Source of the DNA: Streptomyces venezuelae
GTDB lineage: Bacteria; Actinomycetota; Actinomycetes; Streptomycetales; Streptomycetaceae
Direction of reading: 5' to 3'
Assembly: GCF_008642355.1 (NCBI RefSeq)
Contig: NZ_CP029193.1
Coordinates: forward strand, 744,001-808,000
Length of the DNA: 64,000 nucleotides
Shown here: piece after piece, positions 1 to 64,000 of the stretch
How positions within the stretch are numbered: the stretch's first letter is position 1
Layout: every line of letters begins with the position of its first letter
Translations under genes and position numbers: made by a program
The notes under the pieces: generated by a model
Told to the model about the DNA's origin: nothing
The model's database searches: none
What the model saw: only the letters and a program-made list of their open reading frames with translations

Positions 1-570
1 CCGGAGCGCCTGATCGAGTCCACCCGCGAGCTGCTGTGGGAGCGGGGGTATGTCGGCACGAGCCCCAAGGCCATCCAGCAGCACGCGGGCGCGGGCCAGG
101 GCAGCATGTACCACCACTTCGCCGGCAAGCCCGATCTCGCGCTCGCCGCGATCCGGCGCACCGCCGAGGAGATGCGCGCCACGGCCGATGCGGTCCTGGG
201 CGGCGACGGATCGGCGTACGCCCGCATCGAGTCGTACCTGCTGCGCGAGCGCGACGTGCTGAAGGGCTGCCCGGTCGGACGGCTCACGATGGACCCGGAC
301 GTCATCGCGAGCGACGAACTGCGCGCACCCGTGACCGAGACCCTCGACTGGCTGCGCGACCGGATCGCCGGAATCGTCGAAGAGGGGCGCTCCCAGGGCG
401 AGTTCACCGACGCGCTCGTTCCGCAGGACATCGCGTCGACGGTCGTCGCGACGGTGCAGGGCGGCTACGTCCTGGCGCGGTCGTCGGGCTCGCCGGCCGC
501 GTTCGACACGGCGGTGCGGGGACTGCTCGCGCTGCTCGCCGCGGCCCGCACCCCTCCCGCCCGCTCCTGA
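1..570 (+). CDS. TetR/AcrR family transcriptional regulator, 5' end outside window
   Basis: The reading frame is open from base 1, so the start lies upstream. The first residues form the tail of a TetR helix-turn-helix: an RLIESTRELLWERGY first helix, then a recognition segment ending GSMYHHFAGK, the usual Y(H)HF signature. The remainder is an alpha-helical ligand domain with a GCPVGRLTMD stretch that is common in TetR proteins of this subgroup. It stops at TGA 568-570. It probably acts as a repressor of a neighbouring gene, either upstream outside the window or the DUF4865/hydrolase pair downstream. The ligand cannot be predicted. At least 189 residues are visible against about 195 for the family, so only a few residues are missing. 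Confidence 0.9.
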   Translation, partial: PERLIESTRELLWERGYVGTSPKAIQQHAGAGQGSMYHHFAGKPDLALAAIRRTAEEMRATADAVLGGDGSAYARIESYLLRERDVLKGCPVGRLTMDPDVIASDELRAPVTETLDWLRDRIAGIVEEGRSQGEFTDALVPQDIASTVVATVQGGYVLARSSGSPAAFDTAVRGLLALLAAARTPPARS

Positions 571-636
571 CCCCAGTCGGCCTTCACCCAGCAAGGATGG
601 GCGTGCGCAGCGCGAGGGCGGCCCGGTCGAGCCGAC

Positions 637-726
637 ATGACGCACCTGGCCATGGTCGAGGCGGCGGCCGACGGCACGACGACCGAATGGGGCGACCTGG
701 TCGACGCCCACGACTGCGCCGTTTGA
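637..726 (+). pseudogene. Possible remnant of a cupin-type protein C-terminus
   Basis: Between the TetR gene and the DUF4865 gene, the same frame as tetR encodes a 29-residue stretch beginning MTHLAMVEAAADGTTTEWG and ending at TGA 724-726. From memory this looks like the tail of cupin proteins, where a THLAM(Q/V)EA-x-DG-x-x-x-WG segment follows the barrel. No barrel is present upstream and no clear ribosome binding site precedes the ATG. I read it as a decayed remnant, but it could be a chance open stretch in GC-rich DNA. Confidence 0.3.
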
Positions 727-749
727 GCCTGCCGCGGAAGGAATACGTC

Positions 750-1334
750 ATGCATGCGATGCAGTACGAGATCACCCTGCCCGCCGACTACGACATGGGC
801 GTCATACGCCACCGGGTCGCGTCGAAGGGCCATCTGCTGGACGAATTTCCCGGGCTCGGTTTCAAGGCGTATCTGATGCGGGAGCGTGGTGTGGACGGTT
901 CGCCCGTGAACCAGTACGCACCGTTCTACCTATGGAACACGACCGAGGGCATGAACGCGTTCCTGTGGGGGCCCGGATTTCAGGGGCTGTGCGAGGACTT
1001 CGGGCGGCCGGTGGTGGAGCACTGGACGACACTCGCGTACGAGGAGGGACCGGCGTCAGGAGCCGTGCCGAGGGTCGCCGTCCGCCGTCGGCAGCGCATT
1101 CCGTCGGCGACCCCCCTCCCGGGACTCGCTGCCGAACTCGCGGCGGAGGCCGAGCGGTTGGCGCGGCGCGAGGGTGCGGTGAGCGCTTTGACCGCCGTCG
1201 ATCCGCAGAGGTGGGAGGCCGTGCACTTCTCACTCCGGGAGAGCGGGGCACCGCGGGAGGTCGGTGATGTCTTCCAGGTGCTGCACGTGTCGGCGCCGGA
1301 GCGCGGCGCGTCGCGCAGGGGGCGGCAGTGGTGA
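750..1334 (+). CDS. DUF4865 family protein
   Basis: A 194-residue protein starting at ATG 750, preceded by GGAAGG at about 8 nt. The N-terminal half carries the family hallmarks: MQYEITLPADYDMGVIRHRV, then GHLLDEFPGLGFKAYLMRER, VNQYAPFYLWN and FLWGPGFQGLCEDFGRP. These resemble DUF4865 proteins, which have a ferredoxin-like or antibiotic-monooxygenase-like fold and no established function. No signal peptide or membrane helix is visible. The end overlaps the start of the next gene as GTGA, so the two are probably cotranslated. The C-terminal third (arginine- and alanine-rich) is poorly conserved. Confidence 0.82.
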   Translation: MHAMQYEITLPADYDMGVIRHRVASKGHLLDEFPGLGFKAYLMRERGVDGSPVNQYAPFYLWNTTEGMNAFLWGPGFQGLCEDFGRPVVEHWTTLAYEEGPASGAVPRVAVRRRQRIPSATPLPGLAAELAAEAERLARREGAVSALTAVDPQRWEAVHFSLRESGAPREVGDVFQVLHVSAPERGASRRGRQW

Positions 1335-2272
1335 ACGGGTCCGAGCCGAGGCGGGCGGACGCTCCCGCGGTCCGTACGGTCCTCGGGGACATCTCCCCCG
1401 CGGATCTCGGCGTCTGCGACGCCCACGACCACCTCTTCCTGCGCAGCCCGCAGCTCCCGGGCCAGGAGTTGGATTCCCCCTCCGCGGCGGCGGCGGAGCT
1501 GGCCGCGTTCCGCGAGGCCGGCGGGCGGAGTGTCATCCAGTGGACGCCGCACGGGATGGGGCGCCGCGCCGGACTGCTGCCGGAGCTGTCGAAGACGACG
1601 GGTGTGCGGGTCGTCGCGGCGACGGGGCTGCATCAGGCCGTCCACTACAGCGCGGAATCGCTGGAACAGCTGCGTGCGTACGGGCTCGCGGCGCTCTTCG
1701 TCCGTGAACTCACCGCGGGCATCGGGGAGTCCGGGGTGCGGGCAGGGCTCATCAAGGTCGCGGGCGGGTTCCACGGCCTCGACGCGCACGCCCGCTGGAC
1801 CATGACGGCGGCGGCCGAGGCACACCACGCGACGGGCGCGCCCATCACCGTCCACCTGGAGCTGGGCACGGGCGCGCTCGACGTACTCGACCTGCTCTGC
1901 GGCGAGTGCGGCGTACCGCCGCACCGCGTCGTCCTCGGTCACCTCAACCGCTCCCCCGACCTCACCGCCCACCTCCGGGCCGCCGAGTCGGGCGCCTATG
2001 TGGCCCTGGACGGGCCCTCCCGCGCCCATCACGCCACGGACTGGCGCATGCCGGACGCGGTGCGGGCCCTGGCGGACGCGGGGTTCGGCGACCGCCTGCT
2101 CCTGGGCGGCGACACGACGACGGCGGGGGCGCGGTCGGTGCACGGCGGCCCCGGCATGCCGCATCTGCTGCGGCGGGTGCGTCCGCGACTCGTGACCGAC
2201 GTGGGCGAGGAGCTGGTGGAGCAGATCCTGACGGTCAATCCGGGGCAGGCTTTCGGAGTGCGGTGGACGTAG
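1331..2272 (+). CDS. Phosphotriesterase-family (amidohydrolase) metal-dependent hydrolase
   Basis: A 313-residue protein with the layout of the phosphotriesterase/PHP amidohydrolase family. The N-terminal metal motif is CDAHDHLF (His32 and His34). A later VRAGLIKVAG carries the lysine expected to be the carbamylated metal bridge, TVHLELG and VLGHLNRSPD carry the third and fourth histidines, and LLLGGDTTT carries the final aspartate. It is therefore likely a binuclear metal hydrolase acting on lactones or phosphoesters, with substrate unknown. Two GTG codons (1328, 1331) are possible starts. The second gives a GTGA overlap with the DUF4865 stop and is preferred. Cytoplasmic, with no signal peptide. 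Confidence 0.82.
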   Translation: MNGSEPRRADAPAVRTVLGDISPADLGVCDAHDHLFLRSPQLPGQELDSPSAAAAELAAFREAGGRSVIQWTPHGMGRRAGLLPELSKTTGVRVVAATGLHQAVHYSAESLEQLRAYGLAALFVRELTAGIGESGVRAGLIKVAGGFHGLDAHARWTMTAAAEAHHATGAPITVHLELGTGALDVLDLLCGECGVPPHRVVLGHLNRSPDLTAHLRAAESGAYVALDGPSRAHHATDWRMPDAVRALADAGFGDRLLLGGDTTTAGARSVHGGPGMPHLLRRVRPRLVTDVGEELVEQILTVNPGQAFGVRWT

Positions 2273-2306
2273 GTGCGCCTGGAGCGCCCGGGAGATCTCG
2301 TATTGC

Positions 2307-2323
2307 ACTGATCGTTCCAAAAC
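2307..2323 (+). promoter_or_regulatory. Operator-like element upstream of tetR (shared with MFS promoter)
   Basis: The 17-mer ACTGATCGTTCCAAAAC lies 17 bp before the tetR start. A near-identical 17-mer (15 of 17 bases) lies before the adjacent MFS gene at 3015-3031. Shared elements at both promoters of a TetR/transporter pair suggest the TetR binding site or a common promoter element. This is inference from sequence repetition only. Confidence 0.55.
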
Positions 2324-2339
2324 CTGTACCGTCTCCGCC

Positions 2340-2939
2340 ATGGCCCGACCGAGGAGCTTCGACGAGGAGCGGGCCCTGGACGCGGCGATGCATGCCTTCT
2401 GGGCGAACGGCTACGAAGCCACCTCGACCCAGGACCTGTGCGAAGCCACCGGCCTGGGCCGCAGCAGCATCTACAACACGTTCACCAGCAAGCACGACCT
2501 GTTCCGGCGCGCCCTGACCCGCTACATGGACGGCATGAACGCCGGCCAGCTCCAGATCCTGGAGGATGCCGGGCGACCGGCCACGGAACGCCTGCGCGCA
2601 CTGTTCGACCGGGTCATCGAGGGCGAGTTCCAGCAGCGCAGGGGCGGGCACAGCATCGGCTGCCTCACGGTCAACACCACGGTCGAGCTCGCCGGGCGCG
2701 ACCCGGAGGCCGCCGCGATGCTGGAGCGGGACCTCGCCGTGCGGCTCACCGCGCTCGCCGCCACGATCCGCGCCGGCCAGCAGGACGGCGACATCGCTTC
2801 GGGGCGCGACGCGGACACGCTGGCCCGCTACATCAACGCCGTCATCGGCGGCATGCGGGTCTCCGCGCAGGGCGGCGCCGACCGGGCCGCGCTGCAGGCC
2901 ATCGCCGACACCGCGATGGACGCGCTCACGGGCATCTAG
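2340..2939 (+). CDS. TetR/AcrR family transcriptional regulator
   Basis: A 199-residue protein. Residues 1-60 form the HTH domain: MARPRSFDEERALDAAMHAF, then STQDLCEATGLGRSSIYNTF and SKHDLF, a textbook TetR recognition helix. The C-terminal domain contains GCLTVNTTVELAGRDPEA, typical of the TetR_C group that controls quinone- or drug-responsive genes. It sits 115 bp upstream of an MFS transporter on the same strand, and both promoters carry the same operator-like 17-mer. It most likely represses itself and the transporter and releases on binding the exported compound. No unusual codons are seen. Confidence 0.93.
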   Translation: MARPRSFDEERALDAAMHAFWANGYEATSTQDLCEATGLGRSSIYNTFTSKHDLFRRALTRYMDGMNAGQLQILEDAGRPATERLRALFDRVIEGEFQQRRGGHSIGCLTVNTTVELAGRDPEAAAMLERDLAVRLTALAATIRAGQQDGDIASGRDADTLARYINAVIGGMRVSAQGGADRAALQAIADTAMDALTGI

Positions 2940-3014
2940 CGACGCGACGCCCCTCCCGACTCCTTTCACTTCACCGGGTGCGCCCCGCCCTGTCTCCCCA
3001 TGCCCTTTTTCTGT

Positions 3015-3031
3015 ACTGATCCATCCAAAAC
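3015..3031 (+). promoter_or_regulatory. Operator-like element upstream of MFS gene
   Basis: The 17-mer ACTGATCCATCCAAAAC matches the element before tetR at 2307-2323 in 15 of 17 positions. It lies 23 bp before the MFS start codon, a position suited to repression by the adjacent TetR protein. Confidence 0.55.
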
Positions 3032-3054
3032 ATGTCCGACGGGAGTACTCCGCC

Positions 3055-4233
3055 ATGCCTCGCGCCGTATACGTACTAGCCCTTGGCATCTTCGCCATGG
3101 TGACCAGTGAATTCGTGGTCGCGGGACTGATGCCGCAGATGGCGGACGGTCTTGATGCCACGATCTCCGAGATCGGCTACCTGATCACCGCCTTCGCCGC
3201 CGCGATGGCTCTCGGCGGTCCTTTCCTCACCGTCGCCGTACTGAGGATGCGTCAGAAGTCCGCCCTGGTGCTGCTGTTCGGCGTCTTCCTCGCAGGCAAC
3301 GTGCTCGCCGCCCTCGCCCCCGACTACCGCACCATGCTGGTGGCCCGTGTCCTCACCGGCATCGCGTCGCAGGCGTTCTTCGGCGTCTCCATCTCGCTGG
3401 CCTCCCGCATCACCCGGCCCGAAGTGCGCGGCCGCGCCGTGGCGGTGGCCCTCAACGGGCTGATGCTGGGCACGCTGCTCGGGCTGCCGTTCGCCACGGT
3501 CGTCGGCGAACACCTGGGCTGGCGCGCCGCGTTCTGGGCGATCACCGTGCTGACCGTGCTCGCCGCGGCGGCCACGCTCATCGGCGTACCGGGCGCCGAC
3601 GGCGAGAGCGAGGAGCAGGGCGGCCTCCGCCAGGAGCTGGGCGCCTTCCGCAGCCCCCGGCTGTGGCTCACCCTCACCACCAGCACGTTCGTGATCGGCG
3701 CGACCTTCTCCGCCTTCAGCTACCTCAACCCGATCCTCACCGAGCTCACGGGCTTCTCCACCGGAGCCGTGCCACTCCTCCTCGTCGCGTACGGCGCCGC
3801 CACCGTCATCGGCAACACCGTCGTCGGTCGGTTCGCCGACCGGCGCACGCTCCCCGTGCTCGTCCTCGGTCTGGCGCTCAACCTGGCCTTCCTCGTCGGA
3901 TTCGCGCTCTTCGCCGAACTGACCGCCCCCGCCGTCGTGTTCATGCTGGGCATCGGTCTCGTGGGCGTCACCATGAACCCGGCGCTGGTGACCCGCGTGC
4001 AGCGCGTCGGCAACGCCCGGTCCCTGGTGAACACGGTCCATTCGTCGTTCATCACGCTCGGCATCATCATCGCCACGTCCGTCGGCGGCCCCGCCATCGA
4101 CACGTTCGGGCTGCGCGCGCCGCTGTGGATCGGCGCGGGCCTGGCCGTGCTCGGTCTGGTCTCCCTGGTGCCCGACCTGCGACGCCGGGCCGCCGCGGCC
4201 CGCCTGGAACTGGCCGCCCCGTCAGATGCCTGA
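3055..4233 (+). CDS. MFS transporter, DHA1-type drug exporter
   Basis: A 392-residue integral membrane protein with about twelve hydrophobic segments. The first helix reads [23 protein letters not shown], the signature start of the AraJ/NepI/CmlA branch of the DHA1 family. Motif A-like residues sit after helix 2, and [33 protein letters not shown] carries the helix 5 antiporter motif. It is predicted to export a small molecule using the proton gradient. The ATG at 3055 is preceded by GGGAG. It is paired with the TetR gene upstream by a shared operator-like element. The 3' end overlaps the convergent aminopeptidase gene by 12 bp. Confidence 0.93.
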
Positions 4234-5757
4234 CGGCTTCTCCGCCCCGAAGAGCCAGGTGTCGAACAGTTCGGACAGGTCCTTGCCCGACTTCTCCTCG
4301 CACAGGTCGACGAACTGCCGGGTGTCGGCGTTCCCATGGCGGTGGCGCTTCGTCCAGGTGTGGAGGATGTCGTAGAAGGTGGCGTCGCCGACGGCTTCGC
4401 GCACCTTGTGCACGACCATGGCGCCCCGCCCGTAGACGGGCGAGTCCGACATGCGCCCGCCGCTGGGCGGTGCAGCGGGCGGGAAGTCCCAGATCCCCTC
4501 GCTCTCCGGGTGCGTGCCCTCGTAGAACTCCTCGAAGGTCTGCTGCGCGGACTTGCCGTCCTGGTCCTCCTGCCAGAGCCACTCCGCGTACGTGGCGAGG
4601 CCCTCGCTGAGCCAGAGGTCCTTCCATGCGCGCGGGGTGACCGAGTTGCCGAACCACTGGTGTGCCATCTCGTGCACCATCAGCGTTTCGTCGGGTGCCT
4701 CTTCGAAGTACGGCTTGGTCTGGGTCTCCAGGGCGTAGTCGAGTCCGGGGAGGTGGTCGACGACCGCACCCGCGGAGGAGAAGGGGTAGGGCCCGAAGTT
4801 CTCGGTGGCCCAGTCGACGACGTCGGGGACCAACTCCTCGACGTCCTCGGCGTCTTCGCTCTCGTCCGGGTCGACGGCGATGTAGAGAGGCACGCCGTCG
4901 GAGGTCTTGCCCTTGTGCACCTCGAAGTAGCCGACGGTGACGTTGGCGACGTGACTCGCCATGGGCTCCTTCGTCCGCCAACGGCGGGTGACGCGGTCGC
5001 CCTTGTCCTGCTCCTTCGTCAACTCCCCGTTGCTCACGACGTCGTAGGGATCGCCGTCCTCGTCCTTGGGGACGGTGACGGCGATGTCGTACGTCGCCTT
5101 GTCGGAAGGGTGGTGGTTGCCGGGGAACCACGTCATGGAGCCGGTCGGCTGGCCGAGGGCGGTGGAGCCGTCGTCCGTCTCGATCCATCCCTCGAGGCCG
5201 CCGTCCGCGCCCTCGATCATCTTGGGGGTGCCGTCGTAGGTGACGGTGGTCTTGAACGTGTCCCCGTCGCCGAGTGCCTCGGTGGGCGTCACCGTCAGCT
5301 CGTTCCCCGAGCGGCTGACGCGGGCCCTGTCGCCGTTCACCGTGGCGGTGCGCACCTTCAGACCCGCCAGGTCGAGGTTGAAACGGCTGAGGTTCTGGGT
5401 GGCGCGGGCGGTGATGACCGCGGTGCCCTTGAGGCGGTTGGTGTCGGGGACGTAGTCGAGGTCGAGGGCGTAGTGGGCGACGTCGTAACCCCCGTTGCCG
5501 AGGGTGGGGGTGAGGGCGTCCTCGACACCGCTCGCACCCGGCCGGGCGGTCGGGGTGCCGGTGCCGTCGTTGCCGTCGGTGCAGGCGGTGGTCGCGAGAA
5601 GCAGCAGCGCGGCGAGGAGCGTTGCCCGTTCTCTCGTCTTGCGTCGCGTGGTTCTGGTCGTGCGTCGCTCGATTCTCGTCGTGCGTTCGGCCGCTCTCGG
5701 CGTGCGTTCGGTCGCTCTCGTCGTGCGTAGCGCGGTTCTCGACGCGCGTCGCGTCAT
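4222..5757 (-). CDS. Secreted M1-family zinc metallopeptidase (aminopeptidase), lipoprotein
   Basis: A 511-residue protein. The zinc site is [10 protein letters not shown] with a downstream GLATY: His362, Glu363, His366 and Glu385 fit the HExxH-x18-E pattern of M1 aminopeptidases. YALETQTKP takes the place of the GAMEN exopeptidase motif, and [12 protein letters not shown] is the catalytic tyrosine region. The protein is short compared with aminopeptidase N (about 850), as in the secreted actinobacterial branch. A hydrophobic stretch ending LLATTAC gives a lipobox with Cys at about 51, so it should be anchored outside the membrane. The segment before it is unusual: about 40 residues rich in Arg and Thr, encoded by tandemly repeated DNA. 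The start ATG overlaps the upstream gene as TGATG. Confidence 0.9.
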
Positions 5758-6329
5758 CACGAGGTTCCGCTCCCTGCCCGGCGCTTGCGGCGCGTCCACA
5801 CCGCTCCCGCGCCGATCGCCGCCACGACGACGGTCGCACCGGCTCCGACCGCGATGCCCGCGCCGAAGCCGGGCCCGCTCCGGGCGGCTTCCCCGGACTC
5901 GGCCGCCACCTTCACCTTCCCCTTGAGCACGATCGGGGGGTAGTCGCACACGTACTCCTGCTCCCCTTCGCCGACGCAGTCCGCGTCCTTGTGTCGGAGG
6001 GTCACCTTCACGTCGTACGTGCCCGGCCGGACGTTCCCCTTGATGCGGCCCGCGCCCACCCAGGCGCGTCCGGAGTCCCCCAGGACCGTGTCGTCGGTCA
6101 GCGCGGGGCTGGCGACGTCCACCGCCGTCGGACGGGGATTGCCGGGACGTTCCTTCACCGTGATGTCCACGACCTCACCCGCTCGCGCGGGGCCTCCCAC
6201 GGAGACGTAGCCCCGCCCAGGGAACGGCAGGGTGTCGCCGTGGGCCGCGGCTGCCGCCCCAAGAAGCAGTACAGGCACGGCAATTACGACATATCCGCTA
6301 CGTGCGGACAGAGAAGTGAAGTTGTCCAT
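5757..6329 (-). CDS. Secreted, membrane-anchored protein of unknown function
   Basis: A 190-residue protein with a clear export signal ([21 protein letters not shown]) and a C-terminal transmembrane helix ([21 protein letters not shown]) followed by RRKRR, so the body faces outside. The extracellular part has a beta-rich look with two cysteines ([18 protein letters not shown]) that could form a disulfide. The start at 6329 is favoured over the longer frame because GGAGG stands 5 nt before it. Its stop overlaps the aminopeptidase start as TGATG, implying translational coupling and a shared role at the cell surface. I do not recognise a named domain. Confidence 0.8.
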
Positions 6330-6430
6330 ATGTCCTCCAGTCCGCCATAGTTCTACGATCATGACTCATATTGGCGCGGTCACGCCACAAACGGTGACCC
6401 GCCTCTCGTCTTATGTGGGGGAAAACGACC

Positions 6431-7693
6431 ATGCATGTGCGCAGAGCGCTGGGCGTCGCGGCGGGGGCCGCGGCACTGATCCTGCTGCCGGGCCTCCCGG
6501 CGTACGCGGACCCCGGCGATCCGACGCCCCAGGGGGAAACCGCCGAGGCACGGCAGCCCGCCACCCCTCCGGCCACCGCCACCCCTTCAGCCACCGCCGC
6601 TCCTCCGGCCACCGCCACTCCTCCGGCCACCGTCCCGCCGACTCCCGTCCCGGACCACGGTGACGAGGACGCGCGCGGGTTCACGCCGGCCGACGCCGAC
6701 GACTACTGGACGCCGCAGCGGATGCGGGAGGCCCGGCCCGTGCAGGAGCAGGAGGAGAAGCGTTTCTCCGCCCCGACCCGGATGCCGCGCTCCGCAAGCC
6801 GGCCGTTCGAGGGGCTGCCGATCGTCGGCACCTTCTTCTGGAACGACGGCACCAACACCGGCCGTTTCTGCGGCGGCACCGTCGTCAAGAGCCCCGGCAA
6901 GAACCTCGTGATGAGCGCCGGGCACTGCTTCGACGATCAGGACGCGCGCAAGAACCTGACGTTCGTCCCGCAGTACGACGACGGCAAGAAGCCGCACGGC
7001 GCCTTCACCGTCAAGCCCGGACGCATCTACGTCGACAAGCGGTACCTGGCGAAGGGCCCTGACGCCGCGGCGGACCTCGACTTCAACTTCCTGCAGCTCG
7101 AACCGCGCGGCGGCAAGAACGTCGAGGACGTCGTCGGCGGCGCCGAACTGAAGATCAACGCGGGGTACGACCACTCCCCGGCCCGTCTGATCGGCTACCC
7201 GGCCAACCAGAAGCGCCCGCTGGACTGCACGGACAAGACCGTCCGCTACAACAGCACCGACCCGAAGATCCCCGGCAGTTTCCTGCGCATCCAGTGCGAC
7301 AAATACTCCGGCGGGGCCTCGGGGGGCCCGTTCCTCGTCAAGCAGGGCAACGGCTGGGGGCTCATCGGCGTCATCGGCGGCTGGAAGACCGGTGGCGACA
7401 AGGACGACATCTCGTACAGCTCCTACCTCGACGGCGACGCCAAGGCGCTGTACGACGACGCGGTCAACAACCGGCCGCCGGCCGGCCGCGGTGTCCTGGG
7501 CAAGGCCGAGACCTGGAAGCACGCCGAGGCCATGGCGGGCGGCTACTTCACCGAGGGCAACCCCGGGACGTGGGACTACTCCGACCTGATCGTGCGCTGG
7601 TCCGACGGCGAGGTCACCCTGTTCCGGGGCGCGGGCGAGGACGCGGACAACTTCGACAAGGAGATCCGCCTCACGGGCCCCAACGGCACCTGA
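6431..7693 (+). CDS. Secreted trypsin-like serine protease, truncated by frameshift in its repeat region
   Basis: A signal peptide (VAAGAAALILLPGLPAYA) is followed by a Pro/Ala/Thr-rich linker and a chymotrypsin-fold protease. The triad is visible as SAGHC (His165), DLDF (Asp near 215-217) and GGASGGP (Ser297). One full copy of a repeat with VRWSDGEVTLF follows. The frame then hits TGA at 7691-7693, where one G appears to be missing from a TGG codon. The next frame continues with four more copies to 8322. Without the lesion the protein would be about 630 residues. As it stands a 420-residue protease with one repeat is made. The start at 6431 has GGGGGAAA upstream. Either a recent mutation or a sequencing error explains the break. 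Confidence 0.87.
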   Translation: MHVRRALGVAAGAAALILLPGLPAYADPGDPTPQGETAEARQPATPPATATPSATAAPPATATPPATVPPTPVPDHGDEDARGFTPADADDYWTPQRMREARPVQEQEEKRFSAPTRMPRSASRPFEGLPIVGTFFWNDGTNTGRFCGGTVVKSPGKNLVMSAGHCFDDQDARKNLTFVPQYDDGKKPHGAFTVKPGRIYVDKRYLAKGPDAAADLDFNFLQLEPRGGKNVEDVVGGAELKINAGYDHSPARLIGYPANQKRPLDCTDKTVRYNSTDPKIPGSFLRIQCDKYSGGASGGPFLVKQGNGWGLIGVIGGWKTGGDKDDISYSSYLDGDAKALYDDAVNNRPPAGRGVLGKAETWKHAEAMAGGYFTEGNPGTWDYSDLIVRWSDGEVTLFRGAGEDADNFDKEIRLTGPNGT

Positions 7694-8319
7694 AGCACGC
7701 GGCCACCATGGCGTCCGGGGACTTCACCGGCGCCGACCGTGACGACCTCATCGTCCGCTGGTCCGACGGCGAGCTGACGCTCTACCCGGACGTCGACGAG
7801 AAGGGCTTCCACGGAGAGGTCCAGCTCCAGAAGCCCAACGGCCTGTGGAAGAACGCCACTTCGATCACCGGCGGTCGCTACACGAGTGACAACAAGTGGA
7901 CCGACGACCTGCTGGTCCGCTGGAGCGACGGTGAAGTCACCCTGTACACGAACGTCAACCGCGACGGCTTCCACGGGGAGAAGAAGCTCGCCGCCCCGAA
8001 CGCCACGTGGAAGCACGCCTCGACGCTCACCTCGGGCGACTTCACCGGCAACGACCAGCACGACCTGATGGTGCGCTGGACCGACGGCGAGCTGACGCTC
8101 TACAAGGACATCGACCAGAACGGCTTCCACGGCGAGACACAGCTCAAGAAGCCCAACCGGCTCTGGGAGCACGCCACGGTCCTGGCCGCGGGCGACTACA
8201 CGGAGAACCGCCACCCGGACGACTTCCTGGTGCGCTGGTCCGACGGTGAGGTGTCCATGTACCCGGACGCCGACGAGACGGGCCTGACCCGCGAGATCAC
8301 GCTGGTGTATCCGCCGGCC
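7511..8319 (+). repeat. Five in-tandem protein repeats of about 52-59 residues
   Basis: Copies begin at 7511, 7688, 7843, 8005 and 8161. Each starts with (T/L)W(K/E)-A, has GD(F/Y)T, then (L/M)(I/L/M)VRW(S/T)DGE(V/L)(T/S)(L/M)Y near the centre, and usually GFHGE plus KPN. They resemble FG-GAP/VCBS-like beta-propeller blades attached to Streptomyces exoenzymes. Copy 2 is one base short, which creates the frameshift. Confidence 0.85.
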
Positions 8320-8322
8320 TGA
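7693..8322 (+). pseudogene. Out-of-frame C-terminal repeat region of the upstream protease
   Basis: Starting with AAG at 7693, this frame encodes KHAATMASGDF and four complete repeats ending at TGA 8320-8322. Its residues continue exactly where the protease frame stops, so it is the displaced tail of the same gene. No start codon with a ribosome binding site opens it. It is translated only if the ribosome shifts or if the missing base is a sequencing artefact. Confidence 0.8.
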
Positions 8323-8346
8323 CGCGCGATTGGGGGCCGGCAAACG

Positions 8347-8865
8347 CTATGGCTGCCCGGCGAGTCCCGCCGTCTGCTGCTCCTCCTGCACGGTCGTCGC
8401 GCCGGTCGCCACCGCGCCCGCGCCGACGAGGACCGCCACGGCCGCCGCGAGGCCGGCCAGCATGAGACGCGGCCGCTGCCGCCCGTTTCGTACGGGCGGC
8501 AGCGGCCGTTCCGCGGTGGGTGCGGGCGGCGGCGGGCCCGCCGCGAGTTCCCTGCGGGCGGCCACCCAGCGCCGGGTGTCGTCGGCGTCGACGCCGCATG
8601 CGACGAGGTAGGCGACGAGGACGGCCTCGCGGGGCAGCCGGTCCTTGCGCAGCATGGTCGCCGCCGTCGAGTACGGCAGCACTTCGCCCGCCGCGGCCGC
8701 CGCACGCTCCACCTCCCGGTAGCTGAGGCCCGACCAGGCCTTGAGGCGGCGCAGCTCGGCCATGAAGGCGGCTTCCGCGGCGGGGCTCGCCGCGTGAGGC
8801 GGCGCGGGCGGTGTGAGCGGATCGGGCGATGTGGGTGGCGTGGGTGGTGACATCGGGGATGTCAT
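8347..8865 (-). CDS. Helix-turn-helix protein with C-terminal membrane helix
   Basis: A 172-residue protein. After a proline-rich leader (PTPPTSPDPLTPP), residues 30-90 hold a helical DNA-binding-like region with LKAWSGLSYREVERAAAAAG and TMLRKDRLPREAVLVAYLVACG. This is the variant XRE-type HTH found in Streptomyces membrane HTH proteins. RPRLMLAGLAAAVAVLVGAGAV forms one transmembrane segment, leaving about 20 residues outside. The start ATG has GGAGGAG upstream. Such proteins may tie a membrane or extracellular cue to transcription. No partner is evident here. It is convergent with the protease and divergent from the serine hydrolase. Confidence 0.8.
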   Translation of the reverse strand: MTSPMSPPTPPTSPDPLTPPAPPHAASPAAEAAFMAELRRLKAWSGLSYREVERAAAAAGEVLPYSTAATMLRKDRLPREAVLVAYLVACGVDADDTRRWVAARRELAAGPPPPAPTAERPLPPVRNGRQRPRLMLAGLAAAVAVLVGAGAVATGATTVQEEQQTAGLAGQP

Positions 8866-9009
8866 GTGGGGCTCCTCCGGTTCCGGCGTACTCCGCTGAC
8901 CTGCGCGTACGGAAACTCGCACACTGTCGAACAGCTCATCCGTCGAACGAGCGACACGGCATGAGTCAGCCTCGGCCTCGTATCTGTCGTCGCTGTCTTG
9001 GAGTCCCGT

Positions 9010-10158
9010 GTGAAGCGCCTCGGTTCCCTCGTGCTGTTGCTCGTGCTCGCAGCCTCGTCCGCCGGATGCTCGGATGTCCGCACCGCGGCCGGATCGGGGG
9101 GTGGTCACGGGAGGGAAGCGTCGGTCCCGTCGGAGCGGGTCGATCCCGCTGTCGACCGCTTCCTCGACGGAGCGCTGCCCGACGGCCCCGGCATCACCGT
9201 GGCCGCCGCCCGCGGCGACAGGCTCAAGCACTGCGCGGGGCGCGGTCTCGCCGACCACGCAAGGAGGACTCCCGCCACGTGCGACACCGTGTACGACGTC
9301 ATGTCGATCACGAAGCAGTTCACCGCAGCCGCCGTCCTGAAGCTGGAGACGGCGGGCGAGTTGCGGGTCACCGACCGGATCGACCGGTACCTCGGACCGG
9401 TCCCCGAGGACAAGCGGGGCATCACCCTCCACCAGCTCCTCACTCACACGGCAGGGCTGCCCGAAGGGCTCGGCGACGACTACGAGCCGGTCTCACGCGC
9501 GGAGATGCTCGACGAAGCGATGAAGGCACGGCTGCGGTCGGTGCCGGGCGAGGAATTCCACTACTCGAACGTCGGCTACAGCCTGTTGGCCGCGGTCGTC
9601 GAGGAGGCCTCCGGGCAGAGTTACGAGCGTTTCCTCTCGGAGCGTCTGTTCCGCCCCGCCGGAATGACCCGCACCGGTTACGTGCTGCCCGACTGGGACC
9701 GCGCGCAGGTCGCCGTCGAGTACAACCGGCACGGGCGGGCGCAGGGACGGCCGATGGACCACCCGTGGGCTCCCGACGGACCGTACTGGAATCTGCACGG
9801 CAACGGCGGAATGCTCTCCACCGCCCGGGACATGTTCCGCTGGCACCGCGCCCTCACCGGAGACACCATCCTCTCCGAGGAGGCGAAACGGAAACTGTTC
9901 GCGCCGCGGGTGCGGGTGCCGGAGCTGGACGGCTCGTACGGCTACGGCTGGGTCGTCGTCGACTCCGACGACGGCCGGGTGGCCTGGCACGACGGCGGCA
10001 ACGACTGGTCACTGGCGACGGCCGCGGAGTACCGGCGCGGGCGGGTCATGGTGTTCTGGGTGAGCAACCACGCCTACCGGAAAGGGAAGTGGAACCTGGA
10101 GGACGGCCAACTGGAGCTGTCCGGCGGGGTGGCCGAGCGGGTACGGCGGTCCGGTTGA
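9010..10158 (+). CDS. Serine hydrolase lipoprotein, beta-lactamase class C / S12 family
   Basis: A 382-residue protein. GTG at 9010 is chosen because GGAG stands 6 nt before it and the protein then opens with a lipoprotein signal (LGSLVLLLVLAASSAGC, Cys about 20). The catalytic motifs of the serine beta-lactamase-like family are present: SITK (Ser99, Lys102), YSN (Tyr185-Asn187) and HDGG near the C-terminus in place of KTG. HTAGLPEGL is a further family mark. Likely roles are D-alanyl carboxypeptidase, esterase or an aminopeptidase of DD-configured peptides at the outer membrane face. True beta-lactamase activity is less likely given the HDGG motif. Confidence 0.88.
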   Translation: MKRLGSLVLLLVLAASSAGCSDVRTAAGSGGGHGREASVPSERVDPAVDRFLDGALPDGPGITVAAARGDRLKHCAGRGLADHARRTPATCDTVYDVMSITKQFTAAAVLKLETAGELRVTDRIDRYLGPVPEDKRGITLHQLLTHTAGLPEGLGDDYEPVSRAEMLDEAMKARLRSVPGEEFHYSNVGYSLLAAVVEEASGQSYERFLSERLFRPAGMTRTGYVLPDWDRAQVAVEYNRHGRAQGRPMDHPWAPDGPYWNLHGNGGMLSTARDMFRWHRALTGDTILSEEAKRKLFAPRVRVPELDGSYGYGWVVVDSDDGRVAWHDGGNDWSLATAAEYRRGRVMVFWVSNHAYRKGKWNLEDGQLELSGGVAERVRRSG

Positions 10159-10194
10159 GGGCGGCAGCGGCGTGGGAATCGCGCGGGCGCCGCT

Positions 10195-11427
10195 CTACCC
10201 CAACGCCCCCAGCGGATCGTCGAGGACCGGCTGCCAGGCCAACTCCGCCGCCCCCACCAGGCTGTTGTGGTCCAGCGTGCACGCCAGGATCGGTACGCCG
10301 CCGCTCTGTCCCCACAGGCTCCGGTCCGCGACGACCGCGCGCAGGCGGTCCGGGTCCGCCTCCAGCAGGGCGCGGTGCAGGCCGCCCAGGATGATGCGGT
10401 CGGGGTTGAGGATGTTGACCAGGCCCGCGAGCCCGAGGCCGAGCCGGTCGATGAGCGCCTCGGCGGCGGAGCGCACGGACGGGTCGCCATAGGCGTCGCG
10501 GAGCAGCCCCCGGGCCTGCACGAGCAGTCCCTCGGGGCCGGGCTCGCGGCCCGCCGCCGTCAGGAAGGCCAGAGGGTCCGTCTCGACGTCCAGGCAGCCC
10601 CGGCTGCCGCAGTAACAGGGGCGCCCCTCGGAGTTCACCGTGAGGTGACCCACCTCCAGGGCGAGGCCCGAACTCCCGGTGTGCAGGCGGCCGTCGAGGA
10701 CGAGGGCGCCGCCCACGCCCCGGTGACCGGTCGCCACACAGAGGAGGTCCCGCGCGCCCCGGCCCGCGCCATGGCGGTGCTCGGCGATCGCCGCGAGGTT
10801 CACGTCGTTGCCCGCGAAGGCCGGCCCTTCGATGCCCGCCTCCCGTACGCACTGCGCGAAGATCTCGCTGACCGGCGCACCCGCGGGCCATGCCAGGTGC
10901 AGCGGGTTGAGCGCGGTGCCCTCCGGCTTGGCGACCGCGGACGGCACGGCGAGACCGGCGCCCACACACCGCCGCCCGGTCTCGCGCAGCAGTCGAGCGC
11001 CCGCGTCGACGACCGCCCCGAGGACCTGCGCGGGGTCGGCGTCGACGGTCTCACAACCCGGCGCCGTCGCCACGATGCCCCCGCCGAGCCCGACCAGCGC
11101 CGCCCTGAACCCGTCGGCGTGCACTTGCGCGGCGAGCGCGACAGGCCCCTCCTCCGCGACGGCGAGCCGGTGCGACGGCCTGCCCTGCGAACCCGCGGCC
11201 GCGCTCGGCTTCGCGTCGATCCGGATCAGCCCGAGCGCCTCGAGCTCGGCGGCGACCGCGCCCGCCGTGGCGCGGGTGACGCCCAGCTCCGCGGTGAGCA
11301 CGGCACGGGTGGGGGCGCGCCCGGTGTGGACCAGTTCGAGCGCGGGGCCCAGCGCGCCGCGCCCTCGCTCCAGGCGGGTACGCGTGGTCACTTCCCCCTC
11401 GGCACGGGGGTCAGCCTTGCCGTTCAT
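10195..11427 (-). CDS. ROK family transcriptional repressor
   Basis: A 410-residue protein. Residues 10-80 form a winged helix (APTRAVLTAELGVTRATAGAVAAELEALGLI), and the rest is a ROK sugar-binding domain with AGNDVNLAAIAEH, GHRGVGGALV and the zinc motif CYCGSRGCLD. The ATP-binding glycines of true ROK kinases are partly degenerate, so this is a regulator rather than a kinase. It sits divergently from an MFS transporter with about 190 bp between them, the usual ROK/permease arrangement. It probably represses that transporter until a sugar or sugar phosphate binds. Confidence 0.92.
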   Translation of the reverse strand: MNGKADPRAEGEVTTRTRLERGRGALGPALELVHTGRAPTRAVLTAELGVTRATAGAVAAELEALGLIRIDAKPSAAAGSQGRPSHRLAVAEEGPVALAAQVHADGFRAALVGLGGGIVATAPGCETVDADPAQVLGAVVDAGARLLRETGRRCVGAGLAVPSAVAKPEGTALNPLHLAWPAGAPVSEIFAQCVREAGIEGPAFAGNDVNLAAIAEHRHGAGRGARDLLCVATGHRGVGGALVLDGRLHTGSSGLALEVGHLTVNSEGRPCYCGSRGCLDVETDPLAFLTAAGREPGPEGLLVQARGLLRDAYGDPSVRSAAEALIDRLGLGLAGLVNILNPDRIILGGLHRALLEADPDRLRAVVADRSLWGQSGGVPILACTLDHNSLVGAAELAWQPVLDDPLGALG

Positions 11428-11612
11428 GAGGGCGAGTCTCCCATGATCCGTACACGGGCCCGCCGTTCGCTCGTCATCCGCACGTTCCTTCCCCGCACCG
11501 TCGCGTACGCCGCCGACACGCCGCGAATCCGTCCCCCGACCGGCCACGTCACCCTCGCGCACACCCCCACGCACTCGTCTTGTCCGCGCCCCGCGCGCAC
11601 CCCTACTCTGAC

Positions 11613-11633
11613 TTTGTGCCGCTACTAAACAAA
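11613..11633 (+). promoter_or_regulatory. Inverted repeat over the MFS start, possible ROK operator
   Basis: TTTGT at 11613-11617 and ACAAA at 11629-11633 form a small inverted repeat centred on 11623, overlapping the GTG start of the MFS gene. ROK repressors often bind TTT...AAA-type palindromes of about 20 bp. The arms are only 5 bp, so the assignment is tentative. Confidence 0.3.
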
Positions 11634-12980
11634 ATCGGGACCACAGCGCCGCGACCCTCCCCCACACCCCCCGGCCTCCGCCGCCTCCGCGTCATCCTCA
11701 CGATCTTCTTCGCTCTGGACGGATTCATCTTCGCCGGATGGGTCGTCCGCATCCCCGCCATCAAGGACCGGACCGGCGCGTCGGCCGGCGACCTCGGGCT
11801 CGCGCTGCTCGGGGTCTCCGTCGGCGCCGTGATCACGATGACGCTGACCGGACGGCTCTGCCGCCGCTTCGGCACCCACCCCGTGACCGTCGCCTGCGGC
11901 GTGCTGCTCTCCCTCAGCGTCGCCCTGCCTCCCCTGACGCACTCGGCACCGGCTCTGGGCGCGGTGCTGCTGGTCTTCGGAGCGGCGTACGGAGGCATCA
12001 ACGTCGCCTTCAACAGTGCCGCCGTCGACCTCGTGGCCGCGCTGCGCCGCCCGATCATGCCCAGCTTCCACGCGGCGTTCAGCCTCGGCGGCATGGCCGG
12101 CGCCGGGCTCGGCGGACTGATCGCGGGCTCCCTCTCCCCCACGCGCCACCTGCTCGGCCTCACCGTGATCGGCCTGCTCGTCACGGCCGTCGCCGGACGC
12201 GCCCTGCTGCGCATCGAGCCGCCCGCACCCGCGGAGGCCCGAGAGGCCCGAGACAGCCGGGACGGCCGAGACGCCCGAAACATCCGGGGCCCCCGGGACA
12301 CCCGGGACAGCCGCGACAGCAGGCCGGGCACGAACAGCCCCCCAATCCCGGACAGCACCTGCACATCCACCCCCGACAGCACCTGCGCACCCGCCCCGAA
12401 TGGCACCCGCACCCCTGACAGCACCCCCCGTCGCCCCGCCCCCCGCACCCGCCGCCTCGTCCTCGTCTTCGGTCTCATCGCGCTCTGCACCGCCTTCGGC
12501 GAGGGTGCGCTCGCCGACTGGGGCGCCCTGCACCTGGAACAAGACCTGGCCGCCCACCCGGGCGTCGCAGCCGCCAGCTACTCCTGCTTCGCCCTCGCCA
12601 TGACCATCGGCCGACTCAGCGGGACCACGCTGCTCGAACGCCTCGGCCAGACCCCGATACTCGTCACCGGCGGCGCCACGGCCGCCGCCGGCATGCTGCT
12701 TGGCGCGCTCGCGCCGACGGTCTGGCTCGCGCTCCTCGGCTTCGCCGTCACCGGTCTCGGGCTCGCCAACATCTTCCCCGTCGCGATCGAGCGCGCGGGC
12801 GCGCTGGCCGGGCCCGACGGGGTCGCCACCGCCTCCACCCTCGGCTACGGCGGCATGCTCCTCGGCCCGCCCGCCATCGGCTTCATGGCCGAGTGGTTCA
12901 CCCTGCCGATCGCCCTCACCAGCGTGGCCGTGCTCGCGGGTCTGGCCGCCGTGATCGGCTGCACGACGCGTCACCGGTAG
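11616..12980 (+). CDS. MFS transporter with arginine/aspartate-rich central loop
   Basis: A 454-residue membrane protein with two bundles of about six helices. LDGFIFAGWVVRIPAIKDRTGASAGDLGLALL near the N-terminus resembles the YbjJ-type branch of MFS. The loop between helices 6 and 7 is long and of low complexity: alternating Arg, Asp, Ser and Gly (RDSRDGRDAR and similar), then Pro-Asp-Ser-Thr-Cys copies. GTG 11616 is the only start close to the first helix, and there is no good ribosome binding site, so the mRNA may be leaderless. The adjacent divergent ROK repressor suggests a sugar-related substrate. Confidence 0.87.
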   Translation: MPLLNKIGTTAPRPSPTPPGLRRLRVILTIFFALDGFIFAGWVVRIPAIKDRTGASAGDLGLALLGVSVGAVITMTLTGRLCRRFGTHPVTVACGVLLSLSVALPPLTHSAPALGAVLLVFGAAYGGINVAFNSAAVDLVAALRRPIMPSFHAAFSLGGMAGAGLGGLIAGSLSPTRHLLGLTVIGLLVTAVAGRALLRIEPPAPAEAREARDSRDGRDARNIRGPRDTRDSRDSRPGTNSPPIPDSTCTSTPDSTCAPAPNGTRTPDSTPRRPAPRTRRLVLVFGLIALCTAFGEGALADWGALHLEQDLAAHPGVAAASYSCFALAMTIGRLSGTTLLERLGQTPILVTGGATAAAGMLLGALAPTVWLALLGFAVTGLGLANIFPVAIERAGALAGPDGVATASTLGYGGMLLGPPAIGFMAEWFTLPIALTSVAVLAGLAAVIGCTTRHR

Positions 12981-13687
12981 AAAGCCGCACCTCCGAGCGT
13001 CCTGGGCACGGAGTGACCCGAGAGCACCGCGCCAGGCGCCACGTCAACCCTCATATCCGGCCATCCGGCCGACCCTTGCCGGAACGCGGCGTCTGTAAAG
13101 CGGACGTCCGTTTCACCAGCACGCGCACTCCCGCCTTTCGTCGCGCGGCGCAACCGGATGCCGATCGAGTGCCCACACCGCATGCAGTCCGGCCAATTCC
13201 TGAGCAATGCATCGAAATTACTGTTTTACAAGCGGTCCCGTCAGGAATTAAGGTGAGCGCTCAACTAGAGACGGCTTGCTGGTATCGGCAATTCAAGGTC
13301 GGACTTTTCTGATCCGCACCGCTTCGCCCGATCGCAAGCCGGTCAGGTCAAAACGGGGGAGAGTGTAAGGGCATGTACGTGAAATTCCTTGAAGCGACTC
13401 GGCACACCGGATCACGCTGCTGAGCCCTTCTGGGCCCTCACCGCTGGCGACCGCTCGTCCGCATGTCACACCCCGTACGCCTGACATGCGCGACACGCAC
13501 CTCACGCACTTCGCGCACTTCACGCATTGCACGCGCGCCTCGGCACGTCTCGGCGCGTCTCACTCGTGACGAAACCCAGGCGTATCTGTACCGGTGACCT
13601 CGTTTCGTCGCGCCCTTTCCAATTTTTCTCATCCTGTTTGGCTGCTCTCGCGCCGCGCCGGTCTTCGACCGCGGGCCGATCTCTGCA
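12981..13687 (+). other. 707-bp intergenic region upstream of the biosynthetic operon
   Basis: No convincing gene is seen. Base composition is lower in GC than elsewhere (for example 13200-13320), as expected for a promoter region. It holds three 9-bp direct repeats (13503-13529) and related 10-bp repeats just after them. A 16-codon open frame starts at ATG 13373 and ends at TGA 13423, with a purine-rich tract (GGGGGAGAG) about 10 nt upstream. It could be a leader peptide, but nothing else supports it. Confidence 0.6.
13503..13529 (+). repeat. Three 9-bp direct repeats in the operon promoter region
   Basis: CACGCACTT, CGCGCACTT and CACGCATTG follow each other without gaps, and CGGCACGTCT/CGGCGCGTCT follow at 13541-13560. 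Tandem repeats at this spacing in front of a secondary-metabolite operon could be activator sites. SARP activators usually show 11-bp spacing, which these do not. Confidence 0.4.
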
Positions 13688-16600
13688 ATGACGCATTCCA
13701 AAATTCTATGGATTTCAGGTCAGAGAATGATGACGAACTTCACGGGGCCTCAGGAATTGTCCCTGCCATACATGCTGCGCGCGGCTGTTCTCGCCCAGCC
13801 CGACCGGACCGCCGTCTCCTGCGGCGCGGACAGACTGACTTTCCGGCAGCTCGGCGAGCGGAGCCAGAACCTGGCGGAACGCCTGCGGCACCTCGGCGTC
13901 GCGGCGGATGAACCCGTCGGCATCTTCCTGCCGCCCTCCGTCGACCTCATGGTGAGCGTCTGGGGCGTGCTCTGCGCGGGCGCCGCCTATCTGCCGCTGT
14001 CGCCCGAGTATCCGGACGAGCGCGTGCGCTACATGGTCGCGGACTCGCGGACCGCGGTCGTCCTGACGGACGCGTCCCTGTCCGACCGGCTGTCGGCCCT
14101 GACCCCACCGGAGACGCGGATCCTCACCGTGACCGGGGACGACAGTGCCACGGGAGCACATGTCCCCGGGCTCGTACGGGGCGACGACCTCGCGTACGTG
14201 ATCTACACCTCCGGGAGCACGGGCCGTCCCAAGGGCATCGGCATCGAGCACCGCGGCATCGTCCACCAGATGCGCTGGCTGGCCGACGAGCAGGGGCTCG
14301 ACCGGACGAAGACAGTGCTGCAGAAGACGCCGTTGAGTTTCGACGCGGCACAGTGGGAGATCCTCGCCCCGGCCTGCGGCGCGAGCGTGGTGATGAGCCG
14401 GCCGGGGGTCTATGCCGACCCCGGCGGGCTCCTCGACCTGGTCATGGCCAACGAGGTGACCACGCTCCAGGGCGTGCCGACGCTGCTGCGGGCGCTCGCC
14501 GACACGGGTCGGCTGGCCGACTGCACCTCGCTCACGCAGGTCTTCAGCGGTGGCGAGGCGCTCACCAGGAGTCTGGCGACCGAACTTCTCGACGCGCTGC
14601 CCGGCTGTGAACTGGTCAACCTGTACGGCCCGAGCGAGTGCACCATCAACGCCTCGTCGCACCGCGTGGACCGGCACGCCCTCCGGCACGGTCCGGAGCA
14701 CTTGTCCATCGGACGGCCCGTGCGCGGCATGCGCTTCCACATCCTCGACACCGACCGGCGGCCGGTCCCGTCGGGCGAGTCCGGCGAACTGTACATAGCG
14801 GGGCCCCAGTTGGCCCGCGGCTACCTGAACAAGCCGGTGCTGACGGCGGACCGGTTCGTCTCCGGCGGCGGCGAGGCCCGCGCCACCCGCCTTTACCGCA
14901 CCGGAGACCTGGCACGGTGGAACGCCGACGGCACGGTGCAGTTCCTCGGCCGCACCGACAGCCAGGTCAAGCTCCGCGGCTTCCGGGTCGAGCTGGACGA
15001 GATCAAGGTGTCCGTCGAGAAGCACGACTGGGTGAAGTCAGCCGCCGTACTGGTCCGTGACGATCCGCGGACCGGCGCCAACCTCGTCGCCTTCGTCGAA
15101 CTCGACCCGGAGCGAGCCGCGTTGATGGACCAGGGCAATCACGGCTCCCACCACCGGTCCAAGCAGAGCAAACTGCAGCTCAAGGCGCAGCTCGGCAATC
15201 TGGGGGTCCGCGAGGACGAGGGGCTGCCCGCCGTCGCGTTACCGGGGCGGGCCGCGACGGCCCGGCAGCGCCGCACCGTGTTCGCCCGCAAGACGTACCG
15301 CTTCTACGAAGGCGGCCCCGTCACCCGCGACGACCTCCTGGCCCTGCTCGCCCGGCCCGCCGAACGGACCGCCGCACCCCGCGACCCGGCCACCCTCACC
15401 CGGCACGAACTGGGTGCCCTGCTCCGCCACTTCGGCCAGTTCCCCAGCGGCGAACGCCTTCTGCCCAAGTACGGGTACGCCTCCCCCGGCTCCCTCTACG
15501 CCACCCAGCTGTACCTGGAGCTGTCCGGCATCGCCGGCCTGGAGGCGGGCCACTACTACTACCACCCGGTAGACCACCGCCTCACGCTGATCGCGCCCAC
15601 GCCCACACCCGCGCCCGGTACCGGCCGGTCGGCGTCCAGGATGCGGGTCCACTTCGTCGGGCGCCGCTCGGCCATCGAGCCGGTCTACCGGAACAACATC
15701 CGGGAGGTCCTCGGGTTCGAAGCGGGCCACATGGTCGGCCTGTTCGACCACGTCCTCCCCGAGTACGGCCTGCGCGTCACCGCCCGCGCGGACGAGCCCG
15801 GGGTCAAGGACGTGCTGCGCTGCCCGGACGAGGACCTCTACCTGGCCGCGTACGAGATCGGGACAGCCGCGGACCCGGCCGCGCCCCACCCGGTCGACCT
15901 GTACGTGCAGGCGCACCCCGGCCGGATCGCCGACCTCGCGGAGGGCCAGTACCGGTACCGCGACGGGGCTCTGGCGCGGGTCTCCGACGGACTGGTCCGC
16001 AAGCAGGACGTCATCGCCATCAACCAGGAGGTCTACACACGCGCCGCTTTCGGGGTCACCATGATCGGCCGGGCGGCAGAGCCCTGGCAGCGCTACACCG
16101 ACCTCGGCCGTGAACTGCAACGCCTCCAGATGAACGACCTGGGCCTGGGCCTCATGTCCTCCGGCTACAGCTCGGAGACCGGCCATCCGCTGGCATCGGC
16201 CCGGCGCATCACGGCCCTCCTCGGCGCGAACCCGGGCGACACGGCGTCCTATTTCGCCGTGGGCGGCCGGATCAGCGAGGAGCAGCGGCTGAGTGAGGGC
16301 ATGAAGGAGGACTCCGTCCACATGCGGGGTCCCGCCGAGATCCTCAAGGAGAACCTGGCCGAGACCCTGCCTCCGTACATGGTGCCCAACCGGGTCACCG
16401 TCCTCGACTCCTTCCCGCTCACCCCCAACGGCAAGATCGACCACCAGGCGCTGCGCGAGCTTGACCGGGCAGCGGTCGACGACGCCGACGCACCCGTCGT
16501 AGCGCCGCGCACGCCGACCGAGGAGGCGGTCGCCGCGCTGTGGCGCGAGGTGCTGCGCCAAGAGCGGGTCTCGATCCGGGACGACTTCTTCGCCGTCGGC

Positions 16601-17788
16601 GGCCATTCGCTGACCGCCGTCAACCTGGTCGGCCGGATCAACCGTGAGCTGGGCAGTTCCCTGCCGTTGCAGGTGCTGTTCGACGCGCCGACCATCGCGG
16701 GTCTCGCCCGGCTCGTCGACCGCACGCCGACCACCGCGCTGTCCCGGCTGGTGCGGCTCGGCGGCACGGACGACGGGCGGCCGGTCTTCTGCTGGCCCGG
16801 CCTCGGCGGCTACCCGATGAGCCTGCGGCTCCTGGCGGGACGGCTCGGCCTCACCCGGCCGTTCCTCGGCGTCCAGGCATACGGCATCAACCCGGGCGAG
16901 CGCGCGTACCCGACGTTCGAGGAGATGGTCGCCAAGGACATCGAACTGATCCGGCAGGCGCAGCCGAAGGGCCCGTACACGCTGTGGGGATACTCCTTCG
17001 GGGCCCGCGTCGCCTTCGCGGTGGCCCGGCGGCTGGAGCAGGCCGGTGAGCGCGTCGACGAGGTGATCCTCCTGGCGCCGGGCAAACCCCCCGTGGAGGT
17101 GCGGGACGGCGCACCCGGTGAGGCGACGGTCGACTTCACCGACCCCGCCTTCGTGGCGATCCTCTACTCCGTCTTCGCGGGGACCGTCCAGCGGTCCGCG
17201 ATCGCCGAATGCCTCGCGTCGACGCACGACGAGGAGTCCTTCATCGCGTGCCTCTGCGACCGGTTCGAGCATCTGGACCGCGAGCTGGTGCGCAGGATCG
17301 TCGGCGTGGTCCGGCTGACGTTCCTGTTCGAGTACGGCCCCGAGGACATGGCGGGGCAACGGCTCGCGGCGCCGGTCACGGTGTTCCGGGCCGCGGGCGA
17401 CCAGGACTCCTTCATCGATCACGGCCATGGCCCCGCGCTGTCGGCCAGGCCTCCCCGGGTCAACCGGCTGCAGGCCGACCACTACGCACTGCTGCGCGCG
17501 CACGGAGTGGACGAACTCGTCACCGCCCTGCGCGGCGCGCGCCTCACCCGAAAGGTCATCCCGGTGCCCCACGTCAACATCAAGCACTTCCCGGACAACC
17601 TCGAAGAGGCCAAGATCTCAGCGCTCGTGGACGCGATCACGAGCGCGGTCAGGACCGCCTTCTCCGTCGACGAGGGGGTGGTGTCCATCGCCCTGGAGCC
17701 CGTGGCCCAGGACGTGTGGAACGAGCGGGTCTACATCCCGGAGATCGTCGAAGATCCCGGCCACCTCGTCCAGAGTCCGGACTACTGA
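13688..17788 (+). CDS. Indigoidine-synthetase-like NRPS (A-Ox-T-TE) with C-terminal tautomerase domain
   Basis: A 1366-residue single-module enzyme. Adenylation motifs: YVIYTSGSTGRPKG (A3), FDAAQWE (A4), NLYGPSEC (A5), YRTGDLARW (A7), KLRGFRVEL (A8, about 430) and NGKID (A10, about 917). An FMN oxidase domain sits inside the A domain (about 535-860), recognised by YRFYEGG, LLPKYGYASPGSLYATQ and GHYYYHP. The hand-aligned specificity code is DAWQFGLINK, as I recall for glutamine-activating indigoidine synthetases. The carrier serine is Ser974 (GGHSL). The thioesterase has GYSFG (Ser1103) and His1265. Residues 1290-1366 match PptA-type tautomerases (PHVNIKHFP), an addition beyond the roughly 1283-residue BpsA/IndC layout. 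A TTA codon at residue 518 suggests bldA control. ATGs at 13727/13730 are alternative starts. Confidence 0.93.
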   Translation: MTHSKILWISGQRMMTNFTGPQELSLPYMLRAAVLAQPDRTAVSCGADRLTFRQLGERSQNLAERLRHLGVAADEPVGIFLPPSVDLMVSVWGVLCAGAAYLPLSPEYPDERVRYMVADSRTAVVLTDASLSDRLSALTPPETRILTVTGDDSATGAHVPGLVRGDDLAYVIYTSGSTGRPKGIGIEHRGIVHQMRWLADEQGLDRTKTVLQKTPLSFDAAQWEILAPACGASVVMSRPGVYADPGGLLDLVMANEVTTLQGVPTLLRALADTGRLADCTSLTQVFSGGEALTRSLATELLDALPGCELVNLYGPSECTINASSHRVDRHALRHGPEHLSIGRPVRGMRFHILDTDRRPVPSGESGELYIAGPQLARGYLNKPVLTADRFVSGGGEARATRLYRTGDLARWNADGTVQFLGRTDSQVKLRGFRVELDEIKVSVEKHDWVKSAAVLVRDDPRTGANLVAFVELDPERAALMDQGNHGSHHRSKQSKLQLKAQLGNLGVREDEGLPAVALPGRAATARQRRTVFARKTYRFYEGGPVTRDDLLALLARPAERTAAPRDPATLTRHELGALLRHFGQFPSGERLLPKYGYASPGSLYATQLYLELSGIAGLEAGHYYYHPVDHRLTLIAPTPTPAPGTGRSASRMRVHFVGRRSAIEPVYRNNIREVLGFEAGHMVGLFDHVLPEYGLRVTARADEPGVKDVLRCPDEDLYLAAYEIGTAADPAAPHPVDLYVQAHPGRIADLAEGQYRYRDGALARVSDGLVRKQDVIAINQEVYTRAAFGVTMIGRAAEPWQRYTDLGRELQRLQMNDLGLGLMSSGYSSETGHPLASARRITALLGANPGDTASYFAVGGRISEEQRLSEGMKEDSVHMRGPAEILKENLAETLPPYMVPNRVTVLDSFPLTPNGKIDHQALRELDRAAVDDADAPVVAPRTPTEEAVAALWREVLRQERVSIRDDFFAVGGHSLTAVNLVGRINRELGSSLPLQVLFDAPTIAGLARLVDRTPTTALSRLVRLGGTDDGRPVFCWPGLGGYPMSLRLLAGRLGLTRPFLGVQAYGINPGERAYPTFEEMVAKDIELIRQAQPKGPYTLWGYSFGARVAFAVARRLEQAGERVDEVILLAPGKPPVEVRDGAPGEATVDFTDPAFVAILYSVFAGTVQRSAIAECLASTHDEESFIACLCDRFEHLDRELVRRIVGVVRLTFLFEYGPEDMAGQRLAAPVTVFRAAGDQDSFIDHGHGPALSARPPRVNRLQADHYALLRAHGVDELVTALRGARLTRKVIPVPHVNIKHFPDNLEEAKISALVDAITSAVRTAFSVDEGVVSIALEPVAQDVWNERVYIPEIVEDPGHLVQSPDY
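17550..17788 (+). other. Candidate internal start giving a free tautomerase
   Basis: Within the synthetase gene, GAAAGG at 17550-17555 stands 8 nt before GTG 17564, which is followed directly by CCC (Pro). Initiation there would give a 74-residue protein beginning Met-Pro-His-Val-Asn-Ile-Lys, matching the start of the PptA tautomerase. Removal of Met would expose the N-terminal proline that this superfamily uses as catalyst. In the full-length protein this proline (Pro1294) is internal. The signal is plausible but unproven. Confidence 0.4.
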
Positions 17789-17801
17789 GGGGGCTGGTCC
17801 C

Positions 17802-18410
17802 ATGCGCAGGACACTCACCAGGGCGCGCGAGGACCTCTCCATGATCGTGGAGCGGGACCCGTCGATCCACACCCGCGCGCAGGCACTGCTGCATCCCGCC
17901 CTGCCGGCCCTGTGGGCCCACCGGGCGGCGCACCTCCTCCACACCCGCGGCCGACGCCGACTCGCCCGGACCATCGCCTATGTCGCGCGGGCAGCGACCG
18001 GCGGCGTCGAGATCCATCCGGGCGCGCGGCTCGGCCGGCGCGTGTTCATCGACCACGGGGCCGCCGTCGTCATCGGGGAGACCGCCGAGATCGGCGACGA
18101 CGTCACGATCTTCCACCAGGTCACCCTGGGCGCGGTCGGCTGGTGGCGGGACGGGCGGCGCGCGCCGGGTGCCCGGCGCCACCCCGTCGTCGGCGACCGG
18201 GTGGTGCTCGGCACCAACGCGATCGTCCTCGGCCCTGTCACCGTCGGCGACGACGCGCTGATTGGTGCGGGGGCGCTGGTCCTGGGCGATGTGCCGCCCC
18301 GGGCCCGCGTGGCGGCCCCCGTGGCCGCGGTCACCGTACCGCTGTCGCCCGCGGAACGCGCCGAGTCGGAGCAGCTGCTCCGCACCCTGGCCACCACCGG
18401 GTGCTGGTGA
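17802..18410 (+). CDS. Serine O-acetyltransferase (CysE-like)
   Basis: A 202-residue protein. The N-terminal helices contain PSIHTRAQALLHPALPALWAHRAAHLLH, the usual CysE approach, followed by a left-handed beta-helix: GVEIHPGARLGRRVFIDHG, VVIGETAEIGDDVTIFHQVTLG and PVVGDRVVLGTNAIVLGPVTVGDDALIGAGALVLGDV. The DHG and H(Q)VTLG residues of the active site are kept. It makes O-acetyl-L-serine from serine and acetyl-CoA. It lies 13 bp after the synthetase gene with GAGGGGG upstream, and just before a cysteine-synthase-type gene, so it most likely supplies O-acetylserine to the pathway. A later ATG at 17841 is a possible alternative start. Confidence 0.92.
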   Translation: MRRTLTRAREDLSMIVERDPSIHTRAQALLHPALPALWAHRAAHLLHTRGRRRLARTIAYVARAATGGVEIHPGARLGRRVFIDHGAAVVIGETAEIGDDVTIFHQVTLGAVGWWRDGRRAPGARRHPVVGDRVVLGTNAIVLGPVTVGDDALIGAGALVLGDVPPRARVAAPVAAVTVPLSPAERAESEQLLRTLATTGCW

Positions 18411-18490
18411 CGGCCCGTGCACCCGGAACTCATCCATCCAGCACCGTACTTGACCCCGGCCATGAGCCGGTCTGCCGACGGAGGCACAGA

Positions 18491-20707
18491 ATGATCCATG
18501 TCGGAGTCCTGGAGAGCAATCTCTCCGGTTCCGGTTTCGAGGGCCTGCAGATCATCAAGGAACTCGACTGCCGCGTCACCTTCTTCACCCGCGACCTGGA
18601 GCGCTACCTCGCGGTCCCGGGCGGGCCCGCCTACTTCGAGCGTTACGTCGACGACGTCGTCCGGTGCGAGACGAACGTCTTCGAGGAGCTCCTGCCGCAC
18701 GTGCACGCCGCCGGGGCCGAGCAGCCCTTCGACGCGTTCCTGACCCTGGCCGAGTACGACGTGGTCGTGGCCGCCGAGGTGGCCGCCCACCTCGGTCTGC
18801 CCACCGTCGGCGTCGACGGTGTCGCCACCGCACGCAACAAGGCGCTGATGCGCCGCCGCTGCGCCGAACTCGGCGTGCCCATACCGGAGTTCCGCGCCGT
18901 ACGGACGCCGGGCGAGGCGGCGGTGGCCGCCGTGGAGGTCGGCCTGCCCTGTGTGGTCAAGCCGGCCGACGAGACGAGCAGCGCGGACGTCCGCCTCGTC
19001 GACACGGCGGAGGAGGCCGCCGAACACGTCGCCCTGATCCGGTCCCGCGCGGAGAACACGCGCGGCCAGGCCCGCCACGACGAGTTGCTGGTCGAGGAGT
19101 ACATGAGCGGTCCCGAGGTCAGCGTGGAGGTGCTCGCCGACGGCGACCGGTACGAGGTGTTCGGCGTGACCGACAAGTCCGTCGTCGGCCTCGGCCACTT
19201 CGTCGAGCTGGCGCACACCTTCCCCTCCCGACTGCCCGAGCCGCTCGTGCGCGCCTGCGGCGACCTGGCCGTGCAGGCGCTGCGGGCGGTCGGCTTCGAC
19301 CTGGGCATGGCGCACGTCGAGGTGAAACTGACCGCGTCCGGGCCCAAGCTCGTCGAGATCAACCCGCGGCCCGCCGGCGGAAAGATCACGTATCTGGTCG
19401 ACCGGGCCCTGGGCGTCAAGTCCCTGGAGCTGGTCGCCCGGCAGTACCTCGGTCAGCCGCTGCCCGACCCGGTGCTGCCGCGGCATCCGTCCGGGGGCGC
19501 CGCGATCCGCTATCTGACGGCGCGGCCCGGCCGGGTGGTGTCGGTCGCCGGCCGGGAGCGCGCCGCCGCGCTGCCGGGCGTCGAGGAGGTCGTCATCAAG
19601 CCCCGACCGGGCTCTGTGGTGCGGGAGTTACGACGCAACGGCGACCGGTCCGGTCATGTGCTCGCGGTGGCGGAGACGGCCGAGCTGGCGGCGCGCACGG
19701 CGGAGGCGGCCGTCCAGGAGATCGGGATCCGTACCGAGCCGGTCGCCCGGCGTCCGGTCGCGGACTCCCTCGTCGACCTCGTCGGCGGCACGCCGCTGCT
19801 GCGGCTGCCGTTGGACCGGATCGTGGACGGCGCCCCCGCGGACGCCGAGGTGCTCGCGAAGCTGGAGCTGTTCAACCCCTGGTCCAGCAGCAAGGACAGG
19901 GCGGCCCTCGCCATGTTGCGGGGCGCCGAGAAGCGGGGGCTGCTCGTGCCGGGCTCCGGCACCGTGATCGAGGCGACGTCCGGCAACACCGGTATCTCGC
20001 TGGCCGCCCTGGCCGCGGACCGCGGTTACCGGTGCGTCATCGTGCTGCCGGACAACGCGACCCCGGAACGGGTGGCGATGCTGCGGTCGCTCGGCGCCGA
20101 AGTGGTACGGACCCCGCACTCCGGCGGCTATCGCGCGGCGGTCGACCTGGCCGAGGAGCTCCATCGGCGCACGCCCGGCTCCTGGTTCTGCCGCCAGCAC
20201 GACAACCCGGACAACACGCGGGCGCACTACGAGACCACGGGCCCCGAGATCTGGAGCGACGTCGGCGGACGCGTCGACGTGTTCGTCTGCGGAGTGGGAA
20301 CCGGCGGTACGCTCAGCGGCGCGGGGCGCTATCTCCGCGAGAGTCACCCCGCTGTGCGGATCGTGGCGGTGGAGCCCGCGGGCTCGCCGCTGCTGTCCGG
20401 CGGTGAGCCCGGCGCGCACGGCATCCCGGGCTTCAACGGCGGCTTCATCGCGCCGACCACGCAGCAGAGCCTCATCGACGAGGTGATCACGGTGTCCGAC
20501 GCGGACGCCCTGGACACCACCCGGCGACTCGCACGGCACGCCGGCCTGATGACCGGTGTCTCGGGCGGCGCGGTCGTCCACGCGTGCGGCGTGCTCGCCG
20601 CCCGGCCCGAGTACCGGGGCCGACGCATCGTGACACTGCTGCCGGACACCGGTGAGCGGTATCTCGGCGTGCTCGCCCACGAGAAGACCCCGGGCGGTGT
20701 CCGATGA
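18491..20707 (+). CDS. ATP-grasp / cysteine-synthase-like PLP enzyme fusion
   Basis: A 738-residue fusion. Residues 1-400 are an ATP-grasp ligase: LPCVVKPADETSSADV (ATP lysine), LLVEEYMSGPEVSVEV and LVEINPRPAGG, the intact Mg-binding Glu/Asn. Residues 425-738 are a fold-type II PLP enzyme of the cysteine synthase/CBS group: DLVGGTPLLRL, NPWSSSKDR (PLP lysine Lys468), ATSGNTGIS (substrate loop), CGVGTGGTLSG (phosphate loop) and LPDTGERYL. The likely reaction pair is beta-replacement on O-acetylserine by an unknown nucleophile, then ATP-dependent ligation of the amino acid. A TTA codon occurs at residue 380. ATG 18491 has GGAGG at 6 nt. The 3' end overlaps the next gene as ATGA. Confidence 0.92.
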   Translation: MIHVGVLESNLSGSGFEGLQIIKELDCRVTFFTRDLERYLAVPGGPAYFERYVDDVVRCETNVFEELLPHVHAAGAEQPFDAFLTLAEYDVVVAAEVAAHLGLPTVGVDGVATARNKALMRRRCAELGVPIPEFRAVRTPGEAAVAAVEVGLPCVVKPADETSSADVRLVDTAEEAAEHVALIRSRAENTRGQARHDELLVEEYMSGPEVSVEVLADGDRYEVFGVTDKSVVGLGHFVELAHTFPSRLPEPLVRACGDLAVQALRAVGFDLGMAHVEVKLTASGPKLVEINPRPAGGKITYLVDRALGVKSLELVARQYLGQPLPDPVLPRHPSGGAAIRYLTARPGRVVSVAGRERAAALPGVEEVVIKPRPGSVVRELRRNGDRSGHVLAVAETAELAARTAEAAVQEIGIRTEPVARRPVADSLVDLVGGTPLLRLPLDRIVDGAPADAEVLAKLELFNPWSSSKDRAALAMLRGAEKRGLLVPGSGTVIEATSGNTGISLAALAADRGYRCVIVLPDNATPERVAMLRSLGAEVVRTPHSGGYRAAVDLAEELHRRTPGSWFCRQHDNPDNTRAHYETTGPEIWSDVGGRVDVFVCGVGTGGTLSGAGRYLRESHPAVRIVAVEPAGSPLLSGGEPGAHGIPGFNGGFIAPTTQQSLIDEVITVSDADALDTTRRLARHAGLMTGVSGGAVVHACGVLAARPEYRGRRIVTLLPDTGERYLGVLAHEKTPGGVR

Positions 20708-23235
20708 CCGCTCCCCCGCCCCTGACGGACTGGGACACCGGTGAGCGGCCGCGGCTGCTGATGGTCATGCCCTACCGGCAGCTCGTGCGCAAGGCGCGGG
20801 CCGAAGGGTTCTGGGTCGGCGCCGTCTGGGATCCGCGCCTGCAGACACCCGGCTACCTCGACGACGTGCGCGCCGCCGCGGACCTGTTCGTGACCGTGGA
20901 CTTCGCGGACCCGGAGCTGCTGCGGCGCACCCTGCGCGACGTGGCCACGGAACACCGCGCGTCGGCGATCCTCCACCTCGGCAGGGAGGAGACGATGGTG
21001 ACGGCCCACGAGGTGGCCGAGGAACTGCGAGCCGAGGTCAACCCGACGGCGGCGATCCGCTTCCTCTCCGACAAGCACGCGATGCGTGAGCTGCTCGCGC
21101 GGCGTGAACTGTCCCCCGTGGTGTACGAGTCGGCGCCTTCCCGCCGCGAGGTTCCATCCGCGGTGGAGCGGGTCGGTCTTCCGGCGGTCGTCAAACCGGT
21201 CGCGCTCGCGGGCAGCCGAGGCGTGTTCCTGTGGCGGGAGCCGCGGGACCTGGCGGCCTGGACGGCGCTCGTGGACACGTACGGCTATGAGGGCCCTTTC
21301 CTGGTCGAGGAGTATCTGCGCGGTCCGGAGTACAGCGTGGAGACGCTGAGCCAGGACGGCGTGCACCAGGTCGTCGGCATCACGGAGAAGGTGCTCGGGC
21401 CGCCACCGCTGTTCGTGGAGGTGGGGCACGTCCATCCGGCGCCGCTGCCTCCGGAGCGCGCGCAAGCCGTCGAGGAGCTCGCGGTCCGCTTCCTGACCGT
21501 GTGCGGGTACCGGTTCGGGCCCGCGCACACCGAGGTGATCTGGACCGAGCGGGGGCCGCGCGTCGTCGAGTCGCAGGCCCGGCTCGGCGGCGACCGCATC
21601 CCGCGGCTCATCGAGCTGGCCGGTGGTCTCGACGTCGAGCGGGCGATCTTCGCGGGTCTGGCGAGGGCACCGGCCGAGGTGCCGGAGCCGACGGCGACGG
21701 CGGCGGTGCGGTTCTTCACCTTCCCGCCGGGGCGCGTCGACGCGATCCGCGGCCTGCAGCGACTCCAACGCCAGTCGTACGTGGATGAGTTGACGCTGCG
21801 GCTGCGTCCCGGCGACACCGTCGACGAGGTGCGTGACTCCAAGGCCCGCCAAGGGCACGTCATCGTCTCGGGCGCCACGCCCGAGCAGGCCCGCAGCCGC
21901 CTCGCGGAGGCGCTCGCCACCCTTGAGGTCGTCGTCGACGGGACGCCGGTACGCGCGGACGGCCGGGCCGTGAAGTCACCGGCCGCGCCGGGTGCCGACG
22001 CACAGGTCGTGTTCGTCGGCTACAACGCGGCCTACCTGCGTGCCATCGACGGGAGTGTTCCCGACGGGTCGGTCGTGGTCCTCGAAGAGCCCGACATCAT
22101 CCGCAAGCGGGACCTGCGGGACGCGGCGGCGCGCTTCGGCTGCCTCGACCGGATCGTGCCCGCGCACTACCAGCAGTCCGCCGGGGCCCTGGACCTGGCG
22201 GCCGACCTGGAGGCCGCGCGCCCGGTGGCGGCCGTCGTGCCGGGTCTGGAGTACGCGGTGCCCGCGGCGGCCGCGCTCGCCGAGAAGCTGGGGCTGCCCG
22301 GCGCGACCGAACCCGCCGCGCGGGCGCTGCGGGACAAGGTCCGGCTGCGCGAGGTGTGCGACGCGGGCGGCGTCCGCGGCCCGCGCTGGCGCGAGGTGCA
22401 CGGGCCCGAGGACATCCTCGCCTTCGCGGGCGGAGGGCCCGTGGTGGTCAAGCCGGCCAACCGGCAGGCCAGCGTCGGCGTGCAGCTCCTCGACTCCGTC
22501 GACGCGGCCACCGCCGCGGCGGCGTGGGAACGCACGTCGTCCGCGGCCGAGTACGAGCAGGTCCCCGACCGGCACCTGGCGTGGCGTTTCCTCGCCGAAG
22601 AGCGCCTGCGCGGGCCCGAGTACAGCGTCGAGGCACTGGTACGCCAGGGCGAGATCATCTTCCACAACGTCACCGCCAAGACGGTGATCCCGGGACCGTA
22701 CCCGGTGGAGCTCGGCCATCTGCTGCCCGCTCCGCTCGACCGGGACACCCGGGCGGCCTTCGAGGAGGCCATGCGGTTGCTCGTCGCCGCGACCGGCTAC
22801 CGCACCGGCATCCTGCACGCCGAGTGGATCCTCACCGCGTCCGGACCGGCGCTGGTGGAGTGCGCGGGACGCTGTCCCGGCGACTACCTGATCGACCTGA
22901 ACGACCTGGCGTACGGCACGCGGATCAGGCTGGCCCTCATCGACCTGCTGGCGGGCCGTCCGGTCACTCTCCCCCGTACCGCGCAACGCACCTCCGCCAT
23001 CCGGTTCCTGGCCGCCGACCCCGGCACCGTCACGGCGGTCGAAGGGGCGGACGCGGCACGGGCACTGCCCGGCGTACGGACGGTGGAGATCGACGTCGAG
23101 CCGGGTCAGGAGGTGCGGCCCTGGGCGTCCTCGTGGGACCGCGCCGGACACGTGATCGCGACGGGACCCGACGCGGACAGCGCGCGCCGAAGCGTCCTCG
23201 ACGCGGACGCGGCCATCCACATCACCACGGAGTGA
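20704..23235 (+). CDS. Tandem ATP-grasp domain protein (two ligase units)
   Basis: An 843-residue protein with two consecutive ATP-grasp units. Unit 1 (about 15-415): GLPAVVKPVALAGSRGV, LVEEYLRGPEYSVE and VVESQARLGGDR. Unit 2 (about 430-843): GPVVVKPANRQASVGV, AEERLRGPEYSVEAL and LVECAGRCPGDY. Both keep the ATP lysine and the acidic metal ligand, but the Asn of the usual E-x-N metal motif is Gln in unit 1 and Ala in unit 2. One or both units may be specialised or structural. The family joins a carboxylate to an amine through an acyl phosphate, as in L-amino acid ligases. It is translationally coupled to the fusion protein upstream. Confidence 0.9.
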   Translation: MTAPPPLTDWDTGERPRLLMVMPYRQLVRKARAEGFWVGAVWDPRLQTPGYLDDVRAAADLFVTVDFADPELLRRTLRDVATEHRASAILHLGREETMVTAHEVAEELRAEVNPTAAIRFLSDKHAMRELLARRELSPVVYESAPSRREVPSAVERVGLPAVVKPVALAGSRGVFLWREPRDLAAWTALVDTYGYEGPFLVEEYLRGPEYSVETLSQDGVHQVVGITEKVLGPPPLFVEVGHVHPAPLPPERAQAVEELAVRFLTVCGYRFGPAHTEVIWTERGPRVVESQARLGGDRIPRLIELAGGLDVERAIFAGLARAPAEVPEPTATAAVRFFTFPPGRVDAIRGLQRLQRQSYVDELTLRLRPGDTVDEVRDSKARQGHVIVSGATPEQARSRLAEALATLEVVVDGTPVRADGRAVKSPAAPGADAQVVFVGYNAAYLRAIDGSVPDGSVVVLEEPDIIRKRDLRDAAARFGCLDRIVPAHYQQSAGALDLAADLEAARPVAAVVPGLEYAVPAAAALAEKLGLPGATEPAARALRDKVRLREVCDAGGVRGPRWREVHGPEDILAFAGGGPVVVKPANRQASVGVQLLDSVDAATAAAAWERTSSAAEYEQVPDRHLAWRFLAEERLRGPEYSVEALVRQGEIIFHNVTAKTVIPGPYPVELGHLLPAPLDRDTRAAFEEAMRLLVAATGYRTGILHAEWILTASGPALVECAGRCPGDYLIDLNDLAYGTRIRLALIDLLAGRPVTLPRTAQRTSAIRFLAADPGTVTAVEGADAARALPGVRTVEIDVEPGQEVRPWASSWDRAGHVIATGPDADSARRSVLDADAAIHITTE

Positions 23236-23243
23236 GGAAGCAG

Positions 23244-24503
23244 ATGTCTGTTCTCCGGCAGCGCGCCCGCGGATGGCGGCGGTCCGTCCCCGGCGGACGG
23301 GTCGGCCTGCGGCTCTCCGTGATGGCGATGATCGACGCCGTCGGCACGGGTGCCTTCCTGGCCGTCTCCGTGCCGTTCATCACGCGGTCCGTCGGACTCT
23401 CCGTGGGCGAGCTGAGCCTCGGCCTGACCCTGTCCGCCGCTGTCGCGCTGGCCACGGCCGTCCCCCTCGGCATCCTCGCCGACCGGATCGGCCCGAAGAA
23501 GGTCCTGATCGGCGTCGGCCTGTGGCGCTGCGGCTGCTTCGTCCTCTATCCGTTCGTCCAGAACCTGTGGCAGTTCCTGACGGTGGTCTGCCTGCTCGGC
23601 CTCGTCGACAAGGCGGCGGCACCGATGGAACAGGCCCTGGTGGGGCAGGTGACGGCGACCGACGACCGGGTCAAGGTCGTCGCGGTGCTGCGGTCGCTGC
23701 GCAACGTCGGCTTCACCGTCGGTGCCCTCCTCGGCGGTGTCGGCCTGCTGATCGACACCCGGCCCGGTTACGCCGCGATCCTCCTGCTCAACGCCGCCTC
23801 GTTCGCCGTACTCGCGCTGCTCGCCCACCGCCTTCCGGTGCTCACCACCCCGGCGAAGAGCCTGCGGCGCCGCTTCTCCGTCGACGCGCTGCGGGACAGA
23901 CCGTTCCTGTCGTTCACCGGCATCAACGCGGTGCTCACGATGCACATGACGCTCCTGAGCATCGGCATCCCGCTGTGGATCGTCGAGCACACACAGGCCC
24001 CGGCCGCGGTGATCTCACCCCTGGTGGCGGTCAACACGGTGCTCGCGGTGGCGCTGCAGGTGCGCGCGAGCCGCGGCACCGAGACCATCGCCGGTTCCGC
24101 GCGGGCGCTCGTGCGGGCGGGCATCGCCCTCGCCGTGTGCTGCCTGCTCCTGATCGCGGCACCGAAGCCGCCCGTCCTCGCGGCGGTCGGTGTGCTGCTT
24201 CTCGCCATGGTCGCGCTGACCGCGGGCGAGCTGTTCCAGTCCGCCGGGGGCTGGGGCGGTTCGTATCTGCTCGCGGCGCCCGGCCAGGAAGGCGTCTATC
24301 TGTCGGTCTTCTGGCTCGGCGTCGCCGTCCAGCAGATCGCGGCACCGCTCGTGGTCGGCCTCGTCATCACGGCAGGCACCACCGGGTGGGCCGTGCTGGC
24401 CGCGCTGTTCGCCGTCTGCGGCCTCGCCGCGCCAATGATCGGCCGGTGGGCGCAGGCCCGCGCCTCCATGAACCCGCAACTCGGTCAACCCGTCAGCTCA
24501 TGA
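23244..24503 (+). CDS. MFS transporter, probable exporter of the cluster product
   Basis: A 419-residue membrane protein with about twelve helices. The first helix is VGLRLSVMAMIDAVGTGAFLAVSVPF, and the motif A region after helix 2 reads GILADRIGPKKVLIGVGLWR. It begins 8 bp after the tandem ATP-grasp gene with GAGGAAG upstream and lies inside the same operon, so export of or self-resistance to the peptide-like product is the natural role. The C-terminal tail after the last helix is short (RWAQARASMNPQLGQPVSS). Nothing in the sequence points to a specific substrate. Confidence 0.9.
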   Translation: MSVLRQRARGWRRSVPGGRVGLRLSVMAMIDAVGTGAFLAVSVPFITRSVGLSVGELSLGLTLSAAVALATAVPLGILADRIGPKKVLIGVGLWRCGCFVLYPFVQNLWQFLTVVCLLGLVDKAAAPMEQALVGQVTATDDRVKVVAVLRSLRNVGFTVGALLGGVGLLIDTRPGYAAILLLNAASFAVLALLAHRLPVLTTPAKSLRRRFSVDALRDRPFLSFTGINAVLTMHMTLLSIGIPLWIVEHTQAPAAVISPLVAVNTVLAVALQVRASRGTETIAGSARALVRAGIALAVCCLLLIAAPKPPVLAAVGVLLLAMVALTAGELFQSAGGWGGSYLLAAPGQEGVYLSVFWLGVAVQQIAAPLVVGLVITAGTTGWAVLAALFAVCGLAAPMIGRWAQARASMNPQLGQPVSS

Positions 24504-24518
24504 TTCCAGGAGGGATCC

Positions 24519-24971
24519 ATGTCCGTTCCGCTGTACGTCCCCGCAGGTGAAGGCGAATACGTCGACATCCGGGACACGAAGAGGACGTATCTGAAACTCA
24601 CCACGCCCGACTCCGACGGGGAGTTCGGCTTCTTCGAGCACCACATGGCTCCGGAGGCGAAGGGCGCGGCCCCGCACATCCACAAGCAGTCCACGGAGAT
24701 GTTCTACGTGGTCAAGGGCGAGATCGAGTTCACCATCGGGGACCGCAAGGTGGTCGGTGAGCCGGGCGCGTTCGCGTACGTCCCCAAGGGGGAGCCGCAC
24801 GGCTTCACCAACCGGGGCACCGAGGACGCCACCCTGTTGATCATGTTCTACCCGATCTACGACCGTGAGGACTACTTCCGCGGACTGGGCCGGCTGACGG
24901 CCGACGGGCGCAATCCCAGCATGGAGGAGCTGCGCGAACACATGGCGAAGTACGACCAGTTCATGGTCTGA
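24519..24971 (+). CDS. Cupin-domain protein
   Basis: A 150-residue small cupin. Motif 1 is APHIHKQSTEMFYVVKGEIEF with His and Glu ligands, and motif 2 is PGAFAYVPKGEPHGFTNRG with the third histidine, so a metal site (two to three His plus Glu) is intact. It is the last gene of the operon, 15 bp after the MFS gene with AGGAGGG upstream. Small cupins in biosynthetic operons act as isomerases, cyclases, dioxygenases or binding proteins. Which applies here cannot be told. Candidates are maturation of the heterocycle or removal of a toxic intermediate. Confidence 0.88.
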   Translation: MSVPLYVPAGEGEYVDIRDTKRTYLKLTTPDSDGEFGFFEHHMAPEAKGAAPHIHKQSTEMFYVVKGEIEFTIGDRKVVGEPGAFAYVPKGEPHGFTNRGTEDATLLIMFYPIYDREDYFRGLGRLTADGRNPSMEELREHMAKYDQFMV

Positions 24972-24979
24972 GACGGGGG

Positions 24980-25027
24980 CGGACACGGGGCCGGGACCGG
25001 CATCGGTCGGTCCCGGCCCCGTGTCCG
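24980..25027 (+). terminator. Strong intrinsic terminator after the cupin gene
   Basis: CGGACACGGGGCCGGGACCG at 24980-24999 pairs perfectly with 25008-25027 (20 bp) around an 8-nt loop, followed by CTTTCC. It ends the biosynthetic operon. Confidence 0.9.
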
Positions 25028-25117
25028 CTTTCCCGGTGGCCACGGAGCGTACGCAATCGGTCCCAGATCGCCCGGAGGTTCCGGTTCCAGGGCACTCCAT
25101 CCGACACAATCGCCCGC

Positions 25118-25852
25118 ATGGAGATTTCCGAGCACATTCAAATAGTTGCCGACGAGGGCCGGTTGCTGGCCCGTGCCGCCGCCGAGGCGGGGACCGACGC
25201 CAAGGTGCCGACCTGTCCCGACTGGCAGGTACGGGACCTGTTGCGGCACGTCGGGATGGTTCACCGCTGGGCCGCCGCGTTCCTCGCCGAGCGGCGCACC
25301 TCGTATCAGCTCGGCGGCGAACTCCCCGACCTGGACGGCGACGCCCTCGTCGAGTGGTTCCGCGAGGGCCACGCCGCTCTCGTCGCGACGCTCGAATCGG
25401 CTCCGCCGGACGTCGAGTGCTGGACCTTCCTGCCCGCGCCCTCCTCGCTGGCCTTCTGGGCCCGGCGGCAGGCGAACGAGACGACCGTCCATCGCGTGGA
25501 CGCCGAGTCCGCGCGTGGGGGTACGCCGTCGCCGCTGGACGCTGCCTTCGCCGTGGACGGGATCGAGGAGCTGCTGTTCGGCTTCCACGCGCGCGACAAG
25601 AGCCGCGTGCGCAGTGTGACCCCGCGGGCGCTGCGGGTGCGGGCCACGGACGGGCCGACCTGGACCGTGCGCCTCACCGACGGGCCCCCGGCCGCCGAGC
25701 ACGGCGCGACGGCGCCCGCCGACTGCGAGGTGTCGGGACCCGCGGCGCGCCTCTACCTGGCGCTGTGGAACCGGCTGCCGTTCCCGGAGGTGACGGGCGA
25801 CACCGCACTGGCGGCGCTGTGGCGGGAGAGGTCCGCCATCGTCATGGGGTGA
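25118..25852 (+). CDS. Maleylpyruvate isomerase / mycothiol-dependent enzyme family protein
   Basis: A 244-residue protein of the DinB-like mycothiol-dependent metalloenzyme family. The N-terminal four-helix region contains CPDWQVRDLLRHVGMVHRWAA with the first metal histidine. FWARRQANETTVHRVDAE has the Glu and His that complete the zinc site, and the C-terminal part is the SCP2-like MDMPI domain ending LYLALWNR. Members use mycothiol as cofactor or transfer it to substrates, and many have no assigned substrate. It has its own promoter after the terminator, so it is not clearly part of the biosynthetic operon. It is convergent with the MarR gene. Confidence 0.88.
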   Translation: MEISEHIQIVADEGRLLARAAAEAGTDAKVPTCPDWQVRDLLRHVGMVHRWAAAFLAERRTSYQLGGELPDLDGDALVEWFREGHAALVATLESAPPDVECWTFLPAPSSLAFWARRQANETTVHRVDAESARGGTPSPLDAAFAVDGIEELLFGFHARDKSRVRSVTPRALRVRATDGPTWTVRLTDGPPAAEHGATAPADCEVSGPAARLYLALWNRLPFPEVTGDTALAALWRERSAIVMG

Positions 25853-25894
25853 CGTCAGCAGCGGGCCGGCGGGGGCCGTCGGCCCGGACGGGCG

Positions 25895-26317
25895 TCAGAT
25901 CGCGGAACTGCCGAGCATCCGCCCGAGGACGGCCCGCTGCAGCGGCCGCACCTCCTGGTGCAGTGCGCGACCCTTGTCGGTGAGGGAGACGCGTACGCCG
26001 CGACGGTCCTCGCTGCACATCCCGCGCTCCACGAGGCCGTCCTTCTCGAGGCGCCCGATGAGACGGGAGAGCGCGCTCTGGCTCAGGTGGACCTGCGCGG
26101 AGATCTCCTGCACGCGGAACGTACATCCACCGTCGTCCGAGGAACCCTCGGCCAGCACGTCGAGGACCTCGAAGTCGCTCGCGCCCAGACCGTGCGGGTG
26201 CAGCTCCCGGTCGAGCTCGCACAGGGTGCGCGCATGCACCGCGAGGATGCCGCGCCATTGCTGCACGAGCCCCTGCTCGCGCTCGTCGAGCCCCTGCTCG
26301 GCCGTTTTCGCCGCCAT
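25895..26317 (-). CDS. MarR family transcriptional regulator
   Basis: A 140-residue winged-helix protein. GASDFEVLDVLAEG begins the DNA-binding region, followed by VQEISAQVHLSQSALSRLIGRLEKDGLVER (recognition helix) and the wing CSEDRRGVRVSLTDKGRAL. Leading and trailing helices should form the dimer interface. Two cysteines (CTFRV, CSEDRR) could be redox sensing, but this is speculation. The promoter side carries a short palindrome at 26365-26378, so autoregulation is likely. No obvious target gene adjoins it apart from the next membrane protein on the same strand. Confidence 0.93.
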   Translation of the reverse strand: MAAKTAEQGLDEREQGLVQQWRGILAVHARTLCELDRELHPHGLGASDFEVLDVLAEGSSDDGGCTFRVQEISAQVHLSQSALSRLIGRLEKDGLVERGMCSEDRRGVRVSLTDKGRALHQEVRPLQRAVLGRMLGSSAI

Positions 26318-26364
26318 GGAACCGCACGGTAGCAGAGTTCCGAGCGTTCATTGCACCAGCATTA

Positions 26365-26378
26365 AATGCATACGCATT
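26365..26378 (-). promoter_or_regulatory. Palindrome upstream of marR, probable MarR operator
   Basis: AATGC-ATAC-GCATT is a perfect 5-bp inverted repeat with a 4-bp spacer inside an AT-rich stretch 48 bp before the marR start. Placement and form fit a MarR binding site. Confidence 0.5.
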
Positions 26379-26386
26379 CAAAGTGG

Positions 26387-27616
26387 TCAGGTGCGGTCCC
26401 GCCCGGCCGCGGCCCTGAGTGCGGCGATCGTGAGCGCCACGACCAGCAGCGAGGCGAGTGTCGCGATCGCCGCGGACAGGGTGGGCAGCGGCGCCGTCAC
26501 CCGTTCCGGCCGCAGGACGAAGGCGAGCGCCTTCGAATCGAGCCGGTCGTCCACCAGATGGGCGACGGTCAGCGCACCGGCCACCAGGGTGCCCGCCACG
26601 GCCACGAACGGCGAGCCGCTCAGACACAGTGCCGCGCCCGTCACGGCGCAGATGACGGAGACCCCGAGCGCGACGGCGAGGCCGACGGTGGGCGCCCCCG
26701 ACCAGGTCAGCGGGAAGTGGGCCGCCGCGCAGAGCAGGAGCAGCACACCCGCCACGCGACGCAGCCACACCAATGAGGTCCGGGTCCGCACCTGCGCGGC
26801 CGGGGCGTCGGAGGCGTTCGGAGCGGACGGAGTGGCGGTCGTGTTCCCGGCGTCGGTGCCGGCGATGCCCTGGGGGGCGCTGGTGCCCGGGGTGCCGCCC
26901 GCGGCACTGTCGGCGGCAGGTGCGCCCGCGGCACCTGGGGCGCCACCGGTCTCCTTCTGCTCCCGCAGGCTGCCGATCAGCTGCATCAGGTCCTCGACCG
27001 ACCTGGTCGTACCCGCCGCGTGCACCACCTCGGCGCCGCTGTGCGGGTCGTGCGGCGGACGGGAGAGGATGTGCACGAGTCGGCTCACCTCGGGGATGGG
27101 CCGTTCCTCGGCGGCGTGCCGGATGGCCTCGTCCATGTGGTCGGCGGGGTGCTTCGGCGGGCCGAGGAGCTCCACCAGCCGGGTGACGTCGTCGACGGAA
27201 CGGGCCACGGCCGCCAGACGGAGTACGGAGGCGGCGGTCGGCATGCCGTCGGGTGACTGCTCCAGGAGGGTCACCAGGTCGACCACGTCGTCCAGTGGCC
27301 TCGACACCACCGCGACGCGTATGAGCTCGTCCACGGCATCGTCCTCGGCCTCGGGCGCCGCCGGATCCCGGGGCCTGTCCTCGGTGGCGTCGACGGGCCG
27401 GGCCCGCTCGGGGGGAACGCCCTCGGCGACGTCCGCGGCCCTTTCCCGTGCGGGGACGGCCTGGTCGGTGGTGTGGCCTGCCGGGTGCTGCCAGGGGGCG
27501 GGGTCCACGCGGGTCGGGACGCCGAGCTGCGCGGTGCCCCAATGGACCGACGTGGACACCAGCGGTTCGCCGGTCCCGGATGTTTCCCCTGCGGCGGAGA
27601 ATGACTCAGCGGCCAT
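26387..27616 (-). CDS. Membrane protein with N-terminal helical repeats
   Basis: A 409-residue protein. ATG 27616 is chosen for the GGAGAG 6 nt upstream. Residues 1-90 are disordered. About 95-220 hold four imperfect repeats of roughly 33 residues with the pattern A-x-x-R-(S/P)-(V/L)-x-(D/E)-V-x-x-L-(V/I)-x-x-L, for example AAVARSVDDVTRLVELL and AAGTTRSVEDLMQLIGSL. After a Gly/Ala/Pro linker, four transmembrane helices make up the C-terminal half (for example VAGVLLLLCAAAHFPLTW and LAVALGVSVICAVTGAALCL). No catalytic motif is seen. The repeats look like a cytoplasmic protein-interaction module. I do not recognise a named family. Confidence 0.75.
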   Translation of the reverse strand: MAAESFSAAGETSGTGEPLVSTSVHWGTAQLGVPTRVDPAPWQHPAGHTTDQAVPARERAADVAEGVPPERARPVDATEDRPRDPAAPEAEDDAVDELIRVAVVSRPLDDVVDLVTLLEQSPDGMPTAASVLRLAAVARSVDDVTRLVELLGPPKHPADHMDEAIRHAAEERPIPEVSRLVHILSRPPHDPHSGAEVVHAAGTTRSVEDLMQLIGSLREQKETGGAPGAAGAPAADSAAGGTPGTSAPQGIAGTDAGNTTATPSAPNASDAPAAQVRTRTSLVWLRRVAGVLLLLCAAAHFPLTWSGAPTVGLAVALGVSVICAVTGAALCLSGSPFVAVAGTLVAGALTVAHLVDDRLDSKALAFVLRPERVTAPLPTLSAAIATLASLLVVALTIAALRAAAGRDRT

Positions 27617-27798
27617 GTCGTCTCTCCATTTCAGCGGGACACCCTCGCCCCGCACGTGAGCGTGTATCCCGTTGTATGCACGCTTCATGCGGCCCGCCAC
27701 CGGAGGGGGCCTTCCCGGCGGCACGCACGGCATCCGCGCCTCTCCCCGTGTGCGGCCGGGTCATTGCCCGCGGGGAGCGCGCACCGCACACTCGGAGG

Positions 27799-28092
27799 AT
27801 GGGGCGACGGACGCAGGCGCAGCGCGACGCGGACACGGTCGAGATCGCCTACGCGCTGTTCGTGGCGGCGTTCCTCGCCGGAGGCACGCTGCTCGCGGTG
27901 GCGTCACCGGCGCTCTTCTTCGGCGTGCGCTCACCCGGCGAGGGCACGCTGGTCCGGGCCGGCGTGATCGCCGGGTCCGTCGTCTTCTTCACGGTCCTCG
28001 CCGCCGTCCTCCTGCGCCACGGACGGGCGTCGCGGCGGCACGACGAGCCGGTTCAGCCCAGCCAGCCCGGGCGGACGAGACCCGACTCGTAG
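27799..28092 (+). CDS. Small two-helix membrane protein (DUF6332-like)
   Basis: A 97-residue protein starting MGRRTQAQRDADTVEIAYAL, which I recall as the opening of the Streptomyces DUF6332 family. Two transmembrane helices (ALFVAAFLAGGTLLAVASPALFF and AGVIAGSVVFFTVLAAVLL) are separated by a short loop, and the tail is charged. GGAGG directly abuts the ATG, which is too close for a normal ribosome binding site, so the true start could differ. Its 3' end overlaps the convergent response regulator gene by 40 bp. No function is known. Confidence 0.7.
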   Translation: MGRRTQAQRDADTVEIAYALFVAAFLAGGTLLAVASPALFFGVRSPGEGTLVRAGVIAGSVVFFTVLAAVLLRHGRASRRHDEPVQPSQPGRTRPDS

Positions 28093-28718
28093 GCCAGGAC
28101 GACGAGTTGGGCGCGGTCCCGGGCGTTGAGCTTCACCATGGTCCTGCTGACATGGGTCTTGGCCGTGAGTGGACTGACGACCAGACGGCGCGCGATCTCC
28201 CCGTTGGAGAGGCCGATGCCGACCAGCGCCATCACTTCCCGCTCCCGTTCGGTCAGGCCCGCGAGGCTGCCGGCGGTCGCGGGCTCCTTGGAACGCGCCG
28301 CGAACTCGGCGATGAGGCGGCGCGTCACACCCGGTGACAGCAGCGCGTCCCCCTCGACCACCGCCCTCACGGCCCGCAGCAGTTCGTCCGGTTCGGTGTC
28401 CTTGACCAGGAAGCCCGACGCCCCCGAGCGGATCGCCTCGAAGACGTACTCGTCCAGCTCGAAGGTGGTGAGCATGACCACCTTCACGTCGCCCAGGCCG
28501 GGCTCTCCGGTGATCGCGCGGGTGGCGGCGAGTCCGTCGAGAACGGGCATGCGGATGTCCATCAGGACGACGTCGGGGCGCAGCTCCCGCACCTTCCGCA
28601 CCGCCTCGTCGCCGTCCGCGGCCTCCCCGACGACGCCGATGTCGTCCTGTGCGTCGAGCAGCGCCTTGAAACCCGCTCTGACCAACGACTGGTCGTCGGC
28701 GAGCAGTACGCGGATCAC
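28053..28718 (-). CDS. NarL/LuxR-type response regulator
   Basis: A 221-residue protein. The receiver domain (1-120) starts VIRVLLADDQSLVRAG with the acidic pair, has the phospho-acceptor in DVVLMDIRMP and the conserved lysine in GFLVKD. The C-terminal LuxR domain has LTEREREVMALVGIGLSNGEIARRLVVSPLTAKTHVSRTMVKL. The GTG start overlaps the stop of the sensor kinase gene as GTGA, so the two are coupled and form one system. Phosphorylated dimers should activate or repress an unknown regulon. Nearby candidates are the decayed EamA transporter region or distant genes. Confidence 0.95.
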   Translation of the reverse strand: MIRVLLADDQSLVRAGFKALLDAQDDIGVVGEAADGDEAVRKVRELRPDVVLMDIRMPVLDGLAATRAITGEPGLGDVKVVMLTTFELDEYVFEAIRSGASGFLVKDTEPDELLRAVRAVVEGDALLSPGVTRRLIAEFAARSKEPATAGSLAGLTEREREVMALVGIGLSNGEIARRLVVSPLTAKTHVSRTMVKLNARDRAQLVVLAYESGLVRPGWLG

Positions 28719-29998
28719 TGGTCCTCCCGAGGTGCGGTGCGGGCCCGGGGATCCTCGTCCACCGCCCGGGGCAGTACGGCGGTCACGCGGAAGCCGCCTT
28801 CCGGGCGCGGGCCCGCCTCGATCGTGCCACCTAGGGCGGCGGCGCGCTCCCGCATTCCGGCGAGTCCGTTGCCGCTGCCGCCGGCGTCGGTTCCGGTGGC
28901 GGGTCCGTCGTCGTCGATCCGCAGGGTGAGGGACGCCGCTTCGTGGCGCACCAGCACGCGTGCGTGACGTGAACCGGAGTGGCGTACGACGTTGGTCAGC
29001 GCTTCCTGGACGATCCGGAACGCGGCGAGGTCCGTGCCGGGTGCGGGCTGCAACAGCGGCCCCTCCGTGGTGACTTCGACGGTGAGGCCCGCGCTTCCGG
29101 CCTGCTCGACGAGTTCGGGGAGCCGGTCGAGTCCGGGAGCCGGGGCGCGCGGCGCGTCCCCGGGGGTGCGCAGGGTGCCGAGGACCTGCCGCACCTCGCC
29201 CAGCGCCTCCTTGCTGGCGGCCTTGATGGTGGTCAGAGCGGTGCGGGCCTGCTCCGGGTCGGAGTCGAGCAGCGCGAGGCCGACGCCCGCCTGCACGTGG
29301 ATCACGGAGATGCTGTGCGCGAGGACGTCGTGCAGCTCGCGTGCCATCCGCAGCCGCTCCTCGTCCGCCCGCCGCTGCGCGGCCCGCGCGCGCTCGGCCC
29401 GTTCCTTCGCCCACTGTTCACGGCGTACGCGGGCGAGTTCGGAGACGGCGACGATCGCCACGACCCAGACGGCGACGGCCAGTTCCTCGCTCCACGGGCG
29501 GGCGCCGTCGTCGCCGGGCGGCAGCCACGGGTAGAGCCAGTGGGCGATCAGCAGGTGCCCCGCCCACAGCCCGCCGACCGCTCCCCAGGCCGCCCGCCGG
29601 TGCCCCGCGACGATCGCGGCGAAGCAGCCCACGGCGACGGCGAGGAAGACCGGGCCGTAGGGGAACCCGGCGGCGACGTAGACGAGGGTGAGTGCCGCGG
29701 TGGCGTACACGACCGGCACGGGGTGCCGGTGGCGGAACAGGAGCACCGCCGTGGCCAGGAACAGCAGTACCCGCGCGAAGGTGTCGAGGGGCTGCCGTTC
29801 GAGCTGCCCGCGCTCGGCAAAACGCGACCCGACCTGGACGAAGACGGTGAGCGCGGCGGTGGTCGCCCAGGGCAGCCGACGCGCCGCCGAGGCTCCGGGG
29901 CCGCTCGTCCCTTCGGCGCCGCCCCCGGAATTCCACCAGGGCGGTCCGCCCCACCTAGGGAGCGGACCGCCCGGCCTGCCTTCGCGCTGCTCGTCCAT
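28715..29998 (-). CDS. Two-component sensor histidine kinase (HisKA_3 type)
   Basis: A 427-residue kinase. Five to six hydrophobic segments occupy residues about 40-200, then a coiled region rich in Arg/Ala/Glu leads to the dimerisation helix RMARELHDVLAHSISVIHVQAG, whose HD histidine is the phosphorylation site. The HATPase domain shows IVQEALTNVVRHSG (N box) and GNGLAGMRERAAALGG (G box). There is no extracellular sensor domain of size, so the signal is probably sensed in the membrane. It is translated together with the response regulator. ATG 29998 is chosen, though a GTG three codons upstream is also possible. Confidence 0.93.
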   Translation of the reverse strand: MDEQREGRPGGPLPRWGGPPWWNSGGGAEGTSGPGASAARRLPWATTAALTVFVQVGSRFAERGQLERQPLDTFARVLLFLATAVLLFRHRHPVPVVYATAALTLVYVAAGFPYGPVFLAVAVGCFAAIVAGHRRAAWGAVGGLWAGHLLIAHWLYPWLPPGDDGARPWSEELAVAVWVVAIVAVSELARVRREQWAKERAERARAAQRRADEERLRMARELHDVLAHSISVIHVQAGVGLALLDSDPEQARTALTTIKAASKEALGEVRQVLGTLRTPGDAPRAPAPGLDRLPELVEQAGSAGLTVEVTTEGPLLQPAPGTDLAAFRIVQEALTNVVRHSGSRHARVLVRHEAASLTLRIDDDGPATGTDAGGSGNGLAGMRERAAALGGTIEAGPRPEGGFRVTAVLPRAVDEDPRARTAPREDQ

Positions 29999-30104
29999 GC
30001 CGGTCACGCTAGACCGGGGCGGGCGGCGCGGGCGTCCGACGGGCGAGGTGATCACACGTACTCCGCCGGGAGTAGGAGCGGCGCGCCCCGAGGTTGCGGG
30101 GCCG

Positions 30105-30624
30105 TCAGCCCAGGATGAGCAGGACGACGGCCACGACCGCTCCCACCAGGCCGGTCGTCTGCGCGCGCGTGACCCTCTCGCCCGGCGCCGCGACGCCGAG
30201 GACGGTCGGGACGGCGGGTGCAGCGAGGCCAGGACGACGGCGATGGACGGCATCTGCTGCTGGGCCGCCCGCAGGTGGAGGATGCGACCGAGCGCCGCTC
30301 CCGCCCCGATCAGTACCGCGAGGCCCGACAGCCTGAGGGGCTGACGGAACGCTGTCACGTACCGGCACGCGTTCGGCAGCAGCAGGAGGACCACCGCGGC
30401 ACGGCCCAGGCGAAGTCGACGGCCCGGACCGAATCCACGGGCACAGTCGCCGCGAGAGCGACTCCCGGGGCGAGGAGCGGGCCGCCGAACTGCCCGAGGA
30501 ACGTCACCACGGTGAAGTGGATCCGTCTCGACAGCAGGCCGCCCGTGAAGTCGACGATGCCGCAGCAGGCCGCGGAGACCAGTGCGAGAAGAGCGCCCGT
30601 TCCCCGGGGTGCCCCGCAGGCCAC
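30105..30624 (-). pseudogene. Decayed EamA/DMT-family transporter
   Basis: Three pieces in different frames make up an EamA-type permease. From 30624 the start reads GALLALVSAACCGIVDFTGG and runs to about 30400. A second frame continues with LSGLAVLIGAGAALG and LRAAQQQMPSIAVVLASL. A third ends with PGERVTRAQTTGLVGAVVAVVLLILG at 30105. The total is about 170 residues against about 280-300 for the family, so there has been a large internal deletion as well as at least two frameshifts. It cannot make a working transporter. Confidence 0.8.
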
Positions 30625-30667
30625 TCCTGACCCGTGCGGCTACTTCGTGGTGCGCGTGGAATAGACC

Positions 30668-30688
30668 TGTACGTCGGCAAGACGTACA
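30668..30688 (+). promoter_or_regulatory. Perfect inverted repeat, likely operator remnant
   Basis: TGTACGTC (30668-30675) and GACGTACA (30681-30688) flank the 5-bp spacer GGCAA. It lies between the decayed EamA gene and the flavoprotein gene stop, upstream of the pseudogene. This form is typical of TetR-type operators, but no cognate regulator adjoins it. Confidence 0.45.
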
Positions 30689-30745
30689 CGTACGAGGGGA
30701 ACCGGTGCCAGTTGACCGACGCCGGGAAGGCGACGACGGGCGCCG

Positions 30746-31960
30746 CTAGCGGTCTTCCTTCTCGCCCCGCGCCTGCAGAACTCGCCCCACCATCGGATGC
30801 GTACGCACCAGCTCGCCCAGCGTCGTCGAGCCGCGGGTGATCCTCGCGAACGCGTTCCACGCGGGGCGGAAGCCCGTGATCGCCGTGTGCAGCATGCCGG
30901 GGCGGCGCTCGAAGGCCTTGAGCATGCGGCGGCCGACGCTCATCTCCACGCCGAGCCCGGCCTTGATGGCGAAGGCGTAGTTCAGGGCCTGGCGGCGCGC
31001 GTCGACCGCGTCGTGCGCCTCGGCGATCCGCACCGCCCACTCCCCCGCGAGCCGCCCGGAGCGCAGCGCGAAGGAGATGCCCTCGCGGGTCCACGGCTCC
31101 AGGAGACCCGCCGCGTCGCCGCAGACGAGGACGCGGCCGCGGGAGAGCGGCGAGTCGTCGGCGCGGCAGCGCGTCAGGTGCCCGGAGGAGATGCTGGGCT
31201 CGAAGCCCGCGAGGCCGAGCCGGGCGATGAAGTCCTCCAAATACCGCTTGGTGGCCGCACCTTCGCCACGCGCGGAGATGACACCCACGGTGAGGGTGTC
31301 GCCCTTGGGGAACACCCACCCGTAACTGCCCGGCATGGGGCCCCAGTCGATGAGGACCCGCCCCGCCCAGTCCTCGGCGACGGTCTCGGGCACCGGGATC
31401 TCGGCCTCCAGACCGAGGTCGACCTGGTCGAGCTTCACGCCGACGTGCGCGCCTATGCGGCTCGCGCTGCCGTCCGCGCCGACCACGGCGCGGGCCAGGA
31501 CGGTCTCGCCGCCCTGCAGCACCACGGCGACGGTCCGCCGGTCGGGCACCTCGGAGCCGTGCTGCTCCACGCGCGCGACGGTGACACCCGTACGCAGCTC
31601 GGCGCCCGCCTTCTGCGCGTGCTCGACGAGCTGCTGGTCGAACTCGGGGCGGTTGATCAGCCCGAACAGCATCTGCCGTGAGCGGCGGGTGCGGCTGAAC
31701 TTGCCGTCGAGGGTGAACGTCACCGCGTGCACCCGGTCGCGCAACGGCAGCTCGAAGCCGGGCGGCAGGGAGTCGCGCGAGGGGCCGATGATGCCGCCGC
31801 CACACGTCTTGTACCGAGGGATGTCGGCCTTCTCCAGGAGGAGGACGGTACGTCCCGCGACCGCCGCCGCATAGGCCGCCGAGGCCCCCGCAGGGCCGGC
31901 TCCGACCACGACGACGTCCCACACGTGCCGGGTGTCGTCCGCTGAGTTCTCGCTGCTCAC
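30746..31960 (-). CDS. Geranylgeranyl-reductase family FAD-dependent oxidoreductase
   Basis: A 404-residue flavoprotein. The N-terminal FAD Rossmann motif is DVVVVGAGPAGASAAYAAA with the ribose-binding acid in LLLEKADIPR. Then follow CGGGIIGPS, a family mark of geranylgeranyl-reductase-like enzymes, GADGSASRIGAHVG and the second FAD motif RVLVCGDAAGLLEPWTREGISFALRSG. It probably reduces isoprenoid double bonds, for instance on menaquinone or polyprenyl chains, and acts at the membrane face. Members are often found near menaquinone or Nuo genes. Here it is divergent from the dipeptidase with no operon partner. Confidence 0.9.
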   Translation of the reverse strand: MSSENSADDTRHVWDVVVVGAGPAGASAAYAAAVAGRTVLLLEKADIPRYKTCGGGIIGPSRDSLPPGFELPLRDRVHAVTFTLDGKFSRTRRSRQMLFGLINRPEFDQQLVEHAQKAGAELRTGVTVARVEQHGSEVPDRRTVAVVLQGGETVLARAVVGADGSASRIGAHVGVKLDQVDLGLEAEIPVPETVAEDWAGRVLIDWGPMPGSYGWVFPKGDTLTVGVISARGEGAATKRYLEDFIARLGLAGFEPSISSGHLTRCRADDSPLSRGRVLVCGDAAGLLEPWTREGISFALRSGRLAGEWAVRIAEAHDAVDARRQALNYAFAIKAGLGVEMSVGRRMLKAFERRPGMLHTAITGFRPAWNAFARITRGSTTLGELVRTHPMVGRVLQARGEKEDR

Positions 31961-32095
31961 GTTGGTCTACCGCTCCTGATCCCGCTGTTGGCCGCGCTTT
32001 CCCCCGGCATCCTACGGCGGACCCTCCCGGGTCCCTCCTGTGGGAGGATCACATGTACTCACACGTACAACGTCGCACCCACGAGGAGCGTGCCC

Positions 32096-33451
32096 ATGTC
32101 GCCGAATCCGATCGCCGAGACCGTCGCCTCACTCATGCCGAGGGCGAAGGCGGAGCTCACCGAACTGGTGGCCTTCAAGTCGGTGGCGGACTTCGACCAG
32201 TTCCCGAGGAGCGAGAGCGAGGCCGCCGCCGGCTGGGTGGCGGACGCGCTGCGTGCCGAGGGCTTCCAGGACGTGGCACTGCTCGACACCCCGGACGGCA
32301 CACAGTCGGTGTACGGCTTCCTGCCGGGCCCCGAGGGCGCGCCGACGGTCCTCCTCTACGCGCACTATGACGTCCAGCCGCCGCTCGACGAGGCCGCGTG
32401 GGCGACGCCGCCGTTCGAGCTGACGGAGCGCGACGGCCGCTGGTACGGCCGGGGCAGCGCCGACTGCAAGGGCGGCGTCATCATGCACCTGCTCGCGCTG
32501 CGCGCCCTCAAGGCGAACGGCGGCATCCCGGTGAACGTGAAGGTGATCGCGGAAGGCTCCGAGGAGCAGGGCACGGGCGGCCTGGAGCGGTACGCGGAGG
32601 AGCACCCCGGCCTCCTGGCGGCCGACACCATCGTCATCGGTGACGCGGGCAACTTCCGCGTCGGCCTGCCGACGGTGACGTCGACGCTGCGCGGCATGAC
32701 GCTCGTACGCGTCAGTGTCGACACCCTCGAAGGGAACCTGCACTCCGGCCAGTTCGGCGGCGCCGCCCCGGACGCGCTCGCCGCGCTGGTGCGCGCCCTG
32801 GACTCGCTGCGCGCCGAGGACGGTTCGACGACGGTCGACGGTCTGACGAGCGACGCCGTCTGGGACGGGCTGCAGTACGAGGAGAGCGACTTCCGCAGGG
32901 ACGCGAAGGTCCTCGACGGTGTGGAACTGATCGGCGAGGGCACGGTCGCCGACCGCATCTGGGCGCGACCCGCCGTCACCGTCCTCGGCATCGACTGCCC
33001 GCCGGTCGTCGGCGCGACGCCGTCGGTGCAGGCGGCCGCGCGGGCCCTGATCAGCCTGCGGGTGCCGCCGGGCGTGGACGCGGCCGAGGCGACGAAGCTG
33101 CTCCAGGCGCACCTGGAATCGCACACGCCGTGGGGTGCTCGGGTGCGGACGGAGCAGATCGGGCAGGGCCAGCCGTTCCGCGCGGACACGACGAGCCCGG
33201 CGTACGCGGCGATGGCCGAGGCGATGGGCGAGGCCTACCCCGGCGAGGAGATGCAGTACGCGGGCCAGGGCGGCTCGATCCCGCTCTGCAACACCCTCTC
33301 GGCGCTGTACCCGCGTGCGGAGATCCTGCTGATCGGCCTGAGCGAGCCGGAGGCGCAGATCCACGCGGTCAACGAGAGCGTGTCACCCGAGGAACTGGAG
33401 CGGCTCTCGGTGGCCGAGGCGCTGTTCCTCCAGAAGTACGCGGCGAACTGA
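32096..33451 (+). CDS. M20 family dipeptidase / metallopeptidase
   Basis: A 451-residue zinc peptidase. Metal ligands are visible in LLYAHYDVQP (His and the following Asp), GRGSADCKGG (bridging Asp), AEGSEEQGTGGL (catalytic Glu and metal Glu) and VIGDAGN. The C-terminal histidine is in QIHAVNE. The dimerisation lid starts near TLRGMTLVRVSVDTLEGNLHSG. This is the CNDP/PepV-like branch that cleaves dipeptides in the cytoplasm. ATG 32096 has GAGGAG upstream. The next upstream in-frame start is far from any ribosome binding site. A classic hairpin terminator follows at 33488-33515. Confidence 0.93.
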   Translation: MSPNPIAETVASLMPRAKAELTELVAFKSVADFDQFPRSESEAAAGWVADALRAEGFQDVALLDTPDGTQSVYGFLPGPEGAPTVLLYAHYDVQPPLDEAAWATPPFELTERDGRWYGRGSADCKGGVIMHLLALRALKANGGIPVNVKVIAEGSEEQGTGGLERYAEEHPGLLAADTIVIGDAGNFRVGLPTVTSTLRGMTLVRVSVDTLEGNLHSGQFGGAAPDALAALVRALDSLRAEDGSTTVDGLTSDAVWDGLQYEESDFRRDAKVLDGVELIGEGTVADRIWARPAVTVLGIDCPPVVGATPSVQAAARALISLRVPPGVDAAEATKLLQAHLESHTPWGARVRTEQIGQGQPFRADTTSPAYAAMAEAMGEAYPGEEMQYAGQGGSIPLCNTLSALYPRAEILLIGLSEPEAQIHAVNESVSPEELERLSVAEALFLQKYAAN

Positions 33452-33487
33452 GCGCGATCCGCCGGGCCGGCCTCTGGCCGGCAGCCC

Positions 33488-33515
33488 AGGAGCCTCGTCC
33501 TCGGACGGGGCTCCT
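33488..33515 (+). terminator. Intrinsic terminator between convergent genes
   Basis: AGGAGCCTCGTCC pairs with GGACGGGGCTCCT (12 of 13 bp plus one G-T) across a tight loop, followed by TCTTGT. It serves the dipeptidase gene and perhaps the convergent Nudix gene. Confidence 0.8.
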
Positions 33516-33568
33516 TCTTGTGCTCGGCACAGTGCTGCGCGCCGCCGCTGACGGCTGACGGCTATCCG

Positions 33569-34606
33569 CTATCCGCGGATGGGGACCCCTGCCTCCAGGT
33601 AGAGCGTGGCGCCGCGTTCCCGTGCGCGGAGCGCCCAGCGCAGTCGTTCGTAGCGCACGGCGGGCAGCAGGTCGGCCGCTTCCTGTTCGGTGACGAAGCG
33701 CCAGTCGCGGAGTTCGGGCCCCGGCAGGAGCATGCTGACCGCGCCGCTGTCGAGCCGCCCGCCGTCGAAGAGGAAGCGCATCCCCCCGTAGCCGGGCGGG
33801 TTCGGCGGCTCCCAGTCGGCGACCAGCAGGGGCGGCGTGCCGGTGAGCTGGATGCCGGTCTCCTCCGCGACCTCGCGCACTCCCGCGCGCGCGGGCGCCT
33901 CGCCGGGCTCGACGACACCGCCGGGGAACTCCCAGCCGGGCTTGTACGTGGGGTCGACCAGCAGCACTCTGTCCTGTTCATCGAAGAGCAGCACCCCGGC
34001 GGCGAGGGTCTCGGCGGTGGGCTCCGGTGTCTGCACGATGTCGCAGACGGGCGCGGCGCCGCTGCGGACGGCTTCGGCGACGCGTTCGGCGGTCTCGAAG
34101 GGTGTGAGGACGCTGGTGTCGACGACGTGGGCGTCGCCGTCGATCCATTCGGCGCGGGCCGCGCGGTAAGGCTCGACGTGGTCGAAGGCCCACTGGCGCA
34201 CCCGGAGGTCGCCGTCGGGCTCCGGCGGCACGGGCCGACCGGATATCCGCTCGCGCAGGATCGTTTCGTCGGGGGCGAGCAGAACGTGGTGCACACTGAT
34301 CCTGCGCGCCGCGAGACCGCCGAAGATCTCGTCGCGGTACTCCTGTCGCAGCAGCGTCATCGGCACCACGAGGACGCCGCCGACCTCGGCGTGCATCGCG
34401 GCCGCGGTGTCGATGACCAGACGTCGCCAGATCGGCAGGTCCTGATAGTCGTTCACCTCGTCGAGGCGCTTGGGCGGCAGGAGGTGGGGCAGGGTGCCGC
34501 CGATGACCTCGGGGTCGAAGAGCGTGCTGTTCGGGATCAGCTCGATCAGTTCCCGTGCGGCGCTCGTCTTCCCCGCGCCGAACGCACCATTGATCCAGAC
34601 GATCAC
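33569..34606 (-). CDS. P-loop kinase-like / Nudix hydrolase fusion protein
   Basis: A 345-residue two-domain protein. Residues 1-180 form an AAA/zeta-toxin-like nucleotide kinase with the Walker A motif INGAFGAGKTSAAREL and downstream helices (RRLVIDTAAAMHAEVGG, LLAPDETILRERI). Residues about 195-345 are a Nudix domain with GGVVEPGEAPARAGVREVAEETGI matching the Gx5Ex7REUxEExGU box. GTG 34606 is preferred because GAGGGGG precedes it and it opens directly on the P-loop strand. The combination suggests phosphorylation and pyrophosphohydrolysis on the same class of nucleotide or sugar substrates. The true substrate is unknown. Confidence 0.88.
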   Translation of the reverse strand: MIVWINGAFGAGKTSAARELIELIPNSTLFDPEVIGGTLPHLLPPKRLDEVNDYQDLPIWRRLVIDTAAAMHAEVGGVLVVPMTLLRQEYRDEIFGGLAARRISVHHVLLAPDETILRERISGRPVPPEPDGDLRVRQWAFDHVEPYRAARAEWIDGDAHVVDTSVLTPFETAERVAEAVRSGAAPVCDIVQTPEPTAETLAAGVLLFDEQDRVLLVDPTYKPGWEFPGGVVEPGEAPARAGVREVAEETGIQLTGTPPLLVADWEPPNPPGYGGMRFLFDGGRLDSGAVSMLLPGPELRDWRFVTEQEAADLLPAVRYERLRWALRARERGATLYLEAGVPIRG

Positions 34607-34919
34607 GGTTCCCCCTCTTCTGTTGGCCCCCTGTGGCTTGCCCGCAACACCCTGCCATGGAAACCCGGCCCTGATGGAAGGGGAGGCCACCCACGGCCCT
34701 CACGTGTCGCTTCACACCCCACCGTCAAGGAGAACGCCGCAACTTCACCCCAAGGAGTGGCGCTGCCCTTCCGTGAATCGTTCCCGCACCTCGGGGCGCA
34801 TCCACCCCCGCTAGCGTTTTCCCGGCAGGCCCCCCAGTCCCCGGGCGCCTCTCGTAACTGGCACTCCCGTTGCGCCACGCTCCTCCAGGGGTATGTCGGC
34901 GCCGGCGCTGGGGGGATGA

Positions 34920-35315
34920 ATGCGGCAGCACGAACTGAAGACACACACGCGTGAGGACTTCGATCAGCCTCCACGGGTGTATGGACTCGACCACGCGATA
35001 GTGATCGAACTCCACGGAGAGATCGACCTGGTGGCCTACCACCGCACCGTGGCGCTGATGGACGCCGTGACCACGGGCCCCGAGTCCGTCGTGGTCATCG
35101 ACCTGAGCCGGATCACGTTCATCGACTGTTCCGGGCTTTCCCTCCTCATGCGGGCCCACCGGAGGGTGACGGCGCGAGGCGGCCACCTGCGCATCGTCTG
35201 TTCGCACCGGCTGACCCTGCGCATGCTGCGTGTCACGAAGCTCAGCGCGACCCTGTCACCGGCGCCGACGCTCAGCGCGGCGCTCCTCGACCCGCCCGGC
35301 CACGAGGCGCCCTGA
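34920..35315 (+). CDS. STAS-domain anti-sigma factor antagonist
   Basis: A 131-residue protein. After about 25 variable residues the STAS fold begins (AIVIELHGEIDLVAYHRTV), followed by SVVVIDLSRITFIDCSGLSLLMRAHRR. The DCSGLS serine is the predicted phosphorylation site targeted by an anti-sigma kinase. Unphosphorylated protein would bind the anti-sigma factor and free a SigB/SigF-like sigma factor. ATG 34920 has a GGGGGG tract upstream. No anti-sigma or sigma gene lies nearby, so the partners are elsewhere. The end overlaps the convergent tetR by 44 bp. Confidence 0.88.
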   Translation: MRQHELKTHTREDFDQPPRVYGLDHAIVIELHGEIDLVAYHRTVALMDAVTTGPESVVVIDLSRITFIDCSGLSLLMRAHRRVTARGGHLRIVCSHRLTLRMLRVTKLSATLSPAPTLSAALLDPPGHEAP

Positions 35316-35958
35316 GGTCCTGCGCCGTTTCGTGGTGGAGCTGGTAGTGCTCGCGCCAACTCGGTGTCGCCGCCCCGCCCATGACGGTCATCACGACGTC
35401 ATGGGCGAGGGTGTCCGTCACGGGCAGGTGGCCGAAGAGGACCCGGTGGTAGGTCGGGGCGCCGAGCATGTCGAGAAGCAGGTCGATGTCGGCGTCGGGC
35501 CTGATGTCGCCGCGCTCGACGCCACGCCGTAGGGCGGCCTCCGTGGTGGCCCTCCTGGGATGGAAGATCGTCTCGGTGAAGACGCGGTCCAGTGCGGGAT
35601 CGTCGGCGAGTTCGGCCGTGAGGGCGGGCAGCGTACGCCGCCCGAGGCTCCCCCCGAAGGCGCGGCTGAGCGTGTCGATGCCCTGGATCAGGTCGCAGTG
35701 CGTGCACCCCGTGTCCGGTGTGGGCGCGGTCCCCATCGTGTCGGCCAGCGCGGCGATGACGAGACGCTGCCTCGACGGCCAACGGCGCCGGATGGCGGGC
35801 TTGGTCGTACCGGCCCGCCGGGCCACCGCCTCCATCGTCAGGCCGGGGTAGCCCGTCTCCTCGAGCAGCTCCTGAGTCGCCGTCAGGATCGCCTCGTCGA
35901 GCCGGGTGTCGCGAGGGCGCCCGGCGGGGCGGGCCTGCGCGGGGTCGGGTGTTGCCAT
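35272..35958 (-). CDS. TetR/AcrR family transcriptional regulator
   Basis: A 228-residue protein. The HTH region is TRLDEAILTATQELLEETGYPGLTMEAVARRAGTTKPAIRRRWPSR, with RRWPSR ending the recognition helix in the manner of the TetR_C_11-type group. The ligand domain includes DRVFTETIFHPRRATTEAALRRGVERGDI, typical of that branch. Starts at 35958 or 35979 are both possible. It is divergent from an MFS transporter, and an 18-bp near-perfect palindrome at 35989-36006 sits between them, so it very probably represses both itself and the transporter. Confidence 0.92.
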   Translation of the reverse strand: MATPDPAQARPAGRPRDTRLDEAILTATQELLEETGYPGLTMEAVARRAGTTKPAIRRRWPSRQRLVIAALADTMGTAPTPDTGCTHCDLIQGIDTLSRAFGGSLGRRTLPALTAELADDPALDRVFTETIFHPRRATTEAALRRGVERGDIRPDADIDLLLDMLGAPTYHRVLFGHLPVTDTLAHDVVMTVMGGAATPSWREHYQLHHETAQDLRAPRGRAGRGAPR

Positions 35959-35988
35959 GGGGGCGAGTATAGGTAGCATGTCGTTTCG

Positions 35989-36006
35989 TTCCGATCCGGA
36001 TCGAAA
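35989..36006 (+). promoter_or_regulatory. Palindromic operator between tetR and MFS genes
   Basis: TTCCGATCCGGATCGAAA is an 18-bp inverted repeat with 8 of 9 pairs matching. It lies centrally in the 66-bp divergent promoter region, 18 bp before the MFS start. This is the expected form and place of the TetR binding site. Confidence 0.7.
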
Positions 36007-36024
36007 CGTAAAGGAGGGGTCGCC

Positions 36025-37506
36025 GTGCCCGAGCAGGAGCCGAAGGCGGCGGGTGATACATCTTCGGTGGAGGCCACGCACACCACGTCCGCCGCGGACG
36101 CCAGGAACACCACAGACACCGCGGATGTCGCCAACGAAAGTGCCTTATGCGCTCCCTATGCCGCGCTGACCTGGGGCATCGTCCTCTCGGTCGGCCTGGT
36201 CGCCTTCGAGTCGATGGGCGTGGCCACCGTCCTGCCCGAGATCGCCGGCAAGCTCGGCGGCCTCGGCGCGTACGGCTGGGGCCTGTCCGCGCTCATGCTC
36301 GCCAACCTCATCGGCACCGTCGCCGCGAGCCGCGCCGCCGACAGGCACGGCCCCGCACGCCCGCTGGCCCTCGGACTCGCCGTGTTCGCCGTCGGCTGCG
36401 CGCTGGCCGGGTCGGCGCCGAACTGGCCGCTGTTCCTCACCGGCCGCTTCCTGCAAGGGCTGGGAGTCGGCGCCGTCATGGCACTCGCGTACACCGCGAT
36501 CGCCCTGGCCTATCCGCAGCGGCTTCGCGCCCGGATGTTCGCGCTCGTGTCGGGCGGCTGGACCGTTCCCTCGCTGATCGGCCCGACGATCGCCGCGCTC
36601 ATCTCCGACCACGTGTCGTGGCGGGGCGTGTTCGTGCTCCTGCTGCCGCTGGTGGCTCTGGCAGCCGCGCTCGCGCTGCCGCCGCTGCGTCGTCTCGGGG
36701 GGCCCGAACGGGTGCCCGCGGCGGATGCCGGACCGTGGTGGTCCACGCCGGTGGCGCGCAGCGTGCTGCTCGCCGCGGGCACGGGTGTTCTCCTGGCCGG
36801 TCTCGAACTGCGCCGGCCCGTTCTACTGGCCCTGCTGGTTCTGGCCGGTGGCGGCGCGGCCCTCGTGGCGCTGCGCTCGGTCACTCCGGCCGGCACGCTC
36901 AGGGCGCGACGGGGTGTGCCGACGGGTGTCGTCCTGCGGTTCCTGCTCTGCGGCGCGTACTTCGGGAGCGAGGCGTTCCTGCCGCTCGGCCTGGTCGAGC
37001 TACGGGGGATGAGCGCGACGGAGGCGGGGCTCGGACTGTCGGCGGGCGCGATCGCGTGGGTGCTGGGCGCGGCCTGGCAGGGCCGAGCCGACGTCCGCTG
37101 GAGCGGGCGGTCGAGGGCGGTGCCGATCGGGGCGGGGTTCGCGGTGCTGCTCGTCGGCATCGTGGTGATGGCGCTGGGCATCCTGGTCGACGCGACACCT
37201 TCGTTGACGGCTGTGGCGGGGTGGGCGATCGGTGGTGCGGGCATGGGCATCGCCTTCAACGCGGCCACCACCGACACGATGGAACAGGCTCCCGCCGACC
37301 GGCAGGGCGAGGCGAGCGGCGCGATGCAGCTCGCGCAGACGCTGGCGGTCGCGGTGCTCAGCGGTCTCGGGGGCGCGGCGGTGGCTCTGTCGGACGCGCA
37401 CGGTTCGTCGGTGGCGGCGGCGCTCATGGCGACGTTCACGCTGACGGCGGTGTTGGCGGGGGCGGGAGGCCTGATGGCGCGGAGGATCAGGGCGGAGGCG
37501 GTCTGA
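36025..37506 (+). CDS. MFS transporter, DHA2-like multidrug exporter
   Basis: A 493-residue membrane protein with about 12-14 helices. The N-terminal 45 residues are soluble and low in complexity. Helix 1 then reads ALTWGIVLSVGLVAFESMGVATVLPEI, followed by motif A (SRAADRHGPARPLALGLA) and RLRARMFALVSGGWTVPSLIGPTIAALI with the helix 5 motif. GTG 36025 has a near-perfect AAAGGAGG upstream. Leu41 is encoded by TTA, so expression may need bldA. It is controlled by the divergent TetR through the palindrome just upstream. The most likely role is export of a toxic compound. Confidence 0.92.
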   Translation: MPEQEPKAAGDTSSVEATHTTSAADARNTTDTADVANESALCAPYAALTWGIVLSVGLVAFESMGVATVLPEIAGKLGGLGAYGWGLSALMLANLIGTVAASRAADRHGPARPLALGLAVFAVGCALAGSAPNWPLFLTGRFLQGLGVGAVMALAYTAIALAYPQRLRARMFALVSGGWTVPSLIGPTIAALISDHVSWRGVFVLLLPLVALAAALALPPLRRLGGPERVPAADAGPWWSTPVARSVLLAAGTGVLLAGLELRRPVLLALLVLAGGGAALVALRSVTPAGTLRARRGVPTGVVLRFLLCGAYFGSEAFLPLGLVELRGMSATEAGLGLSAGAIAWVLGAAWQGRADVRWSGRSRAVPIGAGFAVLLVGIVVMALGILVDATPSLTAVAGWAIGGAGMGIAFNAATTDTMEQAPADRQGEASGAMQLAQTLAVAVLSGLGGAAVALSDAHGSSVAAALMATFTLTAVLAGAGGLMARRIRAEAV

Positions 37507-37849
37507 CTCCCGGCTCTACGCCGAGTCCTTCGGTCTCCGTTCGTCGGGCGTGAGACCACGAAGCGTCCACAGCCCGTACAGGGCCGGCACCGGCTTGGCG
37601 AACACCCGCTCCCCGGGTCGGCAGTCCGCCGCTCGCACCAACTCCGACCGCGCGTTCGAGGCGCCGCCGCCGCAGGTGCGCGCAGGCTGTGAGGGCATGG
37701 GCCGGCTGCGAGGCGATGCGGTTGATCCGGTTCGCCGTCGCCCGCGGGTTCCGGTACCCCGGCACCACCACTCCTGACCGACCCACACCGCAAGCGGCGA
37801 CCCCAAAAACACTTCGGTAGCGCGGCGTTCGCGGCATTACGCTGACGCG
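37507..37849 (-). other. 343-bp stretch without a convincing gene
   Basis: On the minus strand two frames carry short protein-like pieces, GYRNPRATANRINRIASQ and, shifted, NARSELVRAADCRPGERVF up to a stop near 37516. They could be parts of one decayed gene, but I cannot match them to a family. No start with a ribosome binding site is seen. Confidence 0.4.
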
Positions 37850-38377
37850 ATGGTTCACGTACGAGAGATGGATGAGGCTGACGTCGGGGCCGTCTCGGCG
37901 ATACGTGTCCGGGGGTGGCGGGCGGCGTACGCGGGCATCGTTCCCCGGACCTACCTGGGCGCGCTGACCATCGAGGACGACGCGGCACAACGACGGCGGA
38001 TGCTCTCCCACCCCGGCCGGACCTCCCGGGACTTGGTGGCGATCGACGACCGGGGCGACGCGGTGGGATGGGTCTGCTTCGGACCGTGCCGGAGTGAGGC
38101 GTACGCCTTGGGCGAGGTGTACAGCCTGGGCGAGGTGTACGCCCTGTACGTCTCCCCCGACCTGACCGGCCAGGGCATCGGCGGCAAGCTCCTGGAGGAG
38201 GCGCATGCGCAGATGAAGGCCCGGGGCTTCGGAGGGTCGGTGTTGTGGGTCCTCGCCGACAACCGACGAGCCCAACAGTTCTACGAACGGTCGGGCTACG
38301 AAGCGGACAGCGCCACGCAGGACGACGTCTATGACGAGGTCACCCTCACGGAACTCCGCTTCCGGCGCGTGTTCTGA
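37850..38377 (+). CDS. GNAT family N-acetyltransferase
   Basis: A 175-residue acetyltransferase. It opens VHVREMDEADVGAVSAIRVRGWRAAYAGIVP, the usual GNAT helix 1-2 region. The acetyl-CoA site is YALYVSPDLTGQGIGGKLLEEAH (R/Q-x-x-G-x-G/A form), followed by LWVLADNRRAQQFYERSGYE. Just before the core strand the protein carries a six-residue duplication (LGEVYS/LGEVYA) produced by an 18-bp tandem repeat at 38105-38140. That could lengthen the strand-loop without breaking the fold. The substrate is unknown. It may acetylate small amines or protein N-termini. Confidence 0.9.
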   Translation: MVHVREMDEADVGAVSAIRVRGWRAAYAGIVPRTYLGALTIEDDAAQRRRMLSHPGRTSRDLVAIDDRGDAVGWVCFGPCRSEAYALGEVYSLGEVYALYVSPDLTGQGIGGKLLEEAHAQMKARGFGGSVLWVLADNRRAQQFYERSGYEADSATQDDVYDEVTLTELRFRRVF

Positions 38378-39761
38378 GCCGCCTCTCCAGGGTCATCGCA
38401 TCGCTGCTCAGCAGGGAATTGTCGTGACCGCCGCGTACCCCTCCACGGCCCCACCGGTCTGCTCCACGGTCGGGTCGGCTGGGTCGGCGATCCGCCCTGG
38501 GTGAGGGCGAGACGCGGCAGCGTCACGTCGTACGTGTCCGCCGTCGCGCGCAAAGCACGGATCTCGTCCGAGCGGTCGGCCGCCGGTCCGGCGGGGTCCG
38601 GGGACAGGGGGTCGGGGGTGAGGTCCGCGGGGAGGTCGCGCCCCATTGGAGGCGGGCCCCATTGGAGGCGGTTCGCCCGTGGACCGTGATGCGCCCCGCT
38701 CGCCACCGGCTCCAGTGGTCCCGAGTGGTCCCGCCCCGACCCGCTCCACCAGTTCCTCCGGACGCACGCCTCGACCAGGAGGACCGGTAAGCGTCGCGGC
38801 CGATCCCACCACCGCTGCTCTCCTCGTCCACAAGCCGGGCGAGCCCGTCGCACACGCTCCCCGCCACGGCAACAGGGCCAGGCACAGGCGCGGTCACCGC
38901 CACGGCCTCACCTCGCCCGGCGACCCGAGAAGTACGCAGGAGCCGACGGCCTCGCTCCGGCGTGCTCACCGCCGCCACTGGCTATTGCCGCTGACGTCGG
39001 GGTCGCTCACCGCCCGACGCCAGCGGCCGCACCGAGGTGCAGGGCCGTGCCCGGTCGGGGGTCCGGGTACGTCCCTGCCTCAAGTACTTCGTGTGCAGGG
39101 GCGGTTCTGGATGCGGCACCTTTGGACGCGACAGAACTTCGTCGACGGCGAGGCTCCGATGTCTTCACCCCTTCCCCGCTCCCGGCGGGGGAGTCTGTGC
39201 CCGTACCGGAAACGTGTGTAGGCCTGCCGGTAGTAGTCGAGGGAGAGGCGGTCGGGCCGGGAAGGCGGGGGAGACGACGCGGTGATGAGGACGGAGAGCA
39301 GTTCCAGGCCGTCGCGGCCCATGTTCACCGCGTAGGCGATGGCGAAGGCCCGCAGCGCCTCGATGACCGTGATCACTCCGACGATGACGTCGACCGGGCG
39401 CAGGGGCGGGAAGACGACGCGGCAGAACGTCTGGCGGGTATGAATGGGCAGGACATCCGATGTCCTGCCATGCCGCTCACCCCTGAGGGCCCGACAGGCC
39501 CGCTGAACGACGACTGTGCCATGTGCCCCTCCTCGGACCGCAACCGAACACAACCGAACGGGCGGGGTGGATCTCACGCCCAACAGTCACCGCCGTCGAG
39601 GGTTCCGGCACCAGGCAACCGAACCCTTACCGCTCCTCTTCCAACAGAGTCCAACAAGCTCTACCGTAAGCGCCCGCGTGACACGTCCATGCAAGCTCCT
39701 CACCCCCCATCTCTCGCGCGTACGCAGGTACGCGGATACGCGAGTACGGAGGAACGTAACG
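38378..39761 (+). other. 1.4-kb region with no confident gene, probably decayed DNA
   Basis: Open frames here are broken and show no consistent start, codon bias or family match. The minus strand around 39300-39450 encodes a hydrophobic piece (VIVGVITVIEALRAFAIAYAV) that could be the relic of a membrane protein. Around 38480-38600 a minus-strand piece (LRATADTYDVTLPRLAL) looks coding but shifts frame. Direct copies of GGGCCCCATTGGAGGCGG-like sequence occur near 38641-38671. The last 40 bp (39715-39755) are rich in alternating GTACG/CGGATACG and likely belong to the alpha-galactosidase promoter. Confidence 0.5.
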
Positions 39762-41876
39762 ATGCGTCATCTCCCAGCCCGCACGACCCGGACGAGAGTG
39801 GTCGGATCACTGACCGCCGCCCTGCTCTGCGCCGCCGGGCTCGCCACACCGACCGCGGTCGCCACGACCCGTGACACCGCCGCCCCGGCTGCCGACACCA
39901 CAGCCGCCGACACCTCAGCCGCCGACACCCGAACCGTCGCCATGCCGAACTCCGCCGTGCCCTCGGCCAAGCTCCCCGACGGCCTCGCCCTCACTCCGCC
40001 CATGGGCTTCAACAACTGGAACTCCACGCATTGCCGGGCGGAGTTCGACGAGGCGATGGTCAAGGGAATCGCGGACATCTTCGTCGAGAAGGGCCTCAAG
40101 GACGCCGGATACCAGTACGTCAATCTCGACGACTGCTGGGCGCTTCCGCAGCGCGACGCGAACGGCAAACTGGTGCCCGATCCCGTCCGTTTTCCCGACG
40201 GGATCAAAGCGGTCGCCGACTACGTCCACTCCAAAGGCCTCAAACTCGGCATCTATACGAGCGCGGGCACCAAGACCTGCAATTCCGCGGGCTTCCCCGG
40301 TGCGCTCGGGCACGAGCGCAGCGACGCCCAGCAGTTCGCGGACTGGGGCGTCGACTATCTCAAGTACGACAACTGCAACAACCAGGGTGTCGATGCCAGG
40401 CAGCGGTACATCGCCATGCGCGACGCCCTGAAGGCCGCCTCCGAAAGCACCGGGAGGCCCATCGTCTACAGCATCTGCGAATGGGGCGAGAACAAGCCGT
40501 GGGAATGGGCGGCGGACGTCGGTCACCTCTGGCGCACCACCGGTGACATCAGCGACAACTGGGGCTCCATGTTGTCGATCATGAAGAGGAACCTGCCGCT
40601 CGCGAAGTACGCCGGGCCCGGCCACTGGAACGACCCGGACATGCTGGAAGTCGGCAACGGCGGCATGACCGACACCGAGTACCGCACCCACTTCTCGATG
40701 TGGTCGATCATGGCCGCGCCCCTGCTCATCGGCTCCGACCTGCGCAAGGCCTCCCCCGAGACCTTCGAGATCCTCGGCAACAGGGAAGTCATCGCCGTCG
40801 ACCAGGACCCGCTGGGCAAGCAGGGCGAGGTCGTCTCGTCCCGAGGCGGACGCTGGGTCGTCGCCAAGGAGATGAAGGACGGCAGCCGCGCCGTCGCCCT
40901 CTTCAACGAGACCAACAGCCCGCAGTCCGTCGCCACGACGGCGAAGGCGGTCGGACTCCCCGGCGCCGACGCGTACACACTGCGCGACCTGTGGCAGCAC
41001 AAGACCTACAACACGGCGGGCCGGATCGCGGCCACCGTCCCCGCGCACGGCACCGTACTGCTGCGCGTCTCCGCCGACGGCAAGTGGGCGCACCACCCGC
41101 CGGCCACCGAACTCGGCCTCAAGGGCGGCCTGTTCGTGGAGGCCGACAAGCCCGCCCATGTCACGTCCGAGGTCACCAACCTGGGCCGTACGCCCGCCCG
41201 GCGGGTCGCCGTGACGCTCGGCACGCCCTCGGGGTGGACCGTGAAGGCGACCTCGCCCAGCACGGCGCGCTCGCTGCGCACCGGCACGTCGCTCGCCACG
41301 TCCTGGACCGTCACCGCGCCGACGGGCACGAAGCCGGGATCGTACGACGTGCGCCTCAAGGCCACGTACCGCTCGCCGCAGGGCGTCCGTGCGGAGACGG
41401 TGCTGCCGCTCACCGCCCAGGTGGTCGTGGCACCCCCGACCGGCGACTCGCTCCTCGGCGACCTGCCGTGGCTGTCGGCGACCAACGGCTGGGGCCCGGT
41501 GGAGCGCAACACCAGCAACGGAGACAGGGGCCTCGGCGACGGGCGGCCGATCACCATCGGCGGCAAGGTGTACGCCAAGGGACTCGGCGTGCACGCGGAG
41601 AGCACCGTCGAGTACTACGCCGGGGCGGCCTGCGAGAAGGTCACCGCGCAGGTCGGCGTCGACGACGAGACGATCGCGAAGGGCACGGTCGCCTTCGAGA
41701 TCTGGGCGGACGGCAAGAAGGCCGCGTCGACCGGTGTCCTCACCAACGCCATGCCCGCGCAGGAACTCTCCGCGGACGTGACCGGCGCCCAGGTCGTACG
41801 CCTCGTCGTCACGGACGGCGGCGACGGCATCGACTCCGACCACGGCGACTGGGCGGAGGCCACGCTGAGCTGTTAG
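39762..41876 (+). CDS. Secreted alpha-galactosidase (GH27) with NPCBM domain
   Basis: A 704-residue exoenzyme. A signal peptide (VVGSLTAALLCAAGLATPTAVA) is followed by a Thr/Ala/Asp linker, then a GH27 catalytic barrel starting LALTPPMGFNNWN. The nucleophile is in YLKYDNCN (Asp203) and the acid/base in WNDPDML (Asp293). A beta-sandwich C-domain follows (about 380-450), then a NEW3-like domain (VTNLGRTPARRVAVTL) and a C-terminal NPCBM domain (LPWLSATNGWGPVERN to the end). It releases galactose from alpha-galactosides such as melibiose or plant galactomannan. ATG 39762 has GGAGG upstream. The ROK kinase and LacI genes next door fit a sugar utilisation locus. Confidence 0.95.
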   Translation: MRHLPARTTRTRVVGSLTAALLCAAGLATPTAVATTRDTAAPAADTTAADTSAADTRTVAMPNSAVPSAKLPDGLALTPPMGFNNWNSTHCRAEFDEAMVKGIADIFVEKGLKDAGYQYVNLDDCWALPQRDANGKLVPDPVRFPDGIKAVADYVHSKGLKLGIYTSAGTKTCNSAGFPGALGHERSDAQQFADWGVDYLKYDNCNNQGVDARQRYIAMRDALKAASESTGRPIVYSICEWGENKPWEWAADVGHLWRTTGDISDNWGSMLSIMKRNLPLAKYAGPGHWNDPDMLEVGNGGMTDTEYRTHFSMWSIMAAPLLIGSDLRKASPETFEILGNREVIAVDQDPLGKQGEVVSSRGGRWVVAKEMKDGSRAVALFNETNSPQSVATTAKAVGLPGADAYTLRDLWQHKTYNTAGRIAATVPAHGTVLLRVSADGKWAHHPPATELGLKGGLFVEADKPAHVTSEVTNLGRTPARRVAVTLGTPSGWTVKATSPSTARSLRTGTSLATSWTVTAPTGTKPGSYDVRLKATYRSPQGVRAETVLPLTAQVVVAPPTGDSLLGDLPWLSATNGWGPVERNTSNGDRGLGDGRPITIGGKVYAKGLGVHAESTVEYYAGAACEKVTAQVGVDDETIAKGTVAFEIWADGKKAASTGVLTNAMPAQELSADVTGAQVVRLVVTDGGDGIDSDHGDWAEATLSC

Positions 41877-41924
41877 GGCTCGTGCCGGAAGTCCCGCCTG
41901 CCCGGCGGCGTCCGGCACAAGCCC
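41876..41924 (+). terminator. Bidirectional hairpin terminator
   Basis: GGGCTCGTGCCGGA (41876-41889) pairs with TCCGGCACAAGCCC (41911-41924) in 13 of 14 positions. It fills the space between the convergent alpha-galactosidase and ROK genes, touching both stop codons. Confidence 0.75.
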
Positions 41925-42895
41925 TAGCGCCCGGCCGCGGGAGCGGTGAGGCGTGCCGCCGCGCTCGGCTCCAGGTCGAGCGCGGCCGCGGCCGCGCCCA
42001 CCAGCCCCGCGTCCGTGCCCATCAGCGCGGGCGCCACGGTCAGGCGGCGTACGAAGGACAGCGTGGCGTAGTCCCGCAGGGCGCGGCGCAACGGGGTGAA
42101 GAGCACGTCGCCCGCCTTCCCCACTCCCCCGCCGATCACCGCGATGTCGATCTCGACGAGGGTGGCCGTGGCGGCGATCCCGGCGGCCAGCGCCTGCGCC
42201 GCCCGCTCGAAGGAGGCGAGCGCCACGGGGTCGCCTGCACGGGCGGCGTTCGCCACCGCGGCCGCCGACGTGTCGCCGTCGGCGCCGGGGAGCCAGCCGC
42301 CCTCGATGGCGCGGCGCGCGATGTTCGGGCCGCTCGCCATCCGCTCGACGCAGCCCCGCGCACCGCACGGGCAGGCGTCGCCGTCGAGGTCCACGCTGAT
42401 GTGGCCGATGTGTCCGGCGTTGCCCGTGGGGCCCGCGTGGAGCCTGCCGCCGAGGACGAGGCCGCCGCCGACGCCTGTCGACACGACCATGCACAGCGCG
42501 TTGTCGTGGCCGCGCGCCGCGCCCTGCCAGTGTTCGGCGGCGGTCATCGCCACGCCGTCGCCGACCAGGACGACGGGGAGCCCGCCGGTCGCCGCGCGGA
42601 CGCGGTCGACGAGCGGGTAGCCGCGCCAGCCGGGAACGTTGACCGGGCTGACCGTGCCGGCTGAGGCGTCCACGGGGCCCGCGCTGCCGATGCCCACGGC
42701 CGTCGCGCGCCCCCACAGGCCGCTGGAGGTCAGCTCGCCGAGGACCTCCTCGACCGCCCGCATCACCGTGTCGCCGTCCTCACGCGCGGGCGTCGGACGC
42801 TGCGCGCGCAGGAGGATACGGCCGTGCCCGTCCACCAGGGCTCCGGCGATCTTGGTGCCGCCGATGTCGAGTGCGGCGACGAGGTCCATGTGCAT
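41924..42895 (-). CDS. ROK family sugar kinase (glucokinase-like)
   Basis: A 323-residue kinase. The phosphate loop is ALDIGGTKIAGALVD near the N-terminus, followed by VGIGSAGPVD, GDGVAMTAAEHWQGAARG (catalytic Asp expected in this region), STGVGGGLVLGG and the zinc motif CPCGARGCVERMASG. There is no N-terminal winged helix, which separates it from the ROK repressor at 10195. Expected reaction: ATP-dependent phosphorylation of glucose or a related hexose. ATG 42895 has GGAG at 11 nt, and ATG 42889 is the alternative. It is divergent from lacI across a palindromic operator. Confidence 0.93.
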   Translation of the reverse strand: MHMDLVAALDIGGTKIAGALVDGHGRILLRAQRPTPAREDGDTVMRAVEEVLGELTSSGLWGRATAVGIGSAGPVDASAGTVSPVNVPGWRGYPLVDRVRAATGGLPVVLVGDGVAMTAAEHWQGAARGHDNALCMVVSTGVGGGLVLGGRLHAGPTGNAGHIGHISVDLDGDACPCGARGCVERMASGPNIARRAIEGGWLPGADGDTSAAAVANAARAGDPVALASFERAAQALAAGIAATATLVEIDIAVIGGGVGKAGDVLFTPLRRALRDYATLSFVRRLTVAPALMGTDAGLVGAAAAALDLEPSAAARLTAPAAGR

Positions 42896-42959
42896 CTGTG
42901 TCGGGTCTCCTGGTGTATCGGCAGGCCGGAGAGTGCGAAGGTCAGTCTCCCTTGCATCT

Positions 42960-42971
42960 GACAACGTTGTC
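42960..42971 (+). promoter_or_regulatory. LacI-type operator palindrome
   Basis: GACAACGTTGTC is a perfect 12-bp palindrome with the central CG typical of LacI/GalR operators. It sits in the divergent region between the ROK kinase and the lacI gene, so it should control both. Confidence 0.7.
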
Positions 42972-42993
42972 CAGGCCCTATGCTCGACGCCAC

Positions 42994-44094
42994 ATGCTCA
43001 TGGACCACATCATGGACCCCCTCGTGGACGACAGGACAGGACAGCGCACCGTGGCCGAGACCGCCGCCCGACGACCCGAGAACCGGTACGGCAACCGGCC
43101 GACCATGAAGGATGTCGCCGCGCGCGCGGGAGTCGGCCTGAAGACCGTCTCACGCGTCGTGAACGGAGAGCCGGGCGTCACGCCCGACACCGAGCGCCGG
43201 GTGCAGGAGGCGATCGACGCGCTGGGGTTCCGCCGCAACGACAGCGCGCGCGTGCTGCGCAAGGGGCGCACCGCCAGTATCGGCCTCGTACTGGAGGATC
43301 TGGCCGACCCCTTCTACGGCCCGTTGAGCCGCGCCGTCGAGGAGGTCGCGCGGGCGCACGGCGCGCTGCTGATCAACGGGTCGAGCGCGGAGGACCCGGA
43401 CCGCGAGCAGGAGCTGGTGCTCGCGCTGTGCGCGCGGCGCGTCGACGGTCTCGTGGTGATTCCGGCCGGGGACGACCACCGCTATCTGGAGCCGGAGATC
43501 GCCGCCGGTGTCGCCACCGTCTTCGTCGACCGGCCCGCCGGGAAGATCGACGCCGACGTGGTCCTCTCCGACAGCTTCGGCGGCGCGCGGGACGGCGTCG
43601 CGCACCTCATCGCCCACGGTCACCGCCGTATCGGCTTCATCGGCGACCAGCCGCGCATTCACACCGCGATAGAGCGCCTGCGCGGCTATCGCGCGGCGAT
43701 GGAGGACGCGGACATTCCCGTCGACGAGGCGTGGGTGTCGCTCGGCGTCACCGATCCGGAGCGGGTGCGCGTGGCGGCCGAGACGATGCTGAGCGGCCCG
43801 GAGCCGGTCACGGCGGTGTTCGCGGGCAACAACCGTGTGACGGTGACGGTCGTCCGCGTCCTGGCCGCTCTCGACCGTCCCGTGGCCCTCGTCGGCTTCG
43901 ACGACATCGAGCTGGCGGACCTGCTGGACCCGGGAGTGACGGTCGTCGCGCAGGACGCGGCGCAGCTGGGCAGGACGGCGGCGGAACGGCTGTTCCGCCA
44001 GCTCGACGGCGCGTCGGAGGCGCCGGAAAGGGTCGAGCTGCCGACGCGGCTCATCCAGCGCGGGTCGGGGGAACTGCCGCCCGCGGACCGGTAG
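42994..44094 (+). CDS. LacI family transcriptional regulator
   Basis: A 366-residue repressor. After a 35-residue extension, the HTH domain reads TMKDVAARAGVGLKTVSRVVNGEPGVTPDTERRVQEAI with hinge helix NDSARVLRKG. The periplasmic-binding-like core has SIGLVLEDLADPFYGPLSRAVEEVA, VVIPAGDDHRYL, HGHRRIGFIGD and VALVGFDDIELADLLDPGVTVV. Starts at 42994, 43012 and GTG 43051 are all possible. The last has AGGACAG upstream and would remove most of the extension. It probably controls the divergent sugar kinase and perhaps the alpha-galactosidase, responding to a sugar. Confidence 0.93.
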   Translation: MLMDHIMDPLVDDRTGQRTVAETAARRPENRYGNRPTMKDVAARAGVGLKTVSRVVNGEPGVTPDTERRVQEAIDALGFRRNDSARVLRKGRTASIGLVLEDLADPFYGPLSRAVEEVARAHGALLINGSSAEDPDREQELVLALCARRVDGLVVIPAGDDHRYLEPEIAAGVATVFVDRPAGKIDADVVLSDSFGGARDGVAHLIAHGHRRIGFIGDQPRIHTAIERLRGYRAAMEDADIPVDEAWVSLGVTDPERVRVAAETMLSGPEPVTAVFAGNNRVTVTVVRVLAALDRPVALVGFDDIELADLLDPGVTVVAQDAAQLGRTAAERLFRQLDGASEAPERVELPTRLIQRGSGELPPADR

Positions 44095-44147
44095 TCGGGA
44101 CACCTGCCGCCGCCACCTCGTTCAGGGCTCCAGGGCACTCAGGGCAC

Positions 44148-44609
44148 TCAGGGCCAGAAGACCACCGCGAGAGCGATGAGCGTGCCGAGGGCTGTCAGGC
44201 CTCCGATGGCTCCAAAGACGAGGGCCGCCTTGCCCGTAGGGGGACGGAGTTCCCGCCAGCCCAGTTCCTGGGCCGCTCCGCGGATCAGGCGGCGGCCGTC
44301 CGCGGAGGAGAACGAGGTCCGCTCGCTGCCGTCCAGGGAGCGGCTCCAGGTCCGGTATCGAACGCGGCCCCGCTTCACCGTGCGGGTCGATGTCCCGAAG
44401 GCGCCCCGCTCGTGGGTGCGGACGATGTCCGTCATCGTGAAGGTCTTGTCGCGCGGGTGCAGTTCGACGCGGTAGGTGTGCACCTGGGTGGTGTTGCGGC
44501 CCAGCCCCGGTACGTCCACCGTCATGTCGAAGCCGCGCCCGGTCCGCCGCAGACGGTACGACGTGTCCTCCGCGGCGGCTTGGACGCGGGCGTAGAGCGT
44601 GTCACTCAT
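44148..44609 (-). CDS. Hypothetical protein with C-terminal membrane helix, coupled to kinase
   Basis: A 153-residue protein. The first 120 residues are soluble and beta-rich (TSYRLRRTGRGFDMTVDVP, then VHTYRVELHPRDKTFTMTDIVR). A single helix (KAALVFGAIGGLTALGTLIALAVVF) ends the protein. Its ATG overlaps the stop of the Ser/Thr kinase gene as TGATG, so the two are translated together. It may be a substrate, tether or cofactor of the kinase. It ends near short direct repeats (AGGGCACTC) that separate it from lacI. No named family is recognised. Confidence 0.82.
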   Translation of the reverse strand: MSDTLYARVQAAAEDTSYRLRRTGRGFDMTVDVPGLGRNTTQVHTYRVELHPRDKTFTMTDIVRTHERGAFGTSTRTVKRGRVRYRTWSRSLDGSERTSFSSADGRRLIRGAAQELGWRELRPPTGKAALVFGAIGGLTALGTLIALAVVFWP

Positions 44610-46333
44610 CAGCAGACCGGCAGTCCGGGCAGCGGCTTGTCGTTGTCGCCGCCCTTCACGTAGACGTCGCTGACGAAGACGTTCGTGTTGCCGCTGTCGT
44701 CGTCCGTCTTGGCCCACCAGACGTTCGTCCACTGGCCGGACGTCTCGCGGCGGCCCAGGTTCTGCTGGCAGTAGAAGTAGTTGGTGCCCGCGTTCAGCGT
44801 GCCGACCCGGGCGCCGCCCGCGGTGTACGAGTTCGCCGTGCGCCACACCTCGCAGTTGTACTTGCCGCCGCCCGCCGGGTGGCAGACCGGGTCCGGCGCG
44901 GAGCCGCCCTCGGTCGGCTTGGTGGTGGCGTCGGGGCGGGACGGGGTCTTGCCGCCGTCCTTGCTCGTGTCGGCGTCCCGGTCGGAGGCGTCCTTGCCGT
45001 CCTTGCCGGTTCCGTCCCTCTTGGCGGCGTCGGCCGCGTCGTCGGACGGCTTCGTGCGCCGCTCGCGGGGCTTCTCGTCGCCCTGCCCCGACGGCTTGGG
45101 CCGCTCCGACTCGCCGCCGAGGGGACCGCTGCTGCCGTCGTCGTCGTTCGACGCGGCGCCTCCGGCTGTCGTGCCCTCCCGGGCCTGGTTGCCCTTGTCC
45201 TCCTCGCCGTTGAGGACGGCGACCGTGGCCCCGGTCGCCGCGAGGACGACCGCGACGGCAGCGGCGGCCAGAAGTGCGCGCCCGCGGCGCGGACGGCGCT
45301 GCGTGGAGCGCATCTCGGCACGGGTCTCCGCGCGGCTCGGCGCCACGGGGCTCTGCGACGTCGGAGGCGGCTGCGGCACCTCCGGCGGCGGCCCGAAGCC
45401 CGGTGGCGGTGTGCTCGGGATGCTGCGCTCCGTCGGCCCGTGGGGCGGCTGCGCGGGCGGCCCCGCGCTGCCGGGCCCCGCGGCCGCCACCTCCGCGAGC
45501 AGCAGCCGTGCCGCCTCCGCGTCGGGGCGCGCCTGCGGGTCCTTGTCCATGAGCCGGCGCAGTACGGGGGTCAGTGGCCCCGAACGCCGCGGCTCGGGCA
45601 GTGGGTCGACCACGATCGCGGTGAGCGTGGACCACGTCGACGTACGACGGAACGGCGAGGAGCCCTCCACCGCGGCGTACAGCGTGGCACCGAGGGCCCA
45701 GACGTCGGAGGCAGGGCCCGGGTCGTGTCCCTGGGCGCGCTCGGGCGCCAGGTAGTCGAGGGAGCCGACCAGCTCGCCGCTGCGGGTGAGGTGCGTGGCC
45801 GAGCCGTCGTTCGGGTCCTCCATCGTGGCGATGCCGAAGTCGGTGAGGACGACGCGGCCGCCGGTCTCCAGGAGGATGTTGCCGGGCTTCACGTCGCGGT
45901 GCAGGACACCGACGCGGTGGGCGGCAGCCAGCGCGTCCATGACCTTGGCGCCGATGTCGGCGGCTTGGCGGGGGTCGAGGGCGCCGCGGTCGCGCAGCAC
46001 GTCGTCTAGGGAGGGCCCGTCGACGAGCTCCATGACGATGAGGGGCCGTCCGTCGACCTCCGTCACGTCGTGCACGGCGACGACTCCGGGGTGGCGCACG
46101 CGCGCGGCGGCGCGTGCTTCGCGCTGCATGCGCAGGCGGAGGTCGGCCAGTTCGGGGCCTGCCGCGTCCGTATACGTACGGAGTTCCTTGACGGCGACCT
46201 CGCGGTGCAGCACCTCGTCGACGGCGCGCCACACGACGCCCATGCCGCCCCGGCCGAGCTGTGCCACGACGCGGTAGCGCCCGGCGAGGAGTCTGCCCGC
46301 CTCGCCCGTCTGTTCCTGATCCCCCGAAAACAC
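44609..46333 (-). CDS. Serine/threonine protein kinase with extracellular Cys-containing domain
   Basis: A 574-residue PknB-type kinase. Residues 18-280 are the catalytic domain: YRVVAQLGRGGMGVVW (Gly loop), VAVKEL (ATP lysine), LHRDVKPGNILL (catalytic loop), LTDFGIA (DFG) and YLAPERA. A Pro-rich segment follows, then one membrane helix (ALLAAAAVAVVLAATGATVAVL, about 352-373). Outside comes a charged Lys/Asp/Ser-rich linker and a C-terminal domain of about 90 residues with four cysteines (CHPAGGGKYNCEVW, YCQQN, LPVC), SH3-like in pattern. There are no PASTA repeats. The external domain probably senses an envelope signal. Confidence 0.93.
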   Translation of the reverse strand: MFSGDQEQTGEAGRLLAGRYRVVAQLGRGGMGVVWRAVDEVLHREVAVKELRTYTDAAGPELADLRLRMQREARAAARVRHPGVVAVHDVTEVDGRPLIVMELVDGPSLDDVLRDRGALDPRQAADIGAKVMDALAAAHRVGVLHRDVKPGNILLETGGRVVLTDFGIATMEDPNDGSATHLTRSGELVGSLDYLAPERAQGHDPGPASDVWALGATLYAAVEGSSPFRRTSTWSTLTAIVVDPLPEPRRSGPLTPVLRRLMDKDPQARPDAEAARLLLAEVAAAGPGSAGPPAQPPHGPTERSIPSTPPPGFGPPPEVPQPPPTSQSPVAPSRAETRAEMRSTQRRPRRGRALLAAAAVAVVLAATGATVAVLNGEEDKGNQAREGTTAGGAASNDDDGSSGPLGGESERPKPSGQGDEKPRERRTKPSDDAADAAKRDGTGKDGKDASDRDADTSKDGGKTPSRPDATTKPTEGGSAPDPVCHPAGGGKYNCEVWRTANSYTAGGARVGTLNAGTNYFYCQQNLGRRETSGQWTNVWWAKTDDDSGNTNVFVSDVYVKGGDNDKPLPGLPVC

Positions 46334-46427
46334 CGCTGCCCCGTTCCTGTCACGCCACGTTCTGTGGCGTACAGAGTACGGGGCAGCGGTGACCGTCAGT
46401 GTCTGCTGTTACCGACCTGGCACGCCG

Positions 46428-47720
46428 CTACTTGCCGGAGACCGTGAGGTCGCCGCGGCGCGGGCCCGCGAAACCCTGGAGGCGGGCCAGGGTGAGGCCG
46501 GTGAGGCGGGTGACCTCGCCGGCGTCGAGGGCGCCGCAGTCCAGGCCGCGCAGGAGGTAACCGGCGAGCGCCTTGGCGGTGGCGGGCTCGTCGGCGACGT
46601 CGCCGCCCTCGTGGTGGCCCGCGTAGGCGGCCAGGCGGGCGGCCGCCGCCTCGAAGCCCTCGCGGTAGAACGCGAACACGGCGGCGTAGCGCGTCGGGAT
46701 GTGGCCGGGGTGCATGTCCCAGCCCTGGTAGTAGGCGCGGGCCAGGGCGCGCCGGGTGAGGCCGTAGTGCAGCCGCCAGGCGTCGTGAACCTTCGCGGTG
46801 GAGCCGACGGGCAGGACGTTGGTGGAGCCGTCCGAGACGCGTACTCCCGTGCCGGCCGCGGCGACCTGCATGACGGCCTTGGCGTGGTCGGCGGCCGGGT
46901 GGTCGCTGGCCTGGTAGGCGGCGCTGACGTGCAGGCAGGCGCTGTAGTCGAAGGTGCCGTAGTGCAGTCCTGTGGCGCGGCCTTCGGCGGCCTGGATCAT
47001 GCGGGCCACGGCGGCGGTGCCGTCGGTCGCGAGGATGGACTGGCTGGTCTCGATCTGGATCTCGAAGCCGATGCGGCCGGGCTCGATGCCGCGGGCCTTC
47101 TCGAACTCCTCCAGGAGGCGCACCATCGCGGTGACCTGCTCCGGGTACGTCACCTTGGGCAGGGTCAGGACGAGCCCGTCGGGCAGGCCGCCGGCCTCCA
47201 TGAGGCCGGACAGGAAGATGTCGAGGGTGCGGATGCCGCGGGCGCGCACCGCCTCTTCCATGCACTTCATGCGGATGCCCATGTACGGGGCGGCGGTGCC
47301 GTTCTTGTAGGCCTCGGCGACGAGGCGGGCCGCGCGGGCGGCGTCCTGGTCCTCGTCGGCGCCCTTGTAACCGTCCTCGAAGTCGATGCGCAGGTCTTCG
47401 ATGGGCTCGCGCTCCAGTTTGGTGCGCACGCGCGTGTAGACGGATTCGGCGAGGTCGTCGCCCAGGCCGAGGACGGCGGCGAAGGAGGCGGCGTCCGGTG
47501 CGTGCTCGTCGAGCATCGCCAGGGCCTTGTCGCCCCAGGTACGGATCGAGTCGGCGTCGAACTGCTCCCCGGGGACGTACACGGTGTGGACGGGCTGGCG
47601 GGTTCCTGGGTCTCCGGGGTAGCGGCGCTCCAGCTCCGCGTCCACCGGGGCGAGGGAAGCGCTGATGCCGTCGCTGACCGCTCCGGCGAGGCTCGTCGCC
47701 ACCTTCTCTTGCTGACCCAT
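46428..47720 (-). CDS. HpcH/HpaI aldolase / citrate lyase-like protein (DUF6986-like)
   Basis: A 430-residue protein related to the CitE/HpcH TIM-barrel lyases. The visible metal/substrate segments are LRIDFEDGYKG, YMGIRMKCMEE, VLTLPKV and GFEIQIETSQSIL (Glu metal ligand), followed by GLHYGTFDYSA and VHDAWRLHYGLTRRALARAYYQGWDMHPGH. It likely cleaves or forms a C-C bond on an acyl-CoA or a keto acid. The exact substrate is unknown. ATG 47720 is preferred over GTG 47735 because GGAGG stands 8 nt before it. A TTCCG/CGGAA palindrome lies upstream, of the kind bound by IclR-type regulators. Confidence 0.82.
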   Translation of the reverse strand: MGQQEKVATSLAGAVSDGISASLAPVDAELERRYPGDPGTRQPVHTVYVPGEQFDADSIRTWGDKALAMLDEHAPDAASFAAVLGLGDDLAESVYTRVRTKLEREPIEDLRIDFEDGYKGADEDQDAARAARLVAEAYKNGTAAPYMGIRMKCMEEAVRARGIRTLDIFLSGLMEAGGLPDGLVLTLPKVTYPEQVTAMVRLLEEFEKARGIEPGRIGFEIQIETSQSILATDGTAAVARMIQAAEGRATGLHYGTFDYSACLHVSAAYQASDHPAADHAKAVMQVAAAGTGVRVSDGSTNVLPVGSTAKVHDAWRLHYGLTRRALARAYYQGWDMHPGHIPTRYAAVFAFYREGFEAAAARLAAYAGHHEGGDVADEPATAKALAGYLLRGLDCGALDAGEVTRLTGLTLARLQGFAGPRRGDLTVSGK

Positions 47721-47758
47721 TCCTGCATCCTCCACACGCTCGGTGCCGCGCCCGAAAT

Positions 47759-47773
47759 TTCCGCTTCACGGAA
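47759..47773 (-). promoter_or_regulatory. Palindrome upstream of the lyase gene
   Basis: TTCCG-CTTCA-CGGAA is a perfect 5-bp inverted repeat 39 bp before the start. IclR-family sites have this TTCCG...CGGAA form, but the regulator is not in the window. Confidence 0.4.
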
Positions 47774-47985
47774 TCAACAATCCGTATAGCGAAGTTATCC
47801 GTGACCTTCGTGCTGGTCAACACCCTCTCGCGCCGTGGACCCGCCTCCGTCGCGCCGCCGACCCGTCGCGGACCACAGGAGTTCACGCCGGTCCCGGATT
47901 CTTCTGCCGCTGTCTCAGATCCTGCTTCCGCACCCGTACGCGCGCACCTCATCCTGACCGCGCGCCCCGAACCGAAGGAGACCGT

Positions 47986-48885
47986 GTGCCGACCGACCCC
48001 CGCGTCACGCGCCGTTCCGGCCTGCGGACGGCGTTCGCCGCAGCCGCCGCGCTCCCCCTGCTCACCACCGCGCTGGCCACCGCGCCCGCACACGCCGTGC
48101 AGCGCCCGGGACGCCGACTGGAGGTCATGTCGTTCAACCTCCGCTACGCGAGCACCACGCCGCCGAACACCTGGGCCGACCGCCGCCCGGTCACCCGCGA
48201 GCTGCTGCGCCGCACCAGGCCGCACATCGTCGGCACCCAGGAAGGCCTCTACCAGCAGGTGCGGGACATCGCGGCCGACCTCGGGCCGCACTACGACTGG
48301 ATCGGCACCGGACGCGCGGGCGGCAGCCGCGACGAGTTCATGGCCGTCTTCTACGACACCCGCAGGCTCGCCCCGGTCGAGTACGACCACTACTGGCTGT
48401 CGGACACCCCGGAGATGATCGGCTCCAACACCTGGGGCGGCGGATCCATCCGCATGGTCACCTGGGTCCGCTTCCACGACCTACGGACGGACGACGAGCT
48501 GTACGTGCTCAACACGCACCTCGACAACGCGTCGCAGTACGCACGCGCGCGTGCCGCGCAACTCGTCGTCGAGCGCCTCGCCCGCCTGGACCGGTCCCTG
48601 CCGCTGCTCGTGACGGGCGACTTCAACGTGGCCGCACACAAGAACCCGGTGTACGACACGCTGCTCGGCGCCGGTCTCGTCGACACCTGGGACGCGGCGG
48701 ACCGGCGCAGCAAGGCGTACGCCACGTTCCACGGGTACAAGCCGCTCACCCCCGACGGGGACCGCATCGACTGGATCCTCGCGACACCCGGGGTGCGGAT
48801 CCACGAGGCCGCGATCAACACGTTCTCGCTGGACGGGCAGTTCCCGAGCGACCACCTGCCGGTGCAGGCGAGCCTGACGCTGTGA
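47986..48885 (+). CDS. Secreted endonuclease/exonuclease/phosphatase family protein
   Basis: A 299-residue protein. The N-terminus has a twin-arginine style signal (RRSGLRTAFAAAAALPLLTTALATAPAHA). The mature part is an EEP-fold hydrolase: LEVMSFNLRYAS (metal Asn), VGTQEGLYQQV (Glu), YVLNTHLDNASQYAR (His/Asp), LLVTGDFNVAAHKNPVY (GDFN motif), DRIDWILATPG and PSDHLPVQA (catalytic Asp-His). It is probably a secreted phosphodiesterase or phosphatase acting on nucleic acid, phospholipid or sugar phosphates. GTG 47986 has AAGGAG at 5 nt. Convergent with etfA, with a hairpin between them. Confidence 0.92.
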   Translation: MPTDPRVTRRSGLRTAFAAAAALPLLTTALATAPAHAVQRPGRRLEVMSFNLRYASTTPPNTWADRRPVTRELLRRTRPHIVGTQEGLYQQVRDIAADLGPHYDWIGTGRAGGSRDEFMAVFYDTRRLAPVEYDHYWLSDTPEMIGSNTWGGGSIRMVTWVRFHDLRTDDELYVLNTHLDNASQYARARAAQLVVERLARLDRSLPLLVTGDFNVAAHKNPVYDTLLGAGLVDTWDAADRRSKAYATFHGYKPLTPDGDRIDWILATPGVRIHEAAINTFSLDGQFPSDHLPVQASLTL

Positions 48886-48889
48886 CGCG

Positions 48890-48928
48890 CGAGGCCCCCG
48901 CGCCGCGTGGTGCGGTGCGAGGGCCTCG
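48890..48928 (+). terminator. Hairpin between convergent EEP and etfA genes
   Basis: CGAGGCCC (48890-48897) pairs with GGGCCTCG (48921-48928) around a GC-rich loop. It lies just after the EEP stop and just before the etfA stop, so it may end both transcripts. Confidence 0.6.
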
Positions 48929-48942
48929 TCGGTTCGCTGAGC

Positions 48943-49905
48943 TCAGCCCTTGCGGGACTTGACCTCTTCGGTGAGCGCCGGGACGACGTCGAAGAGGTCG
49001 CCCACGACTCCGTAGTCGACCAGGTCGAAGATCGGGGCCTCGGCGTCCTTGTTGATGGCCACGATGGTCTTCGAGGTCTGCATGCCGGCGCGGTGCTGGA
49101 TCGCGCCGGAGATGCCGGACGCGATGTACAGCTGCGGGGAGACCGACTTGCCGGTCTGGCCGACCTGGTTGGAGTGCGGGTACCAGCCGGCGTCGACCGC
49201 GGCACGCGAGGCGCCCACGGCGGCACCGAGCGAGTCGGCGAGGGCCTCGATGATCGTGAAGTTCTCGGCGCCGTTGACTCCGCGGCCGCCGGAGACCACG
49301 ATCGCGGCCTCGGTCAGCTCGGGGCGGCCCGTCGACTCGCGCGGGGTGCGCGAGACGACCTTGGTACCGGTGGCCTTCTCGGAGAACGAGACCGTGAGGG
49401 CCTCGACGGTGCCCGCGGCCGGGGCGGCCTCCACGGCGGCCGAGTTCGGCTTGACCGTGATGACCGGGGTGCCGTGGGAGACACGGGACTTGGTGGTGTA
49501 CGAGGCGGCGAACGCGGACTGCGTGGCCACCGGACCCTCGTCGCCGGCCTCGAGGTCGACGGCGTCCGTGATGATGCCGGACTTGATGCGGACCGCGAGG
49601 CGGGCCGCGATCTCCTTGCCCTCGGCGGAGGACGGGACGAGCACGGCGGCCGGGGACACGGCCTCGTACGCGGCCTGGAGCGCGTCCACCTTCGGTACGA
49701 CGAGGTAGTCGGCGAACTCGGGGGCGTCAGCGGTGAGGACCTTCACCGCGCCGTGCTCGGCGAGCGTGGCGGCGGTGGCCTCGGCGCCGGAGCCGAGGGC
49801 GACGGCGACGGGCTCGCCGACGCGGCGGGCCAGGGTCAGCAGCTCAAGGGTGGGCTTGCGGACGGCGCCGTCCACGTGGTCGACGTAGACGAGAACTTCA
49901 GCCAT
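48943..49905 (-). CDS. etfA: Electron transfer flavoprotein subunit alpha
   Basis: A 320-residue protein with the N-terminal Rossmann half (VLVYVDHVDGAVRKPTLELLTLARR) and the C-terminal FAD-binding half: VVSGGRGVNGAENF, GASRAAVDAGWYPHSNQVGQTGKSVSPQLYIASGISGAIQHRAGM and INKDAEAPIFDLVDYGVVGD. These are the textbook FAD contacts of EtfA. With EtfB it passes electrons from acyl-CoA and related dehydrogenases to the quinone pool through ETF:quinone oxidoreductase. It follows etfB by 58 bp with AGGAG upstream of the start, so they form one operon. Confidence 0.97.
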   Translation of the reverse strand: MAEVLVYVDHVDGAVRKPTLELLTLARRVGEPVAVALGSGAEATAATLAEHGAVKVLTADAPEFADYLVVPKVDALQAAYEAVSPAAVLVPSSAEGKEIAARLAVRIKSGIITDAVDLEAGDEGPVATQSAFAASYTTKSRVSHGTPVITVKPNSAAVEAAPAAGTVEALTVSFSEKATGTKVVSRTPRESTGRPELTEAAIVVSGGRGVNGAENFTIIEALADSLGAAVGASRAAVDAGWYPHSNQVGQTGKSVSPQLYIASGISGAIQHRAGMQTSKTIVAINKDAEAPIFDLVDYGVVGDLFDVVPALTEEVKSRKG

Positions 49906-49963
49906 GGGACTTCAATCTCCTGCGATTACGAAGAAGTTGGGCGGTTGAGGGGGCGACTGAAGC

Positions 49964-50749
49964 TCAGATGAACTTCTGGCCGGCGAGGAACTCAGCCAGC
50001 TGCTTGCCGCCCTCGCCCTCGTCCTTGACGATCGTCCCGGCGGTACGGGCCGGGCGCTCGGCGGCGGAGTCGACCTTGGTCCAGGCACCCTCGAGGCCGA
50101 CCTCTTCGGCGTCGATGTCCAGGTCGTCCAGGTCGAGCGACTCCACCGGCTTCTTCTTGGCGGCCATGATGCCCTTGAACGACGGGTAGCGGGCCTCGCC
50201 CGACTGGTCCGTCACGGACACGACGGCCGGCAGGGACGCCTCGAGCTGCTCGCTCGCGCTGTCGCCGTCACGGCGGCCCTTGACGACGCCGTCCGCGACG
50301 GAGACCTCGGAGAGCAGCGTGACCTGCGGGACGCCGAGGCGCTCCGCGAGGATCGCCGGCAGCACGCCCATGGTGCCGTCGGTCGAGGCCATGCCGGCGA
50401 TGACCAGGTCGTAACCGGTCTTCTCGATGGCCTTGGCGAGCACCAGCGAGGTGCCCATGACGTCGGTGCCGTGCAGGTCGTCGTCCTCGACGTGGACGGC
50501 CTTGTCGGCACCCATGGAGAGCGCCTTGCGCAGCGCGTCCTTGGCGTCCTCGGGGCCGACGGTCAGCACGGTGATCTCCGCGTCGTCCGCCTCGTCGGCG
50601 ATCTGCAGCGCCTGCTCGACCGCGTACTCGTCGAGCTCCGACAGCAGGCCGTCGACGTCGTCGCGGTCGACGGTCAGGTCATCGGCGAAGTGCCGGTCGC
50701 CGGTGGCGTCGGGCACGTACTTCACACAGACAACGATCCTCAAGCTCAC
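49964..50749 (-). CDS. etfB: Electron transfer flavoprotein subunit beta
   Basis: A 261-residue protein. IVVCVKYVPDATGD begins the adenine nucleotide-binding fold, followed by LSELDEYAVEQALQIADE, ITVLTVGPEDAKDALRKALSMGADKAVHV (AMP-binding region) and YDLVIAGMASTDGTMGVLPAILAERLG. The C-terminal recognition loop region includes YPSFKGIMAAKKKPVESLDL, which in EtfB binds partner dehydrogenases. It pairs with etfA immediately downstream. The promoter should lie in the 230-bp gap toward the flavin reductase, where a 12-bp palindrome is found. Confidence 0.97.
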   Translation of the reverse strand: MSLRIVVCVKYVPDATGDRHFADDLTVDRDDVDGLLSELDEYAVEQALQIADEADDAEITVLTVGPEDAKDALRKALSMGADKAVHVEDDDLHGTDVMGTSLVLAKAIEKTGYDLVIAGMASTDGTMGVLPAILAERLGVPQVTLLSEVSVADGVVKGRRDGDSASEQLEASLPAVVSVTDQSGEARYPSFKGIMAAKKKPVESLDLDDLDIDAEEVGLEGAWTKVDSAAERPARTAGTIVKDEGEGGKQLAEFLAGQKFI

Positions 50750-50879
50750 GCCGGCTCTCCTACTGCATCGTCTTTACTGGGCTGCTGCCTAGGCTTATGG
50801 CTACTGCCTTCTTGCAGGCAGCATAGGCGCCTGAAGCGGCGGATCCCGGTCGGGGCGGCCCGCGCTCCTCCCGAAATAT

Positions 50880-50891
50880 TACTCATGAGTA
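50880..50891 (-). promoter_or_regulatory. 12-bp palindrome upstream of etfB
   Basis: TACTCATGAGTA is a perfect palindrome in an AT-rich patch (AAATATTACTC) about 130 bp before etfB and 90 bp after the flavin reductase stop. It could bind a fatty-acid or redox regulator of etfBA, but nothing else supports this. Confidence 0.35.
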
Positions 50892-50981
50892 CACCCAGTT
50901 CATTCCCCCTGAGCAAGCGCTTTGAACTGTGACCTTCCCAACGCTCCGTAATCGGGGCGCGGCCCCCCCGAACGGGAACTT

Positions 50982-51491
50982 TCAGTCACGCAACGCGTTG
51001 AAGCGCCCGTGGTGGTACAGGAGCGGGCGGCCCTCTTCCACGCCGTCGCCGACGACCGCCTGCGCGAGCACGATGCGGTGGTCACCCGCGGGCACGCGCG
51101 CCACGATCCGGCAGACCAGCCAGGCGAGCGCGCCGTCGAGGACGGGAACCCCTTCGGGGCCCTCGCGCCAGCTCGTGGGCGGGCCGAAGCGGTCGGCTCC
51201 GCTGCGGGCGAACGTGGCGGCGAGCTCCTGCTGGTGCTCGCCGAGTATGTGGACGCCGACGTGCTCGGTCTCGGAGACCGCGGGCCAGCAGGAGGAGCCC
51301 GTGCCGATGCCGAACGAGAGCATCGGGGGCTCGGCGGAGACCGAGGCGAGCGAGGTGGCGGTGAAGCCGACGGGGCGGGAGCCGTGCGCGGCGGTGATCA
51401 CGGCCACCCCCGCGGCGTGCTGCCGGAAGACCGAGCGCAGCAGATCGGGGGTGGCGAGCCGGGGCGTGCTGAGGGCAGGCGATGCCGTCAT
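50982..51491 (-). CDS. Flavin reductase family protein
   Basis: A 169-residue FMN-binding split-barrel protein. LLRSVFRQHAAGVAVITAAHGSRPVGFTATSLASVSAEPPMLSFGIG is the family signature. It continues with FARSGADRFGPP, VLDGALAWLVCRIVARVPAGDHRIVLAQAV and the LLYHHGRFNALRD end. It supplies reduced flavin to a monooxygenase by oxidising NAD(P)H. ATG 51491 has AAGGA upstream. A short peptide gene of the cysteine-leader type lies 53 bp upstream on the same strand, which suggests sulfur-dependent control and so a link to sulfonate or organosulfur metabolism. Confidence 0.92.
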   Translation of the reverse strand: MTASPALSTPRLATPDLLRSVFRQHAAGVAVITAAHGSRPVGFTATSLASVSAEPPMLSFGIGTGSSCWPAVSETEHVGVHILGEHQQELAATFARSGADRFGPPTSWREGPEGVPVLDGALAWLVCRIVARVPAGDHRIVLAQAVVGDGVEEGRPLLYHHGRFNALRD

Positions 51492-51544
51492 GGAGTTGTC
51501 CTTCTGCCGGGAGTTGCCGGAGGTGCGAGCGGAGGCGTCGTTGC

Positions 51545-51625
51545 TCAGCACTGCGGACAGCGGGCGCTGGCGTGGCGGCCGAGGTCCACGTGGACGCGCT
51601 CGTACAGAAGGAGGTCCCGGGGCAT
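51545..51625 (-). CDS. Cysteine-type leader peptide (26 residues)
   Basis: This short frame encodes MPRDLLLYERVHVDLGRHAS followed by ARCPQC and a TGA. The R-(V)HVDLGR-x-(A/S)-SA-x-C pattern is that of the putative leader peptides found before sulfur and cysteine genes in Streptomyces and other actinobacteria. The terminal cysteines allow ribosome stalling when Cys-tRNA is scarce. It lies between the thioredoxin-like gene and the flavin reductase gene, both on the same strand, and would control the reductase downstream. The ribosome binding site is weak. Confidence 0.75.
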   Translation of the reverse strand: MPRDLLLYERVHVDLGRHASARCPQC

Positions 51626-51735
51626 GCAAGCAGGCTCGCGATAGATGGCGCGTGCAGTCAAGTCTGTTCCGGAATATGAAAGAAGGATCACTGCCGCGGA
51701 GCCGTTCCGATCGCCGTGACCTGCGCGTCGGCCCG

Positions 51736-52062
51736 TCATACGGCCTCGCCGAGCGCCGCGATCACATCGGCCTTGCGCGGCTGTCCGACGGCGCGGCGGA
51801 CCACGCGGCCCGCCGCGTCCAGGACGAGCACGGTGGGGGTCTTGAGGACGCCGAGTCGCCGTACGAGACCGAGCCGTTCCTCGGCGTCGATCTCCACGTG
51901 GGACACGCCGGGGACCATTCCGGCCACGTCCGCGAGCACTCTGCGTGTCGCCCGGCAGGGCTGGCAGAAGGCGCTGGAGAACTGTACGAGCGTCGCCCGC
52001 TCGCCCAGCCGCTCCCCGATGTCGGCCGCGCCGAGCCGCTGCCCGGCCCCCTGTTCCCGCAC
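51736..52062 (-). CDS. Thioredoxin-like protein
   Basis: A 108-residue protein. GTG 52062 is chosen because GGAGG stands 5 nt before it and the product then matches thioredoxin length. The active site is QFSSAFCQPCRATRRVLADV (CxxC with Gln-Pro in place of the usual Gly-Pro), followed by VEIDAEERLGLVRRLGVLKTPTVLVLDAAGRVVRRAVG, which includes the cis-Pro loop (KTPT). It should reduce disulfides in the cytoplasm. It stands upstream of the leader peptide and flavin reductase, in line with a sulfur/redox theme. Longer starts lack a ribosome binding site. Confidence 0.87.
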   Translation of the reverse strand: MREQGAGQRLGAADIGERLGERATLVQFSSAFCQPCRATRRVLADVAGMVPGVSHVEIDAEERLGLVRRLGVLKTPTVLVLDAAGRVVRRAVGQPRKADVIAALGEAV

Positions 52063-52289
52063 GTGCGCCTCCGCCCTCGTCAGTCCTGCACCAATGCGCT
52101 CCCCAGTACAGCGTTCATGCGCCCCCGAATGATTCCGACGTGACGAGAATCTCCCGCATACGCGGCACCAAGGCTGGTCACCCGTCCGTTGATGGGGCAC
52201 GATCTGCGCAACGCCGAAAAACCTACGGCTGCGTAACTTGATGCCGGGACCCCCCTCCCCAGGCAGAAAACGAAGGGCCCTTCCCACCC

Positions 52290-53018
52290 ATGGCAGAGCT
52301 TGTCTACCGTCCCGTCATCGGTGCCGCGAAAACGCTGTTCAAGGCATGGGACCTCAAGATCGACTGCAAGGGGTCGGAGAACATCCCACGCTCCGGCGGC
52401 GCGGTTCTGGTGAGCAATCACATCAGTTATCTCGACTTCATCTTCGACGGTCTTGCCGCGCTGCCGCAGAAGCGCCTGGTGCGGTTCATGGCAAAGGAAT
52501 CGGTGTTCCGGCACAAGATCTCCGGGCCGCTGATGCGCGGCATGAAGCACATTCCCGTCGACCGCAAGCAGGGCGAGACCGCCTACGCGCACGCGCTGGA
52601 CTCGCTGCGCTCCGGGGAAATCATCGGCGTCTTCCCCGAGGCGACGATCTCGCAGTCGTTCACCCTGAAGCAGTTCAAGTCGGGCGCCGCGCGACTGGCC
52701 CAGGAGGCCGGCGTGCCGCTGATCCCGATGGCCCTGTGGGGCACGCAGCGGCTGTGGACCAAGGGACACCCCCGCAACTTCAAGCGCAGCCACATCCCGA
52801 TCACGATCCGGGTCGGCGAGCCGGTGGAGGCGCCGAAGGACCAGTACGCGGGCGCGATCACGCGGCGGCTGCGCGAGGCCTGCCAGGAGCTCCTGGAGGC
52901 GGCGCAGCGCGCCTACCCCGTACGCCCCAAGGGGCCGGACGACACCTGGTGGATGCCCGCACACCTCGGCGGCACGGCGCCGACCCCCGCGGAGGTCAAG
53001 GCCGCCGAGGCCGGCTGA
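52290..53018 (+). CDS. 1-acyl-sn-glycerol-3-phosphate acyltransferase (PlsC-like)
   Basis: A 242-residue acyltransferase. The catalytic NHxxxD motif is VSNHISYLDFIFDG, the glycerophosphate-binding region reads FMAKESVFRHKISGPLMRGMKHIPVDR, and the third motif is GVFPEATISQSF. LIPMALWGTQRLWTK follows. It transfers an acyl chain to lysophosphatidate at the inner membrane face in phospholipid synthesis. There is no strong ribosome binding site before ATG 52290. It is alone on its strand, convergent with the B3/B4 pseudogene. Confidence 0.93.
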   Translation: MAELVYRPVIGAAKTLFKAWDLKIDCKGSENIPRSGGAVLVSNHISYLDFIFDGLAALPQKRLVRFMAKESVFRHKISGPLMRGMKHIPVDRKQGETAYAHALDSLRSGEIIGVFPEATISQSFTLKQFKSGAARLAQEAGVPLIPMALWGTQRLWTKGHPRNFKRSHIPITIRVGEPVEAPKDQYAGAITRRLREACQELLEAAQRAYPVRPKGPDDTWWMPAHLGGTAPTPAEVKAAEAG

Positions 53019-53024
53019 CCCCGG

Positions 53025-53454
53025 TCAGCGGACGGTGACATCCGCGCCCGGACTGAACTGTGCGAGCAGCCCGGCCAGTTCCGCACACGCCGCGTCGAGG
53101 CCCGCGTCCGGACCCATGCCCTCCAGCAGGAAGACCGCGTTCACCGACTCCTCGGTGAGGCGCGTGCGCGGGCCCTGGCGCCAGTTCCAGCGACGGCATG
53201 TGACGCCCTCGTCGTCGCACCAGACGATTTCACGACGAGGACTTCGTGACCGCCGCCGCGCGGGAGCGCGTCGTCGAGCCGCGGGGCGCGTCCCGCGAGC
53301 CGGGCGGCGAGGCGGCGGGCCGCGTCGTCGAGGAGGGCGCCTCCGTGGCGTCGGTGCCGGGCCCGTTGACGAGTCCACGGCCCTCGATGACGACGTGGGT
53401 GAAGTCGGGCGCGAGGGCACGGACCTCGTCGGAGACGGTCCGGTGGAGGGTCAT
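53025..53454 (-). pseudogene. Broken B3/B4 tRNA-binding-domain protein
   Basis: Three in-order pieces in different frames belong to one gene. From ATG 53454: TLHRTVSDEVRALAPDF and VVIEGRGLVNGPGTDATEA. Then, after a one-base shift: LLDDAARRLAARLAG and RLDDALPRGGGHEVLV. Then, after loss of about 100 codons from the middle: EIVWCDDEGVTCRRWNWRQG and RTRLTEESVNAVFLLE up to the stop at 53025. The intact family, related to the B3/B4 editing domain of phenylalanyl-tRNA synthetase beta, is about 230 residues. The gene has therefore suffered both a frameshift and an internal deletion. Confidence 0.82.
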
Positions 53455-53467
53455 GGTCCGTCGTGCC

Positions 53468-54064
53468 TCACAGTCCCGAGGGGTATGTCTGCCAGAGATG
53501 CAGCCGGTCCCGGGCTTCCCTGAGCGCGCGGACGGCCACAGGACTTGGTTCGGCATAGAGGACCGGATAGTCCACTTCGTTGCACTCCGGGTCCACGGGC
53601 CAGGCCAGCCGCTCCTCGCCGATGCGGAACTGCGCGTCGACGCCGTCCGGGATGTTGCCGCGCGGGTCCTGCCGGTGCCAGGCGCCGTCGAGGCGGACGG
53701 CGACCAGGCCGTGCAGGGAGTATCCGCTGGTGTTGTCGTCGCGCAGGCGCTGATAGCAGAACCCCGTGGGAATGCCCTCGGCGCGCAGCAGGGCGGCGAG
53801 GGCGTGGGACTTGGCGGTGCAGATGCCGGTGCGTTCCCGCAGGACGTCGGAGGCGCGCCAGGGGACCTCATTGCGGCCCACGTCCTGCGAGTGCGGGATG
53901 GCGTCGCGCACGTACTCGAAGGCGGCGCGGGCGTACGCGTACGCATCTGCGGATGTTCGTGCAAGACCGGCCGCCACCTCCCGGACCAGGGGGTGATGGT
54001 GGTCGACGACCTCGTCCGCCGCCAAGTACACAGACAGGTCGGGCTTTTCCTGGGTCAGCCGCAT
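53468..54064 (-). CDS. Transglutaminase-like cysteine protease fold protein
   Basis: A 198-residue protein. The catalytic cysteine is in LRERTGICTAKSHALAALLRAEGIP, the histidine in SGYSLHGLVAVRLDGAWHRQDPRG, and the aspartate follows as DPRGN, making the papain-like triad of the transglutaminase-core superfamily. It is more likely a peptidase or amidase than a cross-linking enzyme, and is cytoplasmic (no signal peptide). ATG 54064 is preferred because the family opens close to RLTQEKPDLSVYLAADE. An inverted repeat (GACCGTA...TACGGTC) stands upstream at 54090-54115. Confidence 0.88.
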   Translation of the reverse strand: MRLTQEKPDLSVYLAADEVVDHHHPLVREVAAGLARTSADAYAYARAAFEYVRDAIPHSQDVGRNEVPWRASDVLRERTGICTAKSHALAALLRAEGIPTGFCYQRLRDDNTSGYSLHGLVAVRLDGAWHRQDPRGNIPDGVDAQFRIGEERLAWPVDPECNEVDYPVLYAEPSPVAVRALREARDRLHLWQTYPSGL

Positions 54065-54089
54065 GCCACGGGAGCATAGGAATACGCCC

Positions 54090-54115
54090 GACCGTACGTC
54101 AATTACTTTACGGTC
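54090..54115 (-). promoter_or_regulatory. Inverted repeat upstream of the transglutaminase-like gene
   Basis: GACCGTA (54090-54096) and TACGGTC (54109-54115) form a perfect 7-bp inverted repeat with a 12-bp AT-rich spacer, 26 bp before the start. It may be an operator or a promoter element. Confidence 0.45.
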
Positions 54116-54142
54116 AGACGTATACCTATGCAGCACGTCGGC

Positions 54143-55213
54143 TCAGCGGGCCATCTCCTCCTTGAGCGCCGCGAGGAACCCGTCGACGTCCTCCTCGCGC
54201 GTGTCGAACGAGCACATCCAGCGGACATCGCCCGCGGCCTCGTCCCAGAAGTAGAAGCGGTACCGCTTCTGCAGGCGCTCGCTCACGTCGTGCGGGAGAC
54301 GGGCGAAGACCGCGTTGGCCTGCACGGGGTAGAGGATCTCCACGCCGTGCACCGAGCGGACGCCCTCCGCGAGGCGCTGCGCCATCTCGTTGGCGTGACG
54401 CGCGTTGCGCAGCCACAGGTCCTTGCTGAGCAGGGCCTCCAGCTGCACCGACACGAAGCGCATCTTCGACGCGAGCTGCATCGACATCTTGCGCAGGTGC
54501 TTCATGTGCCGGACGGCGTCCTGGTTGATGACCACGACGGCCTCGCCGAACAACGCGCCGTTCTTCGTGCCGCCGAGCGACAGGAGATCGACGCCGACGG
54601 CGTTCGTGAACGTCCGCATGGGCACGTCGAGGGCGGCCGCGGCGTTGGCTATCCGGGAGCCGTCGAGGTGCACCTTCATGCCGAGCCGGTGCGCGTGGTC
54701 GCAGATCGCGCGGATCTCGTCGGGCGTGTACAGCGTGCCCAGTTCGGTGTTCTGCGCGATCGAGACGACCTGCGGCATGGCGCGGTGCTCGTCGTCCCAG
54801 CCGAACGCCTGCTTGTCGATCAGCTCGGGGGTGAGCTTGCCGTCGGGCGTGGGGACGGTGAGCAGCTTGAGGCCCGCCATGCGCTCGGGCGCGCCGCCCT
54901 CGTCCACGTTGATGTGCGCGGACTCGGCGCAGATCACCGCGCCCCAGCGGTCGGCGACCGCCTGGAGCGCCACGACGTTGGCGCCCGTGCCGTTGAACAC
55001 CGGGAACGCCTCGGCGGTGGGGCCGAAGTGGCCACGGATCACCTGCTGGAGGTTGGCCGTGTAGTCGTCCTCGCCGTACGCGATCTGGTGGCCGCCGTTG
55101 GCGAGCGCGAGCGCCGCCATGACCTCGGGGTGGGCGCCCGCGTAGTTGTCGCTGGCGAAGCCGCGGACGTCCGGGTCGTGGTGACGGCGGGCGTCGGTCT
55201 TCGGCGGGTTCAC
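54143..55213 (-). CDS. Low-specificity L-threonine aldolase (PLP-dependent)
   Basis: A 356-residue fold-type I PLP enzyme. FASDNYAGAHPEVMAALALAN begins the N-terminal arm, then AYGEDDYTANL, FNGTGANVVALQA, CAESAHINVDEGGAPE and VHLDGSRIANAAAALD. The PLP lysine is in VDLLSLGGTKNGALFGEAVV. It cleaves L-threonine/allo-threonine to glycine and acetaldehyde. Two GTG codons (55213, 55252) lie within a 16-bp direct repeat and have the same ribosome-binding-site surroundings. The upstream one overlaps the SDR stop as GTGA, while the one chosen gives the more usual N-terminus. Confidence 0.93.
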   Translation of the reverse strand: MNPPKTDARRHHDPDVRGFASDNYAGAHPEVMAALALANGGHQIAYGEDDYTANLQQVIRGHFGPTAEAFPVFNGTGANVVALQAVADRWGAVICAESAHINVDEGGAPERMAGLKLLTVPTPDGKLTPELIDKQAFGWDDEHRAMPQVVSIAQNTELGTLYTPDEIRAICDHAHRLGMKVHLDGSRIANAAAALDVPMRTFTNAVGVDLLSLGGTKNGALFGEAVVVINQDAVRHMKHLRKMSMQLASKMRFVSVQLEALLSKDLWLRNARHANEMAQRLAEGVRSVHGVEILYPVQANAVFARLPHDVSERLQKRYRFYFWDEAAGDVRWMCSFDTREEDVDGFLAALKEEMAR

Positions 55214-55248
55214 GGCTTCTCGGTCACGACCGGTCGTGTCGCGTGCGG

Positions 55249-55989
55249 TCACGGCTTCTCGGTCAGCCACAGACGGTTTCCGTTCACTTCTCCTGCGGGC
55301 TTGTCCCAGACGCCGGCGACGGCCTCGGCCAGCTCCTTGACGTCCGTGAAGCCCGCGAACTTCGCGTCGGGCCGAGCCTTGCGCATCTCGTCGTGCACCA
55401 ACGCCTTGACCACCAGGATCGCAGCCGCCGCACGCGGCCCGTCCTCGCCCCCCGCCTTGCGGAAGGCGTCGGCGAGGGCGAGCGTCCAGGCCTCGGCCGC
55501 GGCCTTGGAGGCGGCGTACGCGGCGTTGCCCGCGGTCGGCTTGGAGGCGCCCGCGGCGCTGATCAGCAGATAGCGTCCACGGTCGCTGCGCCGCAGGCCG
55601 TCCTCGAAGGCGAGTGAGGTGTGCTGGACGGTGCGGATCAGGAGGTTCTCCAGGTGGTCCCAGTCCTCCAGCTTGGTCTCGGCGAAGCTCTTGCTGCCGC
55701 GCCAGCCGCCGACGAGGTGGACCAGGCCGTCGATCCGCCCGAACTCCTTCTCCGTGCGCGTCGCCCACTCACGGGCCGCGTCCAGGTCGAGGAGGTCGAC
55801 GGTGTCACCGATGACGGTGGCCCCGCCGTGCGCGTACCGGGCGGCGTCCACCGCTTCGGCCAGGCGCGCGGCGTCGGCGTCCGACGCCACGACGGTGGCT
55901 CCGGCCTCGGCCAGCCTGAGCAAAGTGGCGCGTCCGGCGGGCCCGGCCGCTCCGGCCACGGCCACCACGGCTCCATCGAGTGCGGACAT
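55249..55989 (-). CDS. Short-chain dehydrogenase/reductase
   Basis: A 246-residue Rossmann enzyme. The cofactor motif is VVAVAGAAGPAGRATLLRLAEAGATVVASDADAARL (GxxxGxG variant AGPAGR), with an acidic residue after strand 2 favouring NAD. Catalytic residues: LISAAGAS (Ser), then AAYAASKAAAEAW (Tyr-x-x-x-Lys as YAASK). LVHLVGGWRG replaces the usual NNAG region, marking a divergent member. The substrate is unknown. ATG 55989 has AGGAGG upstream. It lies between DUF6421 and threonine aldolase genes on the same strand with overlaps, so the three form an operon. Confidence 0.9.
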   Translation of the reverse strand: MSALDGAVVAVAGAAGPAGRATLLRLAEAGATVVASDADAARLAEAVDAARYAHGGATVIGDTVDLLDLDAAREWATRTEKEFGRIDGLVHLVGGWRGSKSFAETKLEDWDHLENLLIRTVQHTSLAFEDGLRRSDRGRYLLISAAGASKPTAGNAAYAASKAAAEAWTLALADAFRKAGGEDGPRAAAAILVVKALVHDEMRKARPDAKFAGFTDVKELAEAVAGVWDKPAGEVNGNRLWLTEKP

Positions 55990-56015
55990 GGTCCTCGCCT
56001 CCTCCTGGCGGCCGC

Positions 56016-57419
56016 TCACGCGGCGGCCTTCTCGGCGCCCGAGGTAGCGGTGATCCCCTTGGTGGAGGCGATCACGTGCTTCAGCTTCTTGGAGAGCGCC
56101 TCATAGAACATGCTGAGCGGAAACTCGTCGGGAAGCACCTCGTCGACCAGTTTGCGCGGCGGCAGCGAGGTGTCCAGGGCGTCGGGGCCCTTGGCCCAGC
56201 GCGAGCCCGGGTGCGGGGCGAGGTACGTGGACACCAGGTCGTACGCGGCGAACCAGTGGACCAGCTTCGGGCGGTCGATGCCCGCGCGGTAGAGGTCCTC
56301 GATCTCGCCGCAGAGCTGGTTGGTGATCTCCGGCGCGCGCTCCCAGTCGATCCTGAGCTGGTTGTCGGTCCAGCGGACGACATCGTGCTTGTGGAGGTAC
56401 GCGAAGAGCAGCTGTCCACCGAGCCCGTCGTAGTTCTTGACGCGGTCGCCGGTGACCGGGAAGCGGAACATCCGGTCGAAGAGGACGGCGTACTGCACGT
56501 CGCGGGCCTGCGGGACGCCCTCGGCCTCCAGCTTCACGGCCTCCTTGAAGGCGGTGAGGTCGCAGCGCAGCTCCTCCAGGCCGTACATCCAGAACGGCTG
56601 GCGCTGCTTGATCATGAAGGGGTCGAACGGCAGGTCGCCGTGGCTGTGGGTGCGGTCGTGGACCATGTCCCACAGGACGAACGCCTGCTCGCAGCGGTCC
56701 TGGTCGGCGACCATCTGGCGGATGTCGTCGGGCAGTTCGAGCCCGAGGAGGTCCACGGCGGCCTCGGTGACGCGGCGGAAGCGGGCGGCCTCGCGGTCGC
56801 AGAAGATGCCGCCCCAGGAGAACCGCTCGGGGGCCTCGCGCACGGCGATGGTCTCGGGGAAGAGGACGGCCGAGTTCGTGTCGTACCCGGCGGTGAAGTC
56901 CTCGAAGGTGATGCCGCAGAACAGCGGGTTGTCGTACCGCGTGCGCTCGAGCTCGGCCAGCCAGTCGGGCCAGACCATGCGCAGCACGACCGCTTCGAAG
57001 TTGCGGTCGGGGTTGCCGTTCTGCGTGTACATCGGGAAGACGACCAGGTGCTGCAGGCCGTCCTCGCGGTGCGCGGCGGGCTGGAAGGCGAGCAGCGAGT
57101 CGAGGAAGTCGGGCACCTGGAAGCCCGTCTCGGCCCAGCGGCGCAGGTCGGCGACGAGCGCGCGGTGGTACGCGGCGTCGTGCGGGACGAGCGGGGAGAG
57201 CTCCTCGACCGCGGATATCACTCGGTCCACGGTGAGCTCGGCGATGCCCTTGGCCGGGGCGCCGTCCGCCTCGAAGTCGATGGAACCGTCCGCCGACTGC
57301 CAGGGCCGGATGGTCTCCACGGCGTCCTTGAGCACCGGCCACGCGGGGTGGTCCACCACCCGCCCAGCAGCGGAAAGAACCGCACCCTCGACACCCGACT
57401 GCACAAGAATTTCCGTCAT
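56016..57419 (-). CDS. DUF6421 family protein
   Basis: A 467-residue protein of a conserved actinobacterial family I recall as DUF6421. Notable blocks are VVFPMYTQNGNPDRNFEAVVLRMVWPDWLAELE, NPLFCGITFEDFTAGYDTNSAVLFPET, DMVHDRTHSHGDLPFDPFMIKQRQPFWMYGLEELRCDL and KHDVVRWTDNQLRIDWE. Many His/Asp residues (HDRTHSHGD) could bind metal. No signal peptide or membrane helix is seen. It is the first gene of an operon with the SDR and threonine aldolase, which points to a shared metabolic task. Function is unknown, and I would not assign one. Confidence 0.85.
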   Translation of the reverse strand: MTEILVQSGVEGAVLSAAGRVVDHPAWPVLKDAVETIRPWQSADGSIDFEADGAPAKGIAELTVDRVISAVEELSPLVPHDAAYHRALVADLRRWAETGFQVPDFLDSLLAFQPAAHREDGLQHLVVFPMYTQNGNPDRNFEAVVLRMVWPDWLAELERTRYDNPLFCGITFEDFTAGYDTNSAVLFPETIAVREAPERFSWGGIFCDREAARFRRVTEAAVDLLGLELPDDIRQMVADQDRCEQAFVLWDMVHDRTHSHGDLPFDPFMIKQRQPFWMYGLEELRCDLTAFKEAVKLEAEGVPQARDVQYAVLFDRMFRFPVTGDRVKNYDGLGGQLLFAYLHKHDVVRWTDNQLRIDWERAPEITNQLCGEIEDLYRAGIDRPKLVHWFAAYDLVSTYLAPHPGSRWAKGPDALDTSLPPRKLVDEVLPDEFPLSMFYEALSKKLKHVIASTKGITATSGAEKAAA

Positions 57420-57500
57420 GCCCCATCCTCCACGGGAGAACCTCGCGTCAGAACACCGTATGCGGGCGAGGTTCTCCGCGACAAGAGGGGCCTCCGGAAA

Positions 57501-58508
57501 TTATCCTGCGCCACCCCCACCTGAGCCGCTGTTTTTCCTGCGACCTCCTGTCGACCCGATGGCTTCTGCCGCACCGGCCAGCGCCCGCACCGCGTCGGGG
57601 AGCAGGTCGGGGAAGCCGAGGAAGCCGTGGAACATGTGCGGGAAGTGGGCGGCGGTGACGTGCCCGTCGGCCGCGCGCAGGCGGGCCGCGTAGGCGAGCC
57701 CTTCGTCGCGCAGCGGGTCGCAGCCGGCCGTGAGGACGTACGCGGGCGGCAGGCCGCGGAGGTCGGGGGCGCGCAGCGGCGAGGCGTAAGGGTGGGCGCT
57801 GTGGCCGTCGGCGCCCAGGTATTGCCGCCAGAACCAGCGCAGGTGCGCGGCGGTCAGGAAGTAGCCGTGCGCGTTCTCACGGTACGACTCCGTGTCCTGG
57901 GCCGCGTCCAGCAGGGGGTAGAGGAGTACCTGCAGCGCGACGGCGGGACCTTCCGCGTCCCTGGCGCGCAGCGCGACCGCGGCGGCGAGCCCGCCCCCGC
58001 TGCTGTCCCCCGCGACGACGACGGCGTTCGGATCGCCTCCGAGCACGGCGCTCTCCCCCACCGCCCAGCAGAGCGCCGCGTACGCGTCGTCGACGGCCGC
58101 GGGGAACCGGTGCTCGGGCGCGAGCCGGTACGCGACGGAGACCACGACGGCTCCGGAACGGGCGGCGAGCGCTCGGGCGGTGGCGTCGTGGGAGTCGATC
58201 CCGCAGAGGACGTAGCCGCCGCCGTGGAAGAAGACGGCGGTGGGGCGGAGCTCCACCGGGTGCCGGTCCGGGTCAGGCAGGTAGAGGCGTACGGGAATCT
58301 CGGGCGCACCCGGCGGCCCCGGAACGGTCCGGTCCACGACGGTCCCGACGGCGGGCGGCGCCTTCCTGGAGGCGGGCGCGGCGGCGAGGACGCGGCGGGC
58401 TTCCACCGCGTCGGTGACGGCCCCGCCCAGGTCGGGGAAGGCGCGCGCGAGGGCGTCGACAAGGGGGCGGGCGCGGGGGTCGAGGCGGTCGGGGGCGGGC
58501 CGCCGCAT
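57501..58508 (-). CDS. Alpha/beta hydrolase (HSL / esterase-lipase type)
   Basis: A 335-residue hydrolase of the hormone-sensitive-lipase group. FFHGGGYV is the oxyanion-hole HGGG motif, VSVAYRLAPEHRFPAAVDDAYAAL follows, and the nucleophile is in VVAGDSSGGGLAAAVAL (GDSSGG). The aspartate is in TAGCDPLRDEG and the histidine in HMFHGF. It hydrolyses short-chain esters or lactones in the cytoplasm. Its ATG overlaps, as TGATG, the ancestral stop of the flavin monooxygenase gene upstream, showing that the two were coupled before that gene acquired a premature stop. Stop codon TAA. Confidence 0.93.
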   Translation of the reverse strand: MRRPAPDRLDPRARPLVDALARAFPDLGGAVTDAVEARRVLAAAPASRKAPPAVGTVVDRTVPGPPGAPEIPVRLYLPDPDRHPVELRPTAVFFHGGGYVLCGIDSHDATARALAARSGAVVVSVAYRLAPEHRFPAAVDDAYAALCWAVGESAVLGGDPNAVVVAGDSSGGGLAAAVALRARDAEGPAVALQVLLYPLLDAAQDTESYRENAHGYFLTAAHLRWFWRQYLGADGHSAHPYASPLRAPDLRGLPPAYVLTAGCDPLRDEGLAYAARLRAADGHVTAAHFPHMFHGFLGFPDLLPDAVRALAGAAEAIGSTGGRRKNSGSGGGGAG

Positions 58509-58651
58509 CAGCTTCGCCCCGCCTCCTGTGCGCGGAAGTGCGGGATGACCTTCTCGCCCCACTGCCGCAGCGTCTCCAGGCAGGCCTCCTGGGGGACGGT
58601 CCCCATCTGGACGAGGCACATGATCTCGTCGGCTCCCGCGTCGCGCAGGCG
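58508..58651 (-). pseudogene. Orphaned C-terminal tail of the flavin-dependent oxidoreductase
   Basis: Immediately after the in-frame TAA (58652-58654) the same frame continues for 47 codons (RLRDAGADEIMCLVQMG, then PQEACLETLRQWGEKVIP) to TGA 58508-58510. This is the normal C-terminal end of the luciferase-like monooxygenase, and its stop overlaps the next gene's start. It is now untranslated unless the stop is read through. Confidence 0.85.
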
Positions 58652-59644
58652 TTACACGTAGGCGATGGCGTCGTCCGCGGTGCCGTAGGCGTGGTCGGCG
58701 TTGAACGTCGCCGTCGAGGCGGGGCGTACCGGAATGTTCTGCTCGTGCAGGCGCGCCACGACCTGTTCCGCGGCTCCGCGCATCTCCGCGGCCTCGTCGC
58801 GCCCCTCCACGACCGCCTCGTCGGGGAGTCCCGCGCCGCCGTACCAGTGGCCGATGGACTGCGCGAAGAACCGCTGGCCGCGGATGCCGACGCGCCGCGC
58901 GGCCTCCCGGTCGTCGAGCACGATCGTCGGGCAGAGCACGGAGAAGTGGTCGTTGACGACAGTCGACACGAAGCGGGCGCCGGTGCGGGCCGCGACGGCC
59001 GCGTCGTACGCCTGTCGCATCCCGGCGATCGACTCGGGCCCGGCGAACCCCATCACCAGGGCGCCGATGCCGAGTTCGGCCGCCTGTGCCAGGGTCTCGG
59101 TCCTGCTGCAGGCGAGGAAGAGCGGCGGGTGCGGCATCTGCTTCGGCCGCGGGAGGATCGGGTGCGGGCCGATGTCGAGGAGTTCCCCGTGGTGCTCCAG
59201 CTCCTCCTTCTCCCAGGCCTTGCCGATGATCCGGAGCGCTTCCTCGACCTCCTGGGTCGTACGTTCCCTGTCGACTCCGCAGAGCGACGTCTCCTGTTCC
59301 GTGCCGCCGCGCCCCGCGCCGAGGTCGAGCCGTCCACCGGAGAGCAGGTCCAGCATGGCGGCGCGTTCGGCGACCCGCGCCGGGTGGTTGAAGTTGAACG
59401 GCATGCAGACGACGCCGTGCCCGATCCTGATGGTGCTCGTGCGGGCGGCGACCCAGGTCAGGAAGATCTCCGGCGCGCTCATGTGCGCGTACCACTTGAG
59501 AGAGTGGTGCTCGACCGCCCAGACGCGGTCGAACCCCATCTCCTCGGCGAGCACGGCCTGTTCGACGCTGTCGTGGATGACCTGGTGCTCGCGCTCGACG
59601 GTCGGATCGGCGAGCTGTGCCTCGAATATGACGGAGAACTTCAC
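58652..59644 (-). CDS. LLM-class flavin-dependent oxidoreductase, C-terminally truncated by a premature stop
   Basis: 330 residues of a luciferase-like (bacterial luciferase/LadA-type) flavin oxidoreductase. Blocks: FSVIFEAQLADPTVEREHQVIHDSVEQAVLAEEMGFDRVWAVEHH, RIGHGVVCMPFNFNHPARVAERAAMLDLLSGGRLDLGAGRG and PPLFLACSRTETLAQAAELGIGAL. The frame meets TAA at 58652 although 47 further family-like codons follow to 58508. The intact length would be 378. The lost segment includes the last helix and tail, so activity may be reduced. It would use reduced FMN and oxygen on an unknown substrate. A 28-bp perfect palindrome stands 27 bp upstream. Confidence 0.87.
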   Translation of the reverse strand: MKFSVIFEAQLADPTVEREHQVIHDSVEQAVLAEEMGFDRVWAVEHHSLKWYAHMSAPEIFLTWVAARTSTIRIGHGVVCMPFNFNHPARVAERAAMLDLLSGGRLDLGAGRGGTEQETSLCGVDRERTTQEVEEALRIIGKAWEKEELEHHGELLDIGPHPILPRPKQMPHPPLFLACSRTETLAQAAELGIGALVMGFAGPESIAGMRQAYDAAVAARTGARFVSTVVNDHFSVLCPTIVLDDREAARRVGIRGQRFFAQSIGHWYGGAGLPDEAVVEGRDEAAEMRGAAEQVVARLHEQNIPVRPASTATFNADHAYGTADDAIAYV

Positions 59645-59670
59645 GTGCCCTCCAGAGAGCGAGTCGCGTA

Positions 59671-59698
59671 TGACGGTTAGTCATATGACTAACCGTCA
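59671..59698 (-). promoter_or_regulatory. 28-bp perfect palindrome, operator upstream of the oxidoreductase
   Basis: TGACGGTTAGTCAT (59671-59684) is followed directly by its exact reverse complement (59685-59698). The 28-bp perfect symmetry, in the promoter region of the oxidoreductase, marks a strong regulator site of TetR or MarR type. TAGTCATATGACTA could also hold a -10 element. Confidence 0.8.
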
Positions 59699-59754
59699 GG
59701 TCGCGAAGTCGCAAGGGGCGGCGCACCGGCGTTCCGTCCGGCGGCTCGGTCCGT

Positions 59755-60957
59755 TCAGCCGCCGAACGCGCCGCCCGCCGTGAAGACCTTCGCCGCGAAG
59801 CGCTCGCCGATGAGGCGGTGGGTGTCGGCGTCCGGGTGGAGGTCGTCGGGGAGCGGGTGCTCCGCCACGTCCGCGGGGCCGTACAAGTCACGGCCGTCGA
59901 GGTGGTGCAGGTTCGGGTCGTCGGCCGAGCGCTGCTTCACGATGCGGGCCAGTTCGTCGCGGATGACGTTGAGGGTGAGCTTGCCGCTCGCCCGCTCCGC
60001 CGGGTCGCCCATCGCGATGAACCGGAGGCGCCCCTCCCCGAAGTCGCTGAAGTCCGGCGCGCTGGGGCCGGGGGTGTCCTCGTGGATGGGGCACAGGATC
60101 GGCGAGACGACCAGGAGCGGCGTCTCCGGGTGGCCGTCACGGATGGTGTCGAGGAATCCGTGCACCGCGGGCGCGAAGGCGCGCAGCCGCATCAGGTCGG
60201 CATTGACCACATTGATGCCGAGCTTGACGCTGATCAGGTCCGCAGGGGTGTCCCTCATGGCGCGGGCCGTGAACGGGTCGAGCAGGGCGCTGCCCGCGAG
60301 ACCCAGGTTGATCAGCTCCACACCGCCGCGCGAGGCGGCGAGCGCCGGCCAGATCGTGGTGGGGCTCGCCGCGTCGGAGCCGTGGCTGATGGAGCTGCCG
60401 TGGTGCAGCCACACCTTGCGGCCCGGGTCCCGCGCGGGCTCCACCGGGGCGTCGGTCCGCAGCGCGACGAGTTCGGTGGTCTCGTTGTGCGGCAGCCAGA
60501 TCTCGATGTCCTTCATGCCGTCGGGCAGTCCGGTGAACCGCGCGGTGCCGGGCTCCCCGGTGCTGCGCTCGACGGTGCCCGCGGTCATGTCGATGGTCAG
60601 GACGTGGCCTGCCTCGACGGTCGTCGCGCCGGCCGGTCGGCCGTCGACGAGCAGGTCGTAGACGCCGTCCGGGCGGGGCGGGGCGCCCACGTACGACCGC
60701 TTGGTGGGCAGTGTGTCGAGTTCGATCGCGGTGGCGCGCGTACGGAACGCCAGGCGTATGCCGGAGGGCTGGGACTCGGCCATGGCGAGCTGCCCGTCGA
60801 TGTTCTGGGCGCGGGCTCCGGCGGGGAGCCGGTGCGGCAGCAGGCCGTGCTCGGTGCGCTCCACGTCGAGAGCACCTCGCAGGAGCTCCGCGGTGATGGC
60901 CGTGGTGGTCCAGGAGGGGTCGTCGTGATGGGTGGGGTGAGTGTCGTCCGTGTGCAT
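59755..60957 (-). CDS. GDSL/SGNH-type esterase
   Basis: A 400-residue protein. The first 170 residues are a beta-rich domain (for example GIRLAFRTRATAIELDTLP, YDLLVDGRPAGATTVEAG). The SGNH hydrolase domain then starts VWLHHGSSISHGSDA (nucleophile Ser in GSSISHG), continues with LGLAGSALL (Gly block), GINVVNAD (Asn block) and ends with LPDDLHPDADTHRLIGERFA (Asp-His). It is likely an esterase or carbohydrate deacetylase, perhaps with the N-terminal sandwich binding substrate. No signal peptide is seen. It lies 29 bp after the tetR gene on the same strand, so the regulator probably controls it. Confidence 0.9.
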   Translation of the reverse strand: MHTDDTHPTHHDDPSWTTTAITAELLRGALDVERTEHGLLPHRLPAGARAQNIDGQLAMAESQPSGIRLAFRTRATAIELDTLPTKRSYVGAPPRPDGVYDLLVDGRPAGATTVEAGHVLTIDMTAGTVERSTGEPGTARFTGLPDGMKDIEIWLPHNETTELVALRTDAPVEPARDPGRKVWLHHGSSISHGSDAASPTTIWPALAASRGGVELINLGLAGSALLDPFTARAMRDTPADLISVKLGINVVNADLMRLRAFAPAVHGFLDTIRDGHPETPLLVVSPILCPIHEDTPGPSAPDFSDFGEGRLRFIAMGDPAERASGKLTLNVIRDELARIVKQRSADDPNLHHLDGRDLYGPADVAEHPLPDDLHPDADTHRLIGERFAAKVFTAGGAFGG

Positions 60958-60986
60958 TGCCTCAACCTGTTGATCAAGCGTATGGA

Positions 60987-61562
60987 TTAGACGTCCGGTT
61001 CGGGCCAGTTCCGCAGCAGCGCGTCAAGAGCGTCGATGACGCGCGTCCACGTCTCGTCGGAGTCCGGTGCGCTGTGGCTGAACCCGCCGCCGAGCTCCAG
61101 GCTCACGTAGCCGTGGAAGACGCTGCCGAGGAGGCGGACCGCGTGCGTCTGGTCCGGTTCCGTCAGCTCGTACCCGCGCAGGATCGCCCGCGTCATCTCC
61201 GCGTGCCGGCCGCCCGCGCCGGCGGCAGCGGCCTCGGGGGTGAGCCGGAGCTGGGCGGCGGCGTACCGGCCGGGGTGCTCGCGGGCGTAGTCGCGGTAGA
61301 CGTTCGCCAGCGCGGCCAGCGCGTCCTTGCCCGCCCGTCCGGCCAGCGCGTCGGCGCCCCGGTCGGCGAGTTCCGCGAGGGCGAGCAGGGCGATGCCGGT
61401 CTTGAGGTCCTGTGAGTTCTTCACGTGCGAGTACAGGCTCGCGGCCTTGACGTCGAACCGTCGCGCGAGCGCGGAGACGGTCACCTGGTCGAACCCGGCC
61501 TCGTCGGCCAGCTCCGCCCCCGCCCGCACCAGACGCTCCGCGGTCAGCCCCACGCGAACCAT
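60987..61562 (-). CDS. TetR/AcrR family regulator (WHG-domain type)
   Basis: A 191-residue regulator. The HTH is LVRAGAELADEAGFDQVTVSALARRFDVKAASLYSHVKNSQDL. The ligand domain is of the TetR_C_33/WHG type (VFHGYVSLELGGGF). It leads a two-gene unit with the GDSL esterase. Upstream, TGCCTAA and TTAGGCA half-sites occur three times (61625-61664), forming a palindrome and an extra half, which is the likely autoregulatory operator. This also lies over the end of the MarR-GNAT gene. The inducer is unknown. Confidence 0.92.
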   Translation of the reverse strand: MVRVGLTAERLVRAGAELADEAGFDQVTVSALARRFDVKAASLYSHVKNSQDLKTGIALLALAELADRGADALAGRAGKDALAALANVYRDYAREHPGRYAAAQLRLTPEAAAAGAGGRHAEMTRAILRGYELTEPDQTHAVRLLGSVFHGYVSLELGGGFSHSAPDSDETWTRVIDALDALLRNWPEPDV

Positions 61563-61624
61563 GGCGTACCCCTTCCTCTCCTCGACCTTCGCCTACCCCT
61601 CCCCGACTTAACCGATTATGGAAC

Positions 61625-61664
61625 TGCCTAAAGGCCTTAGGCAAACTGTCATCTCCATTAGGCA
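61625..61664 (-). promoter_or_regulatory. TTAGGCA half-site cluster, probable TetR operator
   Basis: TGCCTAA (61625-61631) and TTAGGCA (61637-61643) form an inverted repeat with spacer AGGCC, and a second TTAGGCA follows at 61658-61664, overlapping the stop of the MarR-GNAT gene. Placement is 63 bp before the tetR start. Confidence 0.6.
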
Positions 61665-62566
61665 TCGCGCCCGATGCGCTTCTCGAACCAGTGGTGCGCG
61701 TACGGCTCGTCGTTGAACGCGGGCACTTCCTGGAAGCCGCAGGAGCGGTACAGGCCGATGGCCGCGTCGAGCGCCTTGTTGGTGTCGAGGCGCAGGACGG
61801 TGCGGCCCTCCCCGGCGGCCAGCTCCTCCAGCTCCGCGAGGAAGCGGCGACCGAGACCGAGACCTCGCGCCGCGGGCGCCACCCACATGCGCTTGATCTC
61901 GGCCGGGGCGCCGGGCGGCAGCTTGAGCCCGGCGCAGCCGACGGGCTCACCGTGCACCCTGGCCACCAGGAACAGGCCACGCGGCGGCCGCAGCCCGCCC
62001 GCGTCCGGCAGCAGGCTCCGCGCGGGGTCGAAGCCGGTGTCGAAACGCTCCTGGAGCTCGGTGAAGTAGGAGCACAGGCAGTACTCGGCGTCGGGGTGGC
62101 CGGGGTCGACGGTGGCCAGGGCGACCGTCGATGCGGTGAGCAGCCGGTCCACTTCCGCCATGGCGGCGACGAGCCGGGCCCGCTGCGCGGTGTTCAGCGG
62201 CTTCAGGAGGGAACCCGCGAGCCGGTCGCTGCGCTCGTCGAGCAGGCCGCGTTCGGCGCGGCCTGCTCCGGTCAGCCGGACCGTGCGGACCCGCCGGTCG
62301 CGGGGGTGCGGTTCCACCGTCACCAGGCCGTCGGCCTCCAGGGCGCGCAGCAGGCGGCTGACGTAGCCGGAGTCGAGCCCGAGGCGTTCGCGCAGTCCGC
62401 GCACGTCCTGTTCCCGCTCGCCGATCTCCCAGAGGAGCCGGGCCTCGCCGACGGGGCGGTCGCGGCCCAGGTAGTTGTCGTGCAGCACGCCCACGCGTTC
62501 GGTGACGGTGCGGTTGAAGCGTCGTACCTGATCGATCTGCTCGGCATTGATCTGCTCGGCGTCCAT
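61658..62566 (-). CDS. MarR-GNAT fusion (regulator with acetyltransferase domain)
   Basis: A 302-residue two-domain protein. Residues 1-150 are MarR-like: LLWEIGEREQDVRGLRERLGLDSGYVSRLLRALEADGLVTVEPHPRDRRVRTVRLTGAGRAE. Residues about 155-302 are GNAT: LFLVARVHGEPVGCAGLKL, IKRMWVAPAARGLGLGRRFLAELEELA (acetyl-CoA loop) and LRLDTNKALDAAIGLYRSCGFQEV. Such fusions may acetylate a signal or effector and regulate genes with the same protein. The start codon itself is part of a palindrome (62564-62589), implying tight autoregulation. Stop codon TAA. Confidence 0.92.
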   Translation of the reverse strand: MDAEQINAEQIDQVRRFNRTVTERVGVLHDNYLGRDRPVGEARLLWEIGEREQDVRGLRERLGLDSGYVSRLLRALEADGLVTVEPHPRDRRVRTVRLTGAGRAERGLLDERSDRLAGSLLKPLNTAQRARLVAAMAEVDRLLTASTVALATVDPGHPDAEYCLCSYFTELQERFDTGFDPARSLLPDAGGLRPPRGLFLVARVHGEPVGCAGLKLPPGAPAEIKRMWVAPAARGLGLGRRFLAELEELAAGEGRTVLRLDTNKALDAAIGLYRSCGFQEVPAFNDEPYAHHWFEKRIGRDA

Positions 62567-62589
62567 TCTCTGACCTTAGTCAGAGAATG
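62564..62589 (-). promoter_or_regulatory. Perfect 11-bp inverted repeat over the MarR-GNAT start
   Basis: CATTCTCTGAC (62564-62574) and GTCAGAGAATG (62579-62589) flank a 4-bp spacer CTTA. The repeat includes the start codon, so a bound MarR dimer would block translation start or transcription directly. Confidence 0.75.
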
Positions 62590-62615
62590 GACGTCGGTGA
62601 AGGACGAACCTTCGG

Positions 62616-64000
62616 TCAGATGACGGTGATGTGGCCGGGCGCGGGCAGACGCGGGGCCGTCGCCGGTTCGTGGATGTCCGCGAGAGCCATGAAGAGCAGC
62701 GCGACGGCGAGCGCGCCCGGGTCCGGCACGCCGAGCGCGTGGTCACCGACGTAGCTGGCGCGGCCGCGTCGGGGGCGGAGCGACGCGGTGGCGAGGGCGC
62801 CTCGGATGGCCGCCTGCGCCGCCTCGGTCAGCGGCGCCTCGGGGGCGTCCGCGCCCCGGGCGGCGGTCAGGGACTCGGCGGCGGGCGCGAGGGCGTCGAC
62901 CAGCGTGCAGTCGCCGGGGACCGCGCCGCCCACCCGGTGGATGGCGGCGTGGCCGGCCTCGGCGGCCTCCGCGAGCGCGTCCGCCGTCGGGGCGCCGCCG
63001 TCCGCCGGGGACGCGGCGGCCAGGTGCTGGAAGAGGAGGCCGAACAGGGGGCCGCTGGTGCCTCCGACGTCGTTGAGGAAGGCGTCGGCGAGCGCCGCCG
63101 TGCCGTCCATGCCGGTCTCGTCGGCCAGCTTCACCGCGCGGCGCACGCCTCCGGCGAGGTTGTCGCCGAAGTCGCCGTCGCCGACGAGCTGGTCGAGCTT
63201 GGTGAGGTTGTCGCGGACCTGCGTGACGGTGCGGGCGTAGCGGTCGAGGAGGGCGCGGTCGCCGGTTTCGTGCGGCGCGGACGCGCGGGTGTTCGCGGGC
63301 TTCCGTACGGGCGACTCGGGGGTTTCGCCGCCGACGGCACCCTCCAGCGGGCGCGGCAGGACCAGCGGGGTCCGGGTGGGGGCGGTCCACAGGTCGGCCC
63401 AGCCGTCTTCGAGCCGCGTGAGGGTGAGGGAGAACCCGGCCATGTCCAGGGCGGCGGTGAAGGTGCCGGGGACGACGAGGACGGGGCGGAGGCCGCGGGC
63501 GGTGAGCTCGTCGTTCAGGAGTACCGCGATGGCGTTGAGTTCCAGCTCGGTGGTGGCGCCGAGGCCGTTGACGAGGGCCAGTACGTCGTCGGGTCCGTCG
63601 GGCAGCGCGTCCAGGAGGTCGTCGGCCATGCGCCGGACCAGGTCGCCGGTGGCGGGCCGCGCGATGGTGCGGATGCCGCGCTCGCCGTGGATGCCGACGC
63701 CGTAGTCGAGGGTGCCCTCGTCCAGCTCGAACGCGCGGTGCAGCGTGGTGGGCGAGGTCTGGGCGCGTGCGGCGACGGCGATGCTGCGGGAGCGGGCGAC
63801 GACGCGCCGGCCGAGGTCGGTGAGCTCCTCCAGCGTGGCGCCCCGGTCGGCGGCGGCGCCGAGGAGCTTCTCGACGACGACCGTCGCGGCGGTGCCCCGG
63901 CGGCCGGTCGCACTGTCCGCGCTGTCGGTGGCCAGGTCGTCGTCGACGAGGACGGTGGCGACGGGGATGCCGTCGTGCCGCAGGCGCTCCGCCGCGATCT
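62616..64000 (-). CDS. Dihydroxyacetone kinase, DhaK-DhaL fusion, 5' end beyond window
   Basis: The frame is open to the window edge, so the N-terminus is missing. The visible part begins in the DhaK domain (RLRHDGIPVATVLVDDD, then TSPTTLHRAFELDEGTLDYGVGIHGERG, MADDLLDALPDG). About 30 residues of linker follow. The DhaL ATP-binding domain is marked by LTKLDQLVGDGDFGDNLAGGV (Mg-binding Asp residues), VGGTSGPLFGLLFQHLAAA, GDCTLVDALAPAAESL and RPRRGRASYVGDHALGVPDPGA. The single polypeptide resembles eukaryotic-like ATP-dependent kinases rather than PTS-linked Dha kinases. It phosphorylates dihydroxyacetone or a related triose. 461 residues are in view, compared with about 570 expected. Confidence 0.93.
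   Translation of the reverse strand, partial: IAAERLRHDGIPVATVLVDDDLATDSADSATGRRGTAATVVVEKLLGAAADRGATLEELTDLGRRVVARSRSIAVAARAQTSPTTLHRAFELDEGTLDYGVGIHGERGIRTIARPATGDLVRRMADDLLDALPDGPDDVLALVNGLGATTELELNAIAVLLNDELTARGLRPVLVVPGTFTAALDMAGFSLTLTRLEDGWADLWTAPTRTPLVLPRPLEGAVGGETPESPVRKPANTRASAPHETGDRALLDRYARTVTQVRDNLTKLDQLVGDGDFGDNLAGGVRRAVKLADETGMDGTAALADAFLNDVGGTSGPLFGLLFQHLAAASPADGGAPTADALAEAAEAGHAAIHRVGGAVPGDCTLVDALAPAAESLTAARGADAPEAPLTEAAQAAIRGALATASLRPRRGRASYVGDHALGVPDPGALAVALLFMALADIHEPATAPRLPAPGHITVI

Follow-up and report, generated by a model that had tools for sequence, protein, structure and literature searches.

Six co-directional genes of Streptomyces venezuelae, at positions 13688 to 24971 of the window (the whole stretch of 64,000 nucleotides that was analysed), may form a dedicated biosynthetic operon in which a glutamine-derived ring is joined to a serine-derived alanine by a cysteine synthase-like enzyme, here called CysK-a, and then built into a peptide by ATP-grasp ligases. 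We give this explanation, taken as a whole, an even chance. The product would probably be an amino-acid or peptide antimetabolite of an undescribed kind. Domain identities, the Gln code, catalytic motifs, the conserved operon, linkage counts and the interchange of partners are read from sequence comparison; steps 3 to 5 of the pathway set out below and the product we infer.

Organization of the operon

All six genes are present where the initial annotation had placed them. The first (13688..17788, + strand; alternative ATG at 13727) encodes a BpsA/IndC-type NRPS, the shorter form of which (P0007, 1353 aa) is the database's own prediction for the window. The A-Ox-T-TE order, named initially for the indigoidine and minimycin synthetases, was recovered and is extended by a previously unmentioned C-terminal tautomerase-like domain (PRK01271/PptA, below cut-off). 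The A domain carries the Gln code DAWQFGLINK, read at positions that we take to be those of GrsA, while the Ox domain lacks a Pfam match, hits TIGR03605 (SagB type) below cut-off and has the motifs common to BpsA-type proteins. Code and Ox motifs both support the earlier prediction that the enzyme activates and oxidises Gln. Among the 120 homologues listed of 7990, the code is identical in all 63 close ones (P0007-P0069, the window's own included) and in 49 of 57 more distant ones. Moreover, no fewer than 61 of the 63 members of the window's NRPS clade have GGHS rather than GGNS around the T-domain serine. The protein is 57% identical to the “blue-pigment synthetase” of S. clavuligerus, with motifs in common.

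The second gene (17802..18410, +) encodes CysE, a serine O-acetyltransferase predicted to yield O-acetylserine (EpsC above, TIGR01172 cysE below cut-off). It is followed by a fusion gene (18491..20707, +) for an ATP-grasp L-amino-acid ligase (residues 1 to ~415) and the PLP-dependent CysK-a (residues ~418 to 738) with its altered pocket motifs; the PLP/ATP-grasp fusion had already been noticed, and its order can now be specified as ATP-grasp N-terminal and CysK C-terminal. Overlapping it by 4 bp is the gene for a tandem ATP-grasp ligase of two paralogous LAL-type units that are 33% identical (20704..23235, +). PF18603, the LAL C-terminal domain, lies above cut-off in both ATP-grasp proteins, and their best PDB matches include BL00235 and BacD. 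The fusion ligases carry ExNxR (16/16), and the two tandem units ExQxR (16/16) and ExAxR (15/15). The last two genes encode a predicted MFS exporter (most likely extent 23244..24503, +) and a Cupin_2 protein (24519..24971, +) with 44% identical homologues in two related operons (L103, L184).

The operon probably ends at an inverted repeat (24979..25028, +). What the initial annotation called a perfect terminator is indeed a perfect 21-bp repeat with a fold z-score of -8.75, but its T run is short and the consensus terminator scan does not list it. The repeat occupies the site at which relatives carry genes for a deaminase and a luciferase-like monooxygenase. These two are added on the opposite strand in 13 of 15 fusion loci and were looked for at the window's locus without being found; the idea that the six genes are a complete cluster was set aside, since relatives add them.

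Conservation and linkage

Of 31 matching loci, the fifteen with the fusion were studied (L001-L015), the others (L016-L031) being partial, distant matches; genes in unannotated loci were called with an in-house GC-position caller. In a co-occurrence search of the kind the initial annotation had proposed, the NRPS, CysE, the fusion and a further ATP-grasp protein recurred in the same order in 15/15 loci, and given this recurrence the gene set is not due to chance. The MFS gene is present in 14/15 and the cupin gene in 13/15 (L002 is cut by its contig and L007 has no cupin match). The tandem ATP-grasp protein is encoded by a single gene in the window and in S. atriruber (L014), by two genes in 13 loci, and is cut in L002.

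An Ox NRPS (E<=1e-40) was found in 62 of 392 Streptomyces genomes and a match to the fusion query (E<=1e-80) in 53, with 8 matching at full length, 4 in ATP-grasp and CysK, 1 in ATP-grasp only and 40 in CysK only. Both are found in 25 genomes and lie less than 15 kb apart in 20. A second set of 293 genomes, which shares some members with the first, gave 46 with the NRPS, 45 with a fusion-query match (E<=1e-90), 21 with both and 16 with the two linked. The union comprises 29 genomes in which NRPS and CysK are linked, 15 of them without the fusion. The counts for the 392 genomes rest on 66 Ox places (68 listed rows, two split genes having been merged) and on 64 CysK-query places, for which identity with CysK-a was established for the linked ones and not for every other one.

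Motifs and distribution of CysK-a

The PLP lysine, the TSGNTG substrate loop and the GTGGT phosphate loop are kept in 16/16 fusions. When the pocket motifs are compared with those of three solved CysKs, QH[DE]N stands in place of QFxN and IPG[FL][NT]GG in place of IQGIGAG in 55/55 CysK-a rows, and A replaces the M of the TMS loop in 53/55; the roles of these residues in the pocket are presumed here. The best PDB matches of the domain are ordinary cysteine synthases (301 bits). O-ureidoserine synthase (227 bits) scores below these but not below enterobacterial CysK (about 220 bits), and the scores thus do not tell a D-cycloserine-type role from a cysteine synthase role. That CysK-a is the strain's own cysteine synthase was discarded, as the same genome has other CysK/CBS-like genes and the motifs differ.

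CysK-a also occurs away from the NRPS. A single clade of NRPS-linked CysK-a was ruled out by the CysK tree, which weakens our preferred explanation. CysE, CysK-a and cupin occur together in 12 loci without an NRPS in the stretch, and in 11 of these, EamA and AsnB/PrpF/acyl-CoA-dehydrogenase/amidohydrolase genes are present as well (L118 being truncated); another 15 CysK-a rows lack a linked NRPS. Within the non-fusion linked loci, CysE was undetected near CysK in 6 of 16 (L062, L064, L113, L182, L186, L187), the stretch of L187 stopping just past CysK.

Minimal operons and interchange with IndA/MinB

Four operons pair the NRPS with CysE and CysK. L103 and L184 read NRPS-(tautomerase)-EamA-CysE-CysK-cupin, and L100 and L189 (S. 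clavuligerus) NRPS-EamA-CysE-CysK-Questin_oxidase, a Pfam family that we take to be the former DUF4243. Neither BLAST with four ATP-grasp queries nor a Pfam scan of the larger unassigned genes found an ATP-grasp gene in 19-29 kb around them. These operons offer no ligase for joining two separate products, and CysK itself therefore probably bonds the Ser-derived alanine to the Gln-derived ring. Five IndA-type loci carry a Questin_oxidase 56-60% identical to that of L100, and the operon of the S. clavuligerus “blue-pigment synthetase” resembles, by its gene content, a minimycin cluster in which CysE and CysK have taken the place of MinB.

Elsewhere, the IndA/MinB C-glycosynthase is the commonest identified partner of the NRPS. 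IndA (PF04227) was found in 19 of 46 unlinked Ox loci (L128-L173; stretches of at most 18.5 kb, several cut by contigs) versus 0 of 12 non-fusion CysK-linked loci (Fisher p 0.005, uncorrected for relatedness), and was likewise not found in L184-L187 or L189. Three of the eight fusion genomes (G052, G324, G355) lay outside this count, so that only the non-fusion comparison is relied on. In positions 5001 to 40000 of the window and in L001-L015, tblastn (1e-12, half coverage) gave no match to IndA/MinB, and no match to Questin_oxidase/DUF4243 was found in the same regions. In the NRPS tree (74 rows, quick method with SH-aLRT only; the stand-alone A domain L080 included, L171 and L182-L190 left out), CysK-linked and IndA-linked members are intermixed: 5 label changes are needed for the 12 rows, an IndA-rich group includes L070 and L177, and L100 lies next to another such group. 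Some loci blur this separation. A Priestia plasmid cluster (L188) holds an IndA-type glycosidase, CysK and ATP-grasp all together, two ATP-grasp-like genes lie within 7 kb of the NRPS of the IndA locus L136, together with the gene of a distant PLP enzyme (PF00291, 25% identical), and in G309 (L168, IndA) the CysK match sits at the extreme end of a separate contig, which makes linkage there possible. Taken together, repeated physical linkage and interchange with IndA support the earlier proposal that Ser- and Gln-derived units converge, as judged by gene organization.

Proposed pathway and alternatives

In the pathway that we envisage, the NRPS would load L-Gln, oxidise and cyclise it and release a 3-amino-pyridinedione or amino-dihydroxypyridine ring (the indigoidine monomer), which the tautomerase domain might convert to a nucleophilic form (step 1). 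O-acetylserine from CysE (step 2) would be turned by CysK-a into a PLP-aminoacrylate, with the ring instead of sulfide as nucleophile, giving a heteroaryl-alanine (step 3); the new bond would probably be a C-C bond to the carbon with which the ring attacks ribose in minimycin, a bond to a ring nitrogen being less probable. The ligase half of the fusion could then take up the heteroaryl-alanine, and the tandem ATP-grasp protein, with its two units, would finish a di- to tetrapeptide (step 4), to be tailored by the cupin protein and exported by the MFS protein (step 5).

A competing explanation, which we regard as rather unlikely but worth weighing, is that a small beta-substituted alanine (cysteine, 2,3-diaminopropionate, cyanoalanine or the like) arises separately from CysE and CysK-a, and that an ATP-grasp enzyme links it by an amide to the ring amino group, also blocking dimerisation to indigoidine. 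The existence of CysE/CysK-a/ATP-grasp cassettes without the NRPS, and of the CysE/CysK-a clade outside NRPS loci generally, keeps it alive, and an ATP-grasp::CysK fusion would suit the making and attaching of one residue. In L188, an adjacent ATP-grasp/CysK pair (48% and 54% identical to the fusion halves) stands beside an IndA-type gene; the CysK of this pair keeps the usual QF and MS but shares LNGG with CysK-a. On the other hand, the four operons that pair the NRPS with CysE/CysK and no ATP-grasp, the invariably changed QH[DE]N and GG motifs and the failure to find IndA in the CysK-linked NRPS loci examined all speak against it.

Two further readings seem improbable. The NRPS might make indigoidine or a close pigment while CysE, CysK and the ATP-grasps make an unrelated peptide, sharing the operon only for co-regulation or co-transfer; the checked indigoidine-synthetase motifs are kept in the NRPS, but linkage in 29 genomes and in several different gene arrangements, the distinct GGHS-bearing NRPS clade and the interchange with IndA argue against it. 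Just as improbable is a sulfur pathway in which cysteine from CysK-a would yield a Gln-ring/Cys conjugate or a redox-protective thiol. The match to ordinary cysteine synthases and the intact O-acetylserine and PLP motifs would fit such a role, yet the pocket motifs depart from those of the solved enzymes, the operon holds no sulfur-supply gene and the genome has other CysK/CBS-like genes.

Going beyond the direct coupling by CysK-a that we prefer, we tentatively propose, knowing that this could well be wrong, that CysK-a does with an amino-acid unit what a C-nucleoside synthase does with a sugar, forming a C-C bond between aminoacrylate and aminopyridinedione. Such operons, including that of the S. 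clavuligerus “blue-pigment synthetase”, would then produce a whole family of antimetabolites based on heteroaryl-alanine, in effect “minimycin with alanine in place of ribose”; in the window, the three ATP-grasps would disguise the compound as a peptide that competitors take up. The findings as a whole suggest that one reactive Gln-derived ring would feed two interchangeable capture enzymes, one for a sugar (the known C-nucleosides) and one for a Ser-derived unit (none described in the literature searched). If so, clusters that are probably annotated as indigoidine-like, in 29 of the genomes searched and also in S. clavuligerus, would yield new amino-acid antimetabolites, and CysK-a would offer a PLP enzyme with which alanine could be attached to heterocycles.

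Comparison with known systems

No account of this gene set, and no compound, knockout or enzyme assay for it, was found in the one open-access library searched, in line with the initial view that it matches no described cluster. The D-cycloserine cluster encodes the CysK-like DcsD, the acetyltransferase DcsE, the ATP-grasp protein DcsG, the arginase DcsB and the racemase DcsC. The parallel drawn to it initially holds for O-acetylserine, the CysK fold and an ATP-grasp ligase, but is weak otherwise: the acetyltransferase is of the CysE type in the window and of the DcsE type there, and a search of the six genes and eleven Pfam-scanned neighbours turned up no arginase-, haem-protein-, racemase- or homoserine-acetyltransferase-like partner, for which reason a D-cycloserine-like pathway was set aside. 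BacD/LAL-type dipeptide ligases have the LAL_C2 domain in common with the window's ligases, which differ in their fusions, one to CysK and the other two to each other.

Closer are the minimycin and indigoidine systems (MinA NRPS, MinB C-glycosynthase, MinC HAD+DUF4243), which have the NRPS architecture of the window, tautomerase and a Gln code included; there, half of MinC consists of a DUF4243 domain, and MinB receives its input from the Tau domain (PMC8724604). A MinC-like Questin_oxidase/DUF4243 enzyme occurs in the related operons L100 and L189. A plain indigoidine or minimycin cluster was nevertheless rejected for the window, with no match to IndA, UPRT, PRPP-synthetase or Questin_oxidase; in the stead of IndA/MinB it has CysE and CysK-a, followed by three ATP-grasp domains. 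For the coupling itself, the nearest precedent lies in plants, where mimosine synthase, an enzyme of the cysteine-synthase type, couples a pyridone with O-acetylserine (PMC12157136), and other beta-substituted alanine synthases of the CysK type likewise add a pyridone or another nucleophile onto O-acetylserine. Unlike these plant enzymes, CysK-a is a bacterial clade, is borne on operons and probably receives its ring from an NRPS.

Architecture and conservation of the operon

The six genes that the initial annotation had proposed at 13688-24971 were all recovered with Pfam and NCBIfam, in the order it gave: an adenylation-carrier-thioesterase NRPS, a CysE/EpsC, a fusion of ATP-grasp/LAL_C2 with PALP/CysK, a protein in which the ATP-grasp/LAL_C2 unit occurs twice, an MFS transporter and a cupin. 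Among 31 related loci in other genomes, 15 encode the ATP-grasp::CysK fusion (14 named Streptomyces and one "Actinobacteria bacterium OV320"), always together with the NRPS, CysE and a further ATP-grasp (15/15), and mostly with MFS (14/15) and cupin (13/15). The flanking genes of the window recur only in the syntenic S. atriruber locus L014, save for single weak matches, and some close relatives have flanks in common among themselves.

The "perfect terminator" of the initial annotation held in part: a perfect 21-bp hairpin lies 3' of the cupin (24979-25028), but without the T run required by the consensus scan. Convergent deaminase and luciferase-like monooxygenase genes directly follow the cupin in 13 fusion loci; both are absent after the cupin in the window and from L007, and L002 is a cut locus. 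Elsewhere in the window's own genome, the best relative of the deaminase shows 42% identity and that of the monooxygenase 49%. The hairpin occupies the junction (24972-25117) at which L014 has these two genes and is longer by ~1.4 kb.

The A-to-T interval of the NRPS is an oxidase domain (TIGR03605 match below cut-off) that has KYGYASPGSLYA, VYRNNI and G(L/F)MSSGYSS, among other motifs, in common with BpsA-like proteins, and the C-terminal end is a tautomerase-like domain. Among the best 120 of 7990 scored matches, the specificity code DAWQFGLINK, read by alignment, was found in 63/63 close homologues (including the window's own) and 49/57 more distant ones; the carrier motif is GGHS in at least 61 of the 63 close relatives and mostly GGNS in the others. 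Homologues 71-74% identical also occur, among the matches listed, in Kitasatospora and Actinacidiphila. The three ligase units of the window are 33-37% identical to one another, and in the window and its relatives one ligase motif reads, unit by unit, ExNxR (16/16), ExQxR (16/16) and ExAxR (15/15). The S. phaeofaciens cluster has a reverse-strand 402-aa ORF between its two ATP-grasp genes (L005:13526-14734), perhaps a transposon insertion.

A distinct clade of CysK proteins

The best solved relatives of the fusion's CysK domain are cysteine synthases (~300 bits), and the catalytic lysine, TSGNTG and GTGGT are retained. O-ureidoserine synthase scores 227 bits against this domain and enterobacterial CysKs ~220, so the score alone does not separate a D-cycloserine-type from a cysteine-type enzyme. 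Compared with three solved CysKs, which have QFxN and IQGIGAG, all 55 rows examined (16 fusions and 39 stand-alone relatives) carry QH[DE]N and IPG[FL][NT]GG, and the TMS-loop methionine is replaced by alanine in 53. We name the clade sharing these motifs CysK-a; the changed positions presumably lie on the side of the pocket that faces the nucleophile. A second group of six rows, CysK-b, with SSGSTG instead of SGNTG and with QDxN, is placed by the tree in between CysK-a rows; its members neighbour TauD, HpcH aldolase, AsnB, PrpF, acyl-CoA dehydrogenase and dihydroorotase-like genes. CysK-b loci (L073, L076-L080 and L190, the last placed by annotation and layout only) often have a second CysK gene nearby.

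Linkage of the NRPS and CysK across genomes

The fusion query matched 53 of 392 Streptomyces genomes (at full length in 8, over ATP-grasp and CysK in 4, over ATP-grasp alone in 1 and over CysK alone in 40) and the oxidase-domain query 62. Both matched in 25 genomes, 2.6-14.3 kb apart in 20. A second draw, of 293 genomes from the order and overlapping the first, yielded 45 fusion-query and 46 oxidase matches, 21 with both and 16 linked. Taken together, the two draws give 29 genomes with linkage, of which 15 lack the fusion; the full-length fusion occurs in 14 genomes (8/392 and 9/293), all of one genus.

Layouts without the fusion vary: NRPS-EamA-CysE-CysK-cupin in L103 and, with a separate tautomerase, L184; NRPS-EamA-CysE-CysK-Questin_oxidase in L100; NRPS, CysK, ATP-grasps and MFS in L070, L113, L185 and L186; and an aminodeoxychorismate-synthase-like gene with several ATP-grasp domains in L062-L065, L115, L116, L182 and L187. 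These last eight also have prephenate-dehydrogenase-like and AMP-ligase genes, with CysK-a ~13-14 kb from the oxidase NRPS. CysE was undetected in 6/16 non-fusion linked stretches (L062, L064, L113, L182, L186, L187).

The NRPS of L189, a locus on the ATCC 27064 megaplasmid (8842-16196), is the S. clavuligerus protein named "blue-pigment synthetase" in the database (1174/1175 compared residues identical, the sole difference being the start codon picked by the gene caller). Its neighbours are EamA, CysE, a CysK-a with 65% identity to the one in the window and a Questin_oxidase with 75% identity to its L100 counterpart. Since the NRPS sits in this operon, its product may be other than indigoidine.

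Interchange with IndA

IndA (PF04227) occurs in 19 of 46 NRPS loci unlinked to CysK; UPRT accompanies it in 18 of these, and PRPP synthetase or an old-yellow-enzyme gene in many. IndA matched in none of 12 non-fusion CysK-linked loci (Fisher p 0.005, a statistic that ignores shared descent), nor was it found in 15 named fusion loci, the window, L184-L187 or L189. On the NRPS tree the label changes five times for CysK-linked and eight times for IndA-linked rows; L070 and L177 fall inside a group rich in IndA, and L100 is adjacent to a second such group. Questin_oxidase, which we take to be the current Pfam name of DUF4243, is encoded in five IndA loci and also beside CysK in L100 and L189. DUF4243 forms part of MinC, which remodels the ring in minimycin (PMC8724604). 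On the simplest interpretation, either ribose phosphate (IndA) or aminoacrylate (CysK-a) captures one and the same ring.

Elsewhere (L130, L132, L135, L149, L153, L162), a BpsA-like NRPS lies beside an arylmalonate-decarboxylase-like protein (PF17645, tested in L130), a stand-alone tautomerase and MFS, possibly another fate of the ring. In most loci of a further BpsA-like clade (L137, L144, L151, L152, L157, L158, L160, L161, L163, L165-L167, L170), the NRPS is next to genes for S-adenosylhomocysteine hydrolase and B12 methionine synthase; neither IndA nor CysK was found in these loci.

Proposed joining of the serine and glutamine units

CysK-a probably makes the bond between the two units. 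NRPS, CysE and CysK are present in L100, L103, L184 and L189, and BLAST with four ATP-grasp queries and Pfam on the larger unassigned genes found no ATP-grasp in their 19-29 kb; CysK-a is therefore the sole visible joining enzyme there, if both units share one compound. Aminoacrylate on CysK-a would capture the Gln-derived ring, and the fusion suggests that in the window the new amino acid would pass straight from CysK to the fused ligase. We give even chances to direct C- or N-attachment by CysK-a; that an ATP-grasp attaches a separately made beta-substituted alanine seems less likely.

Other loci speak against ring attachment by CysK-a. CysE, CysK-a and cupin occur with no NRPS in the stretch in twelve Streptomyces loci (L069, L071, L104, L106-L109, L111, L112, L117-L119), 11 of which add EamA, AsnB, PrpF, acyl-CoA dehydrogenase and an amidohydrolase (the L118 stretch is truncated), and 15 further CysK-a rows lack a linked NRPS; CysK-a is thus not dependent on a Gln-derived ring. 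Conjecturally, the AsnB set may be a second supplier of a ring nucleophile, which would fit. The Priestia aryabhattai plasmid locus L188 (NZ_CP064098.1, 4056-17868) has sugar and serine modules side by side in one cluster: an IndA-type (pseudouridine-glycosidase) protein 30% identical to Streptomyces IndA, and an ATP-grasp and a CysK 48% and 54% identical to the fusion's, with AsnB, PrpF, acyl-CoA dehydrogenase, dihydroorotase-like, cupin, FMN reductase, MFS, CysE and dihydroorotate dehydrogenase. Its CysK keeps QF and MS, the usual letters, yet has LNGG as in CysK-a; the dihydroorotate dehydrogenase may be a self-resistance copy, which would hint at an orotate-like product. In the IndA/Questin_oxidase-type locus L136 (991-4633), ATP-grasp-like genes and a remotely related PLP enzyme of the PALP family, with 25% identity to CysK-a, lie a few kb from the NRPS; the IndA locus L172 adjoins an aminodeoxychorismate-synthase-like gene, as in the CysK-linked type. 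IndA, NRPS and CysK are possibly linked in genome G309, where contigs end.

Comparison with known systems

Full-text searches of one open-access library returned no recognised paper on such a cluster. The proposed capture of the ring by CysK-a is testable in S. clavuligerus, a well-known laboratory strain whose L189 combines NRPS, CysE and CysK-a. For ring addition by CysK-a, plant mimosine synthase offers a precedent: this CysK-type enzyme adds a pyridone to O-acetylserine (PMC12157136). An NRPS of the same kind as that of the window is described for minimycin, and its Tau domain, a counterpart of the tautomerase-like C-terminus, is said to convert the released ring into the form accepted by the C-glycosynthase MinB (PMC8724604).
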